A DNA stretch of 64,000 nucleotides, from the NCBI RefSeq assembly GCF_002775205.1, contig NC_036461.1:20973645-21037644 (forward strand), in the 5' to 3' direction. This stretch comes from Xiphophorus maculatus (Eukaryota; Chordata; Actinopteri; Cyprinodontiformes; Poeciliidae). Below are positions 1 to 64,000 of this stretch, one piece after another. The translations under genes and the position numbers were made by a program. The notes beneath the pieces are model-generated. The model made no database searches and had not been told where the DNA came from. It saw only the letters and a list, made by a program, of their open reading frames with translations. Every line of letters starts with the position of its first letter. Position 1 is the first letter of the stretch.

Positions 1-1377
1 CTGACCTAACAAACCCCAAATCTTTATGTTATCTTTCAAAAGAGATCTGAAACCTGTACAGTCCAAAGAACCATTTTGCCTTCAGTCCAGATAAAAAACA
101 ACACTTTTTTAGAGCCATAAATGTTTCCCCGACTTTCAATTTTGATAAACATCTAATTATAGAAAATCTGTTGTCATTTTTGAAGTACCACAATTTTATT
201 TCTTTTTTGGGATTTAAACAACAACATAATAATAATAACATAACAACATCCCGAGTTGTTTGGTTGGGTTTTGTTTATTTCTGTGTTTCTTAGTTCCTCT
301 TCTTTTATTTGGATAAGCTGGTTTTTGTTTTGCTCTGGTTTGGTGCTTTTATATTATTCTCATTTCAGTATTTTATGTGTCTTATTTTTGGGTAGATCAG
401 TCTTGTTTCTGTAATTCAGTCCTTTCTTAGTTATTCCAGTTCATTATGTCTCGTTGGTTCAGTTCTCCTTGATTTGTTTATTCCCCAGTGTTCCCCCTCA
501 GTTTTTCTCTCTCCCCTCACACCAGCTAACTGTTAGTCTTTAGCCTGGTCCTTTGTGTCAGCATTCAGCCTCCCAGTACTTAAGATCTCTCCTTCAGTTA
601 CTCCTCGCTGGTTCCTCCTGTCACTTCCCTTTAACCTCCCCATGTTCTCATCACTGGTTTGATCTTTTCATTATTCACTGCACATTTCTGGTGTTTTGCA
701 TTTGGGTTTTCAATTAATCTGCCAACAAATCATCATGGCACACAAATCTTACATAAATCTATAGGATGTTGCTGAGGTCAGTAAACCTCATACATAGATT
801 CGTATGTGAAGGATTAAACCAGCACAAACAGAGTCAGCGAGGAAATTTTAATCATATGTATGTATTGAATACAAAGATATATCTTTGAGATCACACTTCT
901 CAGAACATCTAACAGCAAATCTCCCAAAGTGATCAGAGATTTTAGCCCTAACAACGGTTTTAATCAAGAGACTACCCGCCCAAATCATCACACAATAACT
1001 TTTCCCCCAAGAACCTGATCAGTTCTTCCCTCTTCAGCTGCAGGTGCAAAGTCTGTTTTCCTGAGCTGATGCACAAACTAATCCACTGCTTGGAGGAACT
1101 AACCTTCCACCCAGATTCACAGACATCCCTGTCCTCACAAATAGTTATTAATCATAAAACACCTGAATAATATATTAACTTCTAAAAATGTTAAATGTAA
1201 AAATTAAAACCTGAATCGGCCTTCAAAAACTCCCATATTAATGAAGATATTTGTGGAGAATTAGGTAAAATTATAGGATAGTTTTCAATGACAAGAAAAA
1301 CAGATTAAAAAATACATAACTGGAACTTTTCTGTTGTGGAAATTCAATTGTTCTGTTGTATACTACTGACGACTATG
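1..1377. other. AT-rich stretch, no gene seen
   Basis: No convincing coding exon is visible on either strand. Positions 240-720 are T-rich, of a kind common in dispersed teleost repeats, and 3190-3300 has similar composition, but I cannot name a family. Because a zinc-finger exon with a splice acceptor follows at 1916, upstream exons of that gene could lie here or to the left of the window; I could not identify any. Confidence 0.4.
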
Positions 1378-1605
1378 AGCCGACTGTGGCTCTGTGGGTA
1401 AAGTAGTTGTTTTGTGATCAGAAGGTTGTAAGTTCAATTCCAGCTTCCTCCTGTCACATGTTGATGTACCCTTGTGCAAGGCACTTACCCCCTACTGATG
1501 TATAAATGTGTGAGTTTGTGTGTGCAAATGGGTGGATGTGACTCCAGTGTAAAGTGCTTTGAATGGTCAAAATGATTGGAAAAGCGCTATACAAGTTCAG
1601 TCATT
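1378..1605 (+). repeat. tRNA-derived SINE
   Basis: A tRNA-like head carries an A-box-like stretch (tggctctgtgggtaaag, from about 1386) and a B-box-like stretch (ggttgtaagttcaattcc, from about 1424). It is followed by the body typical of fish SINEs: a 'ttgtgcaaggcacttaccccc' block and a tail reading 'gactccagtgtaaagtgctt' then 'aagcgctatacaagttcagt'. Substitutions in both boxes suggest an old, inactive copy. The family name is not assigned. Confidence 0.75.
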
Positions 1606-1915
1606 TAGCATTTTATTAAAATGTACTTTTGTCATTATGCCTAGATTAAAAGACCATCAGTTGGTTTTTCTGCATTTTTAACTAAATTATTAGGAGCCAT
1701 TAAAAATGTCCAGAGAGCCACTTGTGGGGCCACAGGTTCCAGACCTCCAGTCTACCTGAGAGAAAGGCAAATTTATACTTTTGCATTTGATTAAACTAAA
1801 CGGGGAGATGTGTTAGGATGCTTTTCATCTTTGTAAAGCAATAAAGCTGTTGACTATCAAAGTGTTTCTGTATTATTTTTACTGTTGGTTATAATTACTG
1901 TATTTCCCTTCATAG

Positions 1916-3013
1916 AACCAAACCTGCACAAACCCAGGCGGACATGAAGATAAAGCCTCAGTTGGTCCCAGCGATGGACAGCAGGTTCAGCCCACCCAGA
2001 GGCTGCAGAAAAAACACCGTTGTGACAAGTGTCCGAAACATTTCAGATTGAAGTATCTGAAAATTCATCAACGCATTCACACTGGAGAGAAGCGCTATCT
2101 CTGTGACCAGTGTGGAAAGACTTTCATTCACAAGAGTAATTTTAACACTCATCTGCGAATCCACACTGGTGAAAAGCCTTATAGCTGCAGTCAGTGTGAG
2201 AAGAGATTCAAACAATCCACAGCTCTGAAGTGTCATCAGCAAATCCACACTGGTGAAAAGCCTTATAGCTGTAGTCAGTGTGAGAAGAGATTCAAACGTT
2301 ACTCAAATCTGAAGCGTCATCAGCGAATCCACACTGGTGAAGAGCCTTATAGCTGTAGTCAGTGTGAGAAGAGATTCAAACAATCCACAGCTCTGAAGTG
2401 TCATCAGCAAATCCACACTGGTGAAAAGCCTTATAGCTGTAGTCAGTGTGAGAAGAGATTCAAACGTTACTCAAATCTGAAGCGTCATCAGCGAATCCAC
2501 ACTGGTGAAGAGCCTTATAGCTGTAGTCAGTGTGAGAAGAGATTCAAACAATCCTCAGCTCTGAAGCGTCATCAGCGAATCCACACTGGTGAAAAGCCTT
2601 ATAGCTGTAGTCAGTGTGAGAAGAGATTCAAACGTTACTCAAATCTGAAGCGTCATCAGCGAATCCACACTGGTGAAGAGCCTTATAGTTGTAGTCAGTG
2701 TGAGAAGAGATTCAAACGTTACTCAAATCTGAAGTGTCATCAGCGAATCCACACTGGTGAAGAGCCTTATAGCTGTAGTCAGTGTGAGAAGAGATTCAAA
2801 AAATCCTCAGCTCTGAAGTGTCATCAGCGAATCCACACTGGTGAAAAGCCTTATAGCTGTAGTCAGTGTGAGAAGAGATTCAAACGTTACTCAAATATGA
2901 AGCGTCATCAGCGAATCCACACTGGTGAAGAGCCTTATAGCTGCAGTCACTGTGAGAAGAGATTCAAACGTTCCTCACATCTGAAGCGTCATCAGCGAAT
3001 CCACACTGGATAA
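1916..3013 (+). CDS. C2H2 zinc-finger protein, terminal exon with 12 fingers
   Basis: This is the last coding exon of a Krueppel-type C2H2 zinc-finger gene, expected to encode a nuclear DNA-binding regulator. A pyrimidine-rich acceptor (tttcccttcatag) ends at 1915, and the frame then stays open for 365 codons to TAA at 3011-3013. About 35 linker residues precede finger 1 (CDKCPKHF, from 2021). Twelve C-x2-C-x12-H-x3-H fingers follow, joined by TGEKPYS or TGEEPYS linkers. Fingers 3-12 are near-identical 84-bp units that largely alternate between the contact helices RYSNLKR and QSTALKC/QSSALKR. Upstream exons (start codon and any KRAB, SCAN or FAX-like domain) are not recognised. A candidate poly(A) signal, AATAAA, lies at 3152-3157. 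The strand is opposite to dctn1. It could be a nested gene or a partial copy. Confidence 0.85.
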   Translation, partial: NQTCTNPGGHEDKASVGPSDGQQVQPTQRLQKKHRCDKCPKHFRLKYLKIHQRIHTGEKRYLCDQCGKTFIHKSNFNTHLRIHTGEKPYSCSQCEKRFKQSTALKCHQQIHTGEKPYSCSQCEKRFKRYSNLKRHQRIHTGEEPYSCSQCEKRFKQSTALKCHQQIHTGEKPYSCSQCEKRFKRYSNLKRHQRIHTGEEPYSCSQCEKRFKQSSALKRHQRIHTGEKPYSCSQCEKRFKRYSNLKRHQRIHTGEEPYSCSQCEKRFKRYSNLKCHQRIHTGEEPYSCSQCEKRFKKSSALKCHQRIHTGEKPYSCSQCEKRFKRYSNMKRHQRIHTGEEPYSCSHCEKRFKRSSHLKRHQRIHTG

Positions 3014-3304
3014 AAAGCCTGATCCACGTAAGACAGCAGCAACATCTGGAATGTGAGGGAACTTCTTTCTCTCCTCCTGTCTTCTATCACTATGGCGACA
3101 ACAGTCGGTGCTGTCAGTAACATCTATATCAATAATAATAACAAGCATGCAAATAAATTGTCTTGTCATCCTTTTGTTGTAGCAAAAACAAAGATGCTGT
3201 CAGGATCTGGGGTTGTTTGAGTTTGGTTTTGGAATTTTGTAATCTTTGGTGTTCCTTAGATTTGTCTATTTTTGCCTTGTTTTCCACTTCTGTTCTTCCT
3301 TAGA
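3014..3304 (+). other. Probable 3' UTR of the zinc-finger gene, then unannotated sequence
   Basis: This follows the zinc-finger stop codon. AATAAA at 3152-3157 is a plausible polyadenylation signal about 140 bases after the stop. From about 3190 the sequence turns T/G-rich and shows no coding potential. Confidence 0.4.
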
Positions 3305-3309
3305 GTAAT

Positions 3310-3990
3310 TGAATAAAGTTTATTTATAAAGTGTCTGTCACAGACATAAAATCACAAATCACAATAGAAATCAGCCTTAAAACAATAGAAAACATAAAAC
3401 CAACATAAGAAACACAGTAAAATCAAGAGATAAAAGCCTGAGAAAATACGAGGTTTTTAAAAACCTTCAGAGTCAGAAAAACGGAGCTGCAAGTGTAAAC
3501 TGTTCCACCGCCACCGACTGAAAGGCCCCCGTTAGTTTTTAACTGTGTTTAACCGTGTTCATGGAACAACCAAAACATTCAGAGTTTGAGAACAAAGACC
3601 ATGAGCAGCAGAATATTTAGTTAAAAGCTGACAAAGGTAATCAGGAGCCTGGTCTTGTAATGTTCTGTATGTCCGCAGAAGTACTTTAAAACAAATCTTA
3701 AAATCACCTGGAAGCCTGTGGAGTGAAAATGGAACAGGAGAGATATGGCAGAATTTATTGGATTTGCTGAGAAGTCTGGCTTCTGCGTTCTGTATTGATT
3801 GCAAAGGTGAAATTGAGGATTTATCCAGGCAGTTAAAAAGAGCATTACAGTTTTCCAGAGGAGATGACATAAAAGCTGGAATGATTTTCTCCAGGTCAAT
3901 TCTGGAGACCATTTGTCTAATTTTAGAAATGTTTCTGAAATGAAAGAAATTAGAACAGGAAACAGCCTTAATGTGAGTCAAAGCCATTTG
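3310..3990 (-). mobile_element. L2-clade LINE remnant (3' end of reverse transcriptase ORF)
   Basis: Translated on the minus strand, about 3559-3960 matches the C-terminal region typical of L2-type fish LINE reverse transcriptases: a 'NISKIRQM' block, 'LENCNALFNCLDKSSISPLQ' in place of the usual LDYCNALL motif, 'FCHISPVPFSLHRLP', then 'FKVLLRTYRTLQDQAPDYL'. The sequence down to about 3310 resembles the usual C-terminal tail but contains stops. The element is 5'-truncated and lacks the catalytic YADD region, so it is dead. Confidence 0.75.
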
Positions 3991-4000
3991 ATTCATCATA

Positions 4001-5004
4001 ATCATCCAAAAAGGAACCCAAACTGGGAATGCATCTTATATTAATACATGACTGTGCTGCATAAACTCCTGTACCTAAGTGGCCCATAAAGGATCAATTT
4101 GACCTGAAAGAAATGAAGGAAACAAGATGTGGAAATGATATTCATGAATTTTTATACTTTATATTCACTGCAAAAAAAATCACCTGCAGAAATTTGCCTT
4201 TAAAAATTAGCCTGAAAACATAAAATAAAATTAAAAAATTAATATTTTTCAAGAAACATTTGCGGGAGAATTTTTTTGTGCATTTAGAGTAAAAAATATA
4301 TATATTGATAATTGCACAGAATAGATTCAAGGTTGTAATTTCAATGTGTAAAAAATGAGATTAAATTTCTTCCATTTAAAATCTAACAGCTAAATTATGA
4401 CAGAAAACGTAAATAGTGTTCCTACACATTTTTCCACATTCAATTTTTTTTATTTTTCAATACTTTTCAATTGTTTGACTTGTGTGAATGGTAATAATAA
4501 CCCTAGAATCTCAATTCTAGGGTTTTATATACCAGGACAAAATATCCTTCTGAACTCTGAAATTGGTTTAAATGTGACCGCAAAGGTGAACAAAAGTCAA
4601 AAAAGATACTTTTCTCCAACTGGAAAATGTTCAGACTGTTGGAAAATTTCATCATAATTCTTCCAAACTTGATGAATCATTGCTAACGTGTCCATATTAG
4701 CACACAAAGATCATGTTTTCATACAGATGCTCACTCTGATCCCTCTATTTTCAATACTTCACTTTGTTTTCCAACTCAACGCTCTGCAGGTTTTCCAGTG
4801 GAGTTATTAGTTCACCGCCTGTCAGAAAGCTGCAGAGGAAAACTGACACTTTATTGTTAAATTAACTTGAGTCTTTCTAGAGAAGAAAAAATGGTTTCTT
4901 GTAGAATTTCTATTTTTCAAATGAAATGTACATTGAAAATAAACGGTTATCAAACACCGATGGCGTCCTGGTGATTTTTACTTGAACCTGCAGCAACAGG
5001 TGGC
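4001..5004. other. AT-rich intergenic sequence with one perfect inverted repeat
   Basis: No gene is seen. A perfect 11-bp inverted repeat (AACCCTAGAAT, loop ctca, ATTCTAGGGTT) lies at 4499-4524. The rest is low-complexity A/T. Confidence 0.4.
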
Positions 5005-5545
5005 TCGATTCTGACAGAGTTGGGTACTAACTAATTACACTTACCCAAGTATCTTTGAAAAAAATACTTTAAGGAGTACATTTACTACTCTGTACTTTCA
5101 GTAATTTTATTATGAAGTATTTCTACTCTAACTTGAGTAACATTTCTGGATTTTCTACCCAATGAATGAAAAACAAACATGTTTTAACCAAAATTTCACC
5201 AGACACACACCTGCAGTTTCTATTAAAGTTTAATAAGTTTTATATTGAAAGAAACTGATTTGGACAAAAATATTTTGAATAATATTTTTACTTTTTGCTC
5301 CTTATATGAATTATTGTCATTTTCGTCTTTAAAACAGTAAAATTTCCACTTAAATTTATATTTCAGTCCATCTAATGATGTAATTTTTAAATATTAAATG
5401 ATTGATAATCTAATCAGTACTTGAGTACTTTTTACCAAATACGTTTTGCTCTTACTTGAGTAATTTCTTGGACAGATGCTTTTTACTTTTACTTGAGTAA
5501 AATATGTTGAAGTAGTGCTGCTCTTACTTGAGTACAATTTCTGAG
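5005..5545. repeat. Dispersed DNA-transposon-like repeat rich in ACTTGAGTA motifs
   Basis: It begins near 'agagttgggtactaacta' and carries several copies of 'acttgagta' at about 5130, 5420, 5455, 5492 and 5526. This arrangement belongs to a very common non-autonomous fish DNA transposon family, probably hAT-related. Clean terminal repeats are not preserved, so the boundaries are approximate. Confidence 0.55.
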
Positions 5546-6205
5546 AACTTTATCGGATCAATACTAACAAGACAAGACTGAAATATTGTTTAATTTTTGT
5601 ACTGCAGTTTCTCAACTCTTACTGAAAACAGATTTTTTGATTGGGTCTCAAATTATATATTTTTTTGTTTAGGAAAAAATGCACACACATTTCAATTGTT
5701 TCTGTTAATTGTGTAAATATGTTAAAGTATTTTGTAGAATATAAACTTTAAAGTTTGAACAAAGTAAGTCAAAGGAAAACGCACCAAACACCTAAAGGTC
5801 AGAAGTTTGGTATATCAGTGTTAAAATCAGCGGCAGTGGCCCGGTATTTACATGGTTTCAGATTGATATAAAATAAATTAGAATAATAAAATACACAGTA
5901 TTGCACAACTCTATTAACAACAATTTGAACAACTGTAGCAAATAAAGTCGCTGGTGTGTGAAAAATGGTGAGAGGTTGGACAAAGTTAACATTTATTAGT
6001 AATTCAATCTGAATTGTTGGATATTTAAAAAATATATTTTAATGGATTGGTTTGGTTTTATGTTTCTAAATCAGATTATTTTACATATTTTCGGAAGGGA
6101 AATATAATTTAAATAGAAAACTTAATGTTTCAGTGAAAAACCCCAAATAAAATCTATATTATTGTTCAAACCTGTTTATAGTGAAGCCATTTTAAAACCG
6201 ATGCT
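5546..6205. other. AT-rich stretch, nothing recognised
   Basis: No open frame of note, RNA gene or repeat family is recognised here. Confidence 0.35.
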
Positions 6206-6210
6206 GTGGG

Positions 6211-6388
6211 GCGTGCTGTGGTGGAGCAGGGGGTTAGCACGCCCCACGTTTGGAGGCCTTAGTTCTCGACGCGGACGTTGCGGGTTCGACTCCCGGGCCC
6301 GACGACCTTTGTCTTCCCCCCTCTCCTCACCCCTCCTTCCTAAATACGAGCCACTAGCGCCGCAAAAACTCTTCGGAGAAAAAATGCT
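6211..6388 (+). repeat. tRNA-derived SINE (cyprinodontiform-type head)
   Basis: The head reads 'gcgtgctgtggtggagcagg', then 'tttggaggccttagttctcg', then a near-perfect B box in 'gcgggttcgactcccgg' (about 6280-6297), followed by a body with 'gtcttccccc' and 'gagccactagcgccgcaaaa'. This combination matches a SINE I know from poeciliid and killifish genomes, which is the main basis for the taxonomic guess. It is not a functional tRNA: there is no intact cloverleaf, and the tRNA-like head runs straight into a SINE body. Confidence 0.7.
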
Positions 6389-6656
6389 GATGCTGTGGCA
6401 CCCACTGGTGTCCGCAAGTACAAATCACTGCAGCAAACGGAAAGGGGCGGGGACTGACCACTGTCAGTCACATACCTTATTTGGAAATGGGACCATTGTA
6501 CTCTGGATGTGAAGGGGGCGCTATTTCCTATATTATCCATGGTCTCCCGTTTTATTTCCATTTGAAATCTGTGATATATCTTCATCTTTAGGAAGGAGTT
6601 TCACTCTCAACATGTACTTGAACTTCTCTCCTTTCTTTATTAATTTATAAATAAAT

Positions 6657-6700
6657 GATTTCTCTATTTATTAATTTATTAATAAATAAATAGAGAAATC
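6657..6700. repeat. Perfect 16-bp inverted repeat next to the dctn1 exon duplication
   Basis: GATTTCTCTATTTATT at 6657-6672 is the exact reverse complement of 6685-6700, with a 12-base AT loop. Its right arm ends where the duplicated dctn1 sequence begins, which suggests a link between the hairpin and the duplication breakpoint. Confidence 0.8.
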
Positions 6701-6844
6701 CTTCCCTCCGCCGCCCGCAGGTCGGCTGGGTTGCTGGGGGAACAGAGGTTGATACATAAACGACACACATGAATATATAAAACAAAAATGACTTTGAAAA
6801 TAAAACATCAGTACATCTATATGAACCTGGTACAAAGGATTCTA
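6700..6844 (-). pseudogene. Partial duplicate of dctn1 exon 8 with its splice acceptor
   Basis: About 145 bases match 9397-9542 almost perfectly; I see one substitution or indel in an A-run near 6800. On the minus strand the copy holds 112 bases of intron 7, the pyrimidine-rich acceptor (ccccag) and the first 34 coding bases of exon 8 (Gln-Pro-Ser-Arg-Pro-Ala-Gly-Gly...). It then breaks into the AT-rich hairpin, where the frame meets a stop about ten codons later. It lies 2.6 kb downstream of the real exon in the direction of dctn1 transcription, so its acceptor could compete in splicing or create a truncated transcript. Confidence 0.85.
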
Positions 6845-8460
6845 ATATAAATAAAGAATGTCATATTATTAATTTATTAATTTTTAATTTATTTATTAAT
6901 TATTTATTAATTATTTTTTTACTTCAGCGCAGCTCACAGTTTTTAACAAATTCCGTAGCTTTTCCTGTACTTCTTAGTCGTATCTTTTCAGGCCTGCTAC
7001 TGCCTCTAGAGGTGCGGGGGTGGTAACACTACAAATATAATTACGTCACTTAACTAGAATACCATCAAGTCTTTATTATTAGGCATGAGCAGCAAAGCGC
7101 TGCGAAGGCCTGTTGTTTTCATACTGTTTATTATTATGATTCTGCCACCCTCTTTGGGGGCCTTTTTGGGGGTTTTATAATATTCAAAAACTCACCAAAC
7201 TTGGCGGACACGTCAAGGCTGTTTAAAAATTTTGTATTTTAAGGTCATCACAAAAATTGCAAAAAAACCCGGCTCAACGGCGCCACCTAGCAACTTTCAA
7301 AAGACCCTTTGCTATTCCCTTACTTCACAGTAGAGACTTGAAATTTGGTACAATTGTACAGCTCACCAAGACGCTCAGCATAACAAACTTTGGTGGGCAT
7401 GGCCTCATTTCTCTATAGCGCCCCCTAGAATATTTTAAATGATCAGCCCCAAGCAATGCTTTAACCTAGAATTATGAAACTTGGTACACATGTGTATCTT
7501 GTCAGGACGTACAAAAAAGTCTCTTGGAGCCATGGTCCAAACCCATCAGGAAGTCGGCCATTTTGGATGAAAGCCGTCATTTTCTCTTTTTTATAGACGT
7601 CGTACCTGATCAAACTCCTCCTACAGTTTTTTAGATACAGACTTCACAATCACTCAGCACACTTCTGAGGGATCAAAGGTTAAAATTTATCAGAGGATTT
7701 CTCGTACATCAAAGCATGTGGGCGTGGCTAAGTGTCAAACTTTTACTATTTGCCATGGAACATCAAGGTTCAGTAACTTCCACAGGAAAAGTCACAGCCG
7801 CATCAAATTTCCTATGTCTCTCTACAGACCAGTCCTGATCACATTGTCACGGTCCGGTGATGTCATCACCTTAGCCCCACCCACGTCCAACAGGAAATCA
7901 ACTGTTGGACGTTGTACTCCCTTTTACTTCCTGTAAAGCACTTTGTATTGCCTTGTTTCTCAAAATGTGCTAATAAAATTACCTTTATCTTACTTTATAA
8001 TTACCATCAAGGCTTAATAAATTCCAAATGGAAAGTCACAGCTGCATCAGACTTCCTATGTCTCTCTACAGACCAGTCCTGATCACATTGTCATGTTCAA
8101 TTGATGACATCATGTTATCCCTGCCCATTTCCAACAGGAAGTCACCTGTTTTTCTGCTGTATGTCTTACGTTTATTGTATTATTTAAATGGATTTAATCC
8201 TGTGCAAACTCACTTAAAATGATAATATGATGAACTCTGTCGATGCTCGCTGCTGGCTGAACCGTGTGGGCATGGCCAAATGGTGAGTATCAATCTCTAG
8301 CCATATCATACGATTGTCTTTAAATCACACACGGATGATCCGATTGGCACCAAACTCGATATGTAAGACCTTTGTTCACCTCTGAAGAGCCCAACAGTAT
8401 TGAAATGTAATTTGACTCCTTTGCGCCCCCTAAGTTAATTCATCAGCAATATCTCCTCGC
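6845..8460. repeat. Dispersed teleost repeat with an internal ~100-bp duplication
   Basis: After an AT-rich start (6845-6930), the stretch 7145-8460 has phrases of a widespread non-coding fish repeat: 'ccccctagaatattt', 'aacttggtacacatgtg', 'ggccattttggatgaaag', 'caccaaactcgatatg'. Within it, 7765-7880 and 8005-8125 are diverged direct repeats; both contain 'cctatgtctctctacagacc' followed by 'agtcctgatcacattgtca'. No protein is supported. Confidence 0.5.
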
Positions 8461-8587
8461 CACATCGACCGATCTGCTCCAGATTTTTTGTGAGTCGTCG
8501 GCGAGCGCTGCTTCTGCGGTGGCGAGCGGGCGGCGGTGCTGGAACCCCTGAGGTGGCCAATAGGCCGGAGCTGCGCTTGGCTGCAAG

Positions 8588-8645
8588 GGCTGCTTGAGGC
8601 TGCTTGAGGCTGCTTGAGGCTGCTTGAGGCTGCTTGAGGCTGCTC
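8588..8645. repeat. 10-bp minisatellite (about six units)
   Basis: Consecutive copies of 'ggctgcttga' run from about 8588; the last copy diverges to 'ggctgctcgc'. On the minus strand it could be read as repeated Ser-Leu-Lys-Gln-Pro-type peptides, but nothing else supports coding. Confidence 0.85.
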
Positions 8646-9253
8646 GCAGTTTTAATTTGACGTTGTTTTGTTCTCTTTTCTTTTTCCTTTCCACTCTAAG
8701 ATGTAAAGTGGAAAATAATTTCTTGAAGTTGCACTGTGTATTTGCTCAAGCAACCTATTTAGTTTAACAATATGAAACATTGTTAAACTATAGCTTAACA
8801 ATGTTGAACTAATACAAGATAGTTCTTATGAATATTATTTGTTACTTCCATGAAAAAAAAACTGAACTGACACATTAATGTGCAATTAATTAAATAAGGT
8901 CGGGGGTAGAGGGGGGAGTTATGTAGAGAACAGATCTCTCTACTTTTTCCACCTTTTCATTCCTTCATGCAAGAATTCCTAAAAACATTTTGGTAGCATT
9001 AAGAATGTATTCCCAGAAATGAGAGTCTTTTAATCTAAGCGTTTCTGTAGGATTACAACAACACAAATTGACAGCTGAGTTAAAAAAACATGTAAGTTAA
9101 AAGGCCAAAGGCGAGAAGATGTCACATGTGCTGGTCGTAATTTTTCCTCTCTCTCAGCGGGGAGGCTTTTAACAATGACTTCTGAACCTCTGCCTGTTTT
9201 GCTACTTCGCAAGCAACGTTTCAGGACGTCATTTGCGTGACGTTGATTCTAAC
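8646..9253. other. Sequence after dctn1 exon 8, no further exon seen
   Basis: In dctn1 orientation this is the start of the intron after exon 8, with donor GTTAGAA at 9253 downward. A short inverted repeat (TTTAACAAT, ATTGTTAAA) lies near 8764-8788. No coiled-coil exon is recognisable here or further left. Confidence 0.5.
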
Positions 9254-9430
9254 CTTGCTGGGGCCGGGGACCGGCGGGTTTCCAGGAGAGTGGAGGGTCG
9301 GGATGACCGGTGCAGCCAGCGGGGTCTGCGCCGGCGTGCTGGGCTCGCTGCTGCTCATCTCGCCGGCCGATGCCGACGCCGAGCCGGACGCGGCCCCCTT
9401 CCCTCCGCCGCCCGCAGGTCGGCTGGGTTG
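9254..9430 (-). CDS. dctn1: dctn1 exon 8 (Ser/Pro/Thr-rich segment)
   Basis: This 177-bp, phase-0 exon encodes 59 residues starting [10 protein letters not shown] and containing the conserved [19 protein letters not shown] block before ending PGPSK. The acceptor is 'gttcccccag' and the donor is GTTAGAA, a weaker site. It is strongly GC-rich against an AT-rich background. Its 5' end is duplicated at 6700-6733. Confidence 0.92.
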
Positions 9431-12400
9431 CTGGGGGAACAGAGGTTGATACATAAACGACACACATGAATATATAAAACAAAAATGACTTTGAAAAAAA
9501 AAACATCAGTACATCTATATGAACCTGGTACAAAGGATTCTAGTGTTGTAGGTCTCTGAAGACTTGACTGCTTTTATCATCCTGGTTTTAATCATTTACG
9601 TTTAAGAGACCTGGTCAGAGTTCATGCATTTTTTAGTACAAGAGAAACATATTTTAATGTGATTTCTTTGGTTTTAGGCAGAAAAAATTTCTATTTAAAA
9701 TATATTTTTAAAACTGTGGAGAGCATTGATTCATGTAGATTCATTTCATTGGTTACTGACACAAAATATGATCAGAACCACGAAGTAACTGAAGCATAAA
9801 CACGTTACTGATTAATCTTTATAAAAAGCTGTTAGCATCAACATGCTTATTAAACTAAAGATGCACCAAGTTTGTGATTGGAATCAGCTGATGTTTTTAG
9901 CTTGACTGATCAGTGAATGCATGCTACACACACTCAGGTTGTAATCCCAACACTCTTTGGTGCGGATGCTGACTCAGTATTGGTGAGGTGTTAAAGTAAA
10001 GTCAAAAGAAGCAGAGAAATGTAAGAAGCAAGAAACTGTACAATTGCTTCTTGTAATTGTAACAGTGCATGAGAAAAAAAGAGAGAGAGAGATTTTCACC
10101 AGATAACAGGAAGGCTGAAAGGTCCGCAGTAAAATTGCTCTGTTTTTTTCTTTTTGAGCTTTCAATCTTATATTTTTATCTGTTGGAAACCTATTGGAAA
10201 ACTCAGAACCCAAATATAGACGAAGACTGCTGTTTTAGTAATGCTAACTGTGCTAACCATAGCAATTGCTAAAGGCTGTTTCCAAAGAGGCTATACTTAT
10301 ACCTACTACATTTAACACAAATCTAATGCCTTAAATGTAATTCTGCAACTGAAAAATAATTATGTTAAAATTTTGAATTGCTGTCTTCTTTCTGTATGTT
10401 ATTATAGTGTAATTTATAAAAATGTAAATAAACTACTTTTATGGTTAGAAATAATGTCCATAAAGTACACAGTGCTGCATGAAGTAAAACCAACAATCAG
10501 CCACATAAATAATGGTGTCTGAGAGGGCTTGGAGGGTTGACGGTGTTGAAGACTTGAGCTCACCTTGGGCCTTCTGGCCGTGGTCTGAGAAGCACAGGGA
10601 GGAGAAAGTAAAGGAAGCAGCGGAAGGTCAAAGGGCAGGAGAAGGAGGGATTGGAAGAAGGGAGGAAACAAACAGCCAGGGTTAGAAATTTAAGGCAAAA
10701 TTCATTGTAATTGGGAAATCACAGAAAAAAAAAGGAAAAAAGGGTGGATGATAGCGATATGACCGATCTGTAGTGGAATATTTTCTACTTCTCCGATAGT
10801 AAAATTTCCTCCCGTCCATCTTATTGACTATTCTTTTAATAACAGCTCTCAGCTGGTCTGTTGTACCTCATGTCTTCCACCCACATGACCAAAACCACGG
10901 GAACAACAACGCACTGTGACTGGTACGGCTACTTCGACATCAATGCCCACTTTGTGTCTCCATCCATCTCATCTGAGCCTGGATCTTTTGTTCTGCGTAC
11001 ACAATGCAGTCGGGCTAAGATAATAGCTTGTTATCCCAATACATCACTTGTCGAGACTGAGACGCCACACAAGACGGACCGAAGGGGAACGCAGAGAAAT
11101 CTGAAGAGACTCCACAGCAAACCAGTCACTTTTCAGCCAAAAACGCTTCCTGAAACCCAGAATGTCGAGCAAACAATAGCGATAATTTGCCAGCAATGGG
11201 TCTTAAATCGCTGCAGAGAAATTTTAGCCTGCTCTGCTTTGCTGAATTGCTGTGATTTGGCCACTTTGGAGTATGTTTGATGCCACCAACCTTGCTTAGC
11301 TTGACATGAGAGGTTGAGCAGCTAAAGCCTGTCCTTTGCCTACATCTCCCAGAACGCTGTGCGGTTCTGGATCGGAGTTCAGGGAAAATTTGGAATATTC
11401 TATCAAACGTATTATCTATTGATATTGATCCTGCAACTTTTGCAATATACATACATATATATACTCTATATATATATATATATATACTGTATATATATAC
11501 AGTATATATACAGTATATAGTTTATATATATGTGTGTTGATATTGCTCAGTCCTAGTACATATAGAATTAGAATTTAGAATATATGTTGGTTTGTACAGA
11601 GTTTTTTCCTTATAATAATAATAAATTAAATTATCATTTAAAAACTGCCTCTTATATTTGCTCAGAACAGAAAAATTCAAGAAAAAATAAAAAAGGGTGC
11701 AAATACTTTTATGATACTGTAAGTCTAAATTGATCATTGCAATCTACATTTTTCTTATGTACACAGGGTTTCCCTCAGTGTATTATAAGCCTGGCGGGCC
11801 CCCAGGCTAAGCATTACTTCTTTATTTAAGTCTTTTTAAAATGTTTGTATGTTTTAAGGCTTTATAGTTGGTGTTCAGGTATTAATCTTCCAATCTTTTA
11901 ATAACACATAATTATCAAGTGATATTTTCAAATTTCCTGTCAACTTTAAATATTTTTTTAACTCAAAAACCGCTGGATGAACGACTGCCCTGGCACCCAA
12001 CCACTGGGCTTAGCAAGTTTCCTGAGGGAAACCTTGCTACATTTCTCCTCTTTTAATATAACAGAATCACATGCACAGACATTATGGAGTTCCTCTGCTT
12101 TTATCTTCTACTTTTTATTTCCACCGTTTTTTTGGCCTTCTGCACACCCACCCCCAACTCTGCTTATAGCTTTAGGCATCATTATCGCTTCGGCTCCTTA
12201 TCGCTCCTTATCGGATTAGTGGGATCGTTCAGATGAACCGAGCCTGAGTAATCTAAACAGCTGCAGCCAATACCCAGCGAGAGCTACCAATCTAAAGCCA
12301 CCACTACATTATCAGGACAAGCACAGAAATATGATTTAAAAACACGTTGTGTGCAAAGTGGAGCTGCTTAATAAGATGGAAAAAAACTAAATAAAAAGTT

Positions 12401-15400
12401 TTCATTGCAGGCTAAATGCAACACAATCATTTTAAAGATGTAGACACATGCTTGAACACAAAAAACACGTACTAAACAATAAGAACACAGCAGGAAGACT
12501 CTCCAATGTCACTGAAAAAAGGGAGAAAACTTCAAAGCATGATCTTTGTAAAATTATAGTATGACGGCAACAACGACAGCAAAGGCGACATCCCTACAGA
12601 AAAAAAAAGAGGATTATAGGAAGTTCTGTACCTTCCGGGTTGTAGGAGTCTGTCTCATCATATTTGTAGGAGGACAACACACACACACACACAAGAGACA
12701 GTCACCAAGAAACACGCACAGAGGAAGGAGATAAAATAGGTAAAGATCTACGGAGAAAAAGAGTTCAGGACAGACAGGCTGGAAGCCGAACAATCAGGAC
12801 AGGCAGCGGCTCAGGCTGGGAAGCTGCAGTGGAGCAAACGGCCGTGACGATTTTATTCCCAGGCTCCCCCCCTCCCCGCCTCGGTCCATCCCTTCCTCCC
12901 CGCTGTCGTCCTCCTTTATGTCCTCTTTCTCGGTTTCTCTCATAATCCGTTAGCCGGAGCCCTCGGTCGATGCCTCCTCTGTGCTCTCACCACCGCTGTC
13001 GCCCCGGCTACACAAGAGATGCTTCTGCCTCCCTTAACCTACCGCTCCCCTCTCTCCCACCCCAAACTGCGATTTGTCAGCCCGGACCGATGCCGCGCGC
13101 CTGCATTACATCACTGTGTGCCCTCCCTGCCTCCTCGCTGCTCACCCACTCATCACCACCCCGACCAGAGACAGACAGACAGGGAGGGAGGGATGGGTGA
13201 GGCAGCAACTGGGGACAGACAGAGGCTGAGAGACAGAGGAGGGCGGCGCCGTGAATGGAAGTGTTGAGGTGGGGTGCGAGGGAGGGGGGGGGATAAAAAT
13301 GAGCAGCAATGCTGATGCAAACCTCTCGTCTCCTAGCAACACTGGTAGGCCCTCCAATGGGATTATTAAAACAAGGTTCACAAAAACCACAGGGGATTGT
13401 TGGATGGGGCGGAGGGGGGGTTATACCTGATGTGCTTCATGGAGTCACTCCTGATTATTATTCATTCATTTCTTCAAGTCATTTCTGAATCTTCCTTAGA
13501 TGATATATTTGAATATCATATTTGAAAAAAAGGGGCAATAAATCAACCTGTTGCTGGTAACAGAGAGTCTTGACAGGTGGTAAAATAAAAAAGGTCTATC
13601 CACCTAAAGGTTCTAGCCAAGTTGGGTGCAAGTTGGTTAATGCCCTCCCCTATGGAGAAGGGACTATAGTGCGTCGACTAAATGCTATACCACTCAGTTG
13701 AAATGAGGCAAAACTGTACTTAAAGGCCACAAGTGATGTACATTCTTGTGGCAGTATTGCATAGTATTGAATTTGTATATTTTCCTGATATTGTGCGTCC
13801 CTAATTTGATCTAAGCCGTTCCATTGTAGCTTTGTCAGTAGGTTCTGATTCTTTGTCCAACTGGAAGGTGAACCAGTGCCACAGTCTCAAGTCTTTCTCA
13901 GTCTCTAACAGGTTTTCTTCCAGCATTGCTCTTTATTTAGAACCATGCATCTATACATAGTATATATGACCAGCTTTTCTATTTCAGTTAAGGTTAAGCA
14001 GCATAAGAGTTTCTGACAGTGTTTGTAATGTATTTGATTTGTGTTGCTCTATTCCATAAACTCCCAATAAGGTATGTTGAGTTATGTGGCTGTAAGTGTG
14101 GTGAAAGGTGAAAAGGGGCTGGTCACCCGTACCTATTAGCCCTACTTTCACCCCAGAACGCGCAACGATTGTGGTAAAACAAGGTTGCAGTGTAGTATCA
14201 ATAATCTAAATGGTCATTTGAATCCTTAACAGAAAAAGCGAGTTGAGTAACTACCACGATATCTCCCTCAGCTCCACTAATCTCCTCCTCTCGGACAACA
14301 TCTCAGCAGGACGTTAGAGAGCAGAAAGAGGATTAATTTGGGGCCGATACCCTGATTAACTGCAAGCTTTGAACCTAAAGCACTATCATAGAAAAAAACC
14401 CAACTCTGTTTATGTGTATCATAGCAGAGCAGTCGAGGGAAATCTGTTCGGTTTAAATATTTAACGTCTTTCTCTCTAAGCCATTTGCTTTCTCTCCACT
14501 CTGCGATTCAGGAGATGCTCTCAGAGTGATGGAGTGAGAGGCTGGAGAACAGAAAGGAACGATGAGCTCAGATGCAGATGTATCAGGTTCCTGCCTTCCC
14601 AGGAAAGAAAAGCTATATTGCCCCAGGGTCACTTGGTGCAAGACAGATAGGGGATAAAATTACCACCATGGAAGCATTAGCAACACTTTACCAAACACCA
14701 TCAGCTGGTATGGGGTGTGCATGTCCACAAGATACACGTCTCCTTCCCTCATCTGTAAAAAGAATGCATACGTCCAGCACTGCCTTGTGTGTTTCTGAAA
14801 TGTCAGCTTTCCTCAGATTGAACAGTGGAGGTTCGTCGTTGGACCACGGTAAAGTTCAGCCTCCTGGATGCTGGAAATGATCGAATATAGCAGGCCGACA
14901 GGAAATCTATGCTCTGCAGGTCTCTGCAGGCGGGAGGGCGTCTCATTTCACCTCGGTCACACTCTGACATTTTCCGTTCGCTACGACGGAGGAGCGTCCG
15001 CGCGTAGGAGTCAGAGGACGATGGTTAACGAGCCACAGTGGATCTCATGGTGAGTCCAGAAAAAATTAAATAAAGGATGTAAACAGATTTTTAAAACTGC
15101 AAAGTATATTTGAGTAAATATTTCCAGCCTGTTATTTCTGGATCCGTCATTGTATTGAAGATATACATATCCTGATGGAGGACAAAAAAAAGCTGATCAG
15201 TGACTTTCCGCTTTGCGCCTGCTGCAGGACGATTTGTTCACATATGCAGCAAACGTCTCTAATTAGCCTCTTGCAGCACCAACATCCACTGAACTGTCCA
15301 CTTTCTAAAAGACTAAGCAACGATGCAGAACTGAATTGTTTCTGGTTCAGAAAATTTGCTACCATTGATTTTAAGTTTGTTTCTTTTTCTACAAAGAAAC

Positions 15401-18400
15401 AAATAATACCACTGATACATATGAACTCGGAGAAGATTCTGAAACTACCTCCAGCTCCTGATGCTACAGAAATCCTCATTTTAAAAAATCTGTCAACTGC
15501 ATGAATGAAACAAAAATAATGAAATAATAAAAATCCCACTATGTAGTCAGATAAGATGTTTGTTAAAGGGGCAGAGTTATGTGTCTTCTAGGCATTTAAT
15601 AACACTTTATAGCTTTATTAAGTAAATATGTTAACTTCAGTTGTTGTAAAAATATTGTATATATGAAACATGACTTAAATTACAGTTCATAATTTAACAC
15701 CTTGAATTAATTTAACTTCCTGAAACTCCACCTTCAGGAAGTAATTACAACAAGGCCCCTTTATTAACCCTTTAACTACCTTTTTACCATGTGCATCATG
15801 CTGTGAGGCAGATTAAAGGATATGAAAACTGTATTTTGAACTTAACTTCATAATAATAATACTAATATCAATTAATTATTATTATCTTAATTTTTTTTTA
15901 AGATAACAGATTTTCTAGTCTAGTAATGTCTTCCAGCTTACAGATCATACGCAAAAAGTGAACTTAGCAAAAAATTTTCTATTCACCATGAATGAAAATA
16001 TGCAAAAATAGTCTGTGAAAACTGTGCTAATTTAAAATCAGATCTATACTACAAGGTCTGAAAATATTAAAAGTGTCTATCGAAAATAAAGCATTTTTTA
16101 TTTTTCTTTCATCACACGTAAATATGCACAAGAAGCAGACAGGCAGAGAGCGTAGAGACGGAGCAAACATGGCGGACGGAGTTGAATGAATGCAGAGTGA
16201 GCCGGTGAGGTGGAGTGAACGGTTCAGGTGAAGACAGACTCTCTTATACAAACGCAGAGCGCCTCGCTACAAACAGCGGGGGGCGGCGGAGCGGTGAGCT
16301 GCGAGGAATCATGGGAATGATGCAGCGGCAAGGCCATTCAGAGCCACGGCTACCACGGCGACAGCGGCCATTATCATCACCAGAACACTGCAACAGTACC
16401 GAGTTTAGGGAAACATGCTGCACCTTTTTGGGCTTCAGTCCTCGCTGCGTGGTCCAAGGAGGGAGAGGAATGAGTGGGGGGATGGAGGTTAAAGGTCAAG
16501 AGAAAGACAGCGGCATGCAGGGGTTGACGGGAACTTGGGTGACTTTTGGTCATCTTTGGAGAACCGTAGACAGATTTACAAGTCGTTTAGTTGGTTTATT
16601 TTCTAACGAGTTGCACATGTAGCGTCCGATAAGAGTATTAACATTTATTAAACTTTATCATGTTTCATCATAATCACAAATTTCGATGTGTTTTATTTGG
16701 ATTTTACGTGAAAGACCAACACAGAGTAGAGGATGAAAGCAAAGAGAAACAACAAGACTTTCTGCAAAAATAAACAAAATGTTACCAAGTATTTTTGGTA
16801 TAGTTTCTAGTGCAAATATTTTACTTCACTTGAAATAAGACAAGACCAACATAGAAGTTACTTTTCAGCAAGATATAGGAGCTTGTTTTGAGTCAATAAT
16901 TCCTTAATATGAGTTTTTTTTAAAAAGTACTCGTTTCATTGGCAGATTGTTTTACTTATAACATGGGGAAAATGTCTTGTTTTCAGCAAAATAATCTGCC
17001 AATGGAACTAGACTTGTATCAAAATGATGTCTTTAAAACCCGACTTTGCAACTCATAATTATTACTTTAAAACTCAATTATGACTAAAACTCAGAATTAT
17101 GAATTTAAACCCCATAATTATGACTCAAAAACTCAAAGTTGCGACTTTAAATTCAAGTCATAATTTATTACTTTAAAACTCAAAATTCTGAATTTAAAAC
17201 CTGTAATTGGACTGTTGTTTATCTTTCATGGCAGAAATGGGCTTCTGTAGAAAAGCACACCCTGTGCCTCATGTTTACTGTGTCCACTGCGTTTCTTGTG
17301 ACAAAAGGAACTTTTTATAGCTTTGCTTGAGCATTTAAAACTCTTTTTCCTCCATTTGCATATATAATCGCAGCAAAACAGTATTCACTTATGATATGAG
17401 ACTGCTGAAGGCAATTGTTTCCACTGAATGGTACTTAACAGTAGGAAAAGGAACTGAAAATTGGAAAACTCTGCCTAACTTTTCTTCCCCTTCACAGTCA
17501 TGTGCTGCTTTGTGTCGGTCTGTCATTTGAAATCCCGATAAAAGGCGCTGTGGTTTGAGGTTTTAAAACGACAAAATGGAGTATAGAAGTTTTTGCAAGG
17601 TAGAGTAAAAACAGAAAACAAAATGTGGTAAATACCACAAATGTTTTTGTAGCTTTACTTCAGTTGCTACTTAAAGATGAGACCTCAAAGCTGTGAAAGT
17701 TTCACCTCTTTTCAGGGAACTTTCATCAGATTTCTGAAAGACTAAGGTAAGCAGTAAAACAGTTTGAGCTGAAAATCTCACATAAACTACATGCAAATAA
17801 ATCATACACTAAAAACACGCTAATCTAAATCCCGTTAAGCATCAGATGTGATTTAATTTAAAGGAAATACTGCCCCCTGCTGGACCAAACATTAGACTCT
17901 GGATTCTGGACCAAAGAAGCTAAACTGCATTGTTGGTTTCAGATGTTTTTTTGAAGTTTTTGAGTTTCTGCATGAATGCGAAGCATCATTTATAACAGGT
18001 TAAACTGCCAGTTATCAGATCAATGCTGAAGCATGCTGAAAATTAATTTCTTTTACAGTAAACAGGAACACAACGTCACTTTTAGTGTTTTATCTACTGG
18101 ACACAACTTATACCAGTGTGGATGACATTTGACCTACCAGTTTGGCAGACTTGGACGTCTCCAGGATCTCTGCAGAGATAAAACAAAGAAACAAAGACAT
18201 ATAGTCAAATATCGTTATCATACAACTCTGCTTTACAAGTTGTAAAGTTTAGAGACACATCCTGTCATAAAGACTACAAAGTCAATACAATATGTTATGT
18301 TTTGAACAGATTGTGACCACATTACACTGCACTGTCATCTCCAGATGAAGCACTTCTATTAAACTTCCCATATACTGACCTTTTCCCTTTTATTTAGCTT

Positions 18401-21400
18401 TAGCAATGGATCTTTTAAGCAACACGTTAGAGATATTGTTTTTTTATCGCAGGAAGCTGTTTTCGGCAAACATACTAATATTTATTAAGATTAGTCTTAT
18501 AAAGTATTTATTAGAAAGCCATAATTAGTTTTTTCTGATCATTGTGAAGATATGAAACACTCAAGAAGCACAAGTACTGTGTCATGTGTCGTTTTTCTCT
18601 TCATACCTAACCCACGGTGGCCTACAGGTGGAAACGAAACAAAAAGCACAAACACACAAAAAGAACGAATGCAACCAAAACAAAAAATTATGCAATCACA
18701 GAAAAAAATGTTGCATCAAAAGGAACAAAACCAAAAGGCAAAATGGCGCAAACAGCAAAAACAACAGCAACAATGCTGCAAACTCAACCCACGAAAAGCT
18801 CCGGACCACTAGGGGGAGTCGGCCACCAAAATAAGTGACCAGACCCTCTGTGAAGATGGGATGTCATTATTTAAAGAGATGTGGAAAAGAGAATGAAAAG
18901 GTGCATTACTGTTCTGAAACATTCATTTGTACCATTCTCCATTAACCTGATAAATGGCAGACTAGCGGGGCCCGGACAGAGTAACAGGAGGTCCAGACGA
19001 TGACCAACAGCAGCATGCAGAGGATGTATTGTATGTGAGTGGAAATGGTACTGCCGATCTGATATTTTGCTTTTATGTATTTCTGTTTTCATGTATTTAT
19101 TTATTTTTATTGTTGTATTGCAGTTTTTGCCCCTGCTTCCAAGAGAAATTTCTTATCTTATCTTATGTCTGTTTCCAATACACATTCTTTTACAATATTA
19201 TAAAACAGCAGTGTATTGACGCAGGTAATATTGCCTACTCCAGACTCCCCCTAGTGGCCCAGAGGATGGCTGTTTGGCAGGATGAGTTTACAGCATTTTA
19301 TGCTTGTTGCTGTTTTTACTATTTTGCTTAATGCTTTTTTTTAAGTTTTAATTGTTTTGACTTTGTGAAGCCCTTTGTAATCTATATGTGTGTGAAAGAT
19401 GAAACAGAAATAACATTTTAGTTACATTTAGTATTAGTAATTTTTTTTCTCACTTTTTCCACCTCCTGTTGTTGCAGAATTTTGCTTGCAGTTGCAGCAT
19501 CTTTCTTTTGAATGTTTTTTTTCTGTTGATTCTTGGGCGTGGGTTTTTCTATTTTCTGGGATTGTAAAATTTTTCCTTTGCATGGTTTTTCCTGCTGTTT
19601 GTTTATTTATTTATTTATTTAGAGTTAGTGTTTTTGGAGTTTCAAGCAGTGTCAAATTTAAGCGCATTTTTGCCATTTTTGCATCCGTCGGCCACTTTAC
19701 AGTCAGCCAGTCTCTGGAAACACTAAATGTAAATTCTGCCGGGAACTCTACGAACGTGTTCGACTTGCTTCACACATGCGAGCGCTCACCTCGTTTGGGG
19801 ACCCTGCCGGTGGTTGGCTCGGGGGTCTCCGGGGAGGTGTCAGCGCCGTCGTCAAACAGCTGGATCTGAAACAGAGACAGAGAGCAGGAATGAGTCGGTC
19901 ATGTCTGAAAAAAACAAAAACAAACAAAAAACACAGACTTCCACCTCCAGCCCGCTTTACAACGAGGCGGACCAATCCAACACCCTCATCAACCTCATGT
20001 TTCACCGATACAAAACAACAGAAGACTTTTTATAATTCATGAAAGGCCTTTAAAATATTTAGCTCAACTGTTAACTACTGCAGGTATTTAGGATGGGCTC
20101 TGAAAACACGATGGAAATTGTCATTCGGAGATGAAGACAAACCAACCAGATCTGCATTTTTTAATTGCAGCCTTGAATTATTATGCGATGACAAGAAGAC
20201 ACATGTAAAACATGCTGAGCCACACATACCAATAAACTTGTGTTCAAGGGGAAGAAGAAGCCCTGAACGTGTCAAACAGCCGAGCTGCCTGGAGAGGAAT
20301 TCAGTCGACTAGATGAGGCACACGGCTTTTTCTGACTGTGGAAAAAGTTGTGTGTTTAAATGCAAAAGTGGTTTAAAATTAAACCACTTTGTGTCGGGCA
20401 GAAGTTTGTTTACATTTTAGACATTGAAGTTTCAACTGCTTTAGCTTCAACAGAAAGCAGAAGATACGGATGTTGGCGATAGAGATGTGATCAATATCGA
20501 TAAATTGAATGTTGAAAATTTCGATGAACTCCGATCCAGAACCGCACAGCATTTTGGGAGACGTGGGCAGAGAAAAGGCTTTAGCAGTTCAACTTCTCAC
20601 GGCCAGCTAAGCAAGGTTGGCGCCGTCAGCTAACTAACTCACTCACTCTTTGGTTGCCTAGCAACAACTTGTTGAGTTACTTGCACAGCAGCAGCAGTTT
20701 CAGGTTTCGTCACCTTTCCTCAAAACTGGCTAAAAATAAAAAGCAACCGCATTGAGTGGAAACTGTGGAAGAAGGAGGAGCAGTTATGCAGCCAGTCTGG
20801 CTGTATTTCAGATATTTAAAACTAATTACTAATCAATAATTATTGATACAGACTGATATGTTTTATATGTTTATATGTCGCCCAGCCCTACTCTAATAGT
20901 TTGGGTATTTTGGTTAAAACCTGGACATAGCTGGGTATTCCAATAGGACAATGATTGCAAAGACACAAACAAGTTTTAAAATGGAAAAAAGAGACTAACA
21001 TTCACCTTCTAGAGTGGCTTTTGCTTTAAACCTATTAAAAATATCAGCGGTGCTTAAACATGGGGTCAAAATGCAAAAAAACAGCTTATTTAAATATTAT
21101 TTAGCAATTTTGACAAGAGGAGTGGCTGAATATAAAGCAAGGGTTATGACAGAACTTTATTAATGTGTGTTTTTTCTGCAACTTGCTACGTTGTAGAAGA
21201 AACCTCCACTGAAACGCCCCACGAATCAGTGGAGGTGTATGTATATATTTGAGCCTTTTACATAAACTTTAAGAGATAAAATATGCCATAAACTCAAATA
21301 AAAACAAACCTGCAGCAATGGAGAACAGGGTCTTACTGCAGGGGGAAATGTTCCCACCCACAGTAAGAGCCTGAAAATGAACCTAAACCATCCAAACATA

Positions 21401-24400
21401 ACACCAGGTGTAGGTGGGAAGGAACAGCCCCGCTCCGGGACACAGGAGAATTTCTGCGGCACATCTTCTATATATTTTCAACTCCACAGAAAGATGCTTC
21501 AATGAGTGGTTTTGTTTTCCTGCATTACCTGAGACTGCCTGACGAAAATGCCGTAGTTCTCCTGGCAGGTGAAGTAGCGCTTGCCCTGCACCGTGCCGTC
21601 GTTCTTGCCCTTGGGTTCGTCCAGGATGACGCCCACCCACTTCCCGGAGGCGAACAGCGTGTTCCCGATGTAGGCCACCGTGCCGCGCTGCCCCTTGCCG
21701 ATCACCTCCACCAGGGAGCCCACCTTGGCGGGCCGCCCGCCCCCATCAGAGCTCATCCTGCTGCTACCGCTGCTGGTGGTCTGGGTGGGACAGGGGACAA
21801 GTAACATGCTTAGCTCATATAAACGCAACACGGATGGTGACTGAAAACAACTTACGATGTCCTTTTGTGCTCCAAAAACTTCACAAATTCAGTTTTTTTC
21901 CCTGACTTTTCAGCTTTCTGCTCATATTGGTTGTGAATGTAATCTATTTCTGTTACTTTCAGCTGTTTTCTCTTGTCCTTTTAGACTGTGTTGTTAAATT
22001 TACATACCTGATTATGAATAGGTGTAAAAAATAAATTTAATAAAAGCTGTTGAAAAGGAAGTGATTCTGCTTTGATGTTTTATTTAGAACACCAAAAATA
22101 GATCATGTGTTGCAGCAAAGAGACAGCAGATAAAAGCTGATATTAAAAATACAAGAAGAAGAACTACACTTACAGTTCATTCAAATATAAAGTAAACCAG
22201 GGCTGCAACTAACGAGCAATCAATTCATCTATTTGTCAGATTATTGTAAAAAAATAAATAAATCTGCAAATTCTGCAGATTTTTTATTTAGCAACTTTAA
22301 AAAAAACTTTTATATAAAAAAAATTTAAAAATCTTTTTGCCTAAATTGCAATATCACAGCATTCCTTTAGTGAAATTGAACCAAGTGAAGCTAAAACTAC
22401 GGCGCTTGAGATTTGAGCAAGGGTCCAGCAATAAAATACAACAGCTATTTTTTAAGATATCTTAACATTTTAAACATGCTTACACATTTCTGTACAATAA
22501 ATGACCAGTTTTGATACATGTAGTGTTTTTTGCTTGTATACGGTATATTGTTGAGTTTGGTCAAATCTGAGAGGAGACAGAAAAAAACAAAAGAAAAAAC
22601 AAAACAAAACAGGAATGCACTGATGTGAAAATTTGGGCCGATACCAATAATAATATTGAAGTTATAGCCAATATTTACCCATATACATGTATATGTTCCC
22701 CTACAATGTTGACAAAGTGAAAAAAATGACCACTTCTTCTCTGCTTTAGTAAAGCACGCCACAATCCGGTGCTGAACTACCATTACTGTCACACAAGCAA
22801 ATAAATATCGGATAGATACCGATATGCTAATGCTGATATATCGTGCATCAATAGCAACATTTTATACTTTTACTTTAACCCTCTCAGATGTCTGGGTGAA
22901 AAAAAAGTCAAACAGCATCCTTGTCCTGATCCTGCTTTTTTGTTTTTAAGGAAAAGACAAATCCTGCTGAGTCTTCTTAATGCAGAGCTTGTACATGGAG
23001 AGGAAAACACACATTGAAACAAACCTATCCTTGCTTTCACCAGTTTTAGAACGTAATAATGCTGCAAAACCCAATTAACAGTGCGATGTCCAAGAACTGA
23101 CGGTGAGTCAGCAGAATGGCACACACAGGAGAAGATTTTATTACTCTCCAAAGGAACATGACCGGACTCTCCTTGAGCTTCCTGTAAACACACACCGTCC
23201 GTGTAGCCTGTTTGATTTAAAAGTTAAACCAGCTAGAAAACCTACATATGAAGCAATTCATAACAAACAGCAGCAGCATAAAGGTCAAACTAATTTGTCC
23301 AATCGATGTCGAGATTCTATAGGCTAACTCTCCTGAAACTTCTTTCAGTAGTTGATCACATCTTAAAATTATATACCATGTATCAAGTCACTCATTCTCA
23401 AGTATCGTAAAACTATATGCTGTTTATATGAAGCCTCTTTCTGATCAAAAGGGGCCTTTCCAAAACTTACACAGGCTGAAAAATCAAGCTAACATTCAGA
23501 GCAGTAACATGCTAATAGTTAGCCGTGACATGTTAACTATATTTCCAAGCTACATTGGCCATTAGCAGCAACACACTGTTCTTGCTAATACCAACAGCAC
23601 CAACAACATGCTAGCTGATATAGCTAGCATGTCAACAGCTAGCCATATTGTCCATTAACAGCTGTGGGTAATGGCTGATATAGCTAGCTGCTATTGCTGC
23701 TAATGGCCGACAAAGTTAGCAAATGGCTGAGATGGTCATGTAATGCTCCAATCACATGGAAGTTAAGAGGGGAAATAAAACTGAAAACTTGACATTGCCA
23801 TCTCAAAATGGTAGATAGAAAAGAGAAAGAATAAATTTTAATGATAGAAATTAGTCTAGTAAAATCACTTTAAGGCCTCGGATGGAAACAAACTTTGCTG
23901 GATGATAAATGGTGGCAAAAGTTATTGCAATAAACAATGCATACGCTCTCAAAACAACAATATTAGGTAATACAGCGGTTATGGCAAAATAATGCAAGAA
24001 TACATTCTCAATAAACTTTAATTTCTCAGAAAAACGATAAATCATGCAAGAGGAAATTATTGAGCTCTTTTTAATTTCTAATGCGATCGATTTATTGCAA
24101 TAGGCCTATTCACTGTAACCAGAACCACAAAGAGGAGGTAGCTGGAAAAGTATTTGTCAAACTATTTTAACCCATCGAAAGGCTAAAAAAAGGAAAGAAT
24201 TTAGTTGAGCTTAAGTTTGGGGGAGATGCTAAACCCAGAAGGAGCAGCAGGGATGAAGAAAAAGCAAGAAAAGAGTCAGCACTGCAATTCCATTTTTACC
24301 AACGCGGTACAGCCCTATAATCTCAAATATGAACTACATCAACTGCTTACATAAAAGAAAGCATTACTAAACCATAAGCCAGTAACTAATTTAAACTCAG

Positions 24401-26325
24401 CATACAAATGCATATTTTAACTGGTTATATCCAATAACGAGCCTCTACATCACAGTTAAGAACTTGGAGATCTGACTAATAGTTGCAGTGAAACCACATC
24501 AGAAAGTTTCAGTTCGTAATGGTAGAGAATGAAAAATGATACACAACACTAGGCACCACTTTTAAAGGTTCATGCGGAATACCTAGAGGATATTTGTGCT
24601 TAAAAAGTGTTAATTTAAGTTGACAGTCAGTAATTAGTTCTATAGTTTCGACCTGACAGCCACGTGCTGGAGGAAGAGTTGAATTATTTAGTGCCACTAT
24701 ACTCTTACAATGCAACCTCACACTGAATGCAAGCCTAAAATAAAATTAGAAGAACAAAACTTCTACATGAATCGTATGCCATGTCCATTTTATTACGCTA
24801 CACAGAATTTATTTATATTAGAAAAAACTGTATTTCAAACAAATAGACCTAGTACCTACTAGGGGTTGTCTTGATCCCATGTGGATATCGGAAATGGTTC
24901 CGATATCAGCCAAAAAACGAGTATTGGATTATATTGGCCTGCATCCAAAATTTAAAAAGGGAAGCACTCTGATCCAGGATTTAGTCCGTTCCGGGATTTA
25001 ATCTGACCCCACATTTCTATCGCTATCATCCCACAAGCACATCCATTGGTTAAAGAGGCAGCATTACATGTTTTCCAGGCTCAAAGTATCAGTTTGTAGC
25101 ATAATCAACTAACTCTGTCACTTTGAGTTGTTATAAAAAATGCTGTGTACATCAAACATGACGTTTAAGAAATTTTACTTCCTAATTTAATGCCTTGAAA
25201 TTGGGCTTCTATCTCTTTAAAAATGCCTGCTCTTTCTGGAACTCCACCGTCAGGAAGTCGTCACAGCATTGCTCCTCTATTTACCCTTTAAAAACATTTT
25301 TATCCGCGTAAAAACGCTGGACCTGAGAAGTAGCTCCTATAATGAGCTCAGCAGATCCTCAGTTCCACCAGGTGTTTGCTAATTGTTGCTGGCTAGTCTT
25401 AAGGAGCTGCAAGGCGGAGTCCAGGGAGAGAGCACCTCTGTGAGGTGGAAGCTTAAAAACTACAGCTGTGAGGAGGAGCTGCATCTCAAAGGCGGAGCTA
25501 AGTCCCCCAGGTGTTTTGCACAGCTGATTGGTTGCCATGGAGATTCAAGAATTTCTCAAACATGCATGAAAGAATTAAGGCAACACTCCAAGTGTGTTTT
25601 GATGAGAGAACAATATCACAACATAATGAAAAGCTCAAAAAAGTCGACTTTACATAATATTACCCCATAATGGGTCAGTTGTTCTCATACTTATTGTGGT
25701 TTGAGTAATATCACTGGATCCAACATTTTCGAACACTCCACACTACAAAATAAGTAACAAAGGTTTGTTTGTTTGATTTGTGCTGATATCGCATCAGTTT
25801 GATATCTGTATCGTACCGGAATTGAAAAAGTTGTATCGGGACACCCCTGATATTTACTCTGCTTTCTGATCTGAAGGACGTAAAGATAGCTTACTTAATT
25901 TTTTTTTAGGAAATTTCTGAGTTGAAGCACTGATGTCATCCCTCCTTGTGACAGGGAAGCCAGCCTGACTCAGAGACGGATGACCGACAGGAAGTCTCCC
26001 TGGAATCTTGGATTTTGTGGTTTGTTTGTTTTTTTTTAATCAAAACTCATAAAAAATTTTTTAAAATTATCTTTTAACCCAAATAAATGCCTATGTCATA
26101 TACTGACAGAGAGTTGAGTCATAACAAAAGCAACAATGTTGAACCCCGGAGGGGCATCTCAGCCAAACAAAGAGGCGACAACTGATGCTGGAGAGCGGCA
26201 CGGCTGAAATGGATTAGAAGCCCCCCGTTCTACTGAAAGCAGGAGATGACACAGTGAAAACAGACAACTTCAATATTCAGCCCCGCACTCACCCGGGTGT
26301 ATGTGCTTCTTCTGGTCTGTGACAT
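9254..26325 (-). CDS. dctn1: dctn1, dynactin subunit p150-glued, 5' portion (8 exons)
   Basis: DCTN1 is the largest dynactin subunit; it links cytoplasmic dynein to microtubules through its N-terminal CAP-Gly domain and adjoining basic region. Eight minus-strand exons join in phase: 26325-26293, 21780-21529, 19865-19790, 18169-18138, 16444-16424, 12649-12632, 10584-10564 and 9430-9254. They encode about 210 residues: an [11 protein letters not shown] start, a CAP-Gly domain with the GKNDG motif, an acidic-to-basic linker, three Lys/Arg-rich microexons (RGLKPKK, TPTTRK, TTARRPK) and a Ser/Pro/Thr-rich segment containing [16 protein letters not shown]. The remaining ~1000 residues (coiled coils, ICD, C-terminus) are not found. 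They may lie left of the window after an unusually long intron, or the locus may be rearranged. The dctn1a/dctn1b paralogue is not decided. Confidence 0.93.
10564..10584 (-). CDS. dctn1: dctn1 microexon TTARRPK
   Basis: This 21-bp, phase-0 microexon is flanked by acceptor 'tgcttctcag' and donor GTGAGC. It matches the alternatively spliced TTTRRPK exon of mammalian DCTN1 in position and sequence. In that family it adds positive charge next to the CAP-Gly domain and strengthens microtubule binding. Confidence 0.85.
10950..11430 (-). repeat. Dispersed repeat, minus-orientation copy of the family at 20485
   Basis: The reverse complement of 11290-11420 reads 'gaactccgatccagaaccgc', 'acagcgttctgggagatgta' and 'agctaagcaaggttgg'. 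It aligns with 20526-20620 on the plus strand, including the flanking 'gatcaatatc' end. This is a non-autonomous DNA-transposon-like family; the left edge is approximate. Confidence 0.65.
11448..11530. repeat. TA-rich microsatellite
   Basis: Runs of 'atatat' are interrupted by 'actgtatatatatacagt', giving several short palindromes. Confidence 0.85.
12632..12661 (-). CDS. dctn1: dctn1 microexon TPTTRK and p135-type alternative first coding exon (MMRQ)
   Basis: Two uses of one exon are visible. The p150 path uses 12649-12632 (18 bp, TPTTRK, phase 0, acceptor ...gacag, donor GTACAG), matching the APTARK microexon of mammals. Read 12 bases further upstream, the frame starts at ATG 12661 with Met-Met-Arg-Gln and continues into the same six codons. 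From memory, this matches the N-terminus of the mammalian p135 isoform, which lacks the CAP-Gly domain and arises from an internal promoter. The GC-rich block just upstream (12840-13400) is a fitting promoter. Confidence 0.8.
12678..12694. repeat. Short (CA)n microsatellite
   Basis: About eight uninterrupted CA units lie just upstream of the p135-type first exon. Confidence 0.85.
12780..13400 (-). promoter_or_regulatory. dctn1: Candidate internal (p135) promoter of dctn1
   Basis: This is a GC-rich island with several CpGs inside an AT-rich intron, directly upstream of the MMRQ start on the minus strand. No TATA box is evident. The placement matches the internal promoter known for mammalian DCTN1 p135. 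Start sites cannot be read from sequence. Confidence 0.5.
15560..15800 (+). repeat. Dispersed repeat related to 25045-25290
   Basis: A diverged copy shares, in order, 'aaacatgac', 'aatttaa(t/c)..ccttgaa', 'aactccacc(t/g)tcaggaagt' and 'ctttattaaccctttaa' with the interior of the DNA-transposon-like element at 24861-25849. It lies inside dctn1 intron 5. Confidence 0.55.
16424..16444 (-). CDS. dctn1: dctn1 microexon RGLKPKK
   Basis: This 21-bp, phase-0 microexon encodes RGLKPKK, identical to the mammalian exon as I recall it. The acceptor is 'ggaccacgcag' and the donor GTGCAGC is non-consensus at +4/+5, which suits regulated inclusion. It is one of three basic microexons controlling the charge of the microtubule-binding region. 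Confidence 0.82.
16680..16760. repeat. Fragment of a Tc1-like MITE
   Basis: 'ttatttggattttacgtgaa' followed by 'agaccaacacagagta' matches the interior of the fuller element at 29229-29604. Confidence 0.55.
16938..17003. repeat. MITE-like inverted repeat
   Basis: ATTGGCAGATT (16938-16948) and AATCTGCCAAT (16993-17003) are perfect reverse complements, flanked by further imperfect pairing. The spacer 'acttataacatggggaaaat' is typical of a common fish MITE. Confidence 0.65.
17040..17215. repeat. Degenerate tandem repeat (~20-25 bp units)
   Basis: Imperfect copies of 'aactcataattatgacttt' recur across the stretch with drift in sequence and spacing. Confidence 0.6.
18138..18169 (-). CDS. dctn1: dctn1 exon 4
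   Basis: This 32-bp exon completes the Glu codon split with exon 3 and adds [10 protein letters not shown], matching the GTDTTAKTSKL segment of mammalian DCTN1 in length. The acceptor is 'atctctgcag' and the donor is GTAGGT. It ends in phase 0, which allows the following microexons to be skipped without a frameshift. Confidence 0.82.
19790..19865 (-). CDS. dctn1: dctn1 exon 3
   Basis: This 76-bp exon begins in phase 0 and ends one base into a codon. It encodes [17 protein letters not shown], continuing to VPKR, and matches the mammalian IQVFEDGADTTSPETP segment that follows the CAP-Gly domain. The acceptor is 'tctctgtttcag' and the donor is GTGAGC. Confidence 0.9.
20485..20900 (+). repeat. 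Dispersed repeat, plus-orientation copy of the family at 10950
   Basis: It contains 'gaactccgatccagaaccgc', 'acagcattttgggagacgtg' and 'agctaagcaaggttgg', shared with the 10950-11430 copy in the opposite orientation. It ends near 'tatatgtcgcccagccctac', resembling the terminus of a common fish hAT-type MITE. It lies in dctn1 intron 2. Confidence 0.65.
21529..21780 (-). CDS. dctn1: dctn1 exon 2 (CAP-Gly domain)
   Basis: This 252-bp, phase-0 exon encodes 84 residues. After a Ser-rich lead ([11 protein letters not shown]), the CAP-Gly domain runs from about residue 18 of the exon: [20 protein letters not shown], then [20 protein letters not shown], then KRYFTC and GIFVRQSQ. The GKNDG motif is the groove that binds EEY/F tails of tubulin, EB proteins and CLIP-170. 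The acceptor is 'ctgtcccacccag' and the donor is GTAATG. The full domain sits in one exon, as in mammals. Confidence 0.97.
22199..22440. repeat. Decayed hAT-type MITE
   Basis: 'cagggctgcaactaacgagc' followed by 'aatcaattcatctatttgtc' is the recognisable terminus of a very common fish hAT-type element ('ggctgcaactaacgattatt' consensus, from memory). The far end near 22430 ('gggtccagcaataaaat') is less clear. Confidence 0.55.
22610..22860. repeat. Fragment of a 'cgatacc'-type DNA element
   Basis: It contains 'aatgcactgatgtgaaaatt', 'gggccgataccaataataat' and 'gatagataccgatatgctaa'. Repeated gatacc/ccgata words characterise a non-autonomous hAT-like family. It lies inside dctn1 intron 1. Confidence 0.5.
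23490..23740. repeat. Palindrome-rich GCTAGC/TTAGC repeat tract
   Basis: Many GCTAGC, AGCTAGC and CTAATGG words occur in both orientations. The clearest is a perfect 11-bp inverted repeat, ACATGCTAGCT-gatat-AGCTAGCATGT (23606-23632). A second 'gatatagctagc' follows near 23680. Confidence 0.65.
24861..25849. mobile_element. Non-autonomous hAT-like element with 'gtgtcccgata' termini
   Basis: The left end 'taggggttgtcttgatccca' and the right end 'gttgtatcgggacacccctg' are diverged inverted repeats, each followed inward by gatatcgg/ccgatatc words. No transposase frame is present; the interior (25045-25290) is shared with 15560-15800. A clear 8-bp target duplication is not preserved. The related shorter element at 32434-32786 has the same type of termini. 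Confidence 0.6.
26293..26325 (-). CDS. dctn1: dctn1 exon 1 (start codon)
   Basis: ATG at 26325-26323 opens [11 protein letters not shown], matching the short basic first exon of DCTN1 (MAQSKRHMYSR in mammals, from memory). The canonical donor GTGAGT begins at 26292 and leaves phase 0, fitting exon 2. The context upstream of the ATG (gtaaac) has A at -3. Confidence 0.92.
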
Positions 26326-26760
26326 GTTTACCGGTCGCTGAGCGTCCCCCCCAAAAAACTGACTGTCTTCACTGAAGGAGTGGGATAAAAATTAAGGAGA
26401 GCATCGGCTAGACGGAAGGTGGTGGTAGTAGTGGAGAGAGAGAGAGAGGAGGGGGATTCAGATTCAGATTCAGAGATGCTGCTGGAGCATCTCTCCCTCC
26501 CTCTTTCTCTCTTTTCTGTTCTGTCTTCTCGCAAGGATCCCACCTTCCCTCACCGCATCCCAGGAAGCAGGAAGTTTCCGAGCCGATCCAGCCCTCAGAT
26601 GATTTAAATGGCCCAGCCAAGAAAACGGGGGCAGAAAAAAAAGAAGAACTCAAAGCAGCCAGGCTTGGTTCGGCTGTGAACGCATCAGCTGAGCGGCTTG
26701 CACTGCACTGTCGGTGTCTGCACTGGCTTCTGCAGGAGGGAGGGCGGCGTAGGCCCCGAC
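26326..26760 (-). promoter_or_regulatory. dctn1: 5' UTR / promoter region of dctn1
   Basis: This comparatively GC-rich sequence lies immediately upstream of the dctn1 start. It includes a purine tract ('gagagagagagagg', about 26436-26450) and three tandem 'gattca' units (26456-26475). No TATA box is obvious on the minus strand. The transcription start cannot be placed. Confidence 0.5.
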
Positions 26761-27169
26761 AGAGTCGCTGGGTCCTAAAGCCTGCACTTTTGTTGTTTAA
26801 AAAATGTTTTAATAAAATTATTTATATTGATAATTTTGTCAGATTACAACCTTAAACCCTAAACTTTAACACCTCCTAATACAAGAAAAAGAAAAAAAAA
26901 TGACTCCGGCCCTCCAGACTTGCAGCAGCAGCAATTCGCAAACACTTGGTCTGCTGTGCTCATTATATGAACATCATGGAGAAACACTGTTGTGACAACG
27001 TTTTGTAGGCGGAGGGTCGTGAAGAGTAGGAGCTTCTTAAAGCGACAGAGGACAATTTCAAGGCATCGGATACAGCCGTGACCCCGCCTTCGATCCTTAG
27101 GTCATGACATCAATACTGATTTTGTTCCCATCAACTTCGACTGAAACTTCCCTGTAATTTCCCTGTAAA

Positions 27170-27475
27170 TAACCCATCCCCACAGCATGATGCTGCCAAT
27201 GCTGTTTTTCTCAGTTAGCATAGCGAGTTTGGGGTGACGAACATAGTTAGCTTTCCACCACACGTAGCATTTTGCATGCAGGCTAAAGACTAACAGAACA
27301 TACTATGTTTCCCTTTTATAAGTTGGAAAGTTTTCAAACAGCATGTATTCCTTCACTTTAATGGATCACCAGATAAAAAATAATTTAATAAAATACATAG
27401 AAGTAAGGTTTAAATATGACAAAATGTGGAAAAAAAAACCTCACGGGGTAAGAATAATTTTGTTCAGAACCGTGC
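27170..27475. repeat. Tc1-like MITE fragment
   Basis: 'ccccacagcatgatgctgcc' is a signature of Tc1-derived fish MITEs. The terminal part reads 'ggggtaagaataattttgtt'. Neither a transposase nor clean terminal repeats remain. Confidence 0.55.
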
Positions 27476-28027
27476 GTCTGTATTAGGGCGGCAACCGTCA
27501 AAGTAAAAATTTGATCCTAAATTTTTTAAGATCTCATTTAATTCCAGTTTAACAAACTTTAATGTAATTTTTACTTTTTTCTCCACTGCATCAATAAATA
27601 TCAGTTATTTCAAAATATGATTCAATGAAGTCTCTATATGCTGTTTAGTTATATAAATCGTAGTTCTTTCAGTATGTGGCGTCCTGAAGAAGCTTATTTC
27701 AAAGAGGAGCCATTTTTAGAGCAACACTTGTTTGTGGCGCTATGAATTCTGTGTCACAGTTACCTAAAAAAGAAGTAATATATAGTTTTTTTTAAATCAT
27801 TTTTAGCATTATCACAATAGTACTAAAAAATAGAGAGACTGCACTCATGCTAGCATAAAACAGACCAATAAAGAACTTCCTACTAGGACATTTACCAAAG
27901 TTATGGCTGTCCAACAAAAAGAAATCCTCAATGCAGGAAAAAAACAGTGCATCATATCTCTGTTTTCCCTGCATTGCAGTCTTCATCAAGCCACTGCTAA
28001 AATTCAATTTCCTTTCTTTGCTAGCAT

Positions 28028-28052
28028 AAGCAACAACAACAACAACAACAAA
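28028..28052. repeat. (CAA)n microsatellite
   Basis: About seven tandem CAA/AAC units are present. Confidence 0.85.
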
Positions 28053-28631
28053 AATCAACACAGTTGAAAAACTGGCAGCAGGCATTTCTGAGCTTGTTTG
28101 TTCTGATTCTGTTTCAGTGTTCACTGAGCATCCAGGTGAGGCTTTGTATTGTTGCTCACTGCAAGCAGATTTCATTCAGACCAAGCCTGGTGATATTGTG
28201 GCCCATCACAGAGCCAGGATTAACTCCCTTTTATAAGCACCCCCAAAGGCTGGAGCTTTTTTTTCTTCTTTTTTTTTTTAACTCAAATGCCCTCTTTGTG
28301 CTTTGTTGTCATCTTTTTTGCTGTGGAAGCAAATGGTGTGAGCTAATCGCTAAGTGTCAGCCACTGAGAACCATAGGGAAAGAAAAAAAAAGTGCATACT
28401 GACTAAAAAAGGCTTAGTGTTGGATTCTACGTCAACGGGGCGTTCAGGGACACGAAGCAAACCCCTGCAGTCTCTTTGCATCCCTTTTATGCAAATTGGC
28501 AAAAGGCAGAACCAAAACATAGGGGGGGACGCTCCGGCTCTGCCGGAAGCGGGGATGAGGACGCGTCCTCGTCTCCCACAGAGGGAGACGGTCGGTGGAC
28601 AGCTTAAGGCAAAGATCTGCTTCCTTATGGG

Positions 28632-28655
28632 AGATAAGGGCAGAGAGAGAGAGAG
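28632..28655. repeat. (GA)n microsatellite
   Basis: About ten GA units are followed by an A-run. Confidence 0.85.
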
Positions 28656-28984
28656 AGAGAGAAAAAAAGACAGCTCTGCAAAACTCCACGTCTCACCTCC
28701 ACCAAGCCTGATGAGCAGGAACAGAGGTGACTTTAAGGGGAAACATTATGACCAGTCCGTCTGCTGGGCGGCCAGGAACACATGAGCGGCAACCGTCAAG
28801 GTAAAAATTAAGACAACTAGAATAATGAGCCTTATCTGAATAATAGGAAATTTGTATGTGTGAAACATTTGAAAAAGAACAGTAGCAGCAATATTTTTAA
28901 ACAGGCTGATGGCTGATTTCATCACTATGACGACGTGTCTGCGCTCAAGACTGATGACAACAATGGACTGCAAAAAAAAGGCAT

Positions 28985-29160
28985 TTTCTTTGCAAAATAT
29001 CTCAATATCAGTGACAAACGTTCAAACCTTACCAATGATTCTCAATTGGATTTAGGCTTGAACTTTGACTGGGCCATTCCAACGTGTCTAACCATTATTG
29101 TAAAAAGTAATGTTAATGCCTTATTGTTGTGTGCAAAGGATGTAATGTAATATTTGTTCA
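28985..29160. repeat. Tc1-like MITE internal fragment
   Basis: 'gatttaggcttgaactttga' followed by 'ctgggccattccaac' matches the 'gacttgg/ctaggccatt' interior of Tc1-derived MITEs. A related fragment occurs at 31640-31690 ('tttggactttgactaggcca'). Confidence 0.5.
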
Positions 29161-29228
29161 TCACTGCGATCAAAGTGACAGAAATGAAAACTTTACATGT
29201 AATATTTTCAGACTGTTTTTGAGTGAAT

Positions 29229-29604
29229 ACAGTGGCCTGTTAAAGTATTCAGATCCCTTGAAATCTTCCTCATTGTGTCACATTATGACCACAAACATAA
29301 ATAAATAAATCATTTTAATTTTAATGAAAGACCAACACAGAGTGGCATACAATTGTGAAGTGGGAAGAAAATTATGCATGATTTTTTAACAAAGAAACTG
29401 AAAAGTGTGGTGTGAAATTTTCTTTCTACTTCACAATTTATTTTACCACTTTGTGTTGGTCTTTCACATTAAATAGATATTAATATCTATTTAGATATTA
29501 AATAGAATAAATTAAATTAAAGGGCTATTGCGCCCTTTAATTGGTTGTAACGTGATAAAATATGGAAATGTTCGAGGGGTGTGAATACTTTTTCAAGCTG
29601 CTGT
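29229..29604. mobile_element. Tc1/mariner-type MITE with terminal inverted repeats
   Basis: The left end 'acagtggcctgttaaagtat' and the reverse complement of the right end, 'acagcagcttgaaaaagtat', align over about 34 bases through 'tca(g/c)a(t/c)cccttgaa'-like sequence. The interior holds the typical 'gaaagaccaacacagagtg' and its inverted partner 'cactttgtgttggtctttca'. No transposase is present. Confidence 0.75.
29492..29542. repeat. 34-bp direct repeat (copy 1) overlapping a perfect hairpin
   Basis: 29492-29525 recurs at 30507-30540 with one mismatch. Its right end forms a perfect 11-bp inverted repeat, AATTAAAGGGC (29515-29525) with GCCCTTTAATT (29532-29542), loop tattgc. Confidence 0.85.
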
Positions 29605-31600
29605 CAATGCCCAAATGTCCCAGTGACCAAAATGTGAAAAGTTACAAGAGACTGTTGGAAGTTAGGAGGTGAGTAAAATATGGATCTATAGCAAATATCG
29701 CTATATTGTTATAAGAATTTTGTCGTTGCATGTTTTTCTAGTATAGTGCAATGCTAAGCTAATACACTCTATTGTAGCTAGTTAGTATTTTTTGCATGGA
29801 GGTCAAAAATATTAGTCTGATCTGACCAGTCCAGTTCTAGCTATTGAAACCTTCAAGTGGGACATAAATATGTTAATAATTTCGATTTATTTTGAGGGCA
29901 ATTCAGCAGTTTTACTGCAGTCATTTTGGACTAGAATTTAAACATAAAAAAGTAATTTCTTTAAAAAGCTAATCTTAGAAATGTAATCTAAAAAAGGCTG
30001 ATTTTACTGTCTTTTTGCAATTTCATTCATTTTCAATCGTTCATTTTGCTTTTTATCTCCTTTGACAGGTAATTATCAAGATTATCTCACAGCTACTTTG
30101 TCCAACTGCTTGATTTATTAAATTTGAATTTGTGTTACACGTCGTTTATTTTGTATTCATTAGAATACAACTTAAACAAGTATATACTTTAGTTCTTTTT
30201 GATACGGAGTGCAGTGCCATATAAAAACCTTTTAGTAGCCGCACAGTCTTTTAATTGCTGTAATTAAACCTGTAACTTAATGCCATCTAGAGTATTTGGG
30301 TGAAAACTGACCGTGTCTTACATCAAACTGGTGATTTTTGAGTGGCTCCATACAAATGAGGAGTTAAAACAGCAAAATATAAATAAATAATGTGAAGTAG
30401 ATTCATTAATCGCTGTTATTTCTGATTAAATCCAACCATACGCATGGCAGCCCATTGACAACATGTTCAAGCTGAATACTAACAGGAAGCAGGAAACTCG
30501 TTTTATTAGATATTAAATAGAATAAATGAAATTAAAGGGCAACTACGCTGAATTACTGTTAGATTCAGACGTGCCTGTTTACAGACGCGTTAAATTTGTA
30601 AATCCATTGAATCGTTACGCGTTTTTACCATTTTAACTAGCAATTACAATTAAAATATTTGCATATTTACATACTAGAATGGACATAAACCCGTGTCGTT
30701 TTTTCAGCGTTCATCGCTGCTGTCAGCTGTCAGTGAGGCACTCCCTGAGCAGCTGCTAGCAGCAGAAGCTGCTAGCATGCACCGGCTGACTCACTGAAAT
30801 AAAACCTGTTTAACTCCACTTGTAACATTATTTTATTATCATGTATAAATTATTGTTTTGTTTATTCATTTTACACCGACGCGTCAGCACTCAGAGTGAC
30901 AGCTGCTCGCTGAGTCTTACCCGCTTGCGTCAAAAAAAAATCCGGCTTGGCTTCAGCTCCGCGTCCCTGAAGAGCTACATCCATCTATGGTTGTCTGACC
31001 GGACGGATCCGTCCTGCGGCGTCCGAGTTGATGCCTGACTCGGCCGGCCTCAGAGGAGCAGAGGAGCCCGGTGACATGTTCAACACCAAAACTCGGTGTT
31101 GCCCATTTAAGCAGAAAATATAAACACAGACAATATTTTTATGTCATATTTTTAACATATTGTTACCTTCCTAATTTTTTTTTTAGGCCAAAGGCAATTT
31201 TGAAAAATAAAGAAAAATAAATAAGTCACTTCGAAAATGACTTATTTTAAGGCGATTATATGGTACTTATTTTCAATATTTCAAGTAGCCTTATTATTCT
31301 CTCTGCTACTTTTATCCCACTTAAATCTTTCAGATTATCAGAGATTTTAATATTAAACAAAAAAAATAAAAATTAAATAAAGTGAACAAAAAGTCAATTT
31401 TCACATTACATATTTTCTCATTGAAAAAAAAAAGCTATCCAAAGCAACCTGGTCATCTGGAAACTAAACCTACGTTTAGTTATTAAACTAGTTTTAGTTA
31501 CTAGGTTTAATTAGGTTTTTTTTTTCTATATCTGGTGGTGATTCCTAAGTTGCGATTAAGGAATTGAATTTTCGTTTCTATGCAGAATTATTTTCATTTA
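29605..31600. other. Intergenic sequence, no gene recognised
   Basis: AT-rich, with the second copy of the 34-bp repeat at 30507-30540. A somewhat GC-richer patch at 30700-31080 contains short open frames on + but nothing I recognise as protein-coding. Confidence 0.4.
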
Positions 31601-31741
31601 GCCACTCAAAGATTTTCCAAGCACAGTTATTACACCGCATCTCAATCTAACTCAAGTTTGGACTTTGACTAGGCCATTTCACACAAATTATTTTGCTTTT
31701 ATGAGCAAATGTGGCCTTGCAAATGTTTCTTAGATTATATT

Positions 31742-31778
31742 TCCTGTTACATCCCTTTCTCTATGGGATGTAACAGGA
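31742..31778. repeat. Perfect 14-bp inverted repeat
   Basis: TCCTGTTACATCCC (31742-31755) and GGGATGTAACAGGA (31765-31778) are exact reverse complements around a 9-base loop. This is hairpin-like; there is no following T-run. Confidence 0.85.
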
Positions 31779-32433
31779 TATGACATCAGTACTCGGAAAT
31801 AAAAACCCCAGTCGGCCTTGGCAGATGGCTGTTTGGTTCTGCTGGATTTTTCTTTTCGTTTCCTTAGAGAATTTTTTTAGCAATAAACCTAATTTGATTG
31901 CATTGTTTTACAACTAGGATCGATTTGAATGTCTGTAATTGACTCAGAATCTATCGGTATAACTGGACTGAATTAACTTAAAGGCAAATTTATCAAAATA
32001 AAACATTGTGATAAAGGTTCTTCTGCAAATTTACACCATTCATTTTACTGAAAATGACTTAATTATCGCTCAAACATTAATGAAACCGTAATCCTGGTTA
32101 TTCTTATTTTAACATGGATTTAGGCATCCAACTCAAGCTACATTTGTCCCTTTTCCTCCGTAAATACCTCATTAAGATGAGAAGTATCAAAATCATAACT
32201 CCCATTTGCTGATGGGTGAAATACATCTGATCCAGGGAAGAAAACCAACCTCTTACATTTACATAAAGAACAAAGTACATAAGACGCTTTTACACCTGGA
32301 CACAATGAAAGATTAACGAGAGCACAGCTTGGATTACCTAAAAATGGCTGAAATGGTTGTAAAGAAAGTAAGCAGTTTTTAAATAAATAATAAAATAATT
32401 ATCATACCTCTCAGATATTATAGTTCAATGGCA

Positions 32434-32786
32434 TAGGTGTCCCGATTAAGCTTTTTCACTTACGATATGATACCGATATTGTTTTGAGTATTGGCCGATA
32501 CCAATATTCACCAGATATGATATCAGAACGTATCGGCCATACTTTTATTACTTATTTTGTAGTGTGGAATGGTAGAAAATGCTTGATCAAGTGATAGTAT
32601 TCAAAAGAACAACAGTCAACAAACGACCAGTTTATTATTACCCAATAGGTCTGCTGTGGGATACAAGCGCTGCAGAACAGAAATCCTGGACCGGATTGAA
32701 TCCTGGAGCGCAGAGCTTCTATCGCCAGATATAATACGATACTTTTTTGGCTGATATCGGACCAATGCCAAAATCAGATCGGAACA
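32434..32786. mobile_element. Short hAT-like MITE with 'ggtgtcccgat' termini
   Basis: The left end 'ataggtgtcccgattaagc' and the right end 'aatcagatcggaacaccgtt' are imperfect inverted repeats. Internal words 'gatatgataccgatattg' and 'gctgatatcggaccaatgcc' place it with the element at 24861-25849. Confidence 0.65.
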
Positions 32787-32954
32787 CCGTTTAAACAATG
32801 GAGTACTAAAAATGTTCTAATAAAGACCAATAGTGGTTTGCTGATCTCTCTAGTGTGTTTGTTTTACAGTAGCAAACAGTTTGCTTTCCGTGTGCTGTCC
32901 CTCGATAGCTGGAGGATAACTGAATGGTACCATCAACCCAAAAATGTTGTTGCT

Positions 32955-33629
32955 TCAGTCCCTTTCTTTATCTGTCTGCAAATCAAGTCTGTACTCAAAC
33001 AGCGTGAAGTTCAGGATTTTAGCTGTAAACTCTGGTAAGACAAACTCTCTTATCTTCGTGTAACCCATGTGTTCGTACAGTTTCTGAGCGTCAGCCTGCA
33101 CCACGGACGTGTAAAGGATGACGGCAGGGAAACCTCTCTCTCGAGTGAAATCCGCCACTGTCCGACAGAGAGCCTTGGCGATGCCCATCCCCCGGTGACT
33201 GCGGCGCACCGACATGCGCTTCAGCTCCAAAAACCCGGGCGCTGTCTCGGCGGGGAGACACGCCACCGTCCCGACCACCCGACCGTCGCTTTCAGCCACC
33301 CAGAAGCACGAATTCTTCTTCTGCAGGTAGATCCCGCCGATGTTATTGAGGTCCTTCCGGAGGGTGGCCTCTATGTATTTGTTGAACATGTAGACGACCA
33401 TCTGCCGGACCGCGGCCAGGACGAGCGTGACGGCCAGGACGGGCAGCAGGAAGGACTTGGAGCTGGTAATGAGGGCGCAGAACGTGACCATGAGAAACAT
33501 CTGGGTCAGCGGCTGTTTCAGGACGTGGGTGAAGGACGAAGGCACGTGTTCGCTCATCCCCAAGGTGAAGAGCTCCTTGACCACCTCAGCGTCCTCATCC
33601 TGGTACTTTCTAATCTGAATGTTGGCCAT
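32955..33629 (-). CDS. nat8: NAT8/camello-like N-acetyltransferase, copy 1
   Basis: A complete 224-residue product from a single coding exon. Family members are ER/Golgi membrane GNAT enzymes that transfer acetyl groups from acetyl-CoA to cysteine S-conjugates or protein lysines. Seen here: the NIQIRKYQ start typical of the family, a hydrophobic hairpin at about residues 40-57 and 59-80 (two membrane segments), SCFWVAES at 107-114, the acetyl-CoA P-loop RGMGIA at 146-151 within RRSHRGMGIAKALCRTV, and the C-terminal KLYEHMGY at 183-190. The ATG lies in a good Kozak context (gccATGG). A 3' splice site 'cactgaccag' just upstream suggests a non-coding 5' exon, as is usual for nat8 genes. Proximity to dctn1 agrees with the mammalian region holding both genes, from memory. 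The paralogue number is not assigned. Confidence 0.93.
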   Translation of the reverse strand: MANIQIRKYQDEDAEVVKELFTLGMSEHVPSSFTHVLKQPLTQMFLMVTFCALITSSKSFLLPVLAVTLVLAAVRQMVVYMFNKYIEATLRKDLNNIGGIYLQKKNSCFWVAESDGRVVGTVACLPAETAPGFLELKRMSVRRSHRGMGIAKALCRTVADFTRERGFPAVILYTSVVQADAQKLYEHMGYTKIREFVLPEFTAKILNFTLFEYRLDLQTDKERD

Positions 33630-33659
33630 GGCTCTGCTGGTCAGTGAAATTAACGAAAT

Positions 33660-35935
33660 AAAAAAAGGTAAAAATGTGAAGAGATTGTGAATAACTTGTA
33701 TACTGCAAACTATTTGATTAAAAACACAAACATTTTCTCAAGATAATGTCTACGCCTTCTTTTAAAGTTGAGTTCAGGTCTCTGGGTCATACTACAATAC
33801 ATCTAATTAAGCTGCATAACCATAAAACTGTATAACTTGAAATTGCAAAAATCACTTAATGGAAAAACTAAATTTTTTATAAGAGCCTTTTTTAATGTAT
33901 CGAAATGGACGCATTTCGCAAAACTGCCATGAAAACACTTATTTCATGTCACACGAGTCACGTAGTCGACAGCCGGATGTTACTCCTGGCGAAAACAACA
34001 AAAAAGACAACAGAAAGTAGTAGGAGGAGGTTGACTGTTCGTTTGTTGTTTTTGTGCAGAGCCCTCACAGCATCGCGTATCGATAAACAGTTGTGTGTCA
34101 TTCAAACTTATTGAATCCATCCATCTGTACCGTGAACTACAATTTCCCCAAAACGCAGCACAGTAGCTGTTCCCCAAGTGCCGTTCAAATGCCTGAATAA
34201 AATGCCGATTTCTCCTCTCATGGCTGAATTGTAAATATATGTCACGTGGCATCCGTCTGACATGACTTTTAATGAGTTATTTCGTGAAAAAGCTTGTTCA
34301 TGTGTGATTTTAATTTGCAAAATTGTGAGGGGTTTTTTTTTCTCGACGAGCAGAATATAGATATTTGCGCACAATTGTAATTTACACAGTTTACGGTGGA
34401 GATTACGTTTGAAAAACTAATATAAAATATAGCATAACTGAACTGGAAGGAAGATTATAAAGTTTGCAAACCTATTAACAAATAAAACAATGAAAAATGT
34501 GGCGTTTGTATTCAGTCCCCCTTGAACACTTTATTCCAAGTTTGTCCTTTTGGCAAACCTCAAATGAGACTAAACTGAATGCTTCAGTCTGCCTGTCAAT
34601 TCAGATAAATGGTCAGCAACCTTTACTACTCTAAGAGCCATTTTTGCCTTAGGCCTGGCTAATCAACCGTTGAGCTGCAACAGCAACATGACTCTTTTAG
34701 AAATAGCTTGCTTTTAGAAGACCTATTATTGGAAAGCTGGTTAGGTTTTTAAAATGAGAACTATTTAAAATTTTTTTCAATGGGACATTCAATTTTTACA
34801 CAGGATGTAAAAATGTTAAACGGTCACAGTTTGCAACCTATTAAAAAATATTACTTCTTAAACATTATATTCTTTATTTGTGTCACTTTGCATAAAAGAT
34901 TTGTACACGTATCCTTTTCCTTCTACGACACTGTATTTATTTGCAAAATCAATTATCCAGTTGACAAAACATACAATGGGTCGCTGTTAGATTATAAACC
35001 AGTTTGACCTTTAACCACCCTGACCTCAAATACATGCCCTACATGACTGAAGGGCATGTGGTTTATTTGAGGTCTGTTATGCTTCATAACAGTGACCGTA
35101 GCTAGCTGGTAAAATCCTTGCAGGCCATTTAACGTGCAAATAAAGAAGTCAGCACTGAGTCCGTTATTAAAACGGTAATAAATCTGAGCTCCGTTAACGA
35201 CTGATGACAACAGACTGGCTAAGAGATGCTAACATTCTTCCTACACTCACAGAGCTAAGAAGGATTTGACACCAAGGCTCTATGGGATTCTGCAGCGGAC
35301 AAAAAAACAAACAAATAAACACAACTTCCTTACCTTATATTAATACATAATATTAATATAATTAATATTAATATAGTATTCAGATGAGATGAAAACAGAG
35401 ACTGCTTCTTTCTGTTGTTAAAACCTCCTCAAGGATTCCGCTGCATACCTACTTCCTCTTCTACCAATCCCACTTCAGTTCAATAATGGTGCATTCAGCG
35501 GTACTCGGAAAAACGAATACAGAAAAAGTTGCTTTGCATTTATCTTATTTCTTTTTATATAGACTGTTATTCTGCTCTCTATATGAATGTTGCCTGGAGG
35601 ATTTTGAAAGCTTCCCGGCGTTCCTACAAAAATAAAATAATTCAGAAAGTGTTTTCGCCCTGCTGTCTGTAAACACTGCGGCAAGTCCGAGGCGCTTTGA
35701 ACGTAGCACGTGGAACTTCCTTCTGTGCTTCTGATTGTTGATGGCGCATTCTCTGATAACTCGGAATATTCGATGTTCAGATGGGTCAAGCAGCGTTCAA
35801 GTTGTTTCACCTTGGTGAAACTTCACACATTTCGACCCAGAAAGTGCGCTGGTGACTTCTGACAACAAACGGGTTTTAAATATTAAACGGGCAAAAGAGT
35901 TGAATCAGTTCCTTAACCGGTTTGACTTCCCAGTT
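33660..35935. other. Spacer between the two nat8-like genes
   Basis: It probably contains the 5' UTR and promoter of copy 1. A possible donor 'AAG|GTAAGG' on minus lies at about 35333. An imperfect hairpin occupies 35022-35074: arms GACCTCAAAT/ATTTGAGGTC and CATGCCCT/AGGGCATG are perfect, with a small asymmetry between them. No other gene is recognised. Confidence 0.4.
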
Positions 35936-35939
35936 CCTA

Positions 35940-36350
35940 GTTACAGCCCTTCTTCCCACACATTGAACGGTGCTGTCTCCTTTTCTCTTCACCTCCTACA
36001 CCGGGGACTTTAAGTACCGCACTGTTCCAAACCGTGCCATCTGCAAAAGTACTCAGATGATGAGGTGTGTGGAAGGGGCCCAGCAGCCCAGAAGTGCTAA
36101 AGAACGCTGCAGCAAATCCTTTCTGTCTGAGACTATCAGACTGTATAATTCATACAAAGTCTCTAGAGTTGTAAGTTTTAAATGTTGATTATTTTTTTAA
36201 TGTACCGAGCAATACGTGTGTCCTTAGGACTGTCATTATATGCTCACTGTTATTTATTATTGGTTTTATTGTGTGCAATGCTGGGACAAACTAAATTTTC
36301 CCCCTTTAGGGGACCAATAAAGTATTATTATTATAATTATTATAGAATAA
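35940..36350 (+). mobile_element. LINE 3' remnant ending in (ATT)n
   Basis: 'cggggactttaagtaccgca' and 'ctgcaaaagtactcagatga' resemble decayed RT sequence ('YT.DF.Y....ICKSTQ'). The 3' end 'ggggaccaataaagtattat' followed by ATT/TTA repeats is typical of a fish LINE tail. There is no intact frame. Confidence 0.6.
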
Positions 36351-36873
36351 ATTTTACACCTGTAAATGACACTTTTACATTAAATTACCTTAAACCGCAC
36401 CAAACACCAAAGACTGGCTCGTTAATGAATCCCAGAGCCGAGGCCCCGTGGTTTTCCTTATTTGATTTAAGTCAGTTTATTTGCAGGTTTCTGCAGAACT
36501 TGGTGACAAGTTAAAGTGATGACCATGCAGAATATTTGTACATTATTTTCAATGAAAAACTGCTCACCCCACACACGGTCCAGATCCTCCCCAGGCACCT
36601 GCACACACTCGCGTCAACAACCAGAAGCCACCACACCCATATATGGCAGCACCACAGAGTAAATCACCAGAAAAAGAGAAAAATGGCTTCCTTACGTGAT
36701 TATTGTTTACCGACATTTTTAAATACATAGATTAAGAACTCAACAACGGTAGGGGAAATCATGCTGTGTAATGGACGTTGTTTAGATAGTAACCGCGGAA
36801 AAACCTGCCACAAAAAAAGATGAAACAAACTAAGTACAAAGACGCTTTAAAGAGTTTGTCGGTTTCACTAGCT

Positions 36874-37539
36874 TTATTTCTCTTCCTCTAAATCAAGTCT
36901 GTACTCAATCAGAGTGAAGTTGATGATTTTCGCAAAAAACTCTGGTATAGGAAACTGCCTCATCTTCTTATAACCCATGTGTTCATACAGTTTTTGAGCG
37001 TCGGTAGCGACCATAGACGTGTAAAGGATGACGGCAGGGAAACCTCTCTCCCTAGTGAAATCCGCCACTGTCCGACACAGACTCTTAGCGATTCCCTTCC
37101 CTCGGTGACTGCGCCGCACCGACATGCGCTTCAGCTCCAAAAACTCGGGCATATTCTCGGCAGGGAGACACGCCACCGTCCCGACCACCTGACCGTCGCT
37201 TTCAGCCACCCAGAAGCACGAATTATTCTTCCGCAGGTAGGTCTCGCTGATGTCATTGAGGTCATTCTTCAAAGACGCGTCTATGTATTGGTTGAACATG
37301 TAGACGATCATCTGCCGGACTCCGGCCAGGAGGAGGGTGACGGCCAGGACGGGCAGCAGGAAGGACTGGGAGCTGGTAATGAGGGCGCAGAACGTGACCA
37401 TGAGGAACATCTGGGTCAGCGGCTGTTTCAGGACGTGCACGAAGGACGAAGGCAAGTGCTCATTCATCCCTGAGGTGAAGAGCTCCTTTACGGTTTCAGA
37501 GTCCTCATGCCGGTACTTTCGGATCTGAATGTTGGCCAT
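36874..37539 (-). CDS. nat8: NAT8/camello-like N-acetyltransferase, copy 2
   Basis: A complete 221-residue paralogue of the gene at 32955-33629, same strand, about 3.2 kb upstream, clearly a tandem duplicate. Same architecture: NIQIRKYR start, membrane hairpin at residues 40-80, SCFWVAES, acetyl-CoA loop RGKGIA at 146-151, KLYEHMGY at 183-190. Changes cluster at the N-terminal 35 residues, at 87-103 and at the C-terminus (LDLEEEK instead of LDLQTDKERD), while the catalytic core is almost unchanged, which implies both copies are under constraint. The acceptor 'ctgcttttcag' lies 18 bases before the ATG, implying a 5' non-coding exon, possibly ending at the donor AAAGCAG|GTACCT near 39151. Confidence 0.93.
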   Translation of the reverse strand: MANIQIRKYRHEDSETVKELFTSGMNEHLPSSFVHVLKQPLTQMFLMVTFCALITSSQSFLLPVLAVTLLLAGVRQMIVYMFNQYIDASLKNDLNDISETYLRKNNSCFWVAESDGQVVGTVACLPAENMPEFLELKRMSVRRSHRGKGIAKSLCRTVADFTRERGFPAVILYTSMVATDAQKLYEHMGYKKMRQFPIPEFFAKIINFTLIEYRLDLEEEK

Positions 37540-37607
37540 GGCTCAGCTGGTCCTGAAAAGCAGAAAGGCAAAAATGTTAAAAGTGGTAAACTAGATGAAT
37601 TGTAATT

Positions 37608-38340
37608 GCACGTGGGGCACCCCACGGTTTCATCCTGGGCCCCCTCCTGTTTAATATCTACATGATCCTGCTAGCTCATAAAATAGCAAGTAATAAAATT
37701 AGCTACCATAACTACACATGAACACAGCTCTGCATTACGATGCCAGGTGACCATGAACCCATTCGAACACAGAGTAGAGGCACAGAACAAATGAATGCAT
37801 GGATGTACCATAACTGCCTTTAGCTGAACAGAAACAAAACTGAAGTTATTATCTTTGGACCTAAAGAGGAACGATCTAGAGTCAGCACACAGCTTCATTT
37901 ATTACAGCTAGAAACTACTGATCAGACCCAAAATCTGGGCGTAGTGATGGACCCTGACCTGAACCTTCAGAGACACATAAAGACAGCTACAAAGTCGGCC
38001 TTTGTAACCTTAAAGGGCTAAAGTTGCTGTTCGTGTTCTCACTAAAACTAGGAAGCTAGCTCACATCAACCCAGGTCTGTAGTCCTTTCATTGGCTCCCT
38101 GTAGAAAATAAACTTTTAAATACTTCTGTTGGCTTATAAATCACTGAATGGCTTAGCACCACAACACATTCAAGACCTGTTGTTGTCGCATCAACCTTCC
38201 AGAAGGTCTGCATCCCCAGAACCAGAACCAAACGCAGAGAAGAAGCATTCAGTTCGTAGCGAAGGGAAACTGCAATGACTTTCTCTCAGCCAGCCGACAG
38301 CTAATGCACAGCAACAAGTGGGGAGGGGCAAAGCTCCCTT
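37608..38340 (+). mobile_element. L2-type LINE remnant (reverse transcriptase region)
   Basis: A plus-strand translation with frameshifts reads 'HGFILGPLLFNIYM' (RT motif PQGSILGPLLF), 'KISYHNYTCTQL' (degraded YADDTQL), '[16 protein letters not shown]' and '[17 protein letters not shown]'. The catalytic YADD is destroyed. The order matches an L2-clade reverse transcriptase. Confidence 0.8.
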
Positions 38341-39600
38341 CACCTACGCATCAGACCATAAAAAACTTGAACTAGCAGCAAAAAACCTGACGGACCACAA
38401 ACTACCTGCCTGAAAATATGCTTACTGTAAACACACTTCTGGCGAGAGTTTGGCTGTCATCTCTCAAGGTAACAAAAACAACTTTTTATTTCCAACCAGC
38501 TGTTGGAAAAAAACTTATGAAAATAAAAGTTACTACAAGGCAGTAAATGCACTTTTTTTTAACTGCGTGATAGCTTAGTTATTTAATTTCTTATAACATG
38601 GGATTAAAATTGGTCAAAGCTTTAGGTTTGTACATTCTAGCATTTACATTAACATGGTGTGTTGCTACAGAGCCAGAGGTCAACAGAAATCAAAACTTTT
38701 CCCTTGCAATCATATATACAGTGTCATCATCATCTCGAATGTAGAGAATTGAATAAATTTACTTTGTTGCTTTTTGACCAGAAGTGACCATATAACGTCA
38801 CTGTGTGATGAACGATGAGAGTAAAATGATTTAAACATAGAAACTGAAATCGCATTTTACCCATAATGACCTCCAGCAACATCCCTCGCTCTGATCACAT
38901 GAGAAGAGGTCGTGATGGTTTCTAACCAGATTTTTAGCAAACTAGTCAAAAACAAGTTAACTTTCCGCGTAAATTCGTGTAATCCTCATAAAACCACGAG
39001 TCAGATTATGCACTCGGCTTTTCCTTTAAGAAATGACAACAGTCAGAATAGCTCACAGTAGCCAGCATCAATGCTAACCCAGAAGCTGCGACGTCGTTGT
39101 GAGGTTTAGAGGAGCGATAAAAGCAACAAAGGAAGATAACACAAGGTACCTGCTTTTGTGGTGATGCCCAAATATGGTGTTTAAAGTCTCTTGCAGCCGA
39201 AGTCTGCTCCAAGTGACCTGCGCGCTTCCACAGACAGAGAAGTGGACTTTCCGGATCTTACGTCAACGGGGGAGCCATGTTGTGAGTGGCACAAAAAGCG
39301 GTACAAACTGTTGGGTTTTGTTCCGGAGTTTAGGTCAAGCTGTGGGACTATCTGGTGTTTCTAATGTTCCGTGTTTTATCATTGTCGTAAATAAACTTTA
39401 AAAAAAATACGCGTCGTTCAAAAAATGTATTCTACATAAAGAAAAGTACAAATAACCCCTAAATTAGAACTTTAACTAAACAGGCATTGCTGTTTGCGCC
39501 TTAAGTTATTCATATAAAGCAGTAATAAATATTTTTTTTCACATCCATTCCTTCCATTTTCTTTTGACAAAATTAACTAAATACATTTTAAGTTTTGTAA
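38341..39600. other. Upstream region of nat8-like copy 2, otherwise unannotated
   Basis: A candidate minus-strand non-coding exon/promoter patch lies at about 39150-39300, somewhat GC-rich, with donor 'GTACCT'. Nothing else is recognised. Confidence 0.35.
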
Positions 39601-39612
39601 CTACAACCAAAT

Positions 39613-40651
39613 TTAACCAGACATTTTTGGTATTCCAGGAGTAGAAACCTTAGTGTCATCTGCAATTTTGCTTTTAAGGTTTGATTTGCACACATCTGAC
39701 ATGATGGGGTTACCATGAATGTCATTACCTTCTGTCTCACTTAATGCCACAGTGGCTATGCTGCGTATTAGGACCTTTGCTTCCTCCAAAGATTGCAACT
39801 TGACCAGCTGTGCCACTGAACGCACGTAGAAGTCTTTCACCCGATGAGGTTTTTTCCTCAAACAATCCCACTGGGAAATCATTTTGATCAGGTGTGCCAC
39901 ATCCACTCGGATGAAGCATGGGGGTAGTTCGCTGCATTTGTTTTAACGCAGAACACCGAAGCACTCATTTACATAGCTCTTCAAATCAGACAGTTGTGTG
40001 AAAGCCTTAACTAAAGCACCAAGTAAAGCTAAAGAAAAAATCTGAAATTGCCTCTTTTGGGTCTGGTGCTCCAGCATGAATCCATTCTGACAACCATCTT
40101 GTGATTGCCTGGGCATCATGTCTCTCTGACAGCATTTGAACCACAGGGATGTGGGAGTTGTCGCTTCCTGTTGAAACTCCTTGATACAGGAAGATGTGTC
40201 CAGATAAGCCGTTTTGCCTGACAGGCTTTTTTACAACTGAGCCAGTTGCATCAAAAGCAACAGTAGGGTGTTTCTCTGTCTGGCACATCATCATTTGGGT
40301 AGGACTCCAGTAGTGACAGAAGAGTTTGTCTAATCCAATGTCACTAATACTTCCACTGTGAGGACAACTACATTTTATTGCCTGTAAAGATTGGGTTTTT
40401 ATGAGCCATTTCAGATTCACGTTGCTCTTGTTGGTTGCTAAATTTGGTAGATGACTTGGCTCCAGGTCTCCAAAGTCCATCAGTTTTCCTGCCTGTGATG
40501 CTCTCCACACATGTGGCTGCAGTCTACCTTCACAAAGTTCTTTTTTAACTTTTGCACGCAGTCTTCCAGACAATGGTCTCTTTGAAAACCCCGTGGGCAG
40601 GGATTCATCCGTGTTTGCCATCACACACCAAAGCACCATTGGGCACTGCAT
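39613..40651 (-). pseudogene. Decayed transposase-like gene (DDE type, possibly MULE-like)
   Basis: Two minus-strand frames form one broken gene. The upstream part (40651-40030) contains VAFDATGSVVKKP, which looks like the first catalytic Asp block, and later HDAQAITRWLSEWI. A frameshift at an A/T run near 40030 and a stop about 25 codons later separate it from the rest (39906-39613), which has DVAHLIKMISQW and RSIATVALSETEGND. I recall similar proteins as multicopy, transposon-derived ORFs in fish; superfamily placement is tentative. At least two disabling changes mean it is not functional. It lies just left of the MARK-KA1 array. Confidence 0.7.
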
Positions 40652-41164
40652 GTCTGGTTCCTTTTCACATGTAATGTACAGTTGACCCCTTGCACTCTTT
40701 ACAGAAACCTCTTATTTTTATGAAGGACGACACCTGGGGTACACCTTGGCTCTTTTAAATGTAAAAGTGCAAGAACTTTTAATTTTATTCCAGATTCCCT
40801 GGTTCACAACATGAGTCCATGTGCCTCTCTTCAAAATGGTGTATGCCCTTTTTTCTAAACATGTCCTTTTTGTATGTGACTTTCTCTGGAATCATATGCA
40901 TCCACTCTTCAAATGGGAGCTCCACATTAAAAGTCTTATTGCCTTTGTTTTGTAAAGGAGACATTTGGACCTTTGGTCAAAAGGAGTGTCAGGAGAACAT
41001 GCATGCACATCTGGTCGACGTAGAACCCCTCAGGGTCGACTCCTCATGGGGCCAACTGAGGAGGAAAACCGGACTGTGGCAGGGAGGGCCTGGCAAGGAG
41101 GAGGTTCTGGCTGCCCTTTCAAATAAAGGCCACAAGATCCATTAAAACTTAAAAAAATAAAAAA
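40652..41164. other. Left flank of the tandem array, no gene seen
   Basis: It probably holds the remainder of the transposon-derived sequence. No MARK-like exon or other conserved coding sequence is recognised. Confidence 0.4.
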
Positions 41165-41518
41165 CAAGGCATTTATCAAATCGTGCATATCTTTCAAATC
41201 AAGCAAAAAAAAAAACCCAAAAAACAACTGAATAACTTTTACTTCATTGTTTGTTTATTAATTTTGCCATAGAAAGACCAGCAAAGCTCCTATTTGCTTG
41301 TTTGTCCATGGACAAACTCCTTAACAGTCAGCCGGCAAAAAACTGAGAAAGAGGCTCTGTGGGAGGAGAGCAAAGCGCTTACTGGCGAGTCAAAGCACCT
41401 GAATTTTATTACAATGTACAATCATAAAAATTTTTTGATTATTCCATTCATCCATATCTATCTAAGGGGAACACACTCACACCTAGGGAGAATTTAGAGA
41501 CCAATTAACTCTTACCTT
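41165..41518 (+). repeat. Diverged extra copy of a unit segment at the array's left edge
   Basis: About 350 bases match 42213-42568 inside unit I at clearly lower identity than unit-to-unit identity. Shared blocks include 'cttgtttgtccatggacaaa' (variant), 'ggctctgtgggaggagagca' and 'aagcgcttactggcgagtca'. It ends in a truncated SINE tail (41441-41518) that joins directly to sequence matching the end of the MARK exon. Confidence 0.85.
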
Positions 41519-41701
41519 ACAACTTAAAACTATAAACAAAAGGACTTAAAAGATAAGTTAAAAACAATCTAAATCAAATCTATACTCAGAGGTATTTAAG
41601 CTGTACAATCATCCAAGTAGCAGTTTCCAAATGTCTCCTTTTTGTCCCCTGGGGCAACCGGGTTCTGGCGGGCACCGTGTTGGTGACCCCTGTTTTGGAT
41701 C

Positions 41702-41707
41702 AATAAA
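41702..41707 (+). terminator. AATAAA in the tail after the MARK exon
   Basis: AATAAA lies about 170 bases after the position equivalent to the KA1 stop codon; the next unit has it at 46726-46731, and it recurs in each later unit. It sits in a 'ggatcaataaagtatttttg' plus GAATT-rich tail that also looks like a LINE/SINE 3' end, so it may be repeat-derived while still serving as a polyadenylation signal. Confidence 0.5.
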
Positions 41708-41964
41708 GTATTTTTGAATTGAATTTTGAATTTGAATTTTTCTTCCAAACCATGCTTTACGACAGAGAGAAGTTTTCCCCATTTGAAGGTCCGAAACTGA
41801 AAGCAGAAATATAATGTCACACCAGCAGTGAAAGTTTCAAAAATGTCATTGTGAACTTAGACTGGTTGGCCAATAGGTGGCAGCATAAGGAGTGATAAAC
41901 ATGACAACGTGATACTTGTGTGGCAGTATGCCCTGTGGGCTCTGAACGCGTCACACAAGTGCCT

Positions 41965-42030
41965 GAATTTAATTGGTTGTGGCGCTGTCTGTATATAAAG
42001 GGCCCTCCCTCACCTGGTAGACATCATGTT
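41965..42030 (+). promoter_or_regulatory. TATA/CCAAT core-promoter-like block (unit I)
   Basis: An inverted CCAAT box (ATTGGTT, 41972-41978) stands 14 bases before TATATAAAGG (41992-42001), a textbook vertebrate spacing. A spliced-type donor (TGTG|GTAAGA) occurs at about 42142. The TATA box recurs at 47016, 52061, 57123 and 62124. It could be a gene promoter or an LTR-like remnant; no flanking LTR structure is visible. Confidence 0.55.
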
Positions 42031-42489
42031 TTCCTTCCGGTTCACACCTCGCTGTTTGCTGGCGCTGCACACCAGCCGCGTACTAATGCGCTCTTGAATG
42101 ATGCGCTTAACGACGCACTAATCGCTGATCGATCCTTCTTGTGGTAAGAAGCTTCTCACACCCTTAATGTCTGTTAGCCTAGACTTAGCTAAAAAAAAGT
42201 TGGTTTCACAGTGGAAAAAAAACGATTCATCAAATTGTGCATATTTTTCAAATCAAGCAAAAAGAACTGAATAACTTTTGATTCGTTGTTATTAATTTTG
42301 CCGTAGAAAACCCCCAACAAAGCTCCTGTTTGCTGTTTGTCCATGGACAAACTCCTCAACAGTCACCTGGCAAAAAACTGGGAAGGAGGCTCTGTGGGAG
42401 GAGAGCAAAGCGCTTACTGGCGAGTCAAAGCATCTGAATTTATTAGGTCTCTATATGGCGATTAACATAAATCATTAAAAAAAAAATTA

Positions 42490-42735
42490 TTTTCCATTCA
42501 TCCATTTCTATCTAAGGGGAACACACTCACACCTAGGGAGAATTTGGAGTGACCAATGAACTCTTACCTTGTTGTCATGTTTTTGGAATGTGGGAGGAAA
42601 CCGGAGTACCCGGAGGAAACCCACGCATGCACAGGGAGAACATGCAAACTCCTACAGTAGTTATGGGAAGCGAACCCACAACCTTTCGACTGTAAGGCAA
42701 CAACCTTACGGACTGAGCCACTGTGCAGCCCGCTA
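42490..42735 (-). repeat. tRNA-derived SINE-like repeat in the unit
   Basis: On minus the head reads 'gggctgcacagtggctcagt' with a B box 'gggttcgcttccc', followed by 'gtttgcatgttctccctgtg' and 'ggtttcctccgggtactccgg', one of the most widespread repeat bodies in teleosts. Copies lie at about 47518-47761, 52563-52806, 57625-57868 and 62626-62869. Confidence 0.8.
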
Positions 42736-42769
42736 TAGAATGGCGCTACTATTAATATAACTCTTAGCA

Positions 42770-42960
42770 TTTTGACGTCACCGGGTGATCATCATCCGGG
42801 CCTTTTCACGTCACTTCCGTTGAAAACAACACCACGTGCGTTGCCCATGAACGCCGTAGCTGTCACTTCCAGCGGGATTAAAAGCAGCATTTATTTGACG
42901 TATAAATGCAGACTGGTTGAAGCTAGTTTGAACCAAAAAAGTCAAGCTTCGGAGAAGGTA
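42770..42960 (+). promoter_or_regulatory. CRE/ETS/E-box promoter-like block (unit I)
   Basis: It contains a consensus CRE, TGACGTCA (42773-42780), an ETS-type CACTTCCG (about 42812-42819), a second CACTTCC, and an E-box CACGTG (42833-42838), followed by a good splice donor (GAGAAG|GTAGGG, exon end 42957). The density of such sites and CpGs suggests a promoter with a non-coding first exon. The CRE recurs at 47799, 52844, 57906 and 62907. A 102-codon open frame spans the block in every unit but resembles no protein I know. Confidence 0.45.
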
Positions 42961-43231
42961 GGGGTTGAGTTTGTAGCGGCTATTTTGCTTGCCAAACGGA
43001 ACCGCCGGTCAAGGAAGCCGGTGTCGCTTGAATTAGCTCATGTCCTCAAATCTCCAAACACGTTCAACGTTCACCTTTGAAGGGTTTTGTGAAAATAGCT
43101 CATGCTAGCAAACGCTTTGCACCTCGTTATGCTCCTGAAGTAATTTGTGAAATGCAATGAAATAACATTACATTGTAAGAAACTGAGACTTGGAAGCTAA
43201 CGTTAACTTGAGGCAGCAAACGCTGACTGCT

Positions 43232-43262
43232 CACGTCACTGAGCTCACTGCTCAGTGACGTG
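43232..43262. promoter_or_regulatory. Perfect CRE-bearing inverted repeat (unit I)
   Basis: CACGTCACTGAGC, loop tcact, then GCTCAGTGACGTG: 13-bp perfect arms, each carrying a TGACG half-CRE. Copies lie at 48258-48288, 53303-53333, 58365-58395 and 63366-63396, all unchanged. Confidence 0.8.
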
Positions 43263-43508
43263 TTGGTGGTGGCTCACACCGTCGCTAACGTATTCCGTCA
43301 CACACTTGATTTCTCTTTTCTTTTCTCTTCCATTCACTGAAATTGATGAGAAATGATTTGTGTTGTGCACAATCCACAATCTGTTTTGTTGTTTTCTTCT
43401 CCTCTGACTCCCCGTGTGAATTTTCTCACGGCGCCTCAGAGTCTCAACCGAGTTTGAGAGAAACGGGAGACTTGAGGGCTCAAGGTGAGCTTATACCTGC
43501 TGCCCCCC

Positions 43509-43509
<1 letters not shown>

Positions 43510-43547
<38 letters not shown>
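43510..43547. repeat. (AC)19 microsatellite, unit I
   Basis: Thirty-eight bases of uninterrupted AC, immediately after a C-run and a donor-like 'caag|gtgagc' (43484/43485). Confidence 0.95.
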
Positions 43548-43548
<1 letters not shown>

Positions 43549-44386
43549 GCTTCCCATGTAGCGTCAGGCCCGCGCTGCTTTGCCCTGAGTGTGTAGGAGT
43601 TGCAGCAGTGTGTTGTTGCAGCTTTGTTGCTGCGGTTGCATGGCTGTGTGACGTGCCGCTCTGCTAACGCTGCATGCTAGCTGAAGATTCAAAGTCTGCT
43701 TTAATTCTGCTGAAATGTCTCCGGTTTCTGTTGAGATTCTCCAAAAATATTCCTTTACATGATCTATGAAAAACCCAGAAAGCGGTGGAGGCTTTTAGTA
43801 AAAACTATTTTAAAATGTCAAATTTTGGTAATTTAAAAGAAAAATGGATATGAAAAGTAGAAATGTTTTTTTTTTGTTTGTTTGTTTGTTTGTTTCTTCT
43901 CTGGTTTGTAAAGCCAGAGAAGAAGAAACGACCAGAATTTCTTTGTGTTATTTACTAAATAAATAGATTTAAATGTTAAGTCAATAATTACTGGGGTTTC
44001 AAATCAAAACGACACAAAAGACAAACAAAATAGATTTATTTCAAATAAAACTAATATACATTAAAATACTGAAGTTACAAAAAGATTTTATGCTGTTATG
44101 TAAAATACATGTTTTGAAGGAATCCCCTTGATCTTATAAATTAGTAAGAAGACGTGGAGCTTCTGCTACATGAGGAAACATGGAAAGAGCTAATCAGAAA
44201 TAAAAATAGATTTAAAAAAGTTTGACTGCTTTAAAGTCAGTCAATATTTTTTTATTGATTATTGAGGAATGTTATAAGTAGTTTAGTTACTTTGAAATTC
44301 TTACATTATCTTTTGAGATGCTGTTGTCATTTCCTATCAGAAATAAGTTTTTAATCTCCAATTGTCAGGTATGAAGATGTTTATGT

Positions 44387-45633
44387 TAGTGATGGGTAAA
44401 TGAGGCGTCATGTGTCGTTTTGACCCAAAGCAAAACTGTATTGATACCGCGTCAATACTGTGTCACTGAATACTGACACCTGCTGGACATTTAAAATCCC
44501 TACAGGCAACGCAGTTCACAGACTGATTTGATGACCTAGTCTATACAATAAGATTTAAGTCATTTAATTTCATCGTATATTGTATATTGTATAATGTCAT
44601 ATCTTCAGTTAAAATCAAAATATATTTGATATTCTTCGATACAGTCAATAAGTAATGTGAACATGAACCAAGTGATGAAAATGAAAGCGATCGTGTTTGG
44701 AATGAGGATGCTTGTGGACTGGGGGTTTTTTGTTGGTGTTTTTTCCCACAAATTTTCATTTAAAAAAAAAAGGTTTTTCTAAAATTTTGAAATTTAATCT
44801 GTTCCGTTTTTTTGACACAACTTCTCCTGCTGTAGAAAAAATGAAGTAAACAATACATTTATATGAAATAATTGATAAAAAGCAGCTGAGTAATTTGTAG
44901 ACTGGCTGTATACCTGAGTTTATCCAGGTGTATCTGTGACTTCATTCTGATGCCCTATGCCTCAGCATTGAGGAGGTGAATTTATTTAAATAAAACAGAT
45001 TTTAGTGACACTGTATATTGTTCACATAACTTACATTTTGTCTTTTATATTTTGTACGCAGATCTTTATGGATGTGTTTTGCTGGAAATGTCTTTTGTGT
45101 ATTTATTTATAGCGGGATTGTCTTTATTTCCCTTTTTTCTGCCTAAAGATTTTTATTTATGGAGGGTAATTTAAGAATAAAATTATGAAATGTATAATTT
45201 CAAAGGAGAAACATGCAAAACTTAACCTGCAGAACATAATATGAAAGTAAACTAAGAGTCGGTTTCAGCTGAATTTGGATTCAGATAGATCGAGTAGAAA
45301 CTGAAAAGAACCGGATGAAACAACTACGAAGTGAGAACCAATACCTTATTTTCTGACGTAAGATTAAAATGGCCCCATACTACCAAACCTTTCGTTTGCC
45401 TTGAGGCTCCATAGTTGACGCTGTACCGTAAAAGGTCAAGAATTATTTTGGCAAATGCATCCCGTTGACAGATTGGCTTCCATATATAAACAGTTTGGCG
45501 CACCAGTGTCATTTGGAAACAGTTCCTGTATCGGTCACGTGACTTGCTGAAAACGATACGCGCACCGACGCTGATTTTGGTCTATGAGCTTGACACATGC
45601 GCCGACGCATCGGTGTTACCGGACCCATCACTA
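44387..45633. mobile_element. Non-autonomous hAT-type element, unit I
   Basis: Terminal inverted repeats TAGTGATGGGT (44387-44397) and ACCCATCACTA (45623-45633) are perfect for 11 bases and continue imperfectly (gcgtc/gacgc words). A perfect 8-bp target duplication, GTTTATGT, flanks it at 44379-44386 and 45634-45641; 8 bp is diagnostic of hAT. The 1247-bp interior is AT-rich with no transposase frame. Confidence 0.92.
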
Positions 45634-46211
45634 GTTTATGTTTCAAACATCTTATCGACAGTTAAAGAACTTTTTAAAAATGTATTTATGTACAGTGAAT
45701 CAAATCTTAATGTTGCAGTGATATTCTGGGTTTTTCAGAGATGGCTTCAGTCTGTTTTTACTTTCTTTTACTTCCCCTTTCTCAGTTTGGAAGTCACAGA
45801 CAAAATGTAGTAAAAGTAATGAGAGAGTAAATATGCTAATAGATTATTTACAACTGTTTTTTATTATTATTAAAACAAGATTTAACTTTACCGTTAAACT
45901 GGAATAAAATAAAAGTTGGTTTCACAAGCAAAAAATCAAAAAAGCTGTAATGACTGTTGACTACATTTTGTCTAGTTAAAGGCTCCACAGCTTTGTGCTG
46001 CCACCTAAATGTGACATAAAGATAAACTGAGCTCAGAGCGGCTCAGGTCACAGTAAGAAAAACTTCAGCTTTATTAGACTTTATAGTTTCATTCACTGCC
46101 GCCCCTAAAAGAAACAAAAAGTCACTTCTGTGAAAGATTTGTTGCAAACAATCCCAGCAGGATTTTAATTTATTCTAAGCCAAGCTCTTCTCCGTGTCTT
46201 TCTCCCCACAG

Positions 46212-46557
46212 TCGCCATGTACCTGGGGATCAGAAAGGGGAAATTAAAGACGGTAAGCCCCGCTCCCTCAGATTCACTTGGAATATGAGAACCACCAGCT
46301 CCATGGAGCCCTGCGACATCATGAGGGAGATCCGCAAGGTGCTCGACGCCAACAACTGCGACTACGAACAGCAAGAGAGTTTCCTGCTCCTCTGCGTCCA
46401 TGGCGACGGGCGGGCCGAGAACCTGGTCCAGTGGGAGATGGAGGTCTGCAGGCTCCCCCGTCTCTCCCTGAACGGCGTCCGCTTCAAAAGGATATCCGGG
46501 TCGTCCATCGCTTTCAAGAACATTGCTTCCAAAATAGCCAACGACTTAAATCTATGA
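46212..46557 (+). CDS. MARK/Par-1 kinase terminal exon with KA1 domain, copy 1
   Basis: The sequence is a typical last exon of a microtubule-affinity-regulating kinase (MARK2/3 type): strong acceptor (gtgtctttctccccacag), one base completing a split codon, then 114 residues to TGA at 46555. Residues include [69 protein letters not shown] and [22 protein letters not shown]1 folds back on the kinase domain and binds acidic phospholipids at the plasma membrane. The domain is complete and undamaged. The exon needs an upstream exon ending two bases into a codon; none is identified. A start in good context exists internally (ctccATGG at 46303). Confidence 0.93.
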
Positions 46558-48534
46558 ACAAAAGGACTTAAAAGATAAGTAAAAAAAAAAATCTAAATCA
46601 AATCTATATTCAGAGGTATTGAAGCTGTACAATCATCCAATTAGCAGTTTCCAAATGTCTCCTTTTTGTCCCCTGGGGCAACCGGGTTCTGGCGGGCACC
46701 GTGTTGGTGACCCCTGTTTTGGATCAATAAAGTATTTTTGAATTGAATTTTGAATTTGAATTTTTCTTCCAAACCATGCTTTACGACAGAGAGAAGTTTT
46801 CCCCATTTGAAGGTCGGAAACTGAAAGCAGAAATATAATGTCACACCAGCAGTGAAAGTTTCAAAAATGTCATTGTGAACTTAGACTGGTTGGCCAGTAG
46901 GTGGCAGCATAAGGAGTGATAAACATGACAACGTGATACTTGTGTGGCAGTATGCCCTGTGGGCTCTGAACGCGTCACACAAGTGCCTGAATTTAATTGG
47001 TTGTGGCGCTGTCTGTATATAAAGGGCCCTCCCTCACCTGGTAGACATCATGTTTTCCTTCCGGTTCACACCTCGCTGTTTGCTGGCGCTGCACACCAGC
47101 CGCGTACTAATGCGCTCTTGAATGATGCGCTTAACGACGCACTAATCGCTGATCGATCCTTCTTGTGGTAAGAAGCTTCTCACACCCTTAATGACTGTTA
47201 GCCTAGACTTAGCTAAAAAAAAGTTGGTTTCACAGTGGGAAAAAAAACGATTCATCAAATTGTGCATATTTTTCAAATCAAGCAAAAAGAACTGAATAAC
47301 TTTTGATTCGTTGTTATTAATTTTGCCGTAGAAAACCCCCCAACAAAGCTCCTGTTTGCTGTTTGTCCATGGACAAACTCCTCAACAGTCACCTGTCAAA
47401 AAACTGGGAAGGAGGCTCTGTGGGAGGAGAGCAAAGCGCTTACTGGCGAGTCAAAGCATCTGAATTTATTAGGTCTCTATATGGCGATTAACATAAATCA
47501 TTAAAAAAAATTTTATTTTCCATTCATCCATTTCTATCTAAGGGGAACACACTCACACCTAGGGAGAATTTGGAGTGACCAATGAACTCTTACCTTGTTG
47601 TCATGTTTTTGGAATGTGGGAGGAAACCGGAGTACCCGGAGGAAACCCACGCATGCACAGGGAGAACATGCAAACTCCTACAGTAGTTATGGGAAGCGAA
47701 CCCACAACCTTTCGACTGTAAGGCAACAACCTTACGGACTGAGCCACTGTGCAGCCCGCTATAGAATGGCGCTACTATTAATATAACTCTTAGCATTTTG
47801 ACGTCACCGGGTGATCATCATCCGGGCCTTTTTACGTCACTTCCGTTGAAAACAACACCACGTGCGTTGCCCATGAACGCCGTAGCTGTCACTTCCAGCG
47901 GGATTAAAAGCAGCATTTATTTGACGTATAAATGCAGACTGGTTGAAGCTAGTTTGAACCAAAAAAGTCAAGCTTCGGAGAAGGTAGGGGTTGAGTTTGT
48001 AGCGGCTATTTTGCTTGCCAAACGGAACCGCCGGTCAAGGAAGCCGGTGTCGCTTGAATTAGCTCATGTCCTCAAATCTCCAAACACGTTCAACGTTCAC
48101 CTTTGAAGGGTTTTGTGAAAATAGCTCATGCTAGCAAACGCTTTGCACCTCGTTATGCTCCTGAAGTAATTTGTGAAATGCAATGAAATAACATTACATT
48201 GTAAGAAACTGAGACTTGGAAGCTAACGTTAACTTGAGGCAGCAAACGCTGACTGCTCACGTCACTGAGCTCACTGCTCAGTGACGTGTTGGTGGTGGCT
48301 CACACCGTCGCTAACGTATTCCGTCACACACTTGATTTCTCTTTTCTTTTCTCTTCCATTCACTGAAATTGATGAGAAATGATTTGTGTTGTGCACAATC
48401 CACAATCTGTTTTGTTGTTTTCTTCTCCTCTGACTCCCCGTGTGAATTTTCTCACGGCGCCTCAGAGTCTCAACCGAGTTTGAGAGAAACGGGAGACTTG
48501 AGGGCTCAAGGTGAGCTTATACCTGCTGCCCCCC

Positions 48535-48535
<1 letters not shown>

Positions 48536-48603
<68 letters not shown>
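48536..48603. repeat. (AC)34 microsatellite, unit II
   Basis: Sixty-eight bases of pure AC at the same site as 43510-43547. Confidence 0.95.
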
Positions 48604-48604
<1 letters not shown>

Positions 48605-49442
48605 GCTTCCCATGTAGCGTCAGGCCCGCGCTGCTTTGCCCTGAGTGTGTAGGAGTTGCAGCAGTGTGTTGTTGCAGCTTTGTTGCTGCGGTTGCATGGC
48701 TGTGTGACGTGCCGCTCTGCTAACGCTGCATGCTAGCTGAAGATTCAAAGTCTGCTTTAATTCTGCTGAAATGTCTCCGGTTTCTGTTGAGATTCTCCAA
48801 AAATATTCCTTTACATGATCTATGAAAAACCCAGAAAGCGGTGGAGGCTTTTAGTAAAAACTATTTTAAAATGTCAAATTTTGGTAATTTAAAAGAAAAA
48901 TGGATATGAAAAGTAGAAATGTTTTTTTTTTGTTTGTTTGTTTGTTTGTTTCTTCTCTGGTTTGTAAAGCCAGAGAAGAAGAAACGACCAGAATTTCTTT
49001 GTGTTATTTACTAAATAAATAGATTTAAATGTTAAGTCAATAATTACTGGGGTTTCAAATCAAAACGACACAAAAGACAAACAAAATAGATTTATTTCAA
49101 ATAAAACTAATATACATTAAAATACTGAAGTTACAAAAAGATTTTATGCTGTTATGTAAAATACATGTTTTGAAGGAATCCCCTTGATCTTATAAATTAG
49201 TAAGAAGACGTGGAGCTTCTGCTACATGAGGAAACATGGAAAGAGCTAATCAGAAATAAAAATAGATTTAAAAAAGTTTGACTGCTTTAAAGTCAGTCAA
49301 TATTTTTTTATTGATTATTGAGGAATGTTATAAGTAGTTTAGTTACTTTGAAATTCTTACATTATCTTTTGAGATGCTGTTGTCATTTCCTATCAGAAAT
49401 AAGTTTTTAATCTCCAATTGTCAGGTATGAAGATGTTTATGT

Positions 49443-50690
49443 TAGTGATGGGTAAATGAGGCGTCATGTGTCGTTTTGACCCAAAGCAAAACTGTATTGA
49501 TACCGCGTCAATACTGTGTCACTGAATACTGACACCTGCTGGACATTTAAAATCCCTACAGGCAACGCAGTTCACAGACTGATTTGATGACCTAGTCTAT
49601 ACAATAAGATTTAAGTCATTTAATTTCATCGTATATTGTATATTGTATAATGTCATATCTTCAGTTAAAATCAAAATATATTTGATATTCTTCGATACAG
49701 TCAATAAGTAATGTGAACATGAACCAAGTGATGAAAATGAAAGCGATCGTGTTTGGAATGAGGATGCTTGTGGACTGGGGGTTTTTTGTTGGTGTTTTTT
49801 CCCACAAATTTTCATTTAAAAAAAAAAAGGTTTTTCTAAAATTTTGAAATTTAATCTGTTCCGTTTTTTTGACACAACTTCTCCTGCTGTAGAAAAAATG
49901 AAGTAAACAATACATTTATATGAAATAATTGATAAAAAGCAGCTGAGTAATTTGTAGACTGGCTGTATACCTGAGTTTATCCAGGTGTATCTGTGACTTC
50001 ATTCTGATGCCCTATGCCTCAGCATTGAGGAGGTGAATTTATTTAAATAAAACAGATTTTAGTGACACTGTATATTGTTCACATAACTTACATTTTGTCT
50101 TTTATATTTTGTACGCAGATCTTTATGGATGTGTTTTGCTGGAAATGTCTTTTGTGTATTTATTTATAGCGGGATTGTCTTTATTTCCCTTTTTTCTGCC
50201 TAAAGATTTTTATTTATGGAGGGTAATTTAAGAATAAAATTATGAAATGTATAATTTCAAAGGAGAAACATGCAAAACTTAACCTGCAGAACATAATATG
50301 AAAGTAAACTAAGAGTCGGTTTCAGCTGAATTTGGATTCAGATAGATCGAGTAGAAACTGAAAAGAACCGGATGAAACAACTACGAAGTGAGAACCAATA
50401 CCTTATTTTCTGACGTAAGATTAAAATGGCCCCATACTACCAAACCTTTCGTTTGCCTTGAGGCTCCATAGTTGACGCTGTACCGTAAAAGGTCAAGAAT
50501 TATTTTGGCAAATGCATCCCGTTGACAGATTGGCTTCCATATATAAACAGTTTGGCGCACCAGTGTCATTTGGAAACAGTTCCTGTATCGGTCACGTGAC
50601 TTGCTGAAAACGATACGCGCACCGACGCTGATTTTGGTCTATGAGCTTGACACATGCGCCGACGCATCGGTGTTACCGGACCCATCACTA
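49443..50690. mobile_element. Non-autonomous hAT-type element, unit II
   Basis: Same insertion as 44387-45633, with the same GTTTATGT target duplication (49435-49442 and 50691-50698). One base longer in an A-run. Confidence 0.92.
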
Positions 50691-51257
50691 GTTTATGTTT
50701 CAAACATCTTATCGACAGTTAAAGAACTTTTTAAAAATGTATTTATGTACAGTGAATGTTGCAGTGATATTCTGGGTTTTTCAGAGATGGCTTCAGTCTG
50801 TTTTTACTTTCTTTTACTTCCCCTTTCTCAGTTTGGAAGTCACAGACAAAATGTAGTAAAAGTAATGAGAGAGTAAATATGCTAATAGATTATTTACAAC
50901 TGTTTTTTATTATTATTAAAACAAGATTTAACTTTACCGTTAAACTGGAATAAAATAAAAGTTGGTTTCACAAGCAAAAAATAAAAAAAGCTGTAATGAC
51001 TGTTGACTACATTTTGTCTAGTTAAAGGCTCCACAGCTTTGTGCTGCCACCTAAATGTGACATAAAGATAAACTGAGCTCAGAGCGGCTCAGGTCACAGT
51101 AAGAAAAACTTCAGCTTTATTAGACTTTATAGTTTCATTCACTGCCGCCCCTAAAAGAAACAAAAAGTCACTTCTGTGAAAGATTTGTTGCAAACAATCC
51201 CAGCAGGATTTTAATTTATTCTAAGCCAAGCTCTTCTCCGTGTCTTTCTCCCCACAG

Positions 51258-51603
51258 TCGCCATGTACCTGGGGATCAGAAAGGGGAAATTAAAGACGGT
51301 AAGCCCCGCTCCCTCAGATTCACTTGGAATATGAGAACCACCAGCTCCATGGAGCCCTGCGACATCATGAGGGAGATCCGCAAGGTGCTCGACGCCAACA
51401 ACTGCGACTACGAACAGCAAGAGAGTTTCCTGCTCCTCTGCGTCCATGGCGACGGGCGGGCCGAGAACCTGGTCCAGTGGGAGATGGAGGTCTGCAGGCT
51501 CCCCCGTCTCTCCCTGAACGGCGTCCGCTTCAAAAGGATATCCGGGTCGTCCATCGCTTTCAAGAACATTGCTTCCAAAATAGCCAACGACTTAAATCTA
51601 TGA
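51258..51603 (+). CDS. MARK/Par-1 terminal exon with KA1 domain, copy 2
   Basis: Same 346-bp exon with the same acceptor and stop; the encoded 114 residues are identical to copy 1. It lies 5046 bp after copy 1. Confidence 0.93.
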
Positions 51604-53579
51604 ACAAAAGGACTTAAAAGATAAGTAAAAAAAAAATCTAAATCAAATCTATATTCAGAGGTATTGAAGCTGTACAATCATCCAATTAGCAGTTTCCAAA
51701 TGTCTCCTTTTTGTCCCCTGGGGCAACCGGGTTCTGGCGGGCACCGTGTTGGTGACCCCTGTTTTGGATCAATAAAGTATTTTTGAATTGAATTTTGAAT
51801 TTGAATTTTTCTTCCAAACCATGCTTTACGACAGAGAGAAGTTTTCCCCATTTGAAGGTCCGAAACTGAAAGCAGAAATATAATGTCACACCAGCAGTGA
51901 AAGTTTCAAAAATGTCATTGTGAACTTAGACTGGTTGGCCAGTAGGTGGCAGCATAAGGAGTGATAAACATGACAACGTGATACTTGTGTGGCAGTATGC
52001 CCTGTGGGCTCTGAACGCGTCACACAAGTGCCTGAATTTAATTGGTTGTGGCGCTGTCTGTATATAAAGGGCCCTCCCTCACCTGGTAGACATCATGTTT
52101 TCCTTCCGGTTCACACCTCGCTGTTTGCTGGCGCTGCACACCAGCCGCGTACTAATGCGCTCTTGAATGATGCGCTTAACGACGCACTAATCGCTGATCG
52201 ATCCTTCTTGTGGTAAGAAGCTTCTCACACCCTTAATGACTGTTAGCCTAGACTTAGCTAAAAAAAAGTTGGTTTCACAGTGGGAAAAAAAACGATTCAT
52301 CAAATTGTGCATATTTTTCAAATCAAGCAAAAAGAACTGAATAACTTTTGATTCGTTGTTATTAATTTTGCCGTAGAAAACCCCCCAACAAAGCTCCTGT
52401 TTGCTGTTTGTCCATGGACAAACTCCTCAACAGTCACCTGTCAAAAAACTGGGAAGGAGGCTCTGTGGGAGGAGAGCAAAGCGCTTACTGGCGAGTCAAA
52501 GCATCTGAATTTATTAGGTCTCTATATGGCGATTAACATAAATCATTAAAAAAAATTTTATTTTCCATTCATCCATTTCTATCTAAGGGGAACACACTCA
52601 CACCTAGGGAGAATTTGGAGTGACCAATGAACTCTTACCTTGTTGTCATGTTTTTGGAATGTGGGAGGAAACCGGAGTACCCGGAGGAAACCCACGCATG
52701 CACAGGGAGAACATGCAAACTCCTACAGTAGTTATGGGAAGCGAACCCACAACCTTTCGACTGTAAGGCAACAACCTTACGGACTGAGCCACTGTGCAGC
52801 CCGCTATAGAATGGCGCTACTATTAATATAACTCTTAGCATTTTGACGTCACCGGGTGATCATCATCCGGGCCTTTTTACGTCACTTCCGTTGAAAACAA
52901 CACCACGTGCGTTGCCCATGAACGCCGTAGCTGTCACTTCCAGCGGGATTAAAAGCAGCATTTATTTGACGTATAAATGCAGACTGGTTGAAGCTAGTTT
53001 GAACCAAAAAAGTCAAGCTTCGGAGAAGGTAGGGGTTGAGTTTGTAGCGGCTATTTTGCTTGCCAAACGGAACCGCCGGTCAAGGAAGCCGGTGTCGCTT
53101 GAATTAGCTCATGTCCTCAAATCTCCAAACACGTTCAACGTTCACCTTTGAAGGGTTTTGTGAAAATAGCTCATGCTAGCAAACGCTTTGCACCTCGTTA
53201 TGCTCCTGAAGTAATTTGTGAAATGCAATGAAATAACATTACATTGTAAGAAACTGAGACTTGGAAGCTAACGTTAACTTGAGGCAGCAAACGCTGACTG
53301 CTCACGTCACTGAGCTCACTGCTCAGTGACGTGTTGGTGGTGGCTCACACCGTCGCTAACGTATTCCGTCACACACTTGATTTCTCTTTTCTTTTCTCTT
53401 CCATTCACTGAAATTGATGAGAAATGATTTGTGTTGTGCACAATCCACAATCTGTTTTGTTGTTTTCTTCTCCTCTGACTCCCCGTGTGAATTTTCTCAC
53501 GGCGCCTCAGAGTCTCAACCGAGTTTGAGAGAAACGGGAGACTTGAGGGCTCAAGGTGAGCTTATACCTGCTGCCCCCC

Positions 53580-53580
<1 letters not shown>

Positions 53581-53654
<74 letters not shown>
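53581..53654. repeat. (AC)37 microsatellite, unit III
   Basis: Seventy-four bases of pure AC, the longest of the five. Confidence 0.95.
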
Positions 53655-53655
<1 letters not shown>

Positions 53656-54493
53656 GCTTCCCATGTAGCGTCAGGCCCGCGCTGCTTTGCCCTGAGTGTG
53701 TAGGAGTTGCAGCAGTGTGTTGTTGCAGCTTTGTTGCTGCGGTTGCATGGCTGTGTGACGTGCCGCTCTGCTAACGCTGCATGCTAGCTGAAGATTCAAA
53801 GTCTGCTTTAATTCTGCTGAAATGTCTCCGGTTTCTGTTGAGATTCTCCAAAAATATTCCTTTACATGATCTATGAAAAACCCAGAAAGCGGTGGAGGCT
53901 TTTAGTAAAAACTATTTTAAAATGTCAAATTTTGGTAATTTAAAAGAAAAATGGATATGAAAAGTAGAAATGTTTTTTTTTTGTTTGTTTGTTTGTTTGT
54001 TTCTTCTCTGGTTTGTAAAGCCAGAGAAGAAGAAACGACCAGAATTTCTTTGTGTTATTTACTAAATAAATAGATTTAAATGTTAAGTCAATAATTACTG
54101 GGGTTTCAAATCAAAACGACACAAAAGACAAACAAAATAGATTTATTTCAAATAAAACTAATATACATTAAAATACTGAAGTTACAAAAAGATTTTATGC
54201 TGTTATGTAAAATACATGTTTTGAAGGAATCCCCTTGATCTTATAAATTAGTAAGAAGACGTGGAGCTTCTGCTACATGAGGAAACATGGAAAGAGCTAA
54301 TCAGAAATAAAAATAGATTTAAAAAAGTTTGACTGCTTTAAAGTCAGTCAATATTTTTTTATTGATTATTGAGGAATGTTATAAGTAGTTTAGTTACTTT
54401 GAAATTCTTACATTATCTTTTGAGATGCTGTTGTCATTTCCTATCAGAAATAAGTTTTTAATCTCCAATTGTCAGGTATGAAGATGTTTATGT

Positions 54494-55741
54494 TAGTGAT
54501 GGGTAAATGAGGCGTCATGTGTCGTTTTGACCCAAAGCAAAACTGTATTGATACCGCGTCAATACTGTGTCACTGAATACTGACACCTGCTGGACATTTA
54601 AAATCCCTACAGGCAACGCAGTTCACAGACTGATTTGATGACCTAGTCTATACAATAAGATTTAAGTCATTTAATTTCATCGTATATTGTATATTGTATA
54701 ATGTCATATCTTCAGTTAAAATCAAAATATATTTGATATTCTTCGATACAGTCAATAAGTAATGTGAACATGAACCAAGTGATGAAAATGAAAGCGATCG
54801 TGTTTGGAATGAGGATGCTTGTGGACTGGGGGTTTTTTGTTGGTGTTTTTTCCCACAAATTTTCATTTAAAAAAAAAAAGGTTTTTCTAAAATTTTGAAA
54901 TTTAATCTGTTCCGTTTTTTTGACACAACTTCTCCTGCTGTAGAAAAAATGAAGTAAACAATACATTTATATGAAATAATTGATAAAAAGCAGCTGAGTA
55001 ATTTGTAGACTGGCTGTATACCTGAGTTTATCCAGGTGTATCTGTGACTTCATTCTGATGCCCTATGCCTCAGCATTGAGGAGGTGAATTTATTTAAATA
55101 AAACAGATTTTAGTGACACTGTATATTGTTCACATAACTTACATTTTGTCTTTTATATTTTGTACGCAGATCTTTATGGATGTGTTTTGCTGGAAATGTC
55201 TTTTGTGTATTTATTTATAGCGGGATTGTCTTTATTTCCCTTTTTTCTGCCTAAAGATTTTTATTTATGGAGGGTAATTTAAGAATAAAATTATGAAATG
55301 TATAATTTCAAAGGAGAAACATGCAAAACTTAACCTGCAGAACATAATATGAAAGTAAACTAAGAGTCGGTTTCAGCTGAATTTGGATTCAGATAGATCG
55401 AGTAGAAACTGAAAAGAACCGGATGAAACAACTACGAAGTGAGAACCAATACCTTATTTTCTGACGTAAGATTAAAATGGCCCCATACTACCAAACCTTT
55501 CGTTTGCCTTGAGGCTCCATAGTTGACGCTGTACCGTAAAAGGTCAAGAATTATTTTGGCAAATGCATCCCGTTGACAGATTGGCTTCCATATATAAACA
55601 GTTTGGCGCACCAGTGTCATTTGGAAACAGTTCCTGTATCGGTCACGTGACTTGCTGAAAACGATACGCGCACCGACGCTGATTTTGGTCTATGAGCTTG
55701 ACACATGCGCCGACGCATCGGTGTTACCGGACCCATCACTA
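54494..55741. mobile_element. Non-autonomous hAT-type element, unit III
   Basis: Same insertion site, terminal repeats and target duplication (left copy 54486-54493). Confidence 0.92.
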
Positions 55742-56319
55742 GTTTATGTTTCAAACATCTTATCGACAGTTAAAGAACTTTTTAAAAATGTATTTATGTA
55801 CAGTGAATCAAATCTTAATGTTGCAGTGATATTCTGGGTTTTTCAGAGATGGCTTCAGTCTGTTTTTACTTTCTTTTACTTCCCCTTTCTCAGTTTGGAA
55901 GTCACAGACAAAATGTAGTAAAAGTAATGAGAGAGTAAATATGCTAATAGATTATTTACAACTGTTTTTTATTATTATTAAAACAAGATTTAACTTTACC
56001 GTTAAACTGGAATAAAATAAAAGTTGGTTTCACAAGCAAAAAATCAAAAAAGCTGTAATGACTGTTGACTACATTTTGTCTAGTTAAAGGCTCCACAGCT
56101 TTGTGCTGCCACCTAAATGTGACATAAAGATAAACTGAGCTCAGAGCGGCTCAGGTCACAGTAAGAAAAACTTCAGCTTTATTAGACTTTATAGTTTCAT
56201 TCACTGCCGCCCCTAAAAGAAACAAAAAGTCACTTCTGTGAAAGATTTGTTGCAAACAATCCCAGCAGGATTTTAATTTATTCTAAGCCAAGCTCTTCTC
56301 CGTGTCTTTCTCCCCACAG

Positions 56320-56665
56320 TCGCCATGTACCTGGGGATCAGAAAGGGGAAATTAAAGACGGTAAGCCCCGCTCCCTCAGATTCACTTGGAATATGAGAAC
56401 CACCAGCTCCATGGAGCCCTGCGACATCATGAGGGAGATCCGCAAGGTGCTCGACGCCAACAACTGCGACTACGAACAGCAAGAGAGTTTCCTGCTCCTC
56501 TGCGTCCATGGCGACGGGCGGGCCGAGAACCTGGTCCAGTGGGAGATGGAGGTCTGCAGGCTCCCCCGTCTCTCCCTGAACGGCGTCCGCTTCAAAAGGA
56601 TATCCGGGTCGTCCATCGCTTTCAAGAACATTGCTTCCAAAATAGCCAACGACTTAAATCTATGA
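56320..56665 (+). CDS. MARK/Par-1 terminal exon with KA1 domain, copy 3
   Basis: Same exon, 5062 bp after copy 2, with an identical protein and intact acceptor and stop. Confidence 0.93.
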
Positions 56666-58638
56666 ACAAAAGGACTTAAAAGATAAGTAAAAAAAAAATC
56701 TAAATCAAATCTATATTCAGAGGTATTGAAGCTGTACAATCATCCAATTAGCAGTTTCCAAATGTCTCCTTTTTGTCCCCTGGGGCAACCGGGTTCTGGC
56801 GGGCACCGTGTTGGTGACCCCTGTTTTGGATCAATAAAGTATTTTTGAATTGAATTTTGAATTTGAATTTTTCTTCCAAACCATGCTTTACGACAGAGAG
56901 AAGTTTTCCCCATTTGAAGGTCGGAAACTGAAAGCAGAAATATAATGTCACACCAGCAGTGAAAGTTTCAAAAATGTCATTGTGAACTTAGACTGGTTGG
57001 CCAGTAGGTGGCAGCATAAGGAGTGATAAACATGACAACGTGATACTTGTGTGGCAGTATGCCCTGTGGGCTCTGAACGCGTCACACAAGTGCCTGAATT
57101 TAATTGGTTGTGGCGCTGTCTGTATATAAAGGGCCCTCCCTCACCTGGTAGACATCATGTTTTCCTTCCGGTTCACACCTCGCTGTTTGCTGGCGCTGCA
57201 CACCAGCCGCGTACTAATGCGCTCTTGAATGATGCGCTTAACGACGCACTAATCGCTGATCGATCCTTCTTGTGGTAAGAAGCTTCTCACACCCTTAATG
57301 ACTGTTAGCCTAGACTTAGCTAAAAAAAAGTTGGTTTCACAGTGGGAAAAAAAACGATTCATCAAATTGTGCATATTTTTCAAATCAAGCAAAAAGAACT
57401 GAATAACTTTTGATTCGTTGTTATTAATTTTGCCGTAGAAAACCCCCCAACAAAGCTCCTGTTTGCTGTTTGTCCATGGACAAACTCCTCAACAGTCACC
57501 TGTCAAAAAACTGGGAAGGAGGCTCTGTGGGAGGAGAGCAAAGCGCTTACTGGCGAGTCAAAGCATCTGAATTTATTAGGTCTCTATATGGCGATTAACA
57601 TAAATCATTAAAAAAAATTTTATTTTCCATTCATCCATTTCTATCTAAGGGGAACACACTCACACCTAGGGAGAATTTGGAGTGACCAATGAACTCTTAC
57701 CTTGTTGTCATGTTTTTGGAATGTGGGAGGAAACCGGAGTACCCGGAGGAAACCCACGCATGCACAGGGAGAACATGCAAACTCCTACAGTAGTTATGGG
57801 AAGCGAACCCACAACCTTTCGACTGTAAGGCAACAACCTTACGGACTGAGCCACTGTGCAGCCCGCTATAGAATGGCGCTACTATTAATATAACTCTTAG
57901 CATTTTGACGTCACCGGGTGATCATCATCCGGGCCTTTTTACGTCACTTCCGTTGAAAACAACACCACGTGCGTTGCCCATGAACGCCGTAGCTGTCACT
58001 TCCAGCGGGATTAAAAGCAGCATTTATTTGACGTATAAATGCAGACTGGTTGAAGCTAGTTTGAACCAAAAAAGTCAAGCTTCGGAGAAGGTAGGGGTTG
58101 AGTTTGTAGCGGCTATTTTGCTTGCCAAACGGAACCGCCGGTCAAGGAAGCCGGTGTCGCTTGAATTAGCTCATGTCCTCAAATCTCCAAACACGTTCAA
58201 CGTTCACCTTTGAAGGGTTTTGTGAAAATAGCTCATGCTAGCAAACGCTTTGCACCTCGTTATGCTCCTGAAGTAATTTGTGAAATGCAATGAAATAACA
58301 TTACATTGTAAGAAACTGAGACTTGGAAGCTAACGTTAACTTGAGGCAGCAAACGCTGACTGCTCACGTCACTGAGCTCACTGCTCAGTGACGTGTTGGT
58401 GGTGGCTCACACCGTCGCTAACGTATTCCGTCACACACTTGATTTCTCTTTTCTTTTCTCTTCCATTCACTGAAATTGATGAGAAATGATTTGTGTTGTG
58501 CACAATCCACAATCTGTTTTGTTGTTTTCTTCTGACTCCCCGTGTGAATTTTCTCACGGCGCCTCAGAGTCTCAACCGAGTTTGAGAGAAACGGGAGACT
58601 TGAGGGCTCAAGGTGAGCTTATACCTGCTGCCCCCCCA

Positions 58639-58656
58639 ACACACACACACACACAC
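58639..58656. repeat. (AC)9 microsatellite, unit IV
   Basis: Eighteen bases of AC after a run of seven C, the shortest of the five. Confidence 0.95.
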
Positions 58657-59494
58657 CGCTTCCCATGTAGCGTCAGGCCCGCGCTGCTTTGCCCTGAGTG
58701 TGTAGGAGTTGCAGCAGTGTGTTGTTGCAGCTTTGTTGCTGCGGTTGCATGGCTGTGTGACGTGCCGCTCTGCTAACGCTGCATGCTAGCTGAAGATTCA
58801 AAGTCTGCTTTAATTCTGCTGAAATGTCTCCGGTTTCTGTTGAGATTCTCCAAAAATATTCCTTTACATGATCTATGAAAAACCCAGAAAGCGGTGGAGG
58901 CTTTTAGTAAAAACTATTTTAAAATGTCAAATTTTGGTAATTTAAAAGAAAAATGGATATGAAAAGTAGAAATGTTTTTTTTTGTTTGTTTGTTTGTTTG
59001 TTTCTTCTCTGGTTTGTAAAGCCAGAGAAGAAGAAACGACCAGAATTTCTTTGTGTTATTTACTAAATAAATAGATTTAAATGTTAAGTCAATAATTACT
59101 GGGGTTTCAAATCAAAACGACACAAAAGACAAACAAAATAGATTTATTTCAAATAAAACTAATATACATTAAAATACTGAAGTTACAAAAAGATTTTATG
59201 CTGTTATGTAAAATACATGTTTTGAAGGAATCCCCTTGATCTTATAAATTAGTAAGAAGACGTGGAGCTTCTGCTACATGAGGAAACATGGAAAGAGCTA
59301 ATCAGAAATAAAAATAGATTTAAAAAAGTTTGACTGCTTTAAAGTCAGTCAATATTTTTTTATTGATTATTGAGGAATGTTATAAGTAGTTTAGTTACTT
59401 TGAAATTCTTACATTATCTTTTGAGATGCTGTTGTCATTTCCTATCAGAAATAAGTTTTTAATCTCCAATTGTCAGGTATGAAGATGTTTATGT

Positions 59495-60742
59495 TAGTGA
59501 TGGGTAAATGAGGCGTCATGTGTCGTTTTGACCCAAAGCAAAACTGTATTGATACCGCGTCAATACTGTGTCACTGAATACTGACACCTGCTGGACATTT
59601 AAAATCCCTACAGGCAACGCAGTTCACAGACTGATTTGATGACCTAGTCTATACAATAAGATTTAAGTCATTTAATTTCATCGTATATTGTATATTGTAT
59701 AATGTCATATCTTCAGTTAAAATCAAAATATATTTGATATTCTTCGATACAGTCAATAAGTAATGTGAACATGAACCAAGTGATGAAAATGAAAGCGATC
59801 GTGTTTGGAATGAGGATGCTTGTGGACTGGGGGTTTTTTGTTGGTGTTTTTTCCCACAAATTTTCATTTAAAAAAAAAAAGGTTTTTCTAAAATTTTGAA
59901 ATTTAATCTGTTCCGTTTTTTTGACACAACTTCTCCTGCTGTAGAAAAAATGAAGTAAACAATACATTTATATGAAATAATTGATAAAAAGCAGCTGAGT
60001 AATTTGTAGACTGGCTGTATACCTGAGTTTATCCAGGTGTATCTGTGACTTCATTCTGATGCCCTATGCCTCAGCATTGAGGAGGTGAATTTATTTAAAT
60101 AAAACAGATTTTAGTGACACTGTATATTGTTCACATAACTTACATTTTGTCTTTTATATTTTGTACGCAGATCTTTATGGATGTGTTTTGCTGGAAATGT
60201 CTTTTGTGTATTTATTTATAGCGGGATTGTCTTTATTTCCCTTTTTTCTGCCTAAAGATTTTTATTTATGGAGGGTAATTTAAGAATAAAATTATGAAAT
60301 GTATAATTTCAAAGGAGAAACATGCAAAACTTAACCTGCAGAACATAATATGAAAGTAAACTAAGAGTCGGTTTCAGCTGAATTTGGATTCAGATAGATC
60401 GAGTAGAAACTGAAAAGAACCGGATGAAACAACTACGAAGTGAGAACCAATACCTTATTTTCTGACGTAAGATTAAAATGGCCCCATACTACCAAACCTT
60501 TCGTTTGCCTTGAGGCTCCATAGTTGACGCTGTACCGTAAAAGGTCAAGAATTATTTTGGCAAATGCATCCCGTTGACAGATTGGCTTCCATATATAAAC
60601 AGTTTGGCGCACCAGTGTCATTTGGAAACAGTTCCTGTATCGGTCACGTGACTTGCTGAAAACGATACGCGCACCGACGCTGATTTTGGTCTATGAGCTT
60701 GACACATGCGCCGACGCATCGGTGTTACCGGACCCATCACTA
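59495..60742. mobile_element. Non-autonomous hAT-type element, unit IV
   Basis: Same insertion with GTTTATGT at 59487-59494 on the left. Confidence 0.92.
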
Positions 60743-61320
60743 GTTTATGTTTCAAACATCTTATCGACAGTTAAAGAACTTTTTAAAAATGTATTTATGT
60801 ACAGTGAATCAAATCTTAATGTTGCAGTGATATTCTGGGTTTTTCAGAGATGGCTTCAGTCTGTTTTTACTTTCTTTTACTTCCCCTTTCTCAGTTTGGA
60901 AGTCACAGACAAAATGTAGTAAAAGTAATGAGAGAGTAAATATGCTAATAGATTATTTACAACTGTTTTTTATTATTATTAAAACAAGATTTAACTTTAC
61001 CGTTAAACTGGAATAAAATAAAAGTTGGTTTCACAAGCAAAAAATCAAAAAAGCTGTAATGACTGTTGACTACATTTTGTCTAGTTAAAGGCTCCACAGC
61101 TTTGTGCTGCCACCTAAATGTGACATAAAGATAAACTGAGCTCAGAGCGGCTCAGGTCACAGTAAGAAAAACTTCAGCTTTATTAGACTTTATAGTTTCA
61201 TTCACTGCCGCCCCTAAAAGAAACAAAAAGTCACTTCTGTGAAAGATTTGTTGCAAACAATCCCAGCAGGATTTTAATTTATTCTAAGCCAAGCTCTTCT
61301 CCGTGTCTTTCTCCCCACAG

Positions 61321-61666
61321 TCGCCATGTACCTGGGGATCAGAAAGGGGAAATTAAAGACGGTAAGCCCCGCTCCCTCAGATTCACTTGGAATATGAGAA
61401 CCACCAGCTCCATGGAGCCCTGCGACATCATGAGGGAGATCCGCAAGGTGCTCGACGCCAACAACTGCGACTACGAACAGCAAGAGAGTTTCCTGCTCCT
61501 CTGCGTCCATGGCGACGGGCGGGCCGAGAACCTGGTCCAGTGGGAGATGGAGGTCTGCAGGCTCCCCCGTCTCTCCCTGAACGGCGTCCGCTTCAAAAGG
61601 ATATCCGGGTCGTCCATCGCTTTCAAGAACATTGCTTCCAAAATAGCCAACGACTTAAATCTATGA
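61321..61666 (+). CDS. MARK/Par-1 terminal exon with KA1 domain, copy 4
   Basis: Same exon, 5001 bp after copy 3, with an identical protein. Unit V runs on after it, so at least one further copy may exist beyond the window. Confidence 0.93.
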
Positions 61667-63638
61667 ACAAAAGGACTTAAAAGATAAGTAAAAAAAAAAT
61701 CTAAATCAAATCTATATTCAGAGGTATTGAAGCTGTACAATCATCCAATTAGCAGTTTCCAAATGTCTCCTTTTTGTCCCCTGGGGCAACCGGGTTCTGG
61801 CGGGCACCGTGTTGGTGACCCCTGTTTTGGATCAATAAAGTATTTTTGAATTGAATTTTGAATTTGAATTTTTCTTCCAAACCATGCTTTACGACAGAGA
61901 GAAGTTTTCCCCATTTGAAGGTCGGAAACTGAAAGCAGAAATATAATGTCACACCAGCAGTGAAAGTTTCAAAAATGTCATTGTGAACTTAGACTGGTTG
62001 GCCAGTAGGTGGCAGCATAAGGAGTGATAAACATGACAACGTGATACTTGTGTGGCAGTATGCCCTGTGGGCTCTGAACGCGTCACACAAGTGCCTGAAT
62101 TTAATTGGTTGTGGCGCTGTCTGTATATAAAGGGCCCTCCCTCACCTGGTAGACATCATGTTTTCCTTCCGGTTCACACCTCGCTGTTTGCTGGCGCTGC
62201 ACACCAGCCGCGTACTAATGCGCTCTTGAATGATGCGCTTAACGACGCACTAATCGCTGATCGATCCTTCTTGTGGTAAGAAGCTTCTCACACCCTTAAT
62301 GACTGTTAGCCTAGACTTAGCTAAAAAAAAGTTGGTTTCACAGTGGGAAAAAAAACGATTCATCAAATTGTGCATATTTTTCAAATCAAGCAAAAAGAAC
62401 TGAATAACTTTTGATTCGTTGTTATTAATTTTGCCGTAGAAAACCCCCCAACAAAGCTCCTGTTTGCTGTTTGTCCATGGACAAACTCCTCAACAGTCAC
62501 CTGTCAAAAAACTGGGAAGGAGGCTCTGTGGGAGGAGAGCAAAGCGCTTACTGGCGAGTCAAAGCATCTGAATTTATTAGGTCTCTATATGGCGATTAAC
62601 ATAAATCATTAAAAAAAATTTTATTTTCCATTCATCCATTTCTATCTAAGGGGAACACACTCACACCTAGGGAGAATTTGGAGTGACCAATGAACTCTTA
62701 CCTTGTTGTCATGTTTTTGGAATGTGGGAGGAAACCGGAGTACCCGGAGGAAACCCACGCATGCACAGGGAGAACATGCAAACTCCTACAGTAGTTATGG
62801 GAAGCGAACCCACAACCTTTCGACTGTAAGGCAACAACCTTACGGACTGAGCCACTGTGCAGCCCGCTATAGAATGGCGCTACTATTAATATAACTCTTA
62901 GCATTTTGACGTCACCGGGTGATCATCATCCGGGCCTTTTTACGTCACTTCCGTTGAAAACAACACCACGTGCGTTGCCCATGAACGCCGTAGCTGTCAC
63001 TTCCAGCGGGATTAAAAGCAGCATTTATTTGACGTATAAATGCAGACTGGTTGAAGCTAGTTTGAACCAAAAAAGTCAAGCTTCGGAGAAGGTAGGGGTT
63101 GAGTTTGTAGCGGCTATTTTGCTTGCCAAACGGAACCGCCGGTCAAGGAAGCCGGTGTCGCTTGAATTAGCTCATGTCCTCAAATCTCCAAACACGTTCA
63201 ACGTTCACCTTTGAAGGGTTTTGTGAAAATAGCTCATGCTAGCAAACGCTTTGCACCTCGTTATGCTCCTGAAGTAATTTGTGAAATGCAATGAAATAAC
63301 ATTACATTGTAAGAAACTGAGACTTGGAAGCTAACGTTAACTTGAGGCAGCAAACGCTGACTGCTCACGTCACTGAGCTCACTGCTCAGTGACGTGTTGG
63401 TGGTGGCTCACACCGTCGCTAACGTATTCCGTCACACACTTGATTTCTCTTTTCTTTTCTCTTCCATTCACTGAAATTGATGAGAAATGATTTGTGTTGT
63501 GCACAATCCACAATCTGTTTTGTTGTTTTCTTCTCTGACTCCCCGTGTGAATTTTCTCACGGCGCCTCAGAGTCTCAACCGAGTTTGAGAGAAACGGGAG
63601 ACTTGAGGGCTCAAGGTGAGCTTATACCTGCTGCCCCA

Positions 63639-63671
<33 letters not shown>

Positions 63672-64000
63672 CGCTTCCCATGTAGCGTCAGGCCCGCGCT
63701 GCTTTGCCCTGAGTGTGTAGGAGTTGCAGCAGTGTGTTGTTGCAGCTTTGTTGCTGCGGTTGCATGGCTGTGTGACGTGCCGCTCTGCTAACGCTGCATG
63801 CTAGCTGAAGATTCAAAGTCTGCTTTAATTCTGCTGAAATGTCTCCGGTTTCTGTTGAGATTCTCCAAAAATATTCCTTTACATGATCTATGAAAAACCC
63901 AGAAAGCGGTGGAGGCTTTTAGTAAAAACTATTTTAAAATGTCAAATTTTGGTAATTTAAAAGAAAAATGGATATGAAAAGTAGAAATGTTTTTTTTTTT
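61667..64000 (+). repeat. Tandem array unit V (cut by the window end)
   Basis: The first 2.3 kb of a further unit, ending in the T-run before the hAT element. The CA tract has 14 units (63644-63671) with an interrupted start ('ccccacaccc'). The array therefore continues beyond 64000. Confidence 0.97.
63644..63671. repeat. (AC)14 microsatellite, unit V
   Basis: Twenty-eight bases of AC preceded by an interrupted 'ccccacaccc' start that is unique to this unit. Confidence 0.95.

Follow-up and report, generated by a model that had tools for sequence, protein, structure and literature searches.

What does a run of intact terminal exons of a MARK-type kinase mean when no kinase exon precedes them, and do such exons yield any protein? 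The question is raised by a locus of Xiphophorus maculatus, of which the whole stretch of 64,000 nucleotides analysed here (C19:20973645-21037644) is called the window; the genome searches covered 704 Mb in 101 contigs. The array found in it is very probably a recent partial-gene segmental duplication whose KA1 exons are passengers that make no KA1 protein.

From position 41519 to the end of the window the DNA is organised in five head-to-tail units, the last one partial, with a repeat period of 5001–5062 bp. The near-identical units and the fifth unit running off the edge, as given in the preliminary description, are thus borne out, and N begins at the first base past the window end (33,230 bases if the stretch, of which both ends were seen, is continuous). 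The features of the array are the following.

41220-41518, forward strand: left flank, a repeat copy 84% identical to one inside each unit and fused to the exon remnant
41519-41535, forward strand: truncated KA1 exon-end remnant (17 nt; last codons and stop), the left edge of the array
41519-46540, forward strand: unit u0, 5022 bp, contains exon 1
46541-51586, forward strand: unit u1, 5046 bp, contains exon 2
51587-56648, forward strand: unit u2, 5062 bp, contains exon 3
56649-61649, forward strand: unit u3, 5001 bp, contains exon 4
61650-64000, forward strand: unit u4, partial, 2351 bp, continues into N past the window
41900-42180, forward strand: dispersed repeat that contains a TATA-like box and a donor-like GTAAG (each recognised by eye)
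46212-46557, forward strand: orphan terminal exon 1, MARK-type KA1, 114 complete residues and TGA, acceptor AG at 46210-46211
51258-51603, forward strand: orphan terminal exon 2, identical to exon 1
56320-56665, forward strand: orphan terminal exon 3, identical to exon 1
61321-61666, forward strand: orphan terminal exon 4, identical to exon 1

Units u1 to u3 and the partial u4 show one clear substitution among themselves, plus differences in microsatellite length. About 14 substitutions are private to the leftmost unit, u0, and all of them fall inside its first 1.3 kb, a divergence that would be expected at the edge of an unequally recombining array. Macrosatellites and multicopy tandem genes are likewise built of near-identical head-to-tail units of kilobase scale, with greater divergence at the array edge; unlike them, this array has few units, and its related copies elsewhere are single or lie in units of 15.7 kb. 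The repeat at 41900-42180 also occurs on other chromosomes (among the best 40 of 64 candidates scored). Searches of the window with Rfam at gathering scores and for tRNAs gave no matches, and one open frame of the unit (113 residues), scanned for domains, belonged to no family.

The four exons had been described as identical, intact KA1 exons with a splice acceptor, and this is confirmed in every part. The exon matches the KA1 domain (Pfam PF02149) with 71.9 bits, the cut-off being 23, and the four PDB sequences matched by it are all MARK1 or MARK3 (best E 1.2e-57). The acceptor AG ends at 46211, 51257, 56319 and 61320, with CTCCCCACAG followed across the junction by TCGCC, and the TGA stops end at 46557, 51603, 56665 and 61666. 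The absence of a MARK kinase exon from the window also held, since a tblastn search with a MARK kinase-UBA query gave there a lone match at E = 1.4 (E 1.8e-48 at the control locus, L012). Neither kinase nor UBA exons were seen in the eight loci fetched, of which six belong to orphan clusters and two adjoin the N stretch, nor near the orphans in the genome search (best 124 of 669 candidates scored). Within the loci searched, the same-strand upstream kinase and UBA exons that make a MARK/PAR-1 kinase gene were therefore found for none of the orphans.

A Pfam KA1 search of the whole genome returned 21 matches. Six are MARK-type genes that have kinase matches close by (C11, C14, C15, C18, C19 and C22), one lies on C5 about 7 kb from a kinase match and is, we assume, possibly melk, and the remaining 14 are orphans. 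With the exon DNA as probe 18 matches were obtained: 14 full-length sites (98–100% identity), one truncated orphan and three exons of MARK paralogues (76–82%). The full-length sites comprise 13 orphans, 12 of them on C19 and one on C10, and the likely parent; frames are open in all 13, and the intact orphans form five clusters, one being the array of the window. The sites outside the window are listed here.

C19:20.58 Mb, forward strand: orphan, from the exon DNA search
C19:20.80 Mb, reverse strand: orphan, from the exon DNA search
C19:20.82 Mb, reverse strand: orphan, from the exon DNA search
C19:23.126-23.188 Mb, reverse strand: five orphans, spaced 15.2–15.9 kb apart
C10:22.476 Mb, forward strand: orphan, from the exon DNA search
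C10:22.4687 Mb: truncated orphan, from the exon DNA search
C19:22.717-22.760 Mb, forward strand: likely parent mark gene, its kinase, UBA and KA1 pieces following one another in order

The last of these loci is the apparent parent of the orphan exons. It shares the strand of the array and is found 1.7 Mb downstream of it, and five pieces of the MARK3 kinase-UBA query are matched there in order (73–98% identity), followed by the KA1 exon; query residues 35–130 have no match at this locus among the matches listed. The orphan exon resembles the terminal exon of this MARK/PAR-1 gene in exon start, phase, acceptor and KA1 domain, with 97% protein identity. A 481-bp intron probe taken from the window detected the same 14 sites plus three fragments, which indicates that the copied part is low-copy and recent. 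Identity to the probe is 97–100% in the full-length orphans and 98% in the parent, so the copies are young.

The homology of a unit to the parent covers part of the last intron, the exon and then about 100 bp after the stop, and is interrupted by an insertion in the copied intron.

46541-46667, forward strand: end of the exon plus some 100 bp of 3' UTR, where parent homology ends 3' of the exon
47214-49443, forward strand: part of the parent's last intron, first homologous block (91%)
50691-51603, forward strand: remaining copied intron and exon of unit u1, second parent-homologous block (96%)
44388-45634, forward strand: 1.25-kb insertion in the copied intron, flanked on both sides by TTTATGTT
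46717-46943, forward strand: fragment with homology to DNA that lies upstream of an amplified open-reading-frame (ORF) family (see below), 80% and 86% to its C10 and C14 members

The intron is retained at all 13 full-length orphan sites and the acceptor at the six distinct orphan loci (6/6), so a processed retrocopy is ruled out. Segmental duplications are defined by a length of 1 kb or more and an identity of at least 90%, and the orphan copies are of this length and identity and low in copy number. The insertion, which we take to be hAT-like, has inverted ends (AGTGATGGGT/ACCCATCACT). The parent holds an empty site with a single TTTATGTT, the 8-bp repeat, whereas the insertion is present, at least partly, in all nine orphans examined of the 13 (the four of the window and L003, L039, L040, L041 and L043); the stretches fetched for the remaining four copies of the 23.1-Mb array are too short to show it. 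Its absence from the parent and presence in these orphans point to one founding duplication, and the orphans would thus descend from a single founding copy. In principle, the parent might instead once have had the insertion and lost it.

The orphans lie near another amplified entity. One fetched 15.7-kb unit of the C19:23.1-Mb array contains an open frame of 553 residues, with an acceptor-like stretch directly 5' of its ACCATGG start, then one in-frame stop and a further 242 open residues; the 553 residues matched nothing in Pfam or the PDB. A search for the family of this ORF gave at least 170 matches (best 80 of 99 candidates scored). On C7, C14 and C19 they recur at regular intervals, and C10, C16, C17 and other contigs have them too. 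A member is found near each of the five orphan clusters. At C19:20.82, C19:23.1 and C10:22.48 it follows the orphans on their own strand at a distance of 4–5 kb. It lies upstream of the C19:20.80 orphan by about 11 kb and of the C19:20.58 orphan by about 9 kb, the member at this last site being a distant one (55–69%). At the window cluster the member comes directly after the N stretch, 35.6 kb past the last window exon. The passenger link is therefore weaker at the window and at 20.58 Mb. In the window unit itself, the fragment homologous to DNA upstream of the ORF family sits just 3' of the exon end.

The ratio dN/dS in the ORF family is 0.64–0.71 with dS of 0.26–0.27 (three pairs among C19, C10 and C14 members, 165–266 codons with repeats counted), which suggests a weak constraint on the family. 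The ORF family is probably what was amplified, and the KA1 exon would ride along with it. Two other readings were set aside here. An open frame of 11,518 residues at C19:21.07 Mb arose from N read as open, real sequence being present only after the N. The TATA-like segment of the array is dispersed and has no match in the 10 kb fetched around each of the C10 and C14 members, so that a role as promoter of the ORF family is not supported.

These observations suggest the following course of events. A mark block (part of the last intron, the last exon and about 100 bp of 3' UTR), which in the array stands beside DNA from upstream of the ORF family and beside the dispersed repeat, would have been copied once, giving the founding orphan. 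The ORF-family duplicon would later have spread through segmental duplications and unequal crossing-over, carrying the KA1 exon along as a passenger. The orphan exons would yield no KA1 protein, and their frames may have stayed open because the copies are young. Partial-gene segmental duplications and core duplicons are comparable: there too, part of a gene exists in recent, near-identical and mosaic copies that are found for the most part on a single chromosome, some of them in tandem, and that lie near another amplified gene family. NOTCH2NL reportedly retained the 5' end of its parent together with the promoter, whereas here the terminal exon alone was copied.

The variation within the exon was inspected for signs of function. 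Among the 14 intact copies there are 10 variable sites, nine nonsynonymous and one synonymous. The change from Ile to Val at position 109 probably arose in the lineage of the parent itself, as Ile is the residue of the paralogues. The orphan-only changes stand at eight nonsynonymous to one synonymous, a ratio compatible with neutrality (P 0.26–0.37) and rare at an omega of 0.1 (P 0.00003–0.00014), 0.2 (0.0015–0.0047) or 0.3 (0.009–0.023) but less so at 0.5 (0.055–0.10), these values ignoring parallel changes and recombination among copies. There is thus no apparent sign of strong purifying selection on the orphan exons, and a moderate constraint (omega 0.5) may exist. Codons 93 and 109 carry two changes each, which was rejected as a trace of selection because about one such coincidence is expected from 10 changes in 42 codons.

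Some of the changes touch the presumed counterpart of a residue of known importance in a homologue. In the motif VRFKRISG the lysine is lost in 7 of the 13 orphans (Gln in two, Asn in five), a departure from MARK/PAR-1 genes like the missing kinase and UBA exons; the Lys-Arg pair is retained in the other six, including the four of the window, and the parent's Lys114 codon survives in the 17-nt remnant with which the array begins. Residues diagnostic of orphan copies are Arg81 with Asn114 (window type), Gln93 and Asn93. We take this pair, on our own reading of the motif, to be the counterpart of K1170/R1171 of Caenorhabditis elegans PAR-1. In PAR-1 these residues are reported to be necessary for lipid and membrane binding and for autoinhibition (PMC6451319). 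All exon changes are located in about the distal 45 residues, the part of the MARK2 KA1 domain that CLASP1 binding reportedly needs (PMC6890249). With nine changes of ten nonsynonymous and the key lysine lost in 7 of 13 copies, the intact frames are weak evidence of function. About 3% of random substitutions in the exon would be nonsense, so that ten changes without a stop tell little. Likewise, the copies differ by only about 0–3%, and open frames and good acceptors therefore say little.

The first part of the exon behaves differently. Codons 1–73 (217 exon bases) show no difference among the 14 copies, while the adjoining 540 bp of intron have 26 variable sites and the last exon part has 10 (seven distinct loci). 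The 540-bp alignment, with one sequence per distinct locus (n = 7), was used in place of a 1000-bp comparison with the parent, which is inflated by the insertion that the parent lacks. The longest invariant run is 240 nt (P about 0.0005 under uniform placement of 40 sites); the run was picked after seeing the data, but the test statistic is the longest run anywhere. Neutral decay alone, without gene conversion or selection, fails to explain the invariant codons. The reading we prefer is that gene conversion with the constrained parent exon may have kept them uniform, the alternative being selection on the first exon part.

The alternative to a passenger origin that survives best, although very improbable, is that of free KA1 transcripts, one of the two readings in the preliminary description. 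Promoters borne by the repeats would give rise to short RNAs spliced into the exon of the next unit, and the resulting kinase-free KA1 proteins would compete with MARK at membranes or inhibit MARK in trans. Each unit does have the TATA-like box and donor-like site (by eye), some 4 kb before the next acceptor, and the undamaged acceptor and frame, the Lys-Arg pair of the window copies and the invariance of codons 1–73 agree with this. However, translation from the first ATG of the exon would be out of frame and run for 23 codons, translation from the first in-frame ATG would yield 90 residues and lack the initial 24 of the exon, the TATA-bearing segment is a dispersed repeat, and the lost lysine and the undetected strong purifying selection speak against such proteins. 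A decoy role is unsupported and improbable, and the origin of the array is very probably an ordinary one.

It is very unlikely that the orphans are expressed with codons 1–73 held by selection and the last 42 codons changing freely or under positive selection. If this were true, they would be a kinase-free KA1 family, some members without membrane binding, that modulates MARK, perhaps in the germ line. Just as unlikely is the spread of the exon by a transposon that had captured it. The occurrence of copies at several sites on two chromosomes, and the insertion with inverted ends inside the unit, would suit such a capture, but this insertion sits inside the copied intron and not at the borders of the copies, homology breaks off at different 3' positions from locus to locus, and shared termini were not seen in the fetched stretches, which have limited flanks. 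That the assembler repeated a single unit has only a slim chance of being correct: the units are almost identical and the array ends in N, but several microsatellites differ in length between units, u0 has its own substitutions, and separate copies with different flanks exist in four further clusters. Hardly tenable, finally, are alternative 3' exons cis-spliced to a distant upstream mark gene, as first proposed, since, in this assembly and despite the start phase and acceptor shared with the parent's terminal exon, the parent lies downstream of the array, the orphans past the parent are on the opposite strand, none of the 13 being downstream of it on its own strand and thus none an alternative 3' exon of it, and, among the matches listed, the other C19 kinase matches are just 28–38% identical and the nearest upstream one on the forward strand is more than 10 Mb away.

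No description of orphan KA1 exon arrays was found in the open-licence literature with the terms searched. The passenger origin preferred here means that a young segmental duplication can mimic a new regulatory gene family through an intact, spliceable domain exon. The invariant codons 1–73 offer a concrete test case for gene conversion versus selection, and expression of any of the copies, if it occurs, would amount to a natural experiment in which the KA1 domain is uncoupled from its kinase.

The first 73 codons of the KA1 exon contain no variable site among the 14 intact copies, that is, the 13 orphans and the last exon of the parent mark gene, and the adjoining intron carries 26 variable sites in 540 bp among seven distinct loci.

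Immediately to the right of the array, starting with the first base after the window end, C19:21037645-21070874 reads as N from both ends, a stretch that would correspond to some 6-7 unit lengths if it is a single gap within the array. The search for the amplified open-reading-frame family described below scored these N as open and so reported a frame of 11,518 residues here, which was rejected. The remaining part of the window, up to the left edge of the array, holds several open frames and one exon:

1916-3013, plus strand, open frame with C2H2 zinc fingers (tandem period of 84 bp, 10.4 copies)
21502-21888, minus strand, CAP-Gly exon (Pfam CAP_GLY), presumably dynactin 1-like
32958-33737 and 36877-37542, both minus strand, two GNAT acetyltransferase open frames (86.5% DNA identity to each other), which we take to be nat8-like
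40007-40711, minus strand, open frame of 234 residues directly left of the array, with no match in Pfam; judged by eye, we assume it to be transposase-like

An amplified open-reading-frame family has members near the orphan KA1 exon clusters. It gives at least 170 matches by tblastn, and its sites include the arrays of C7 and C14 as well as the region C19:23.10-23.20 Mb. Its open frame (MALPADGSP...PAKRTRD repeats) gave no matches in Pfam or the PDB, and dN/dS across three members is 0.64-0.71. Two fetched loci contained the following frames:

L044:4224-6611, minus strand, family copy, an open frame with one in-frame stop
L048:4416-6263, plus strand, open frame of 616 residues located 5' of a family member on C14; reverse transcriptase/RNase H-like, judged by eye alone

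The open frames of other family members are longer than that of the stop-bearing L044 copy.

The KA1 domain of the parent gene (L042) differs from those of MARK3 and MARK1 at 14-15 of 96 residues, though three kinase pieces of the same gene are 91-98% identical to MARK3. On this sequence comparison, the parent KA1 therefore seems to be evolving faster.
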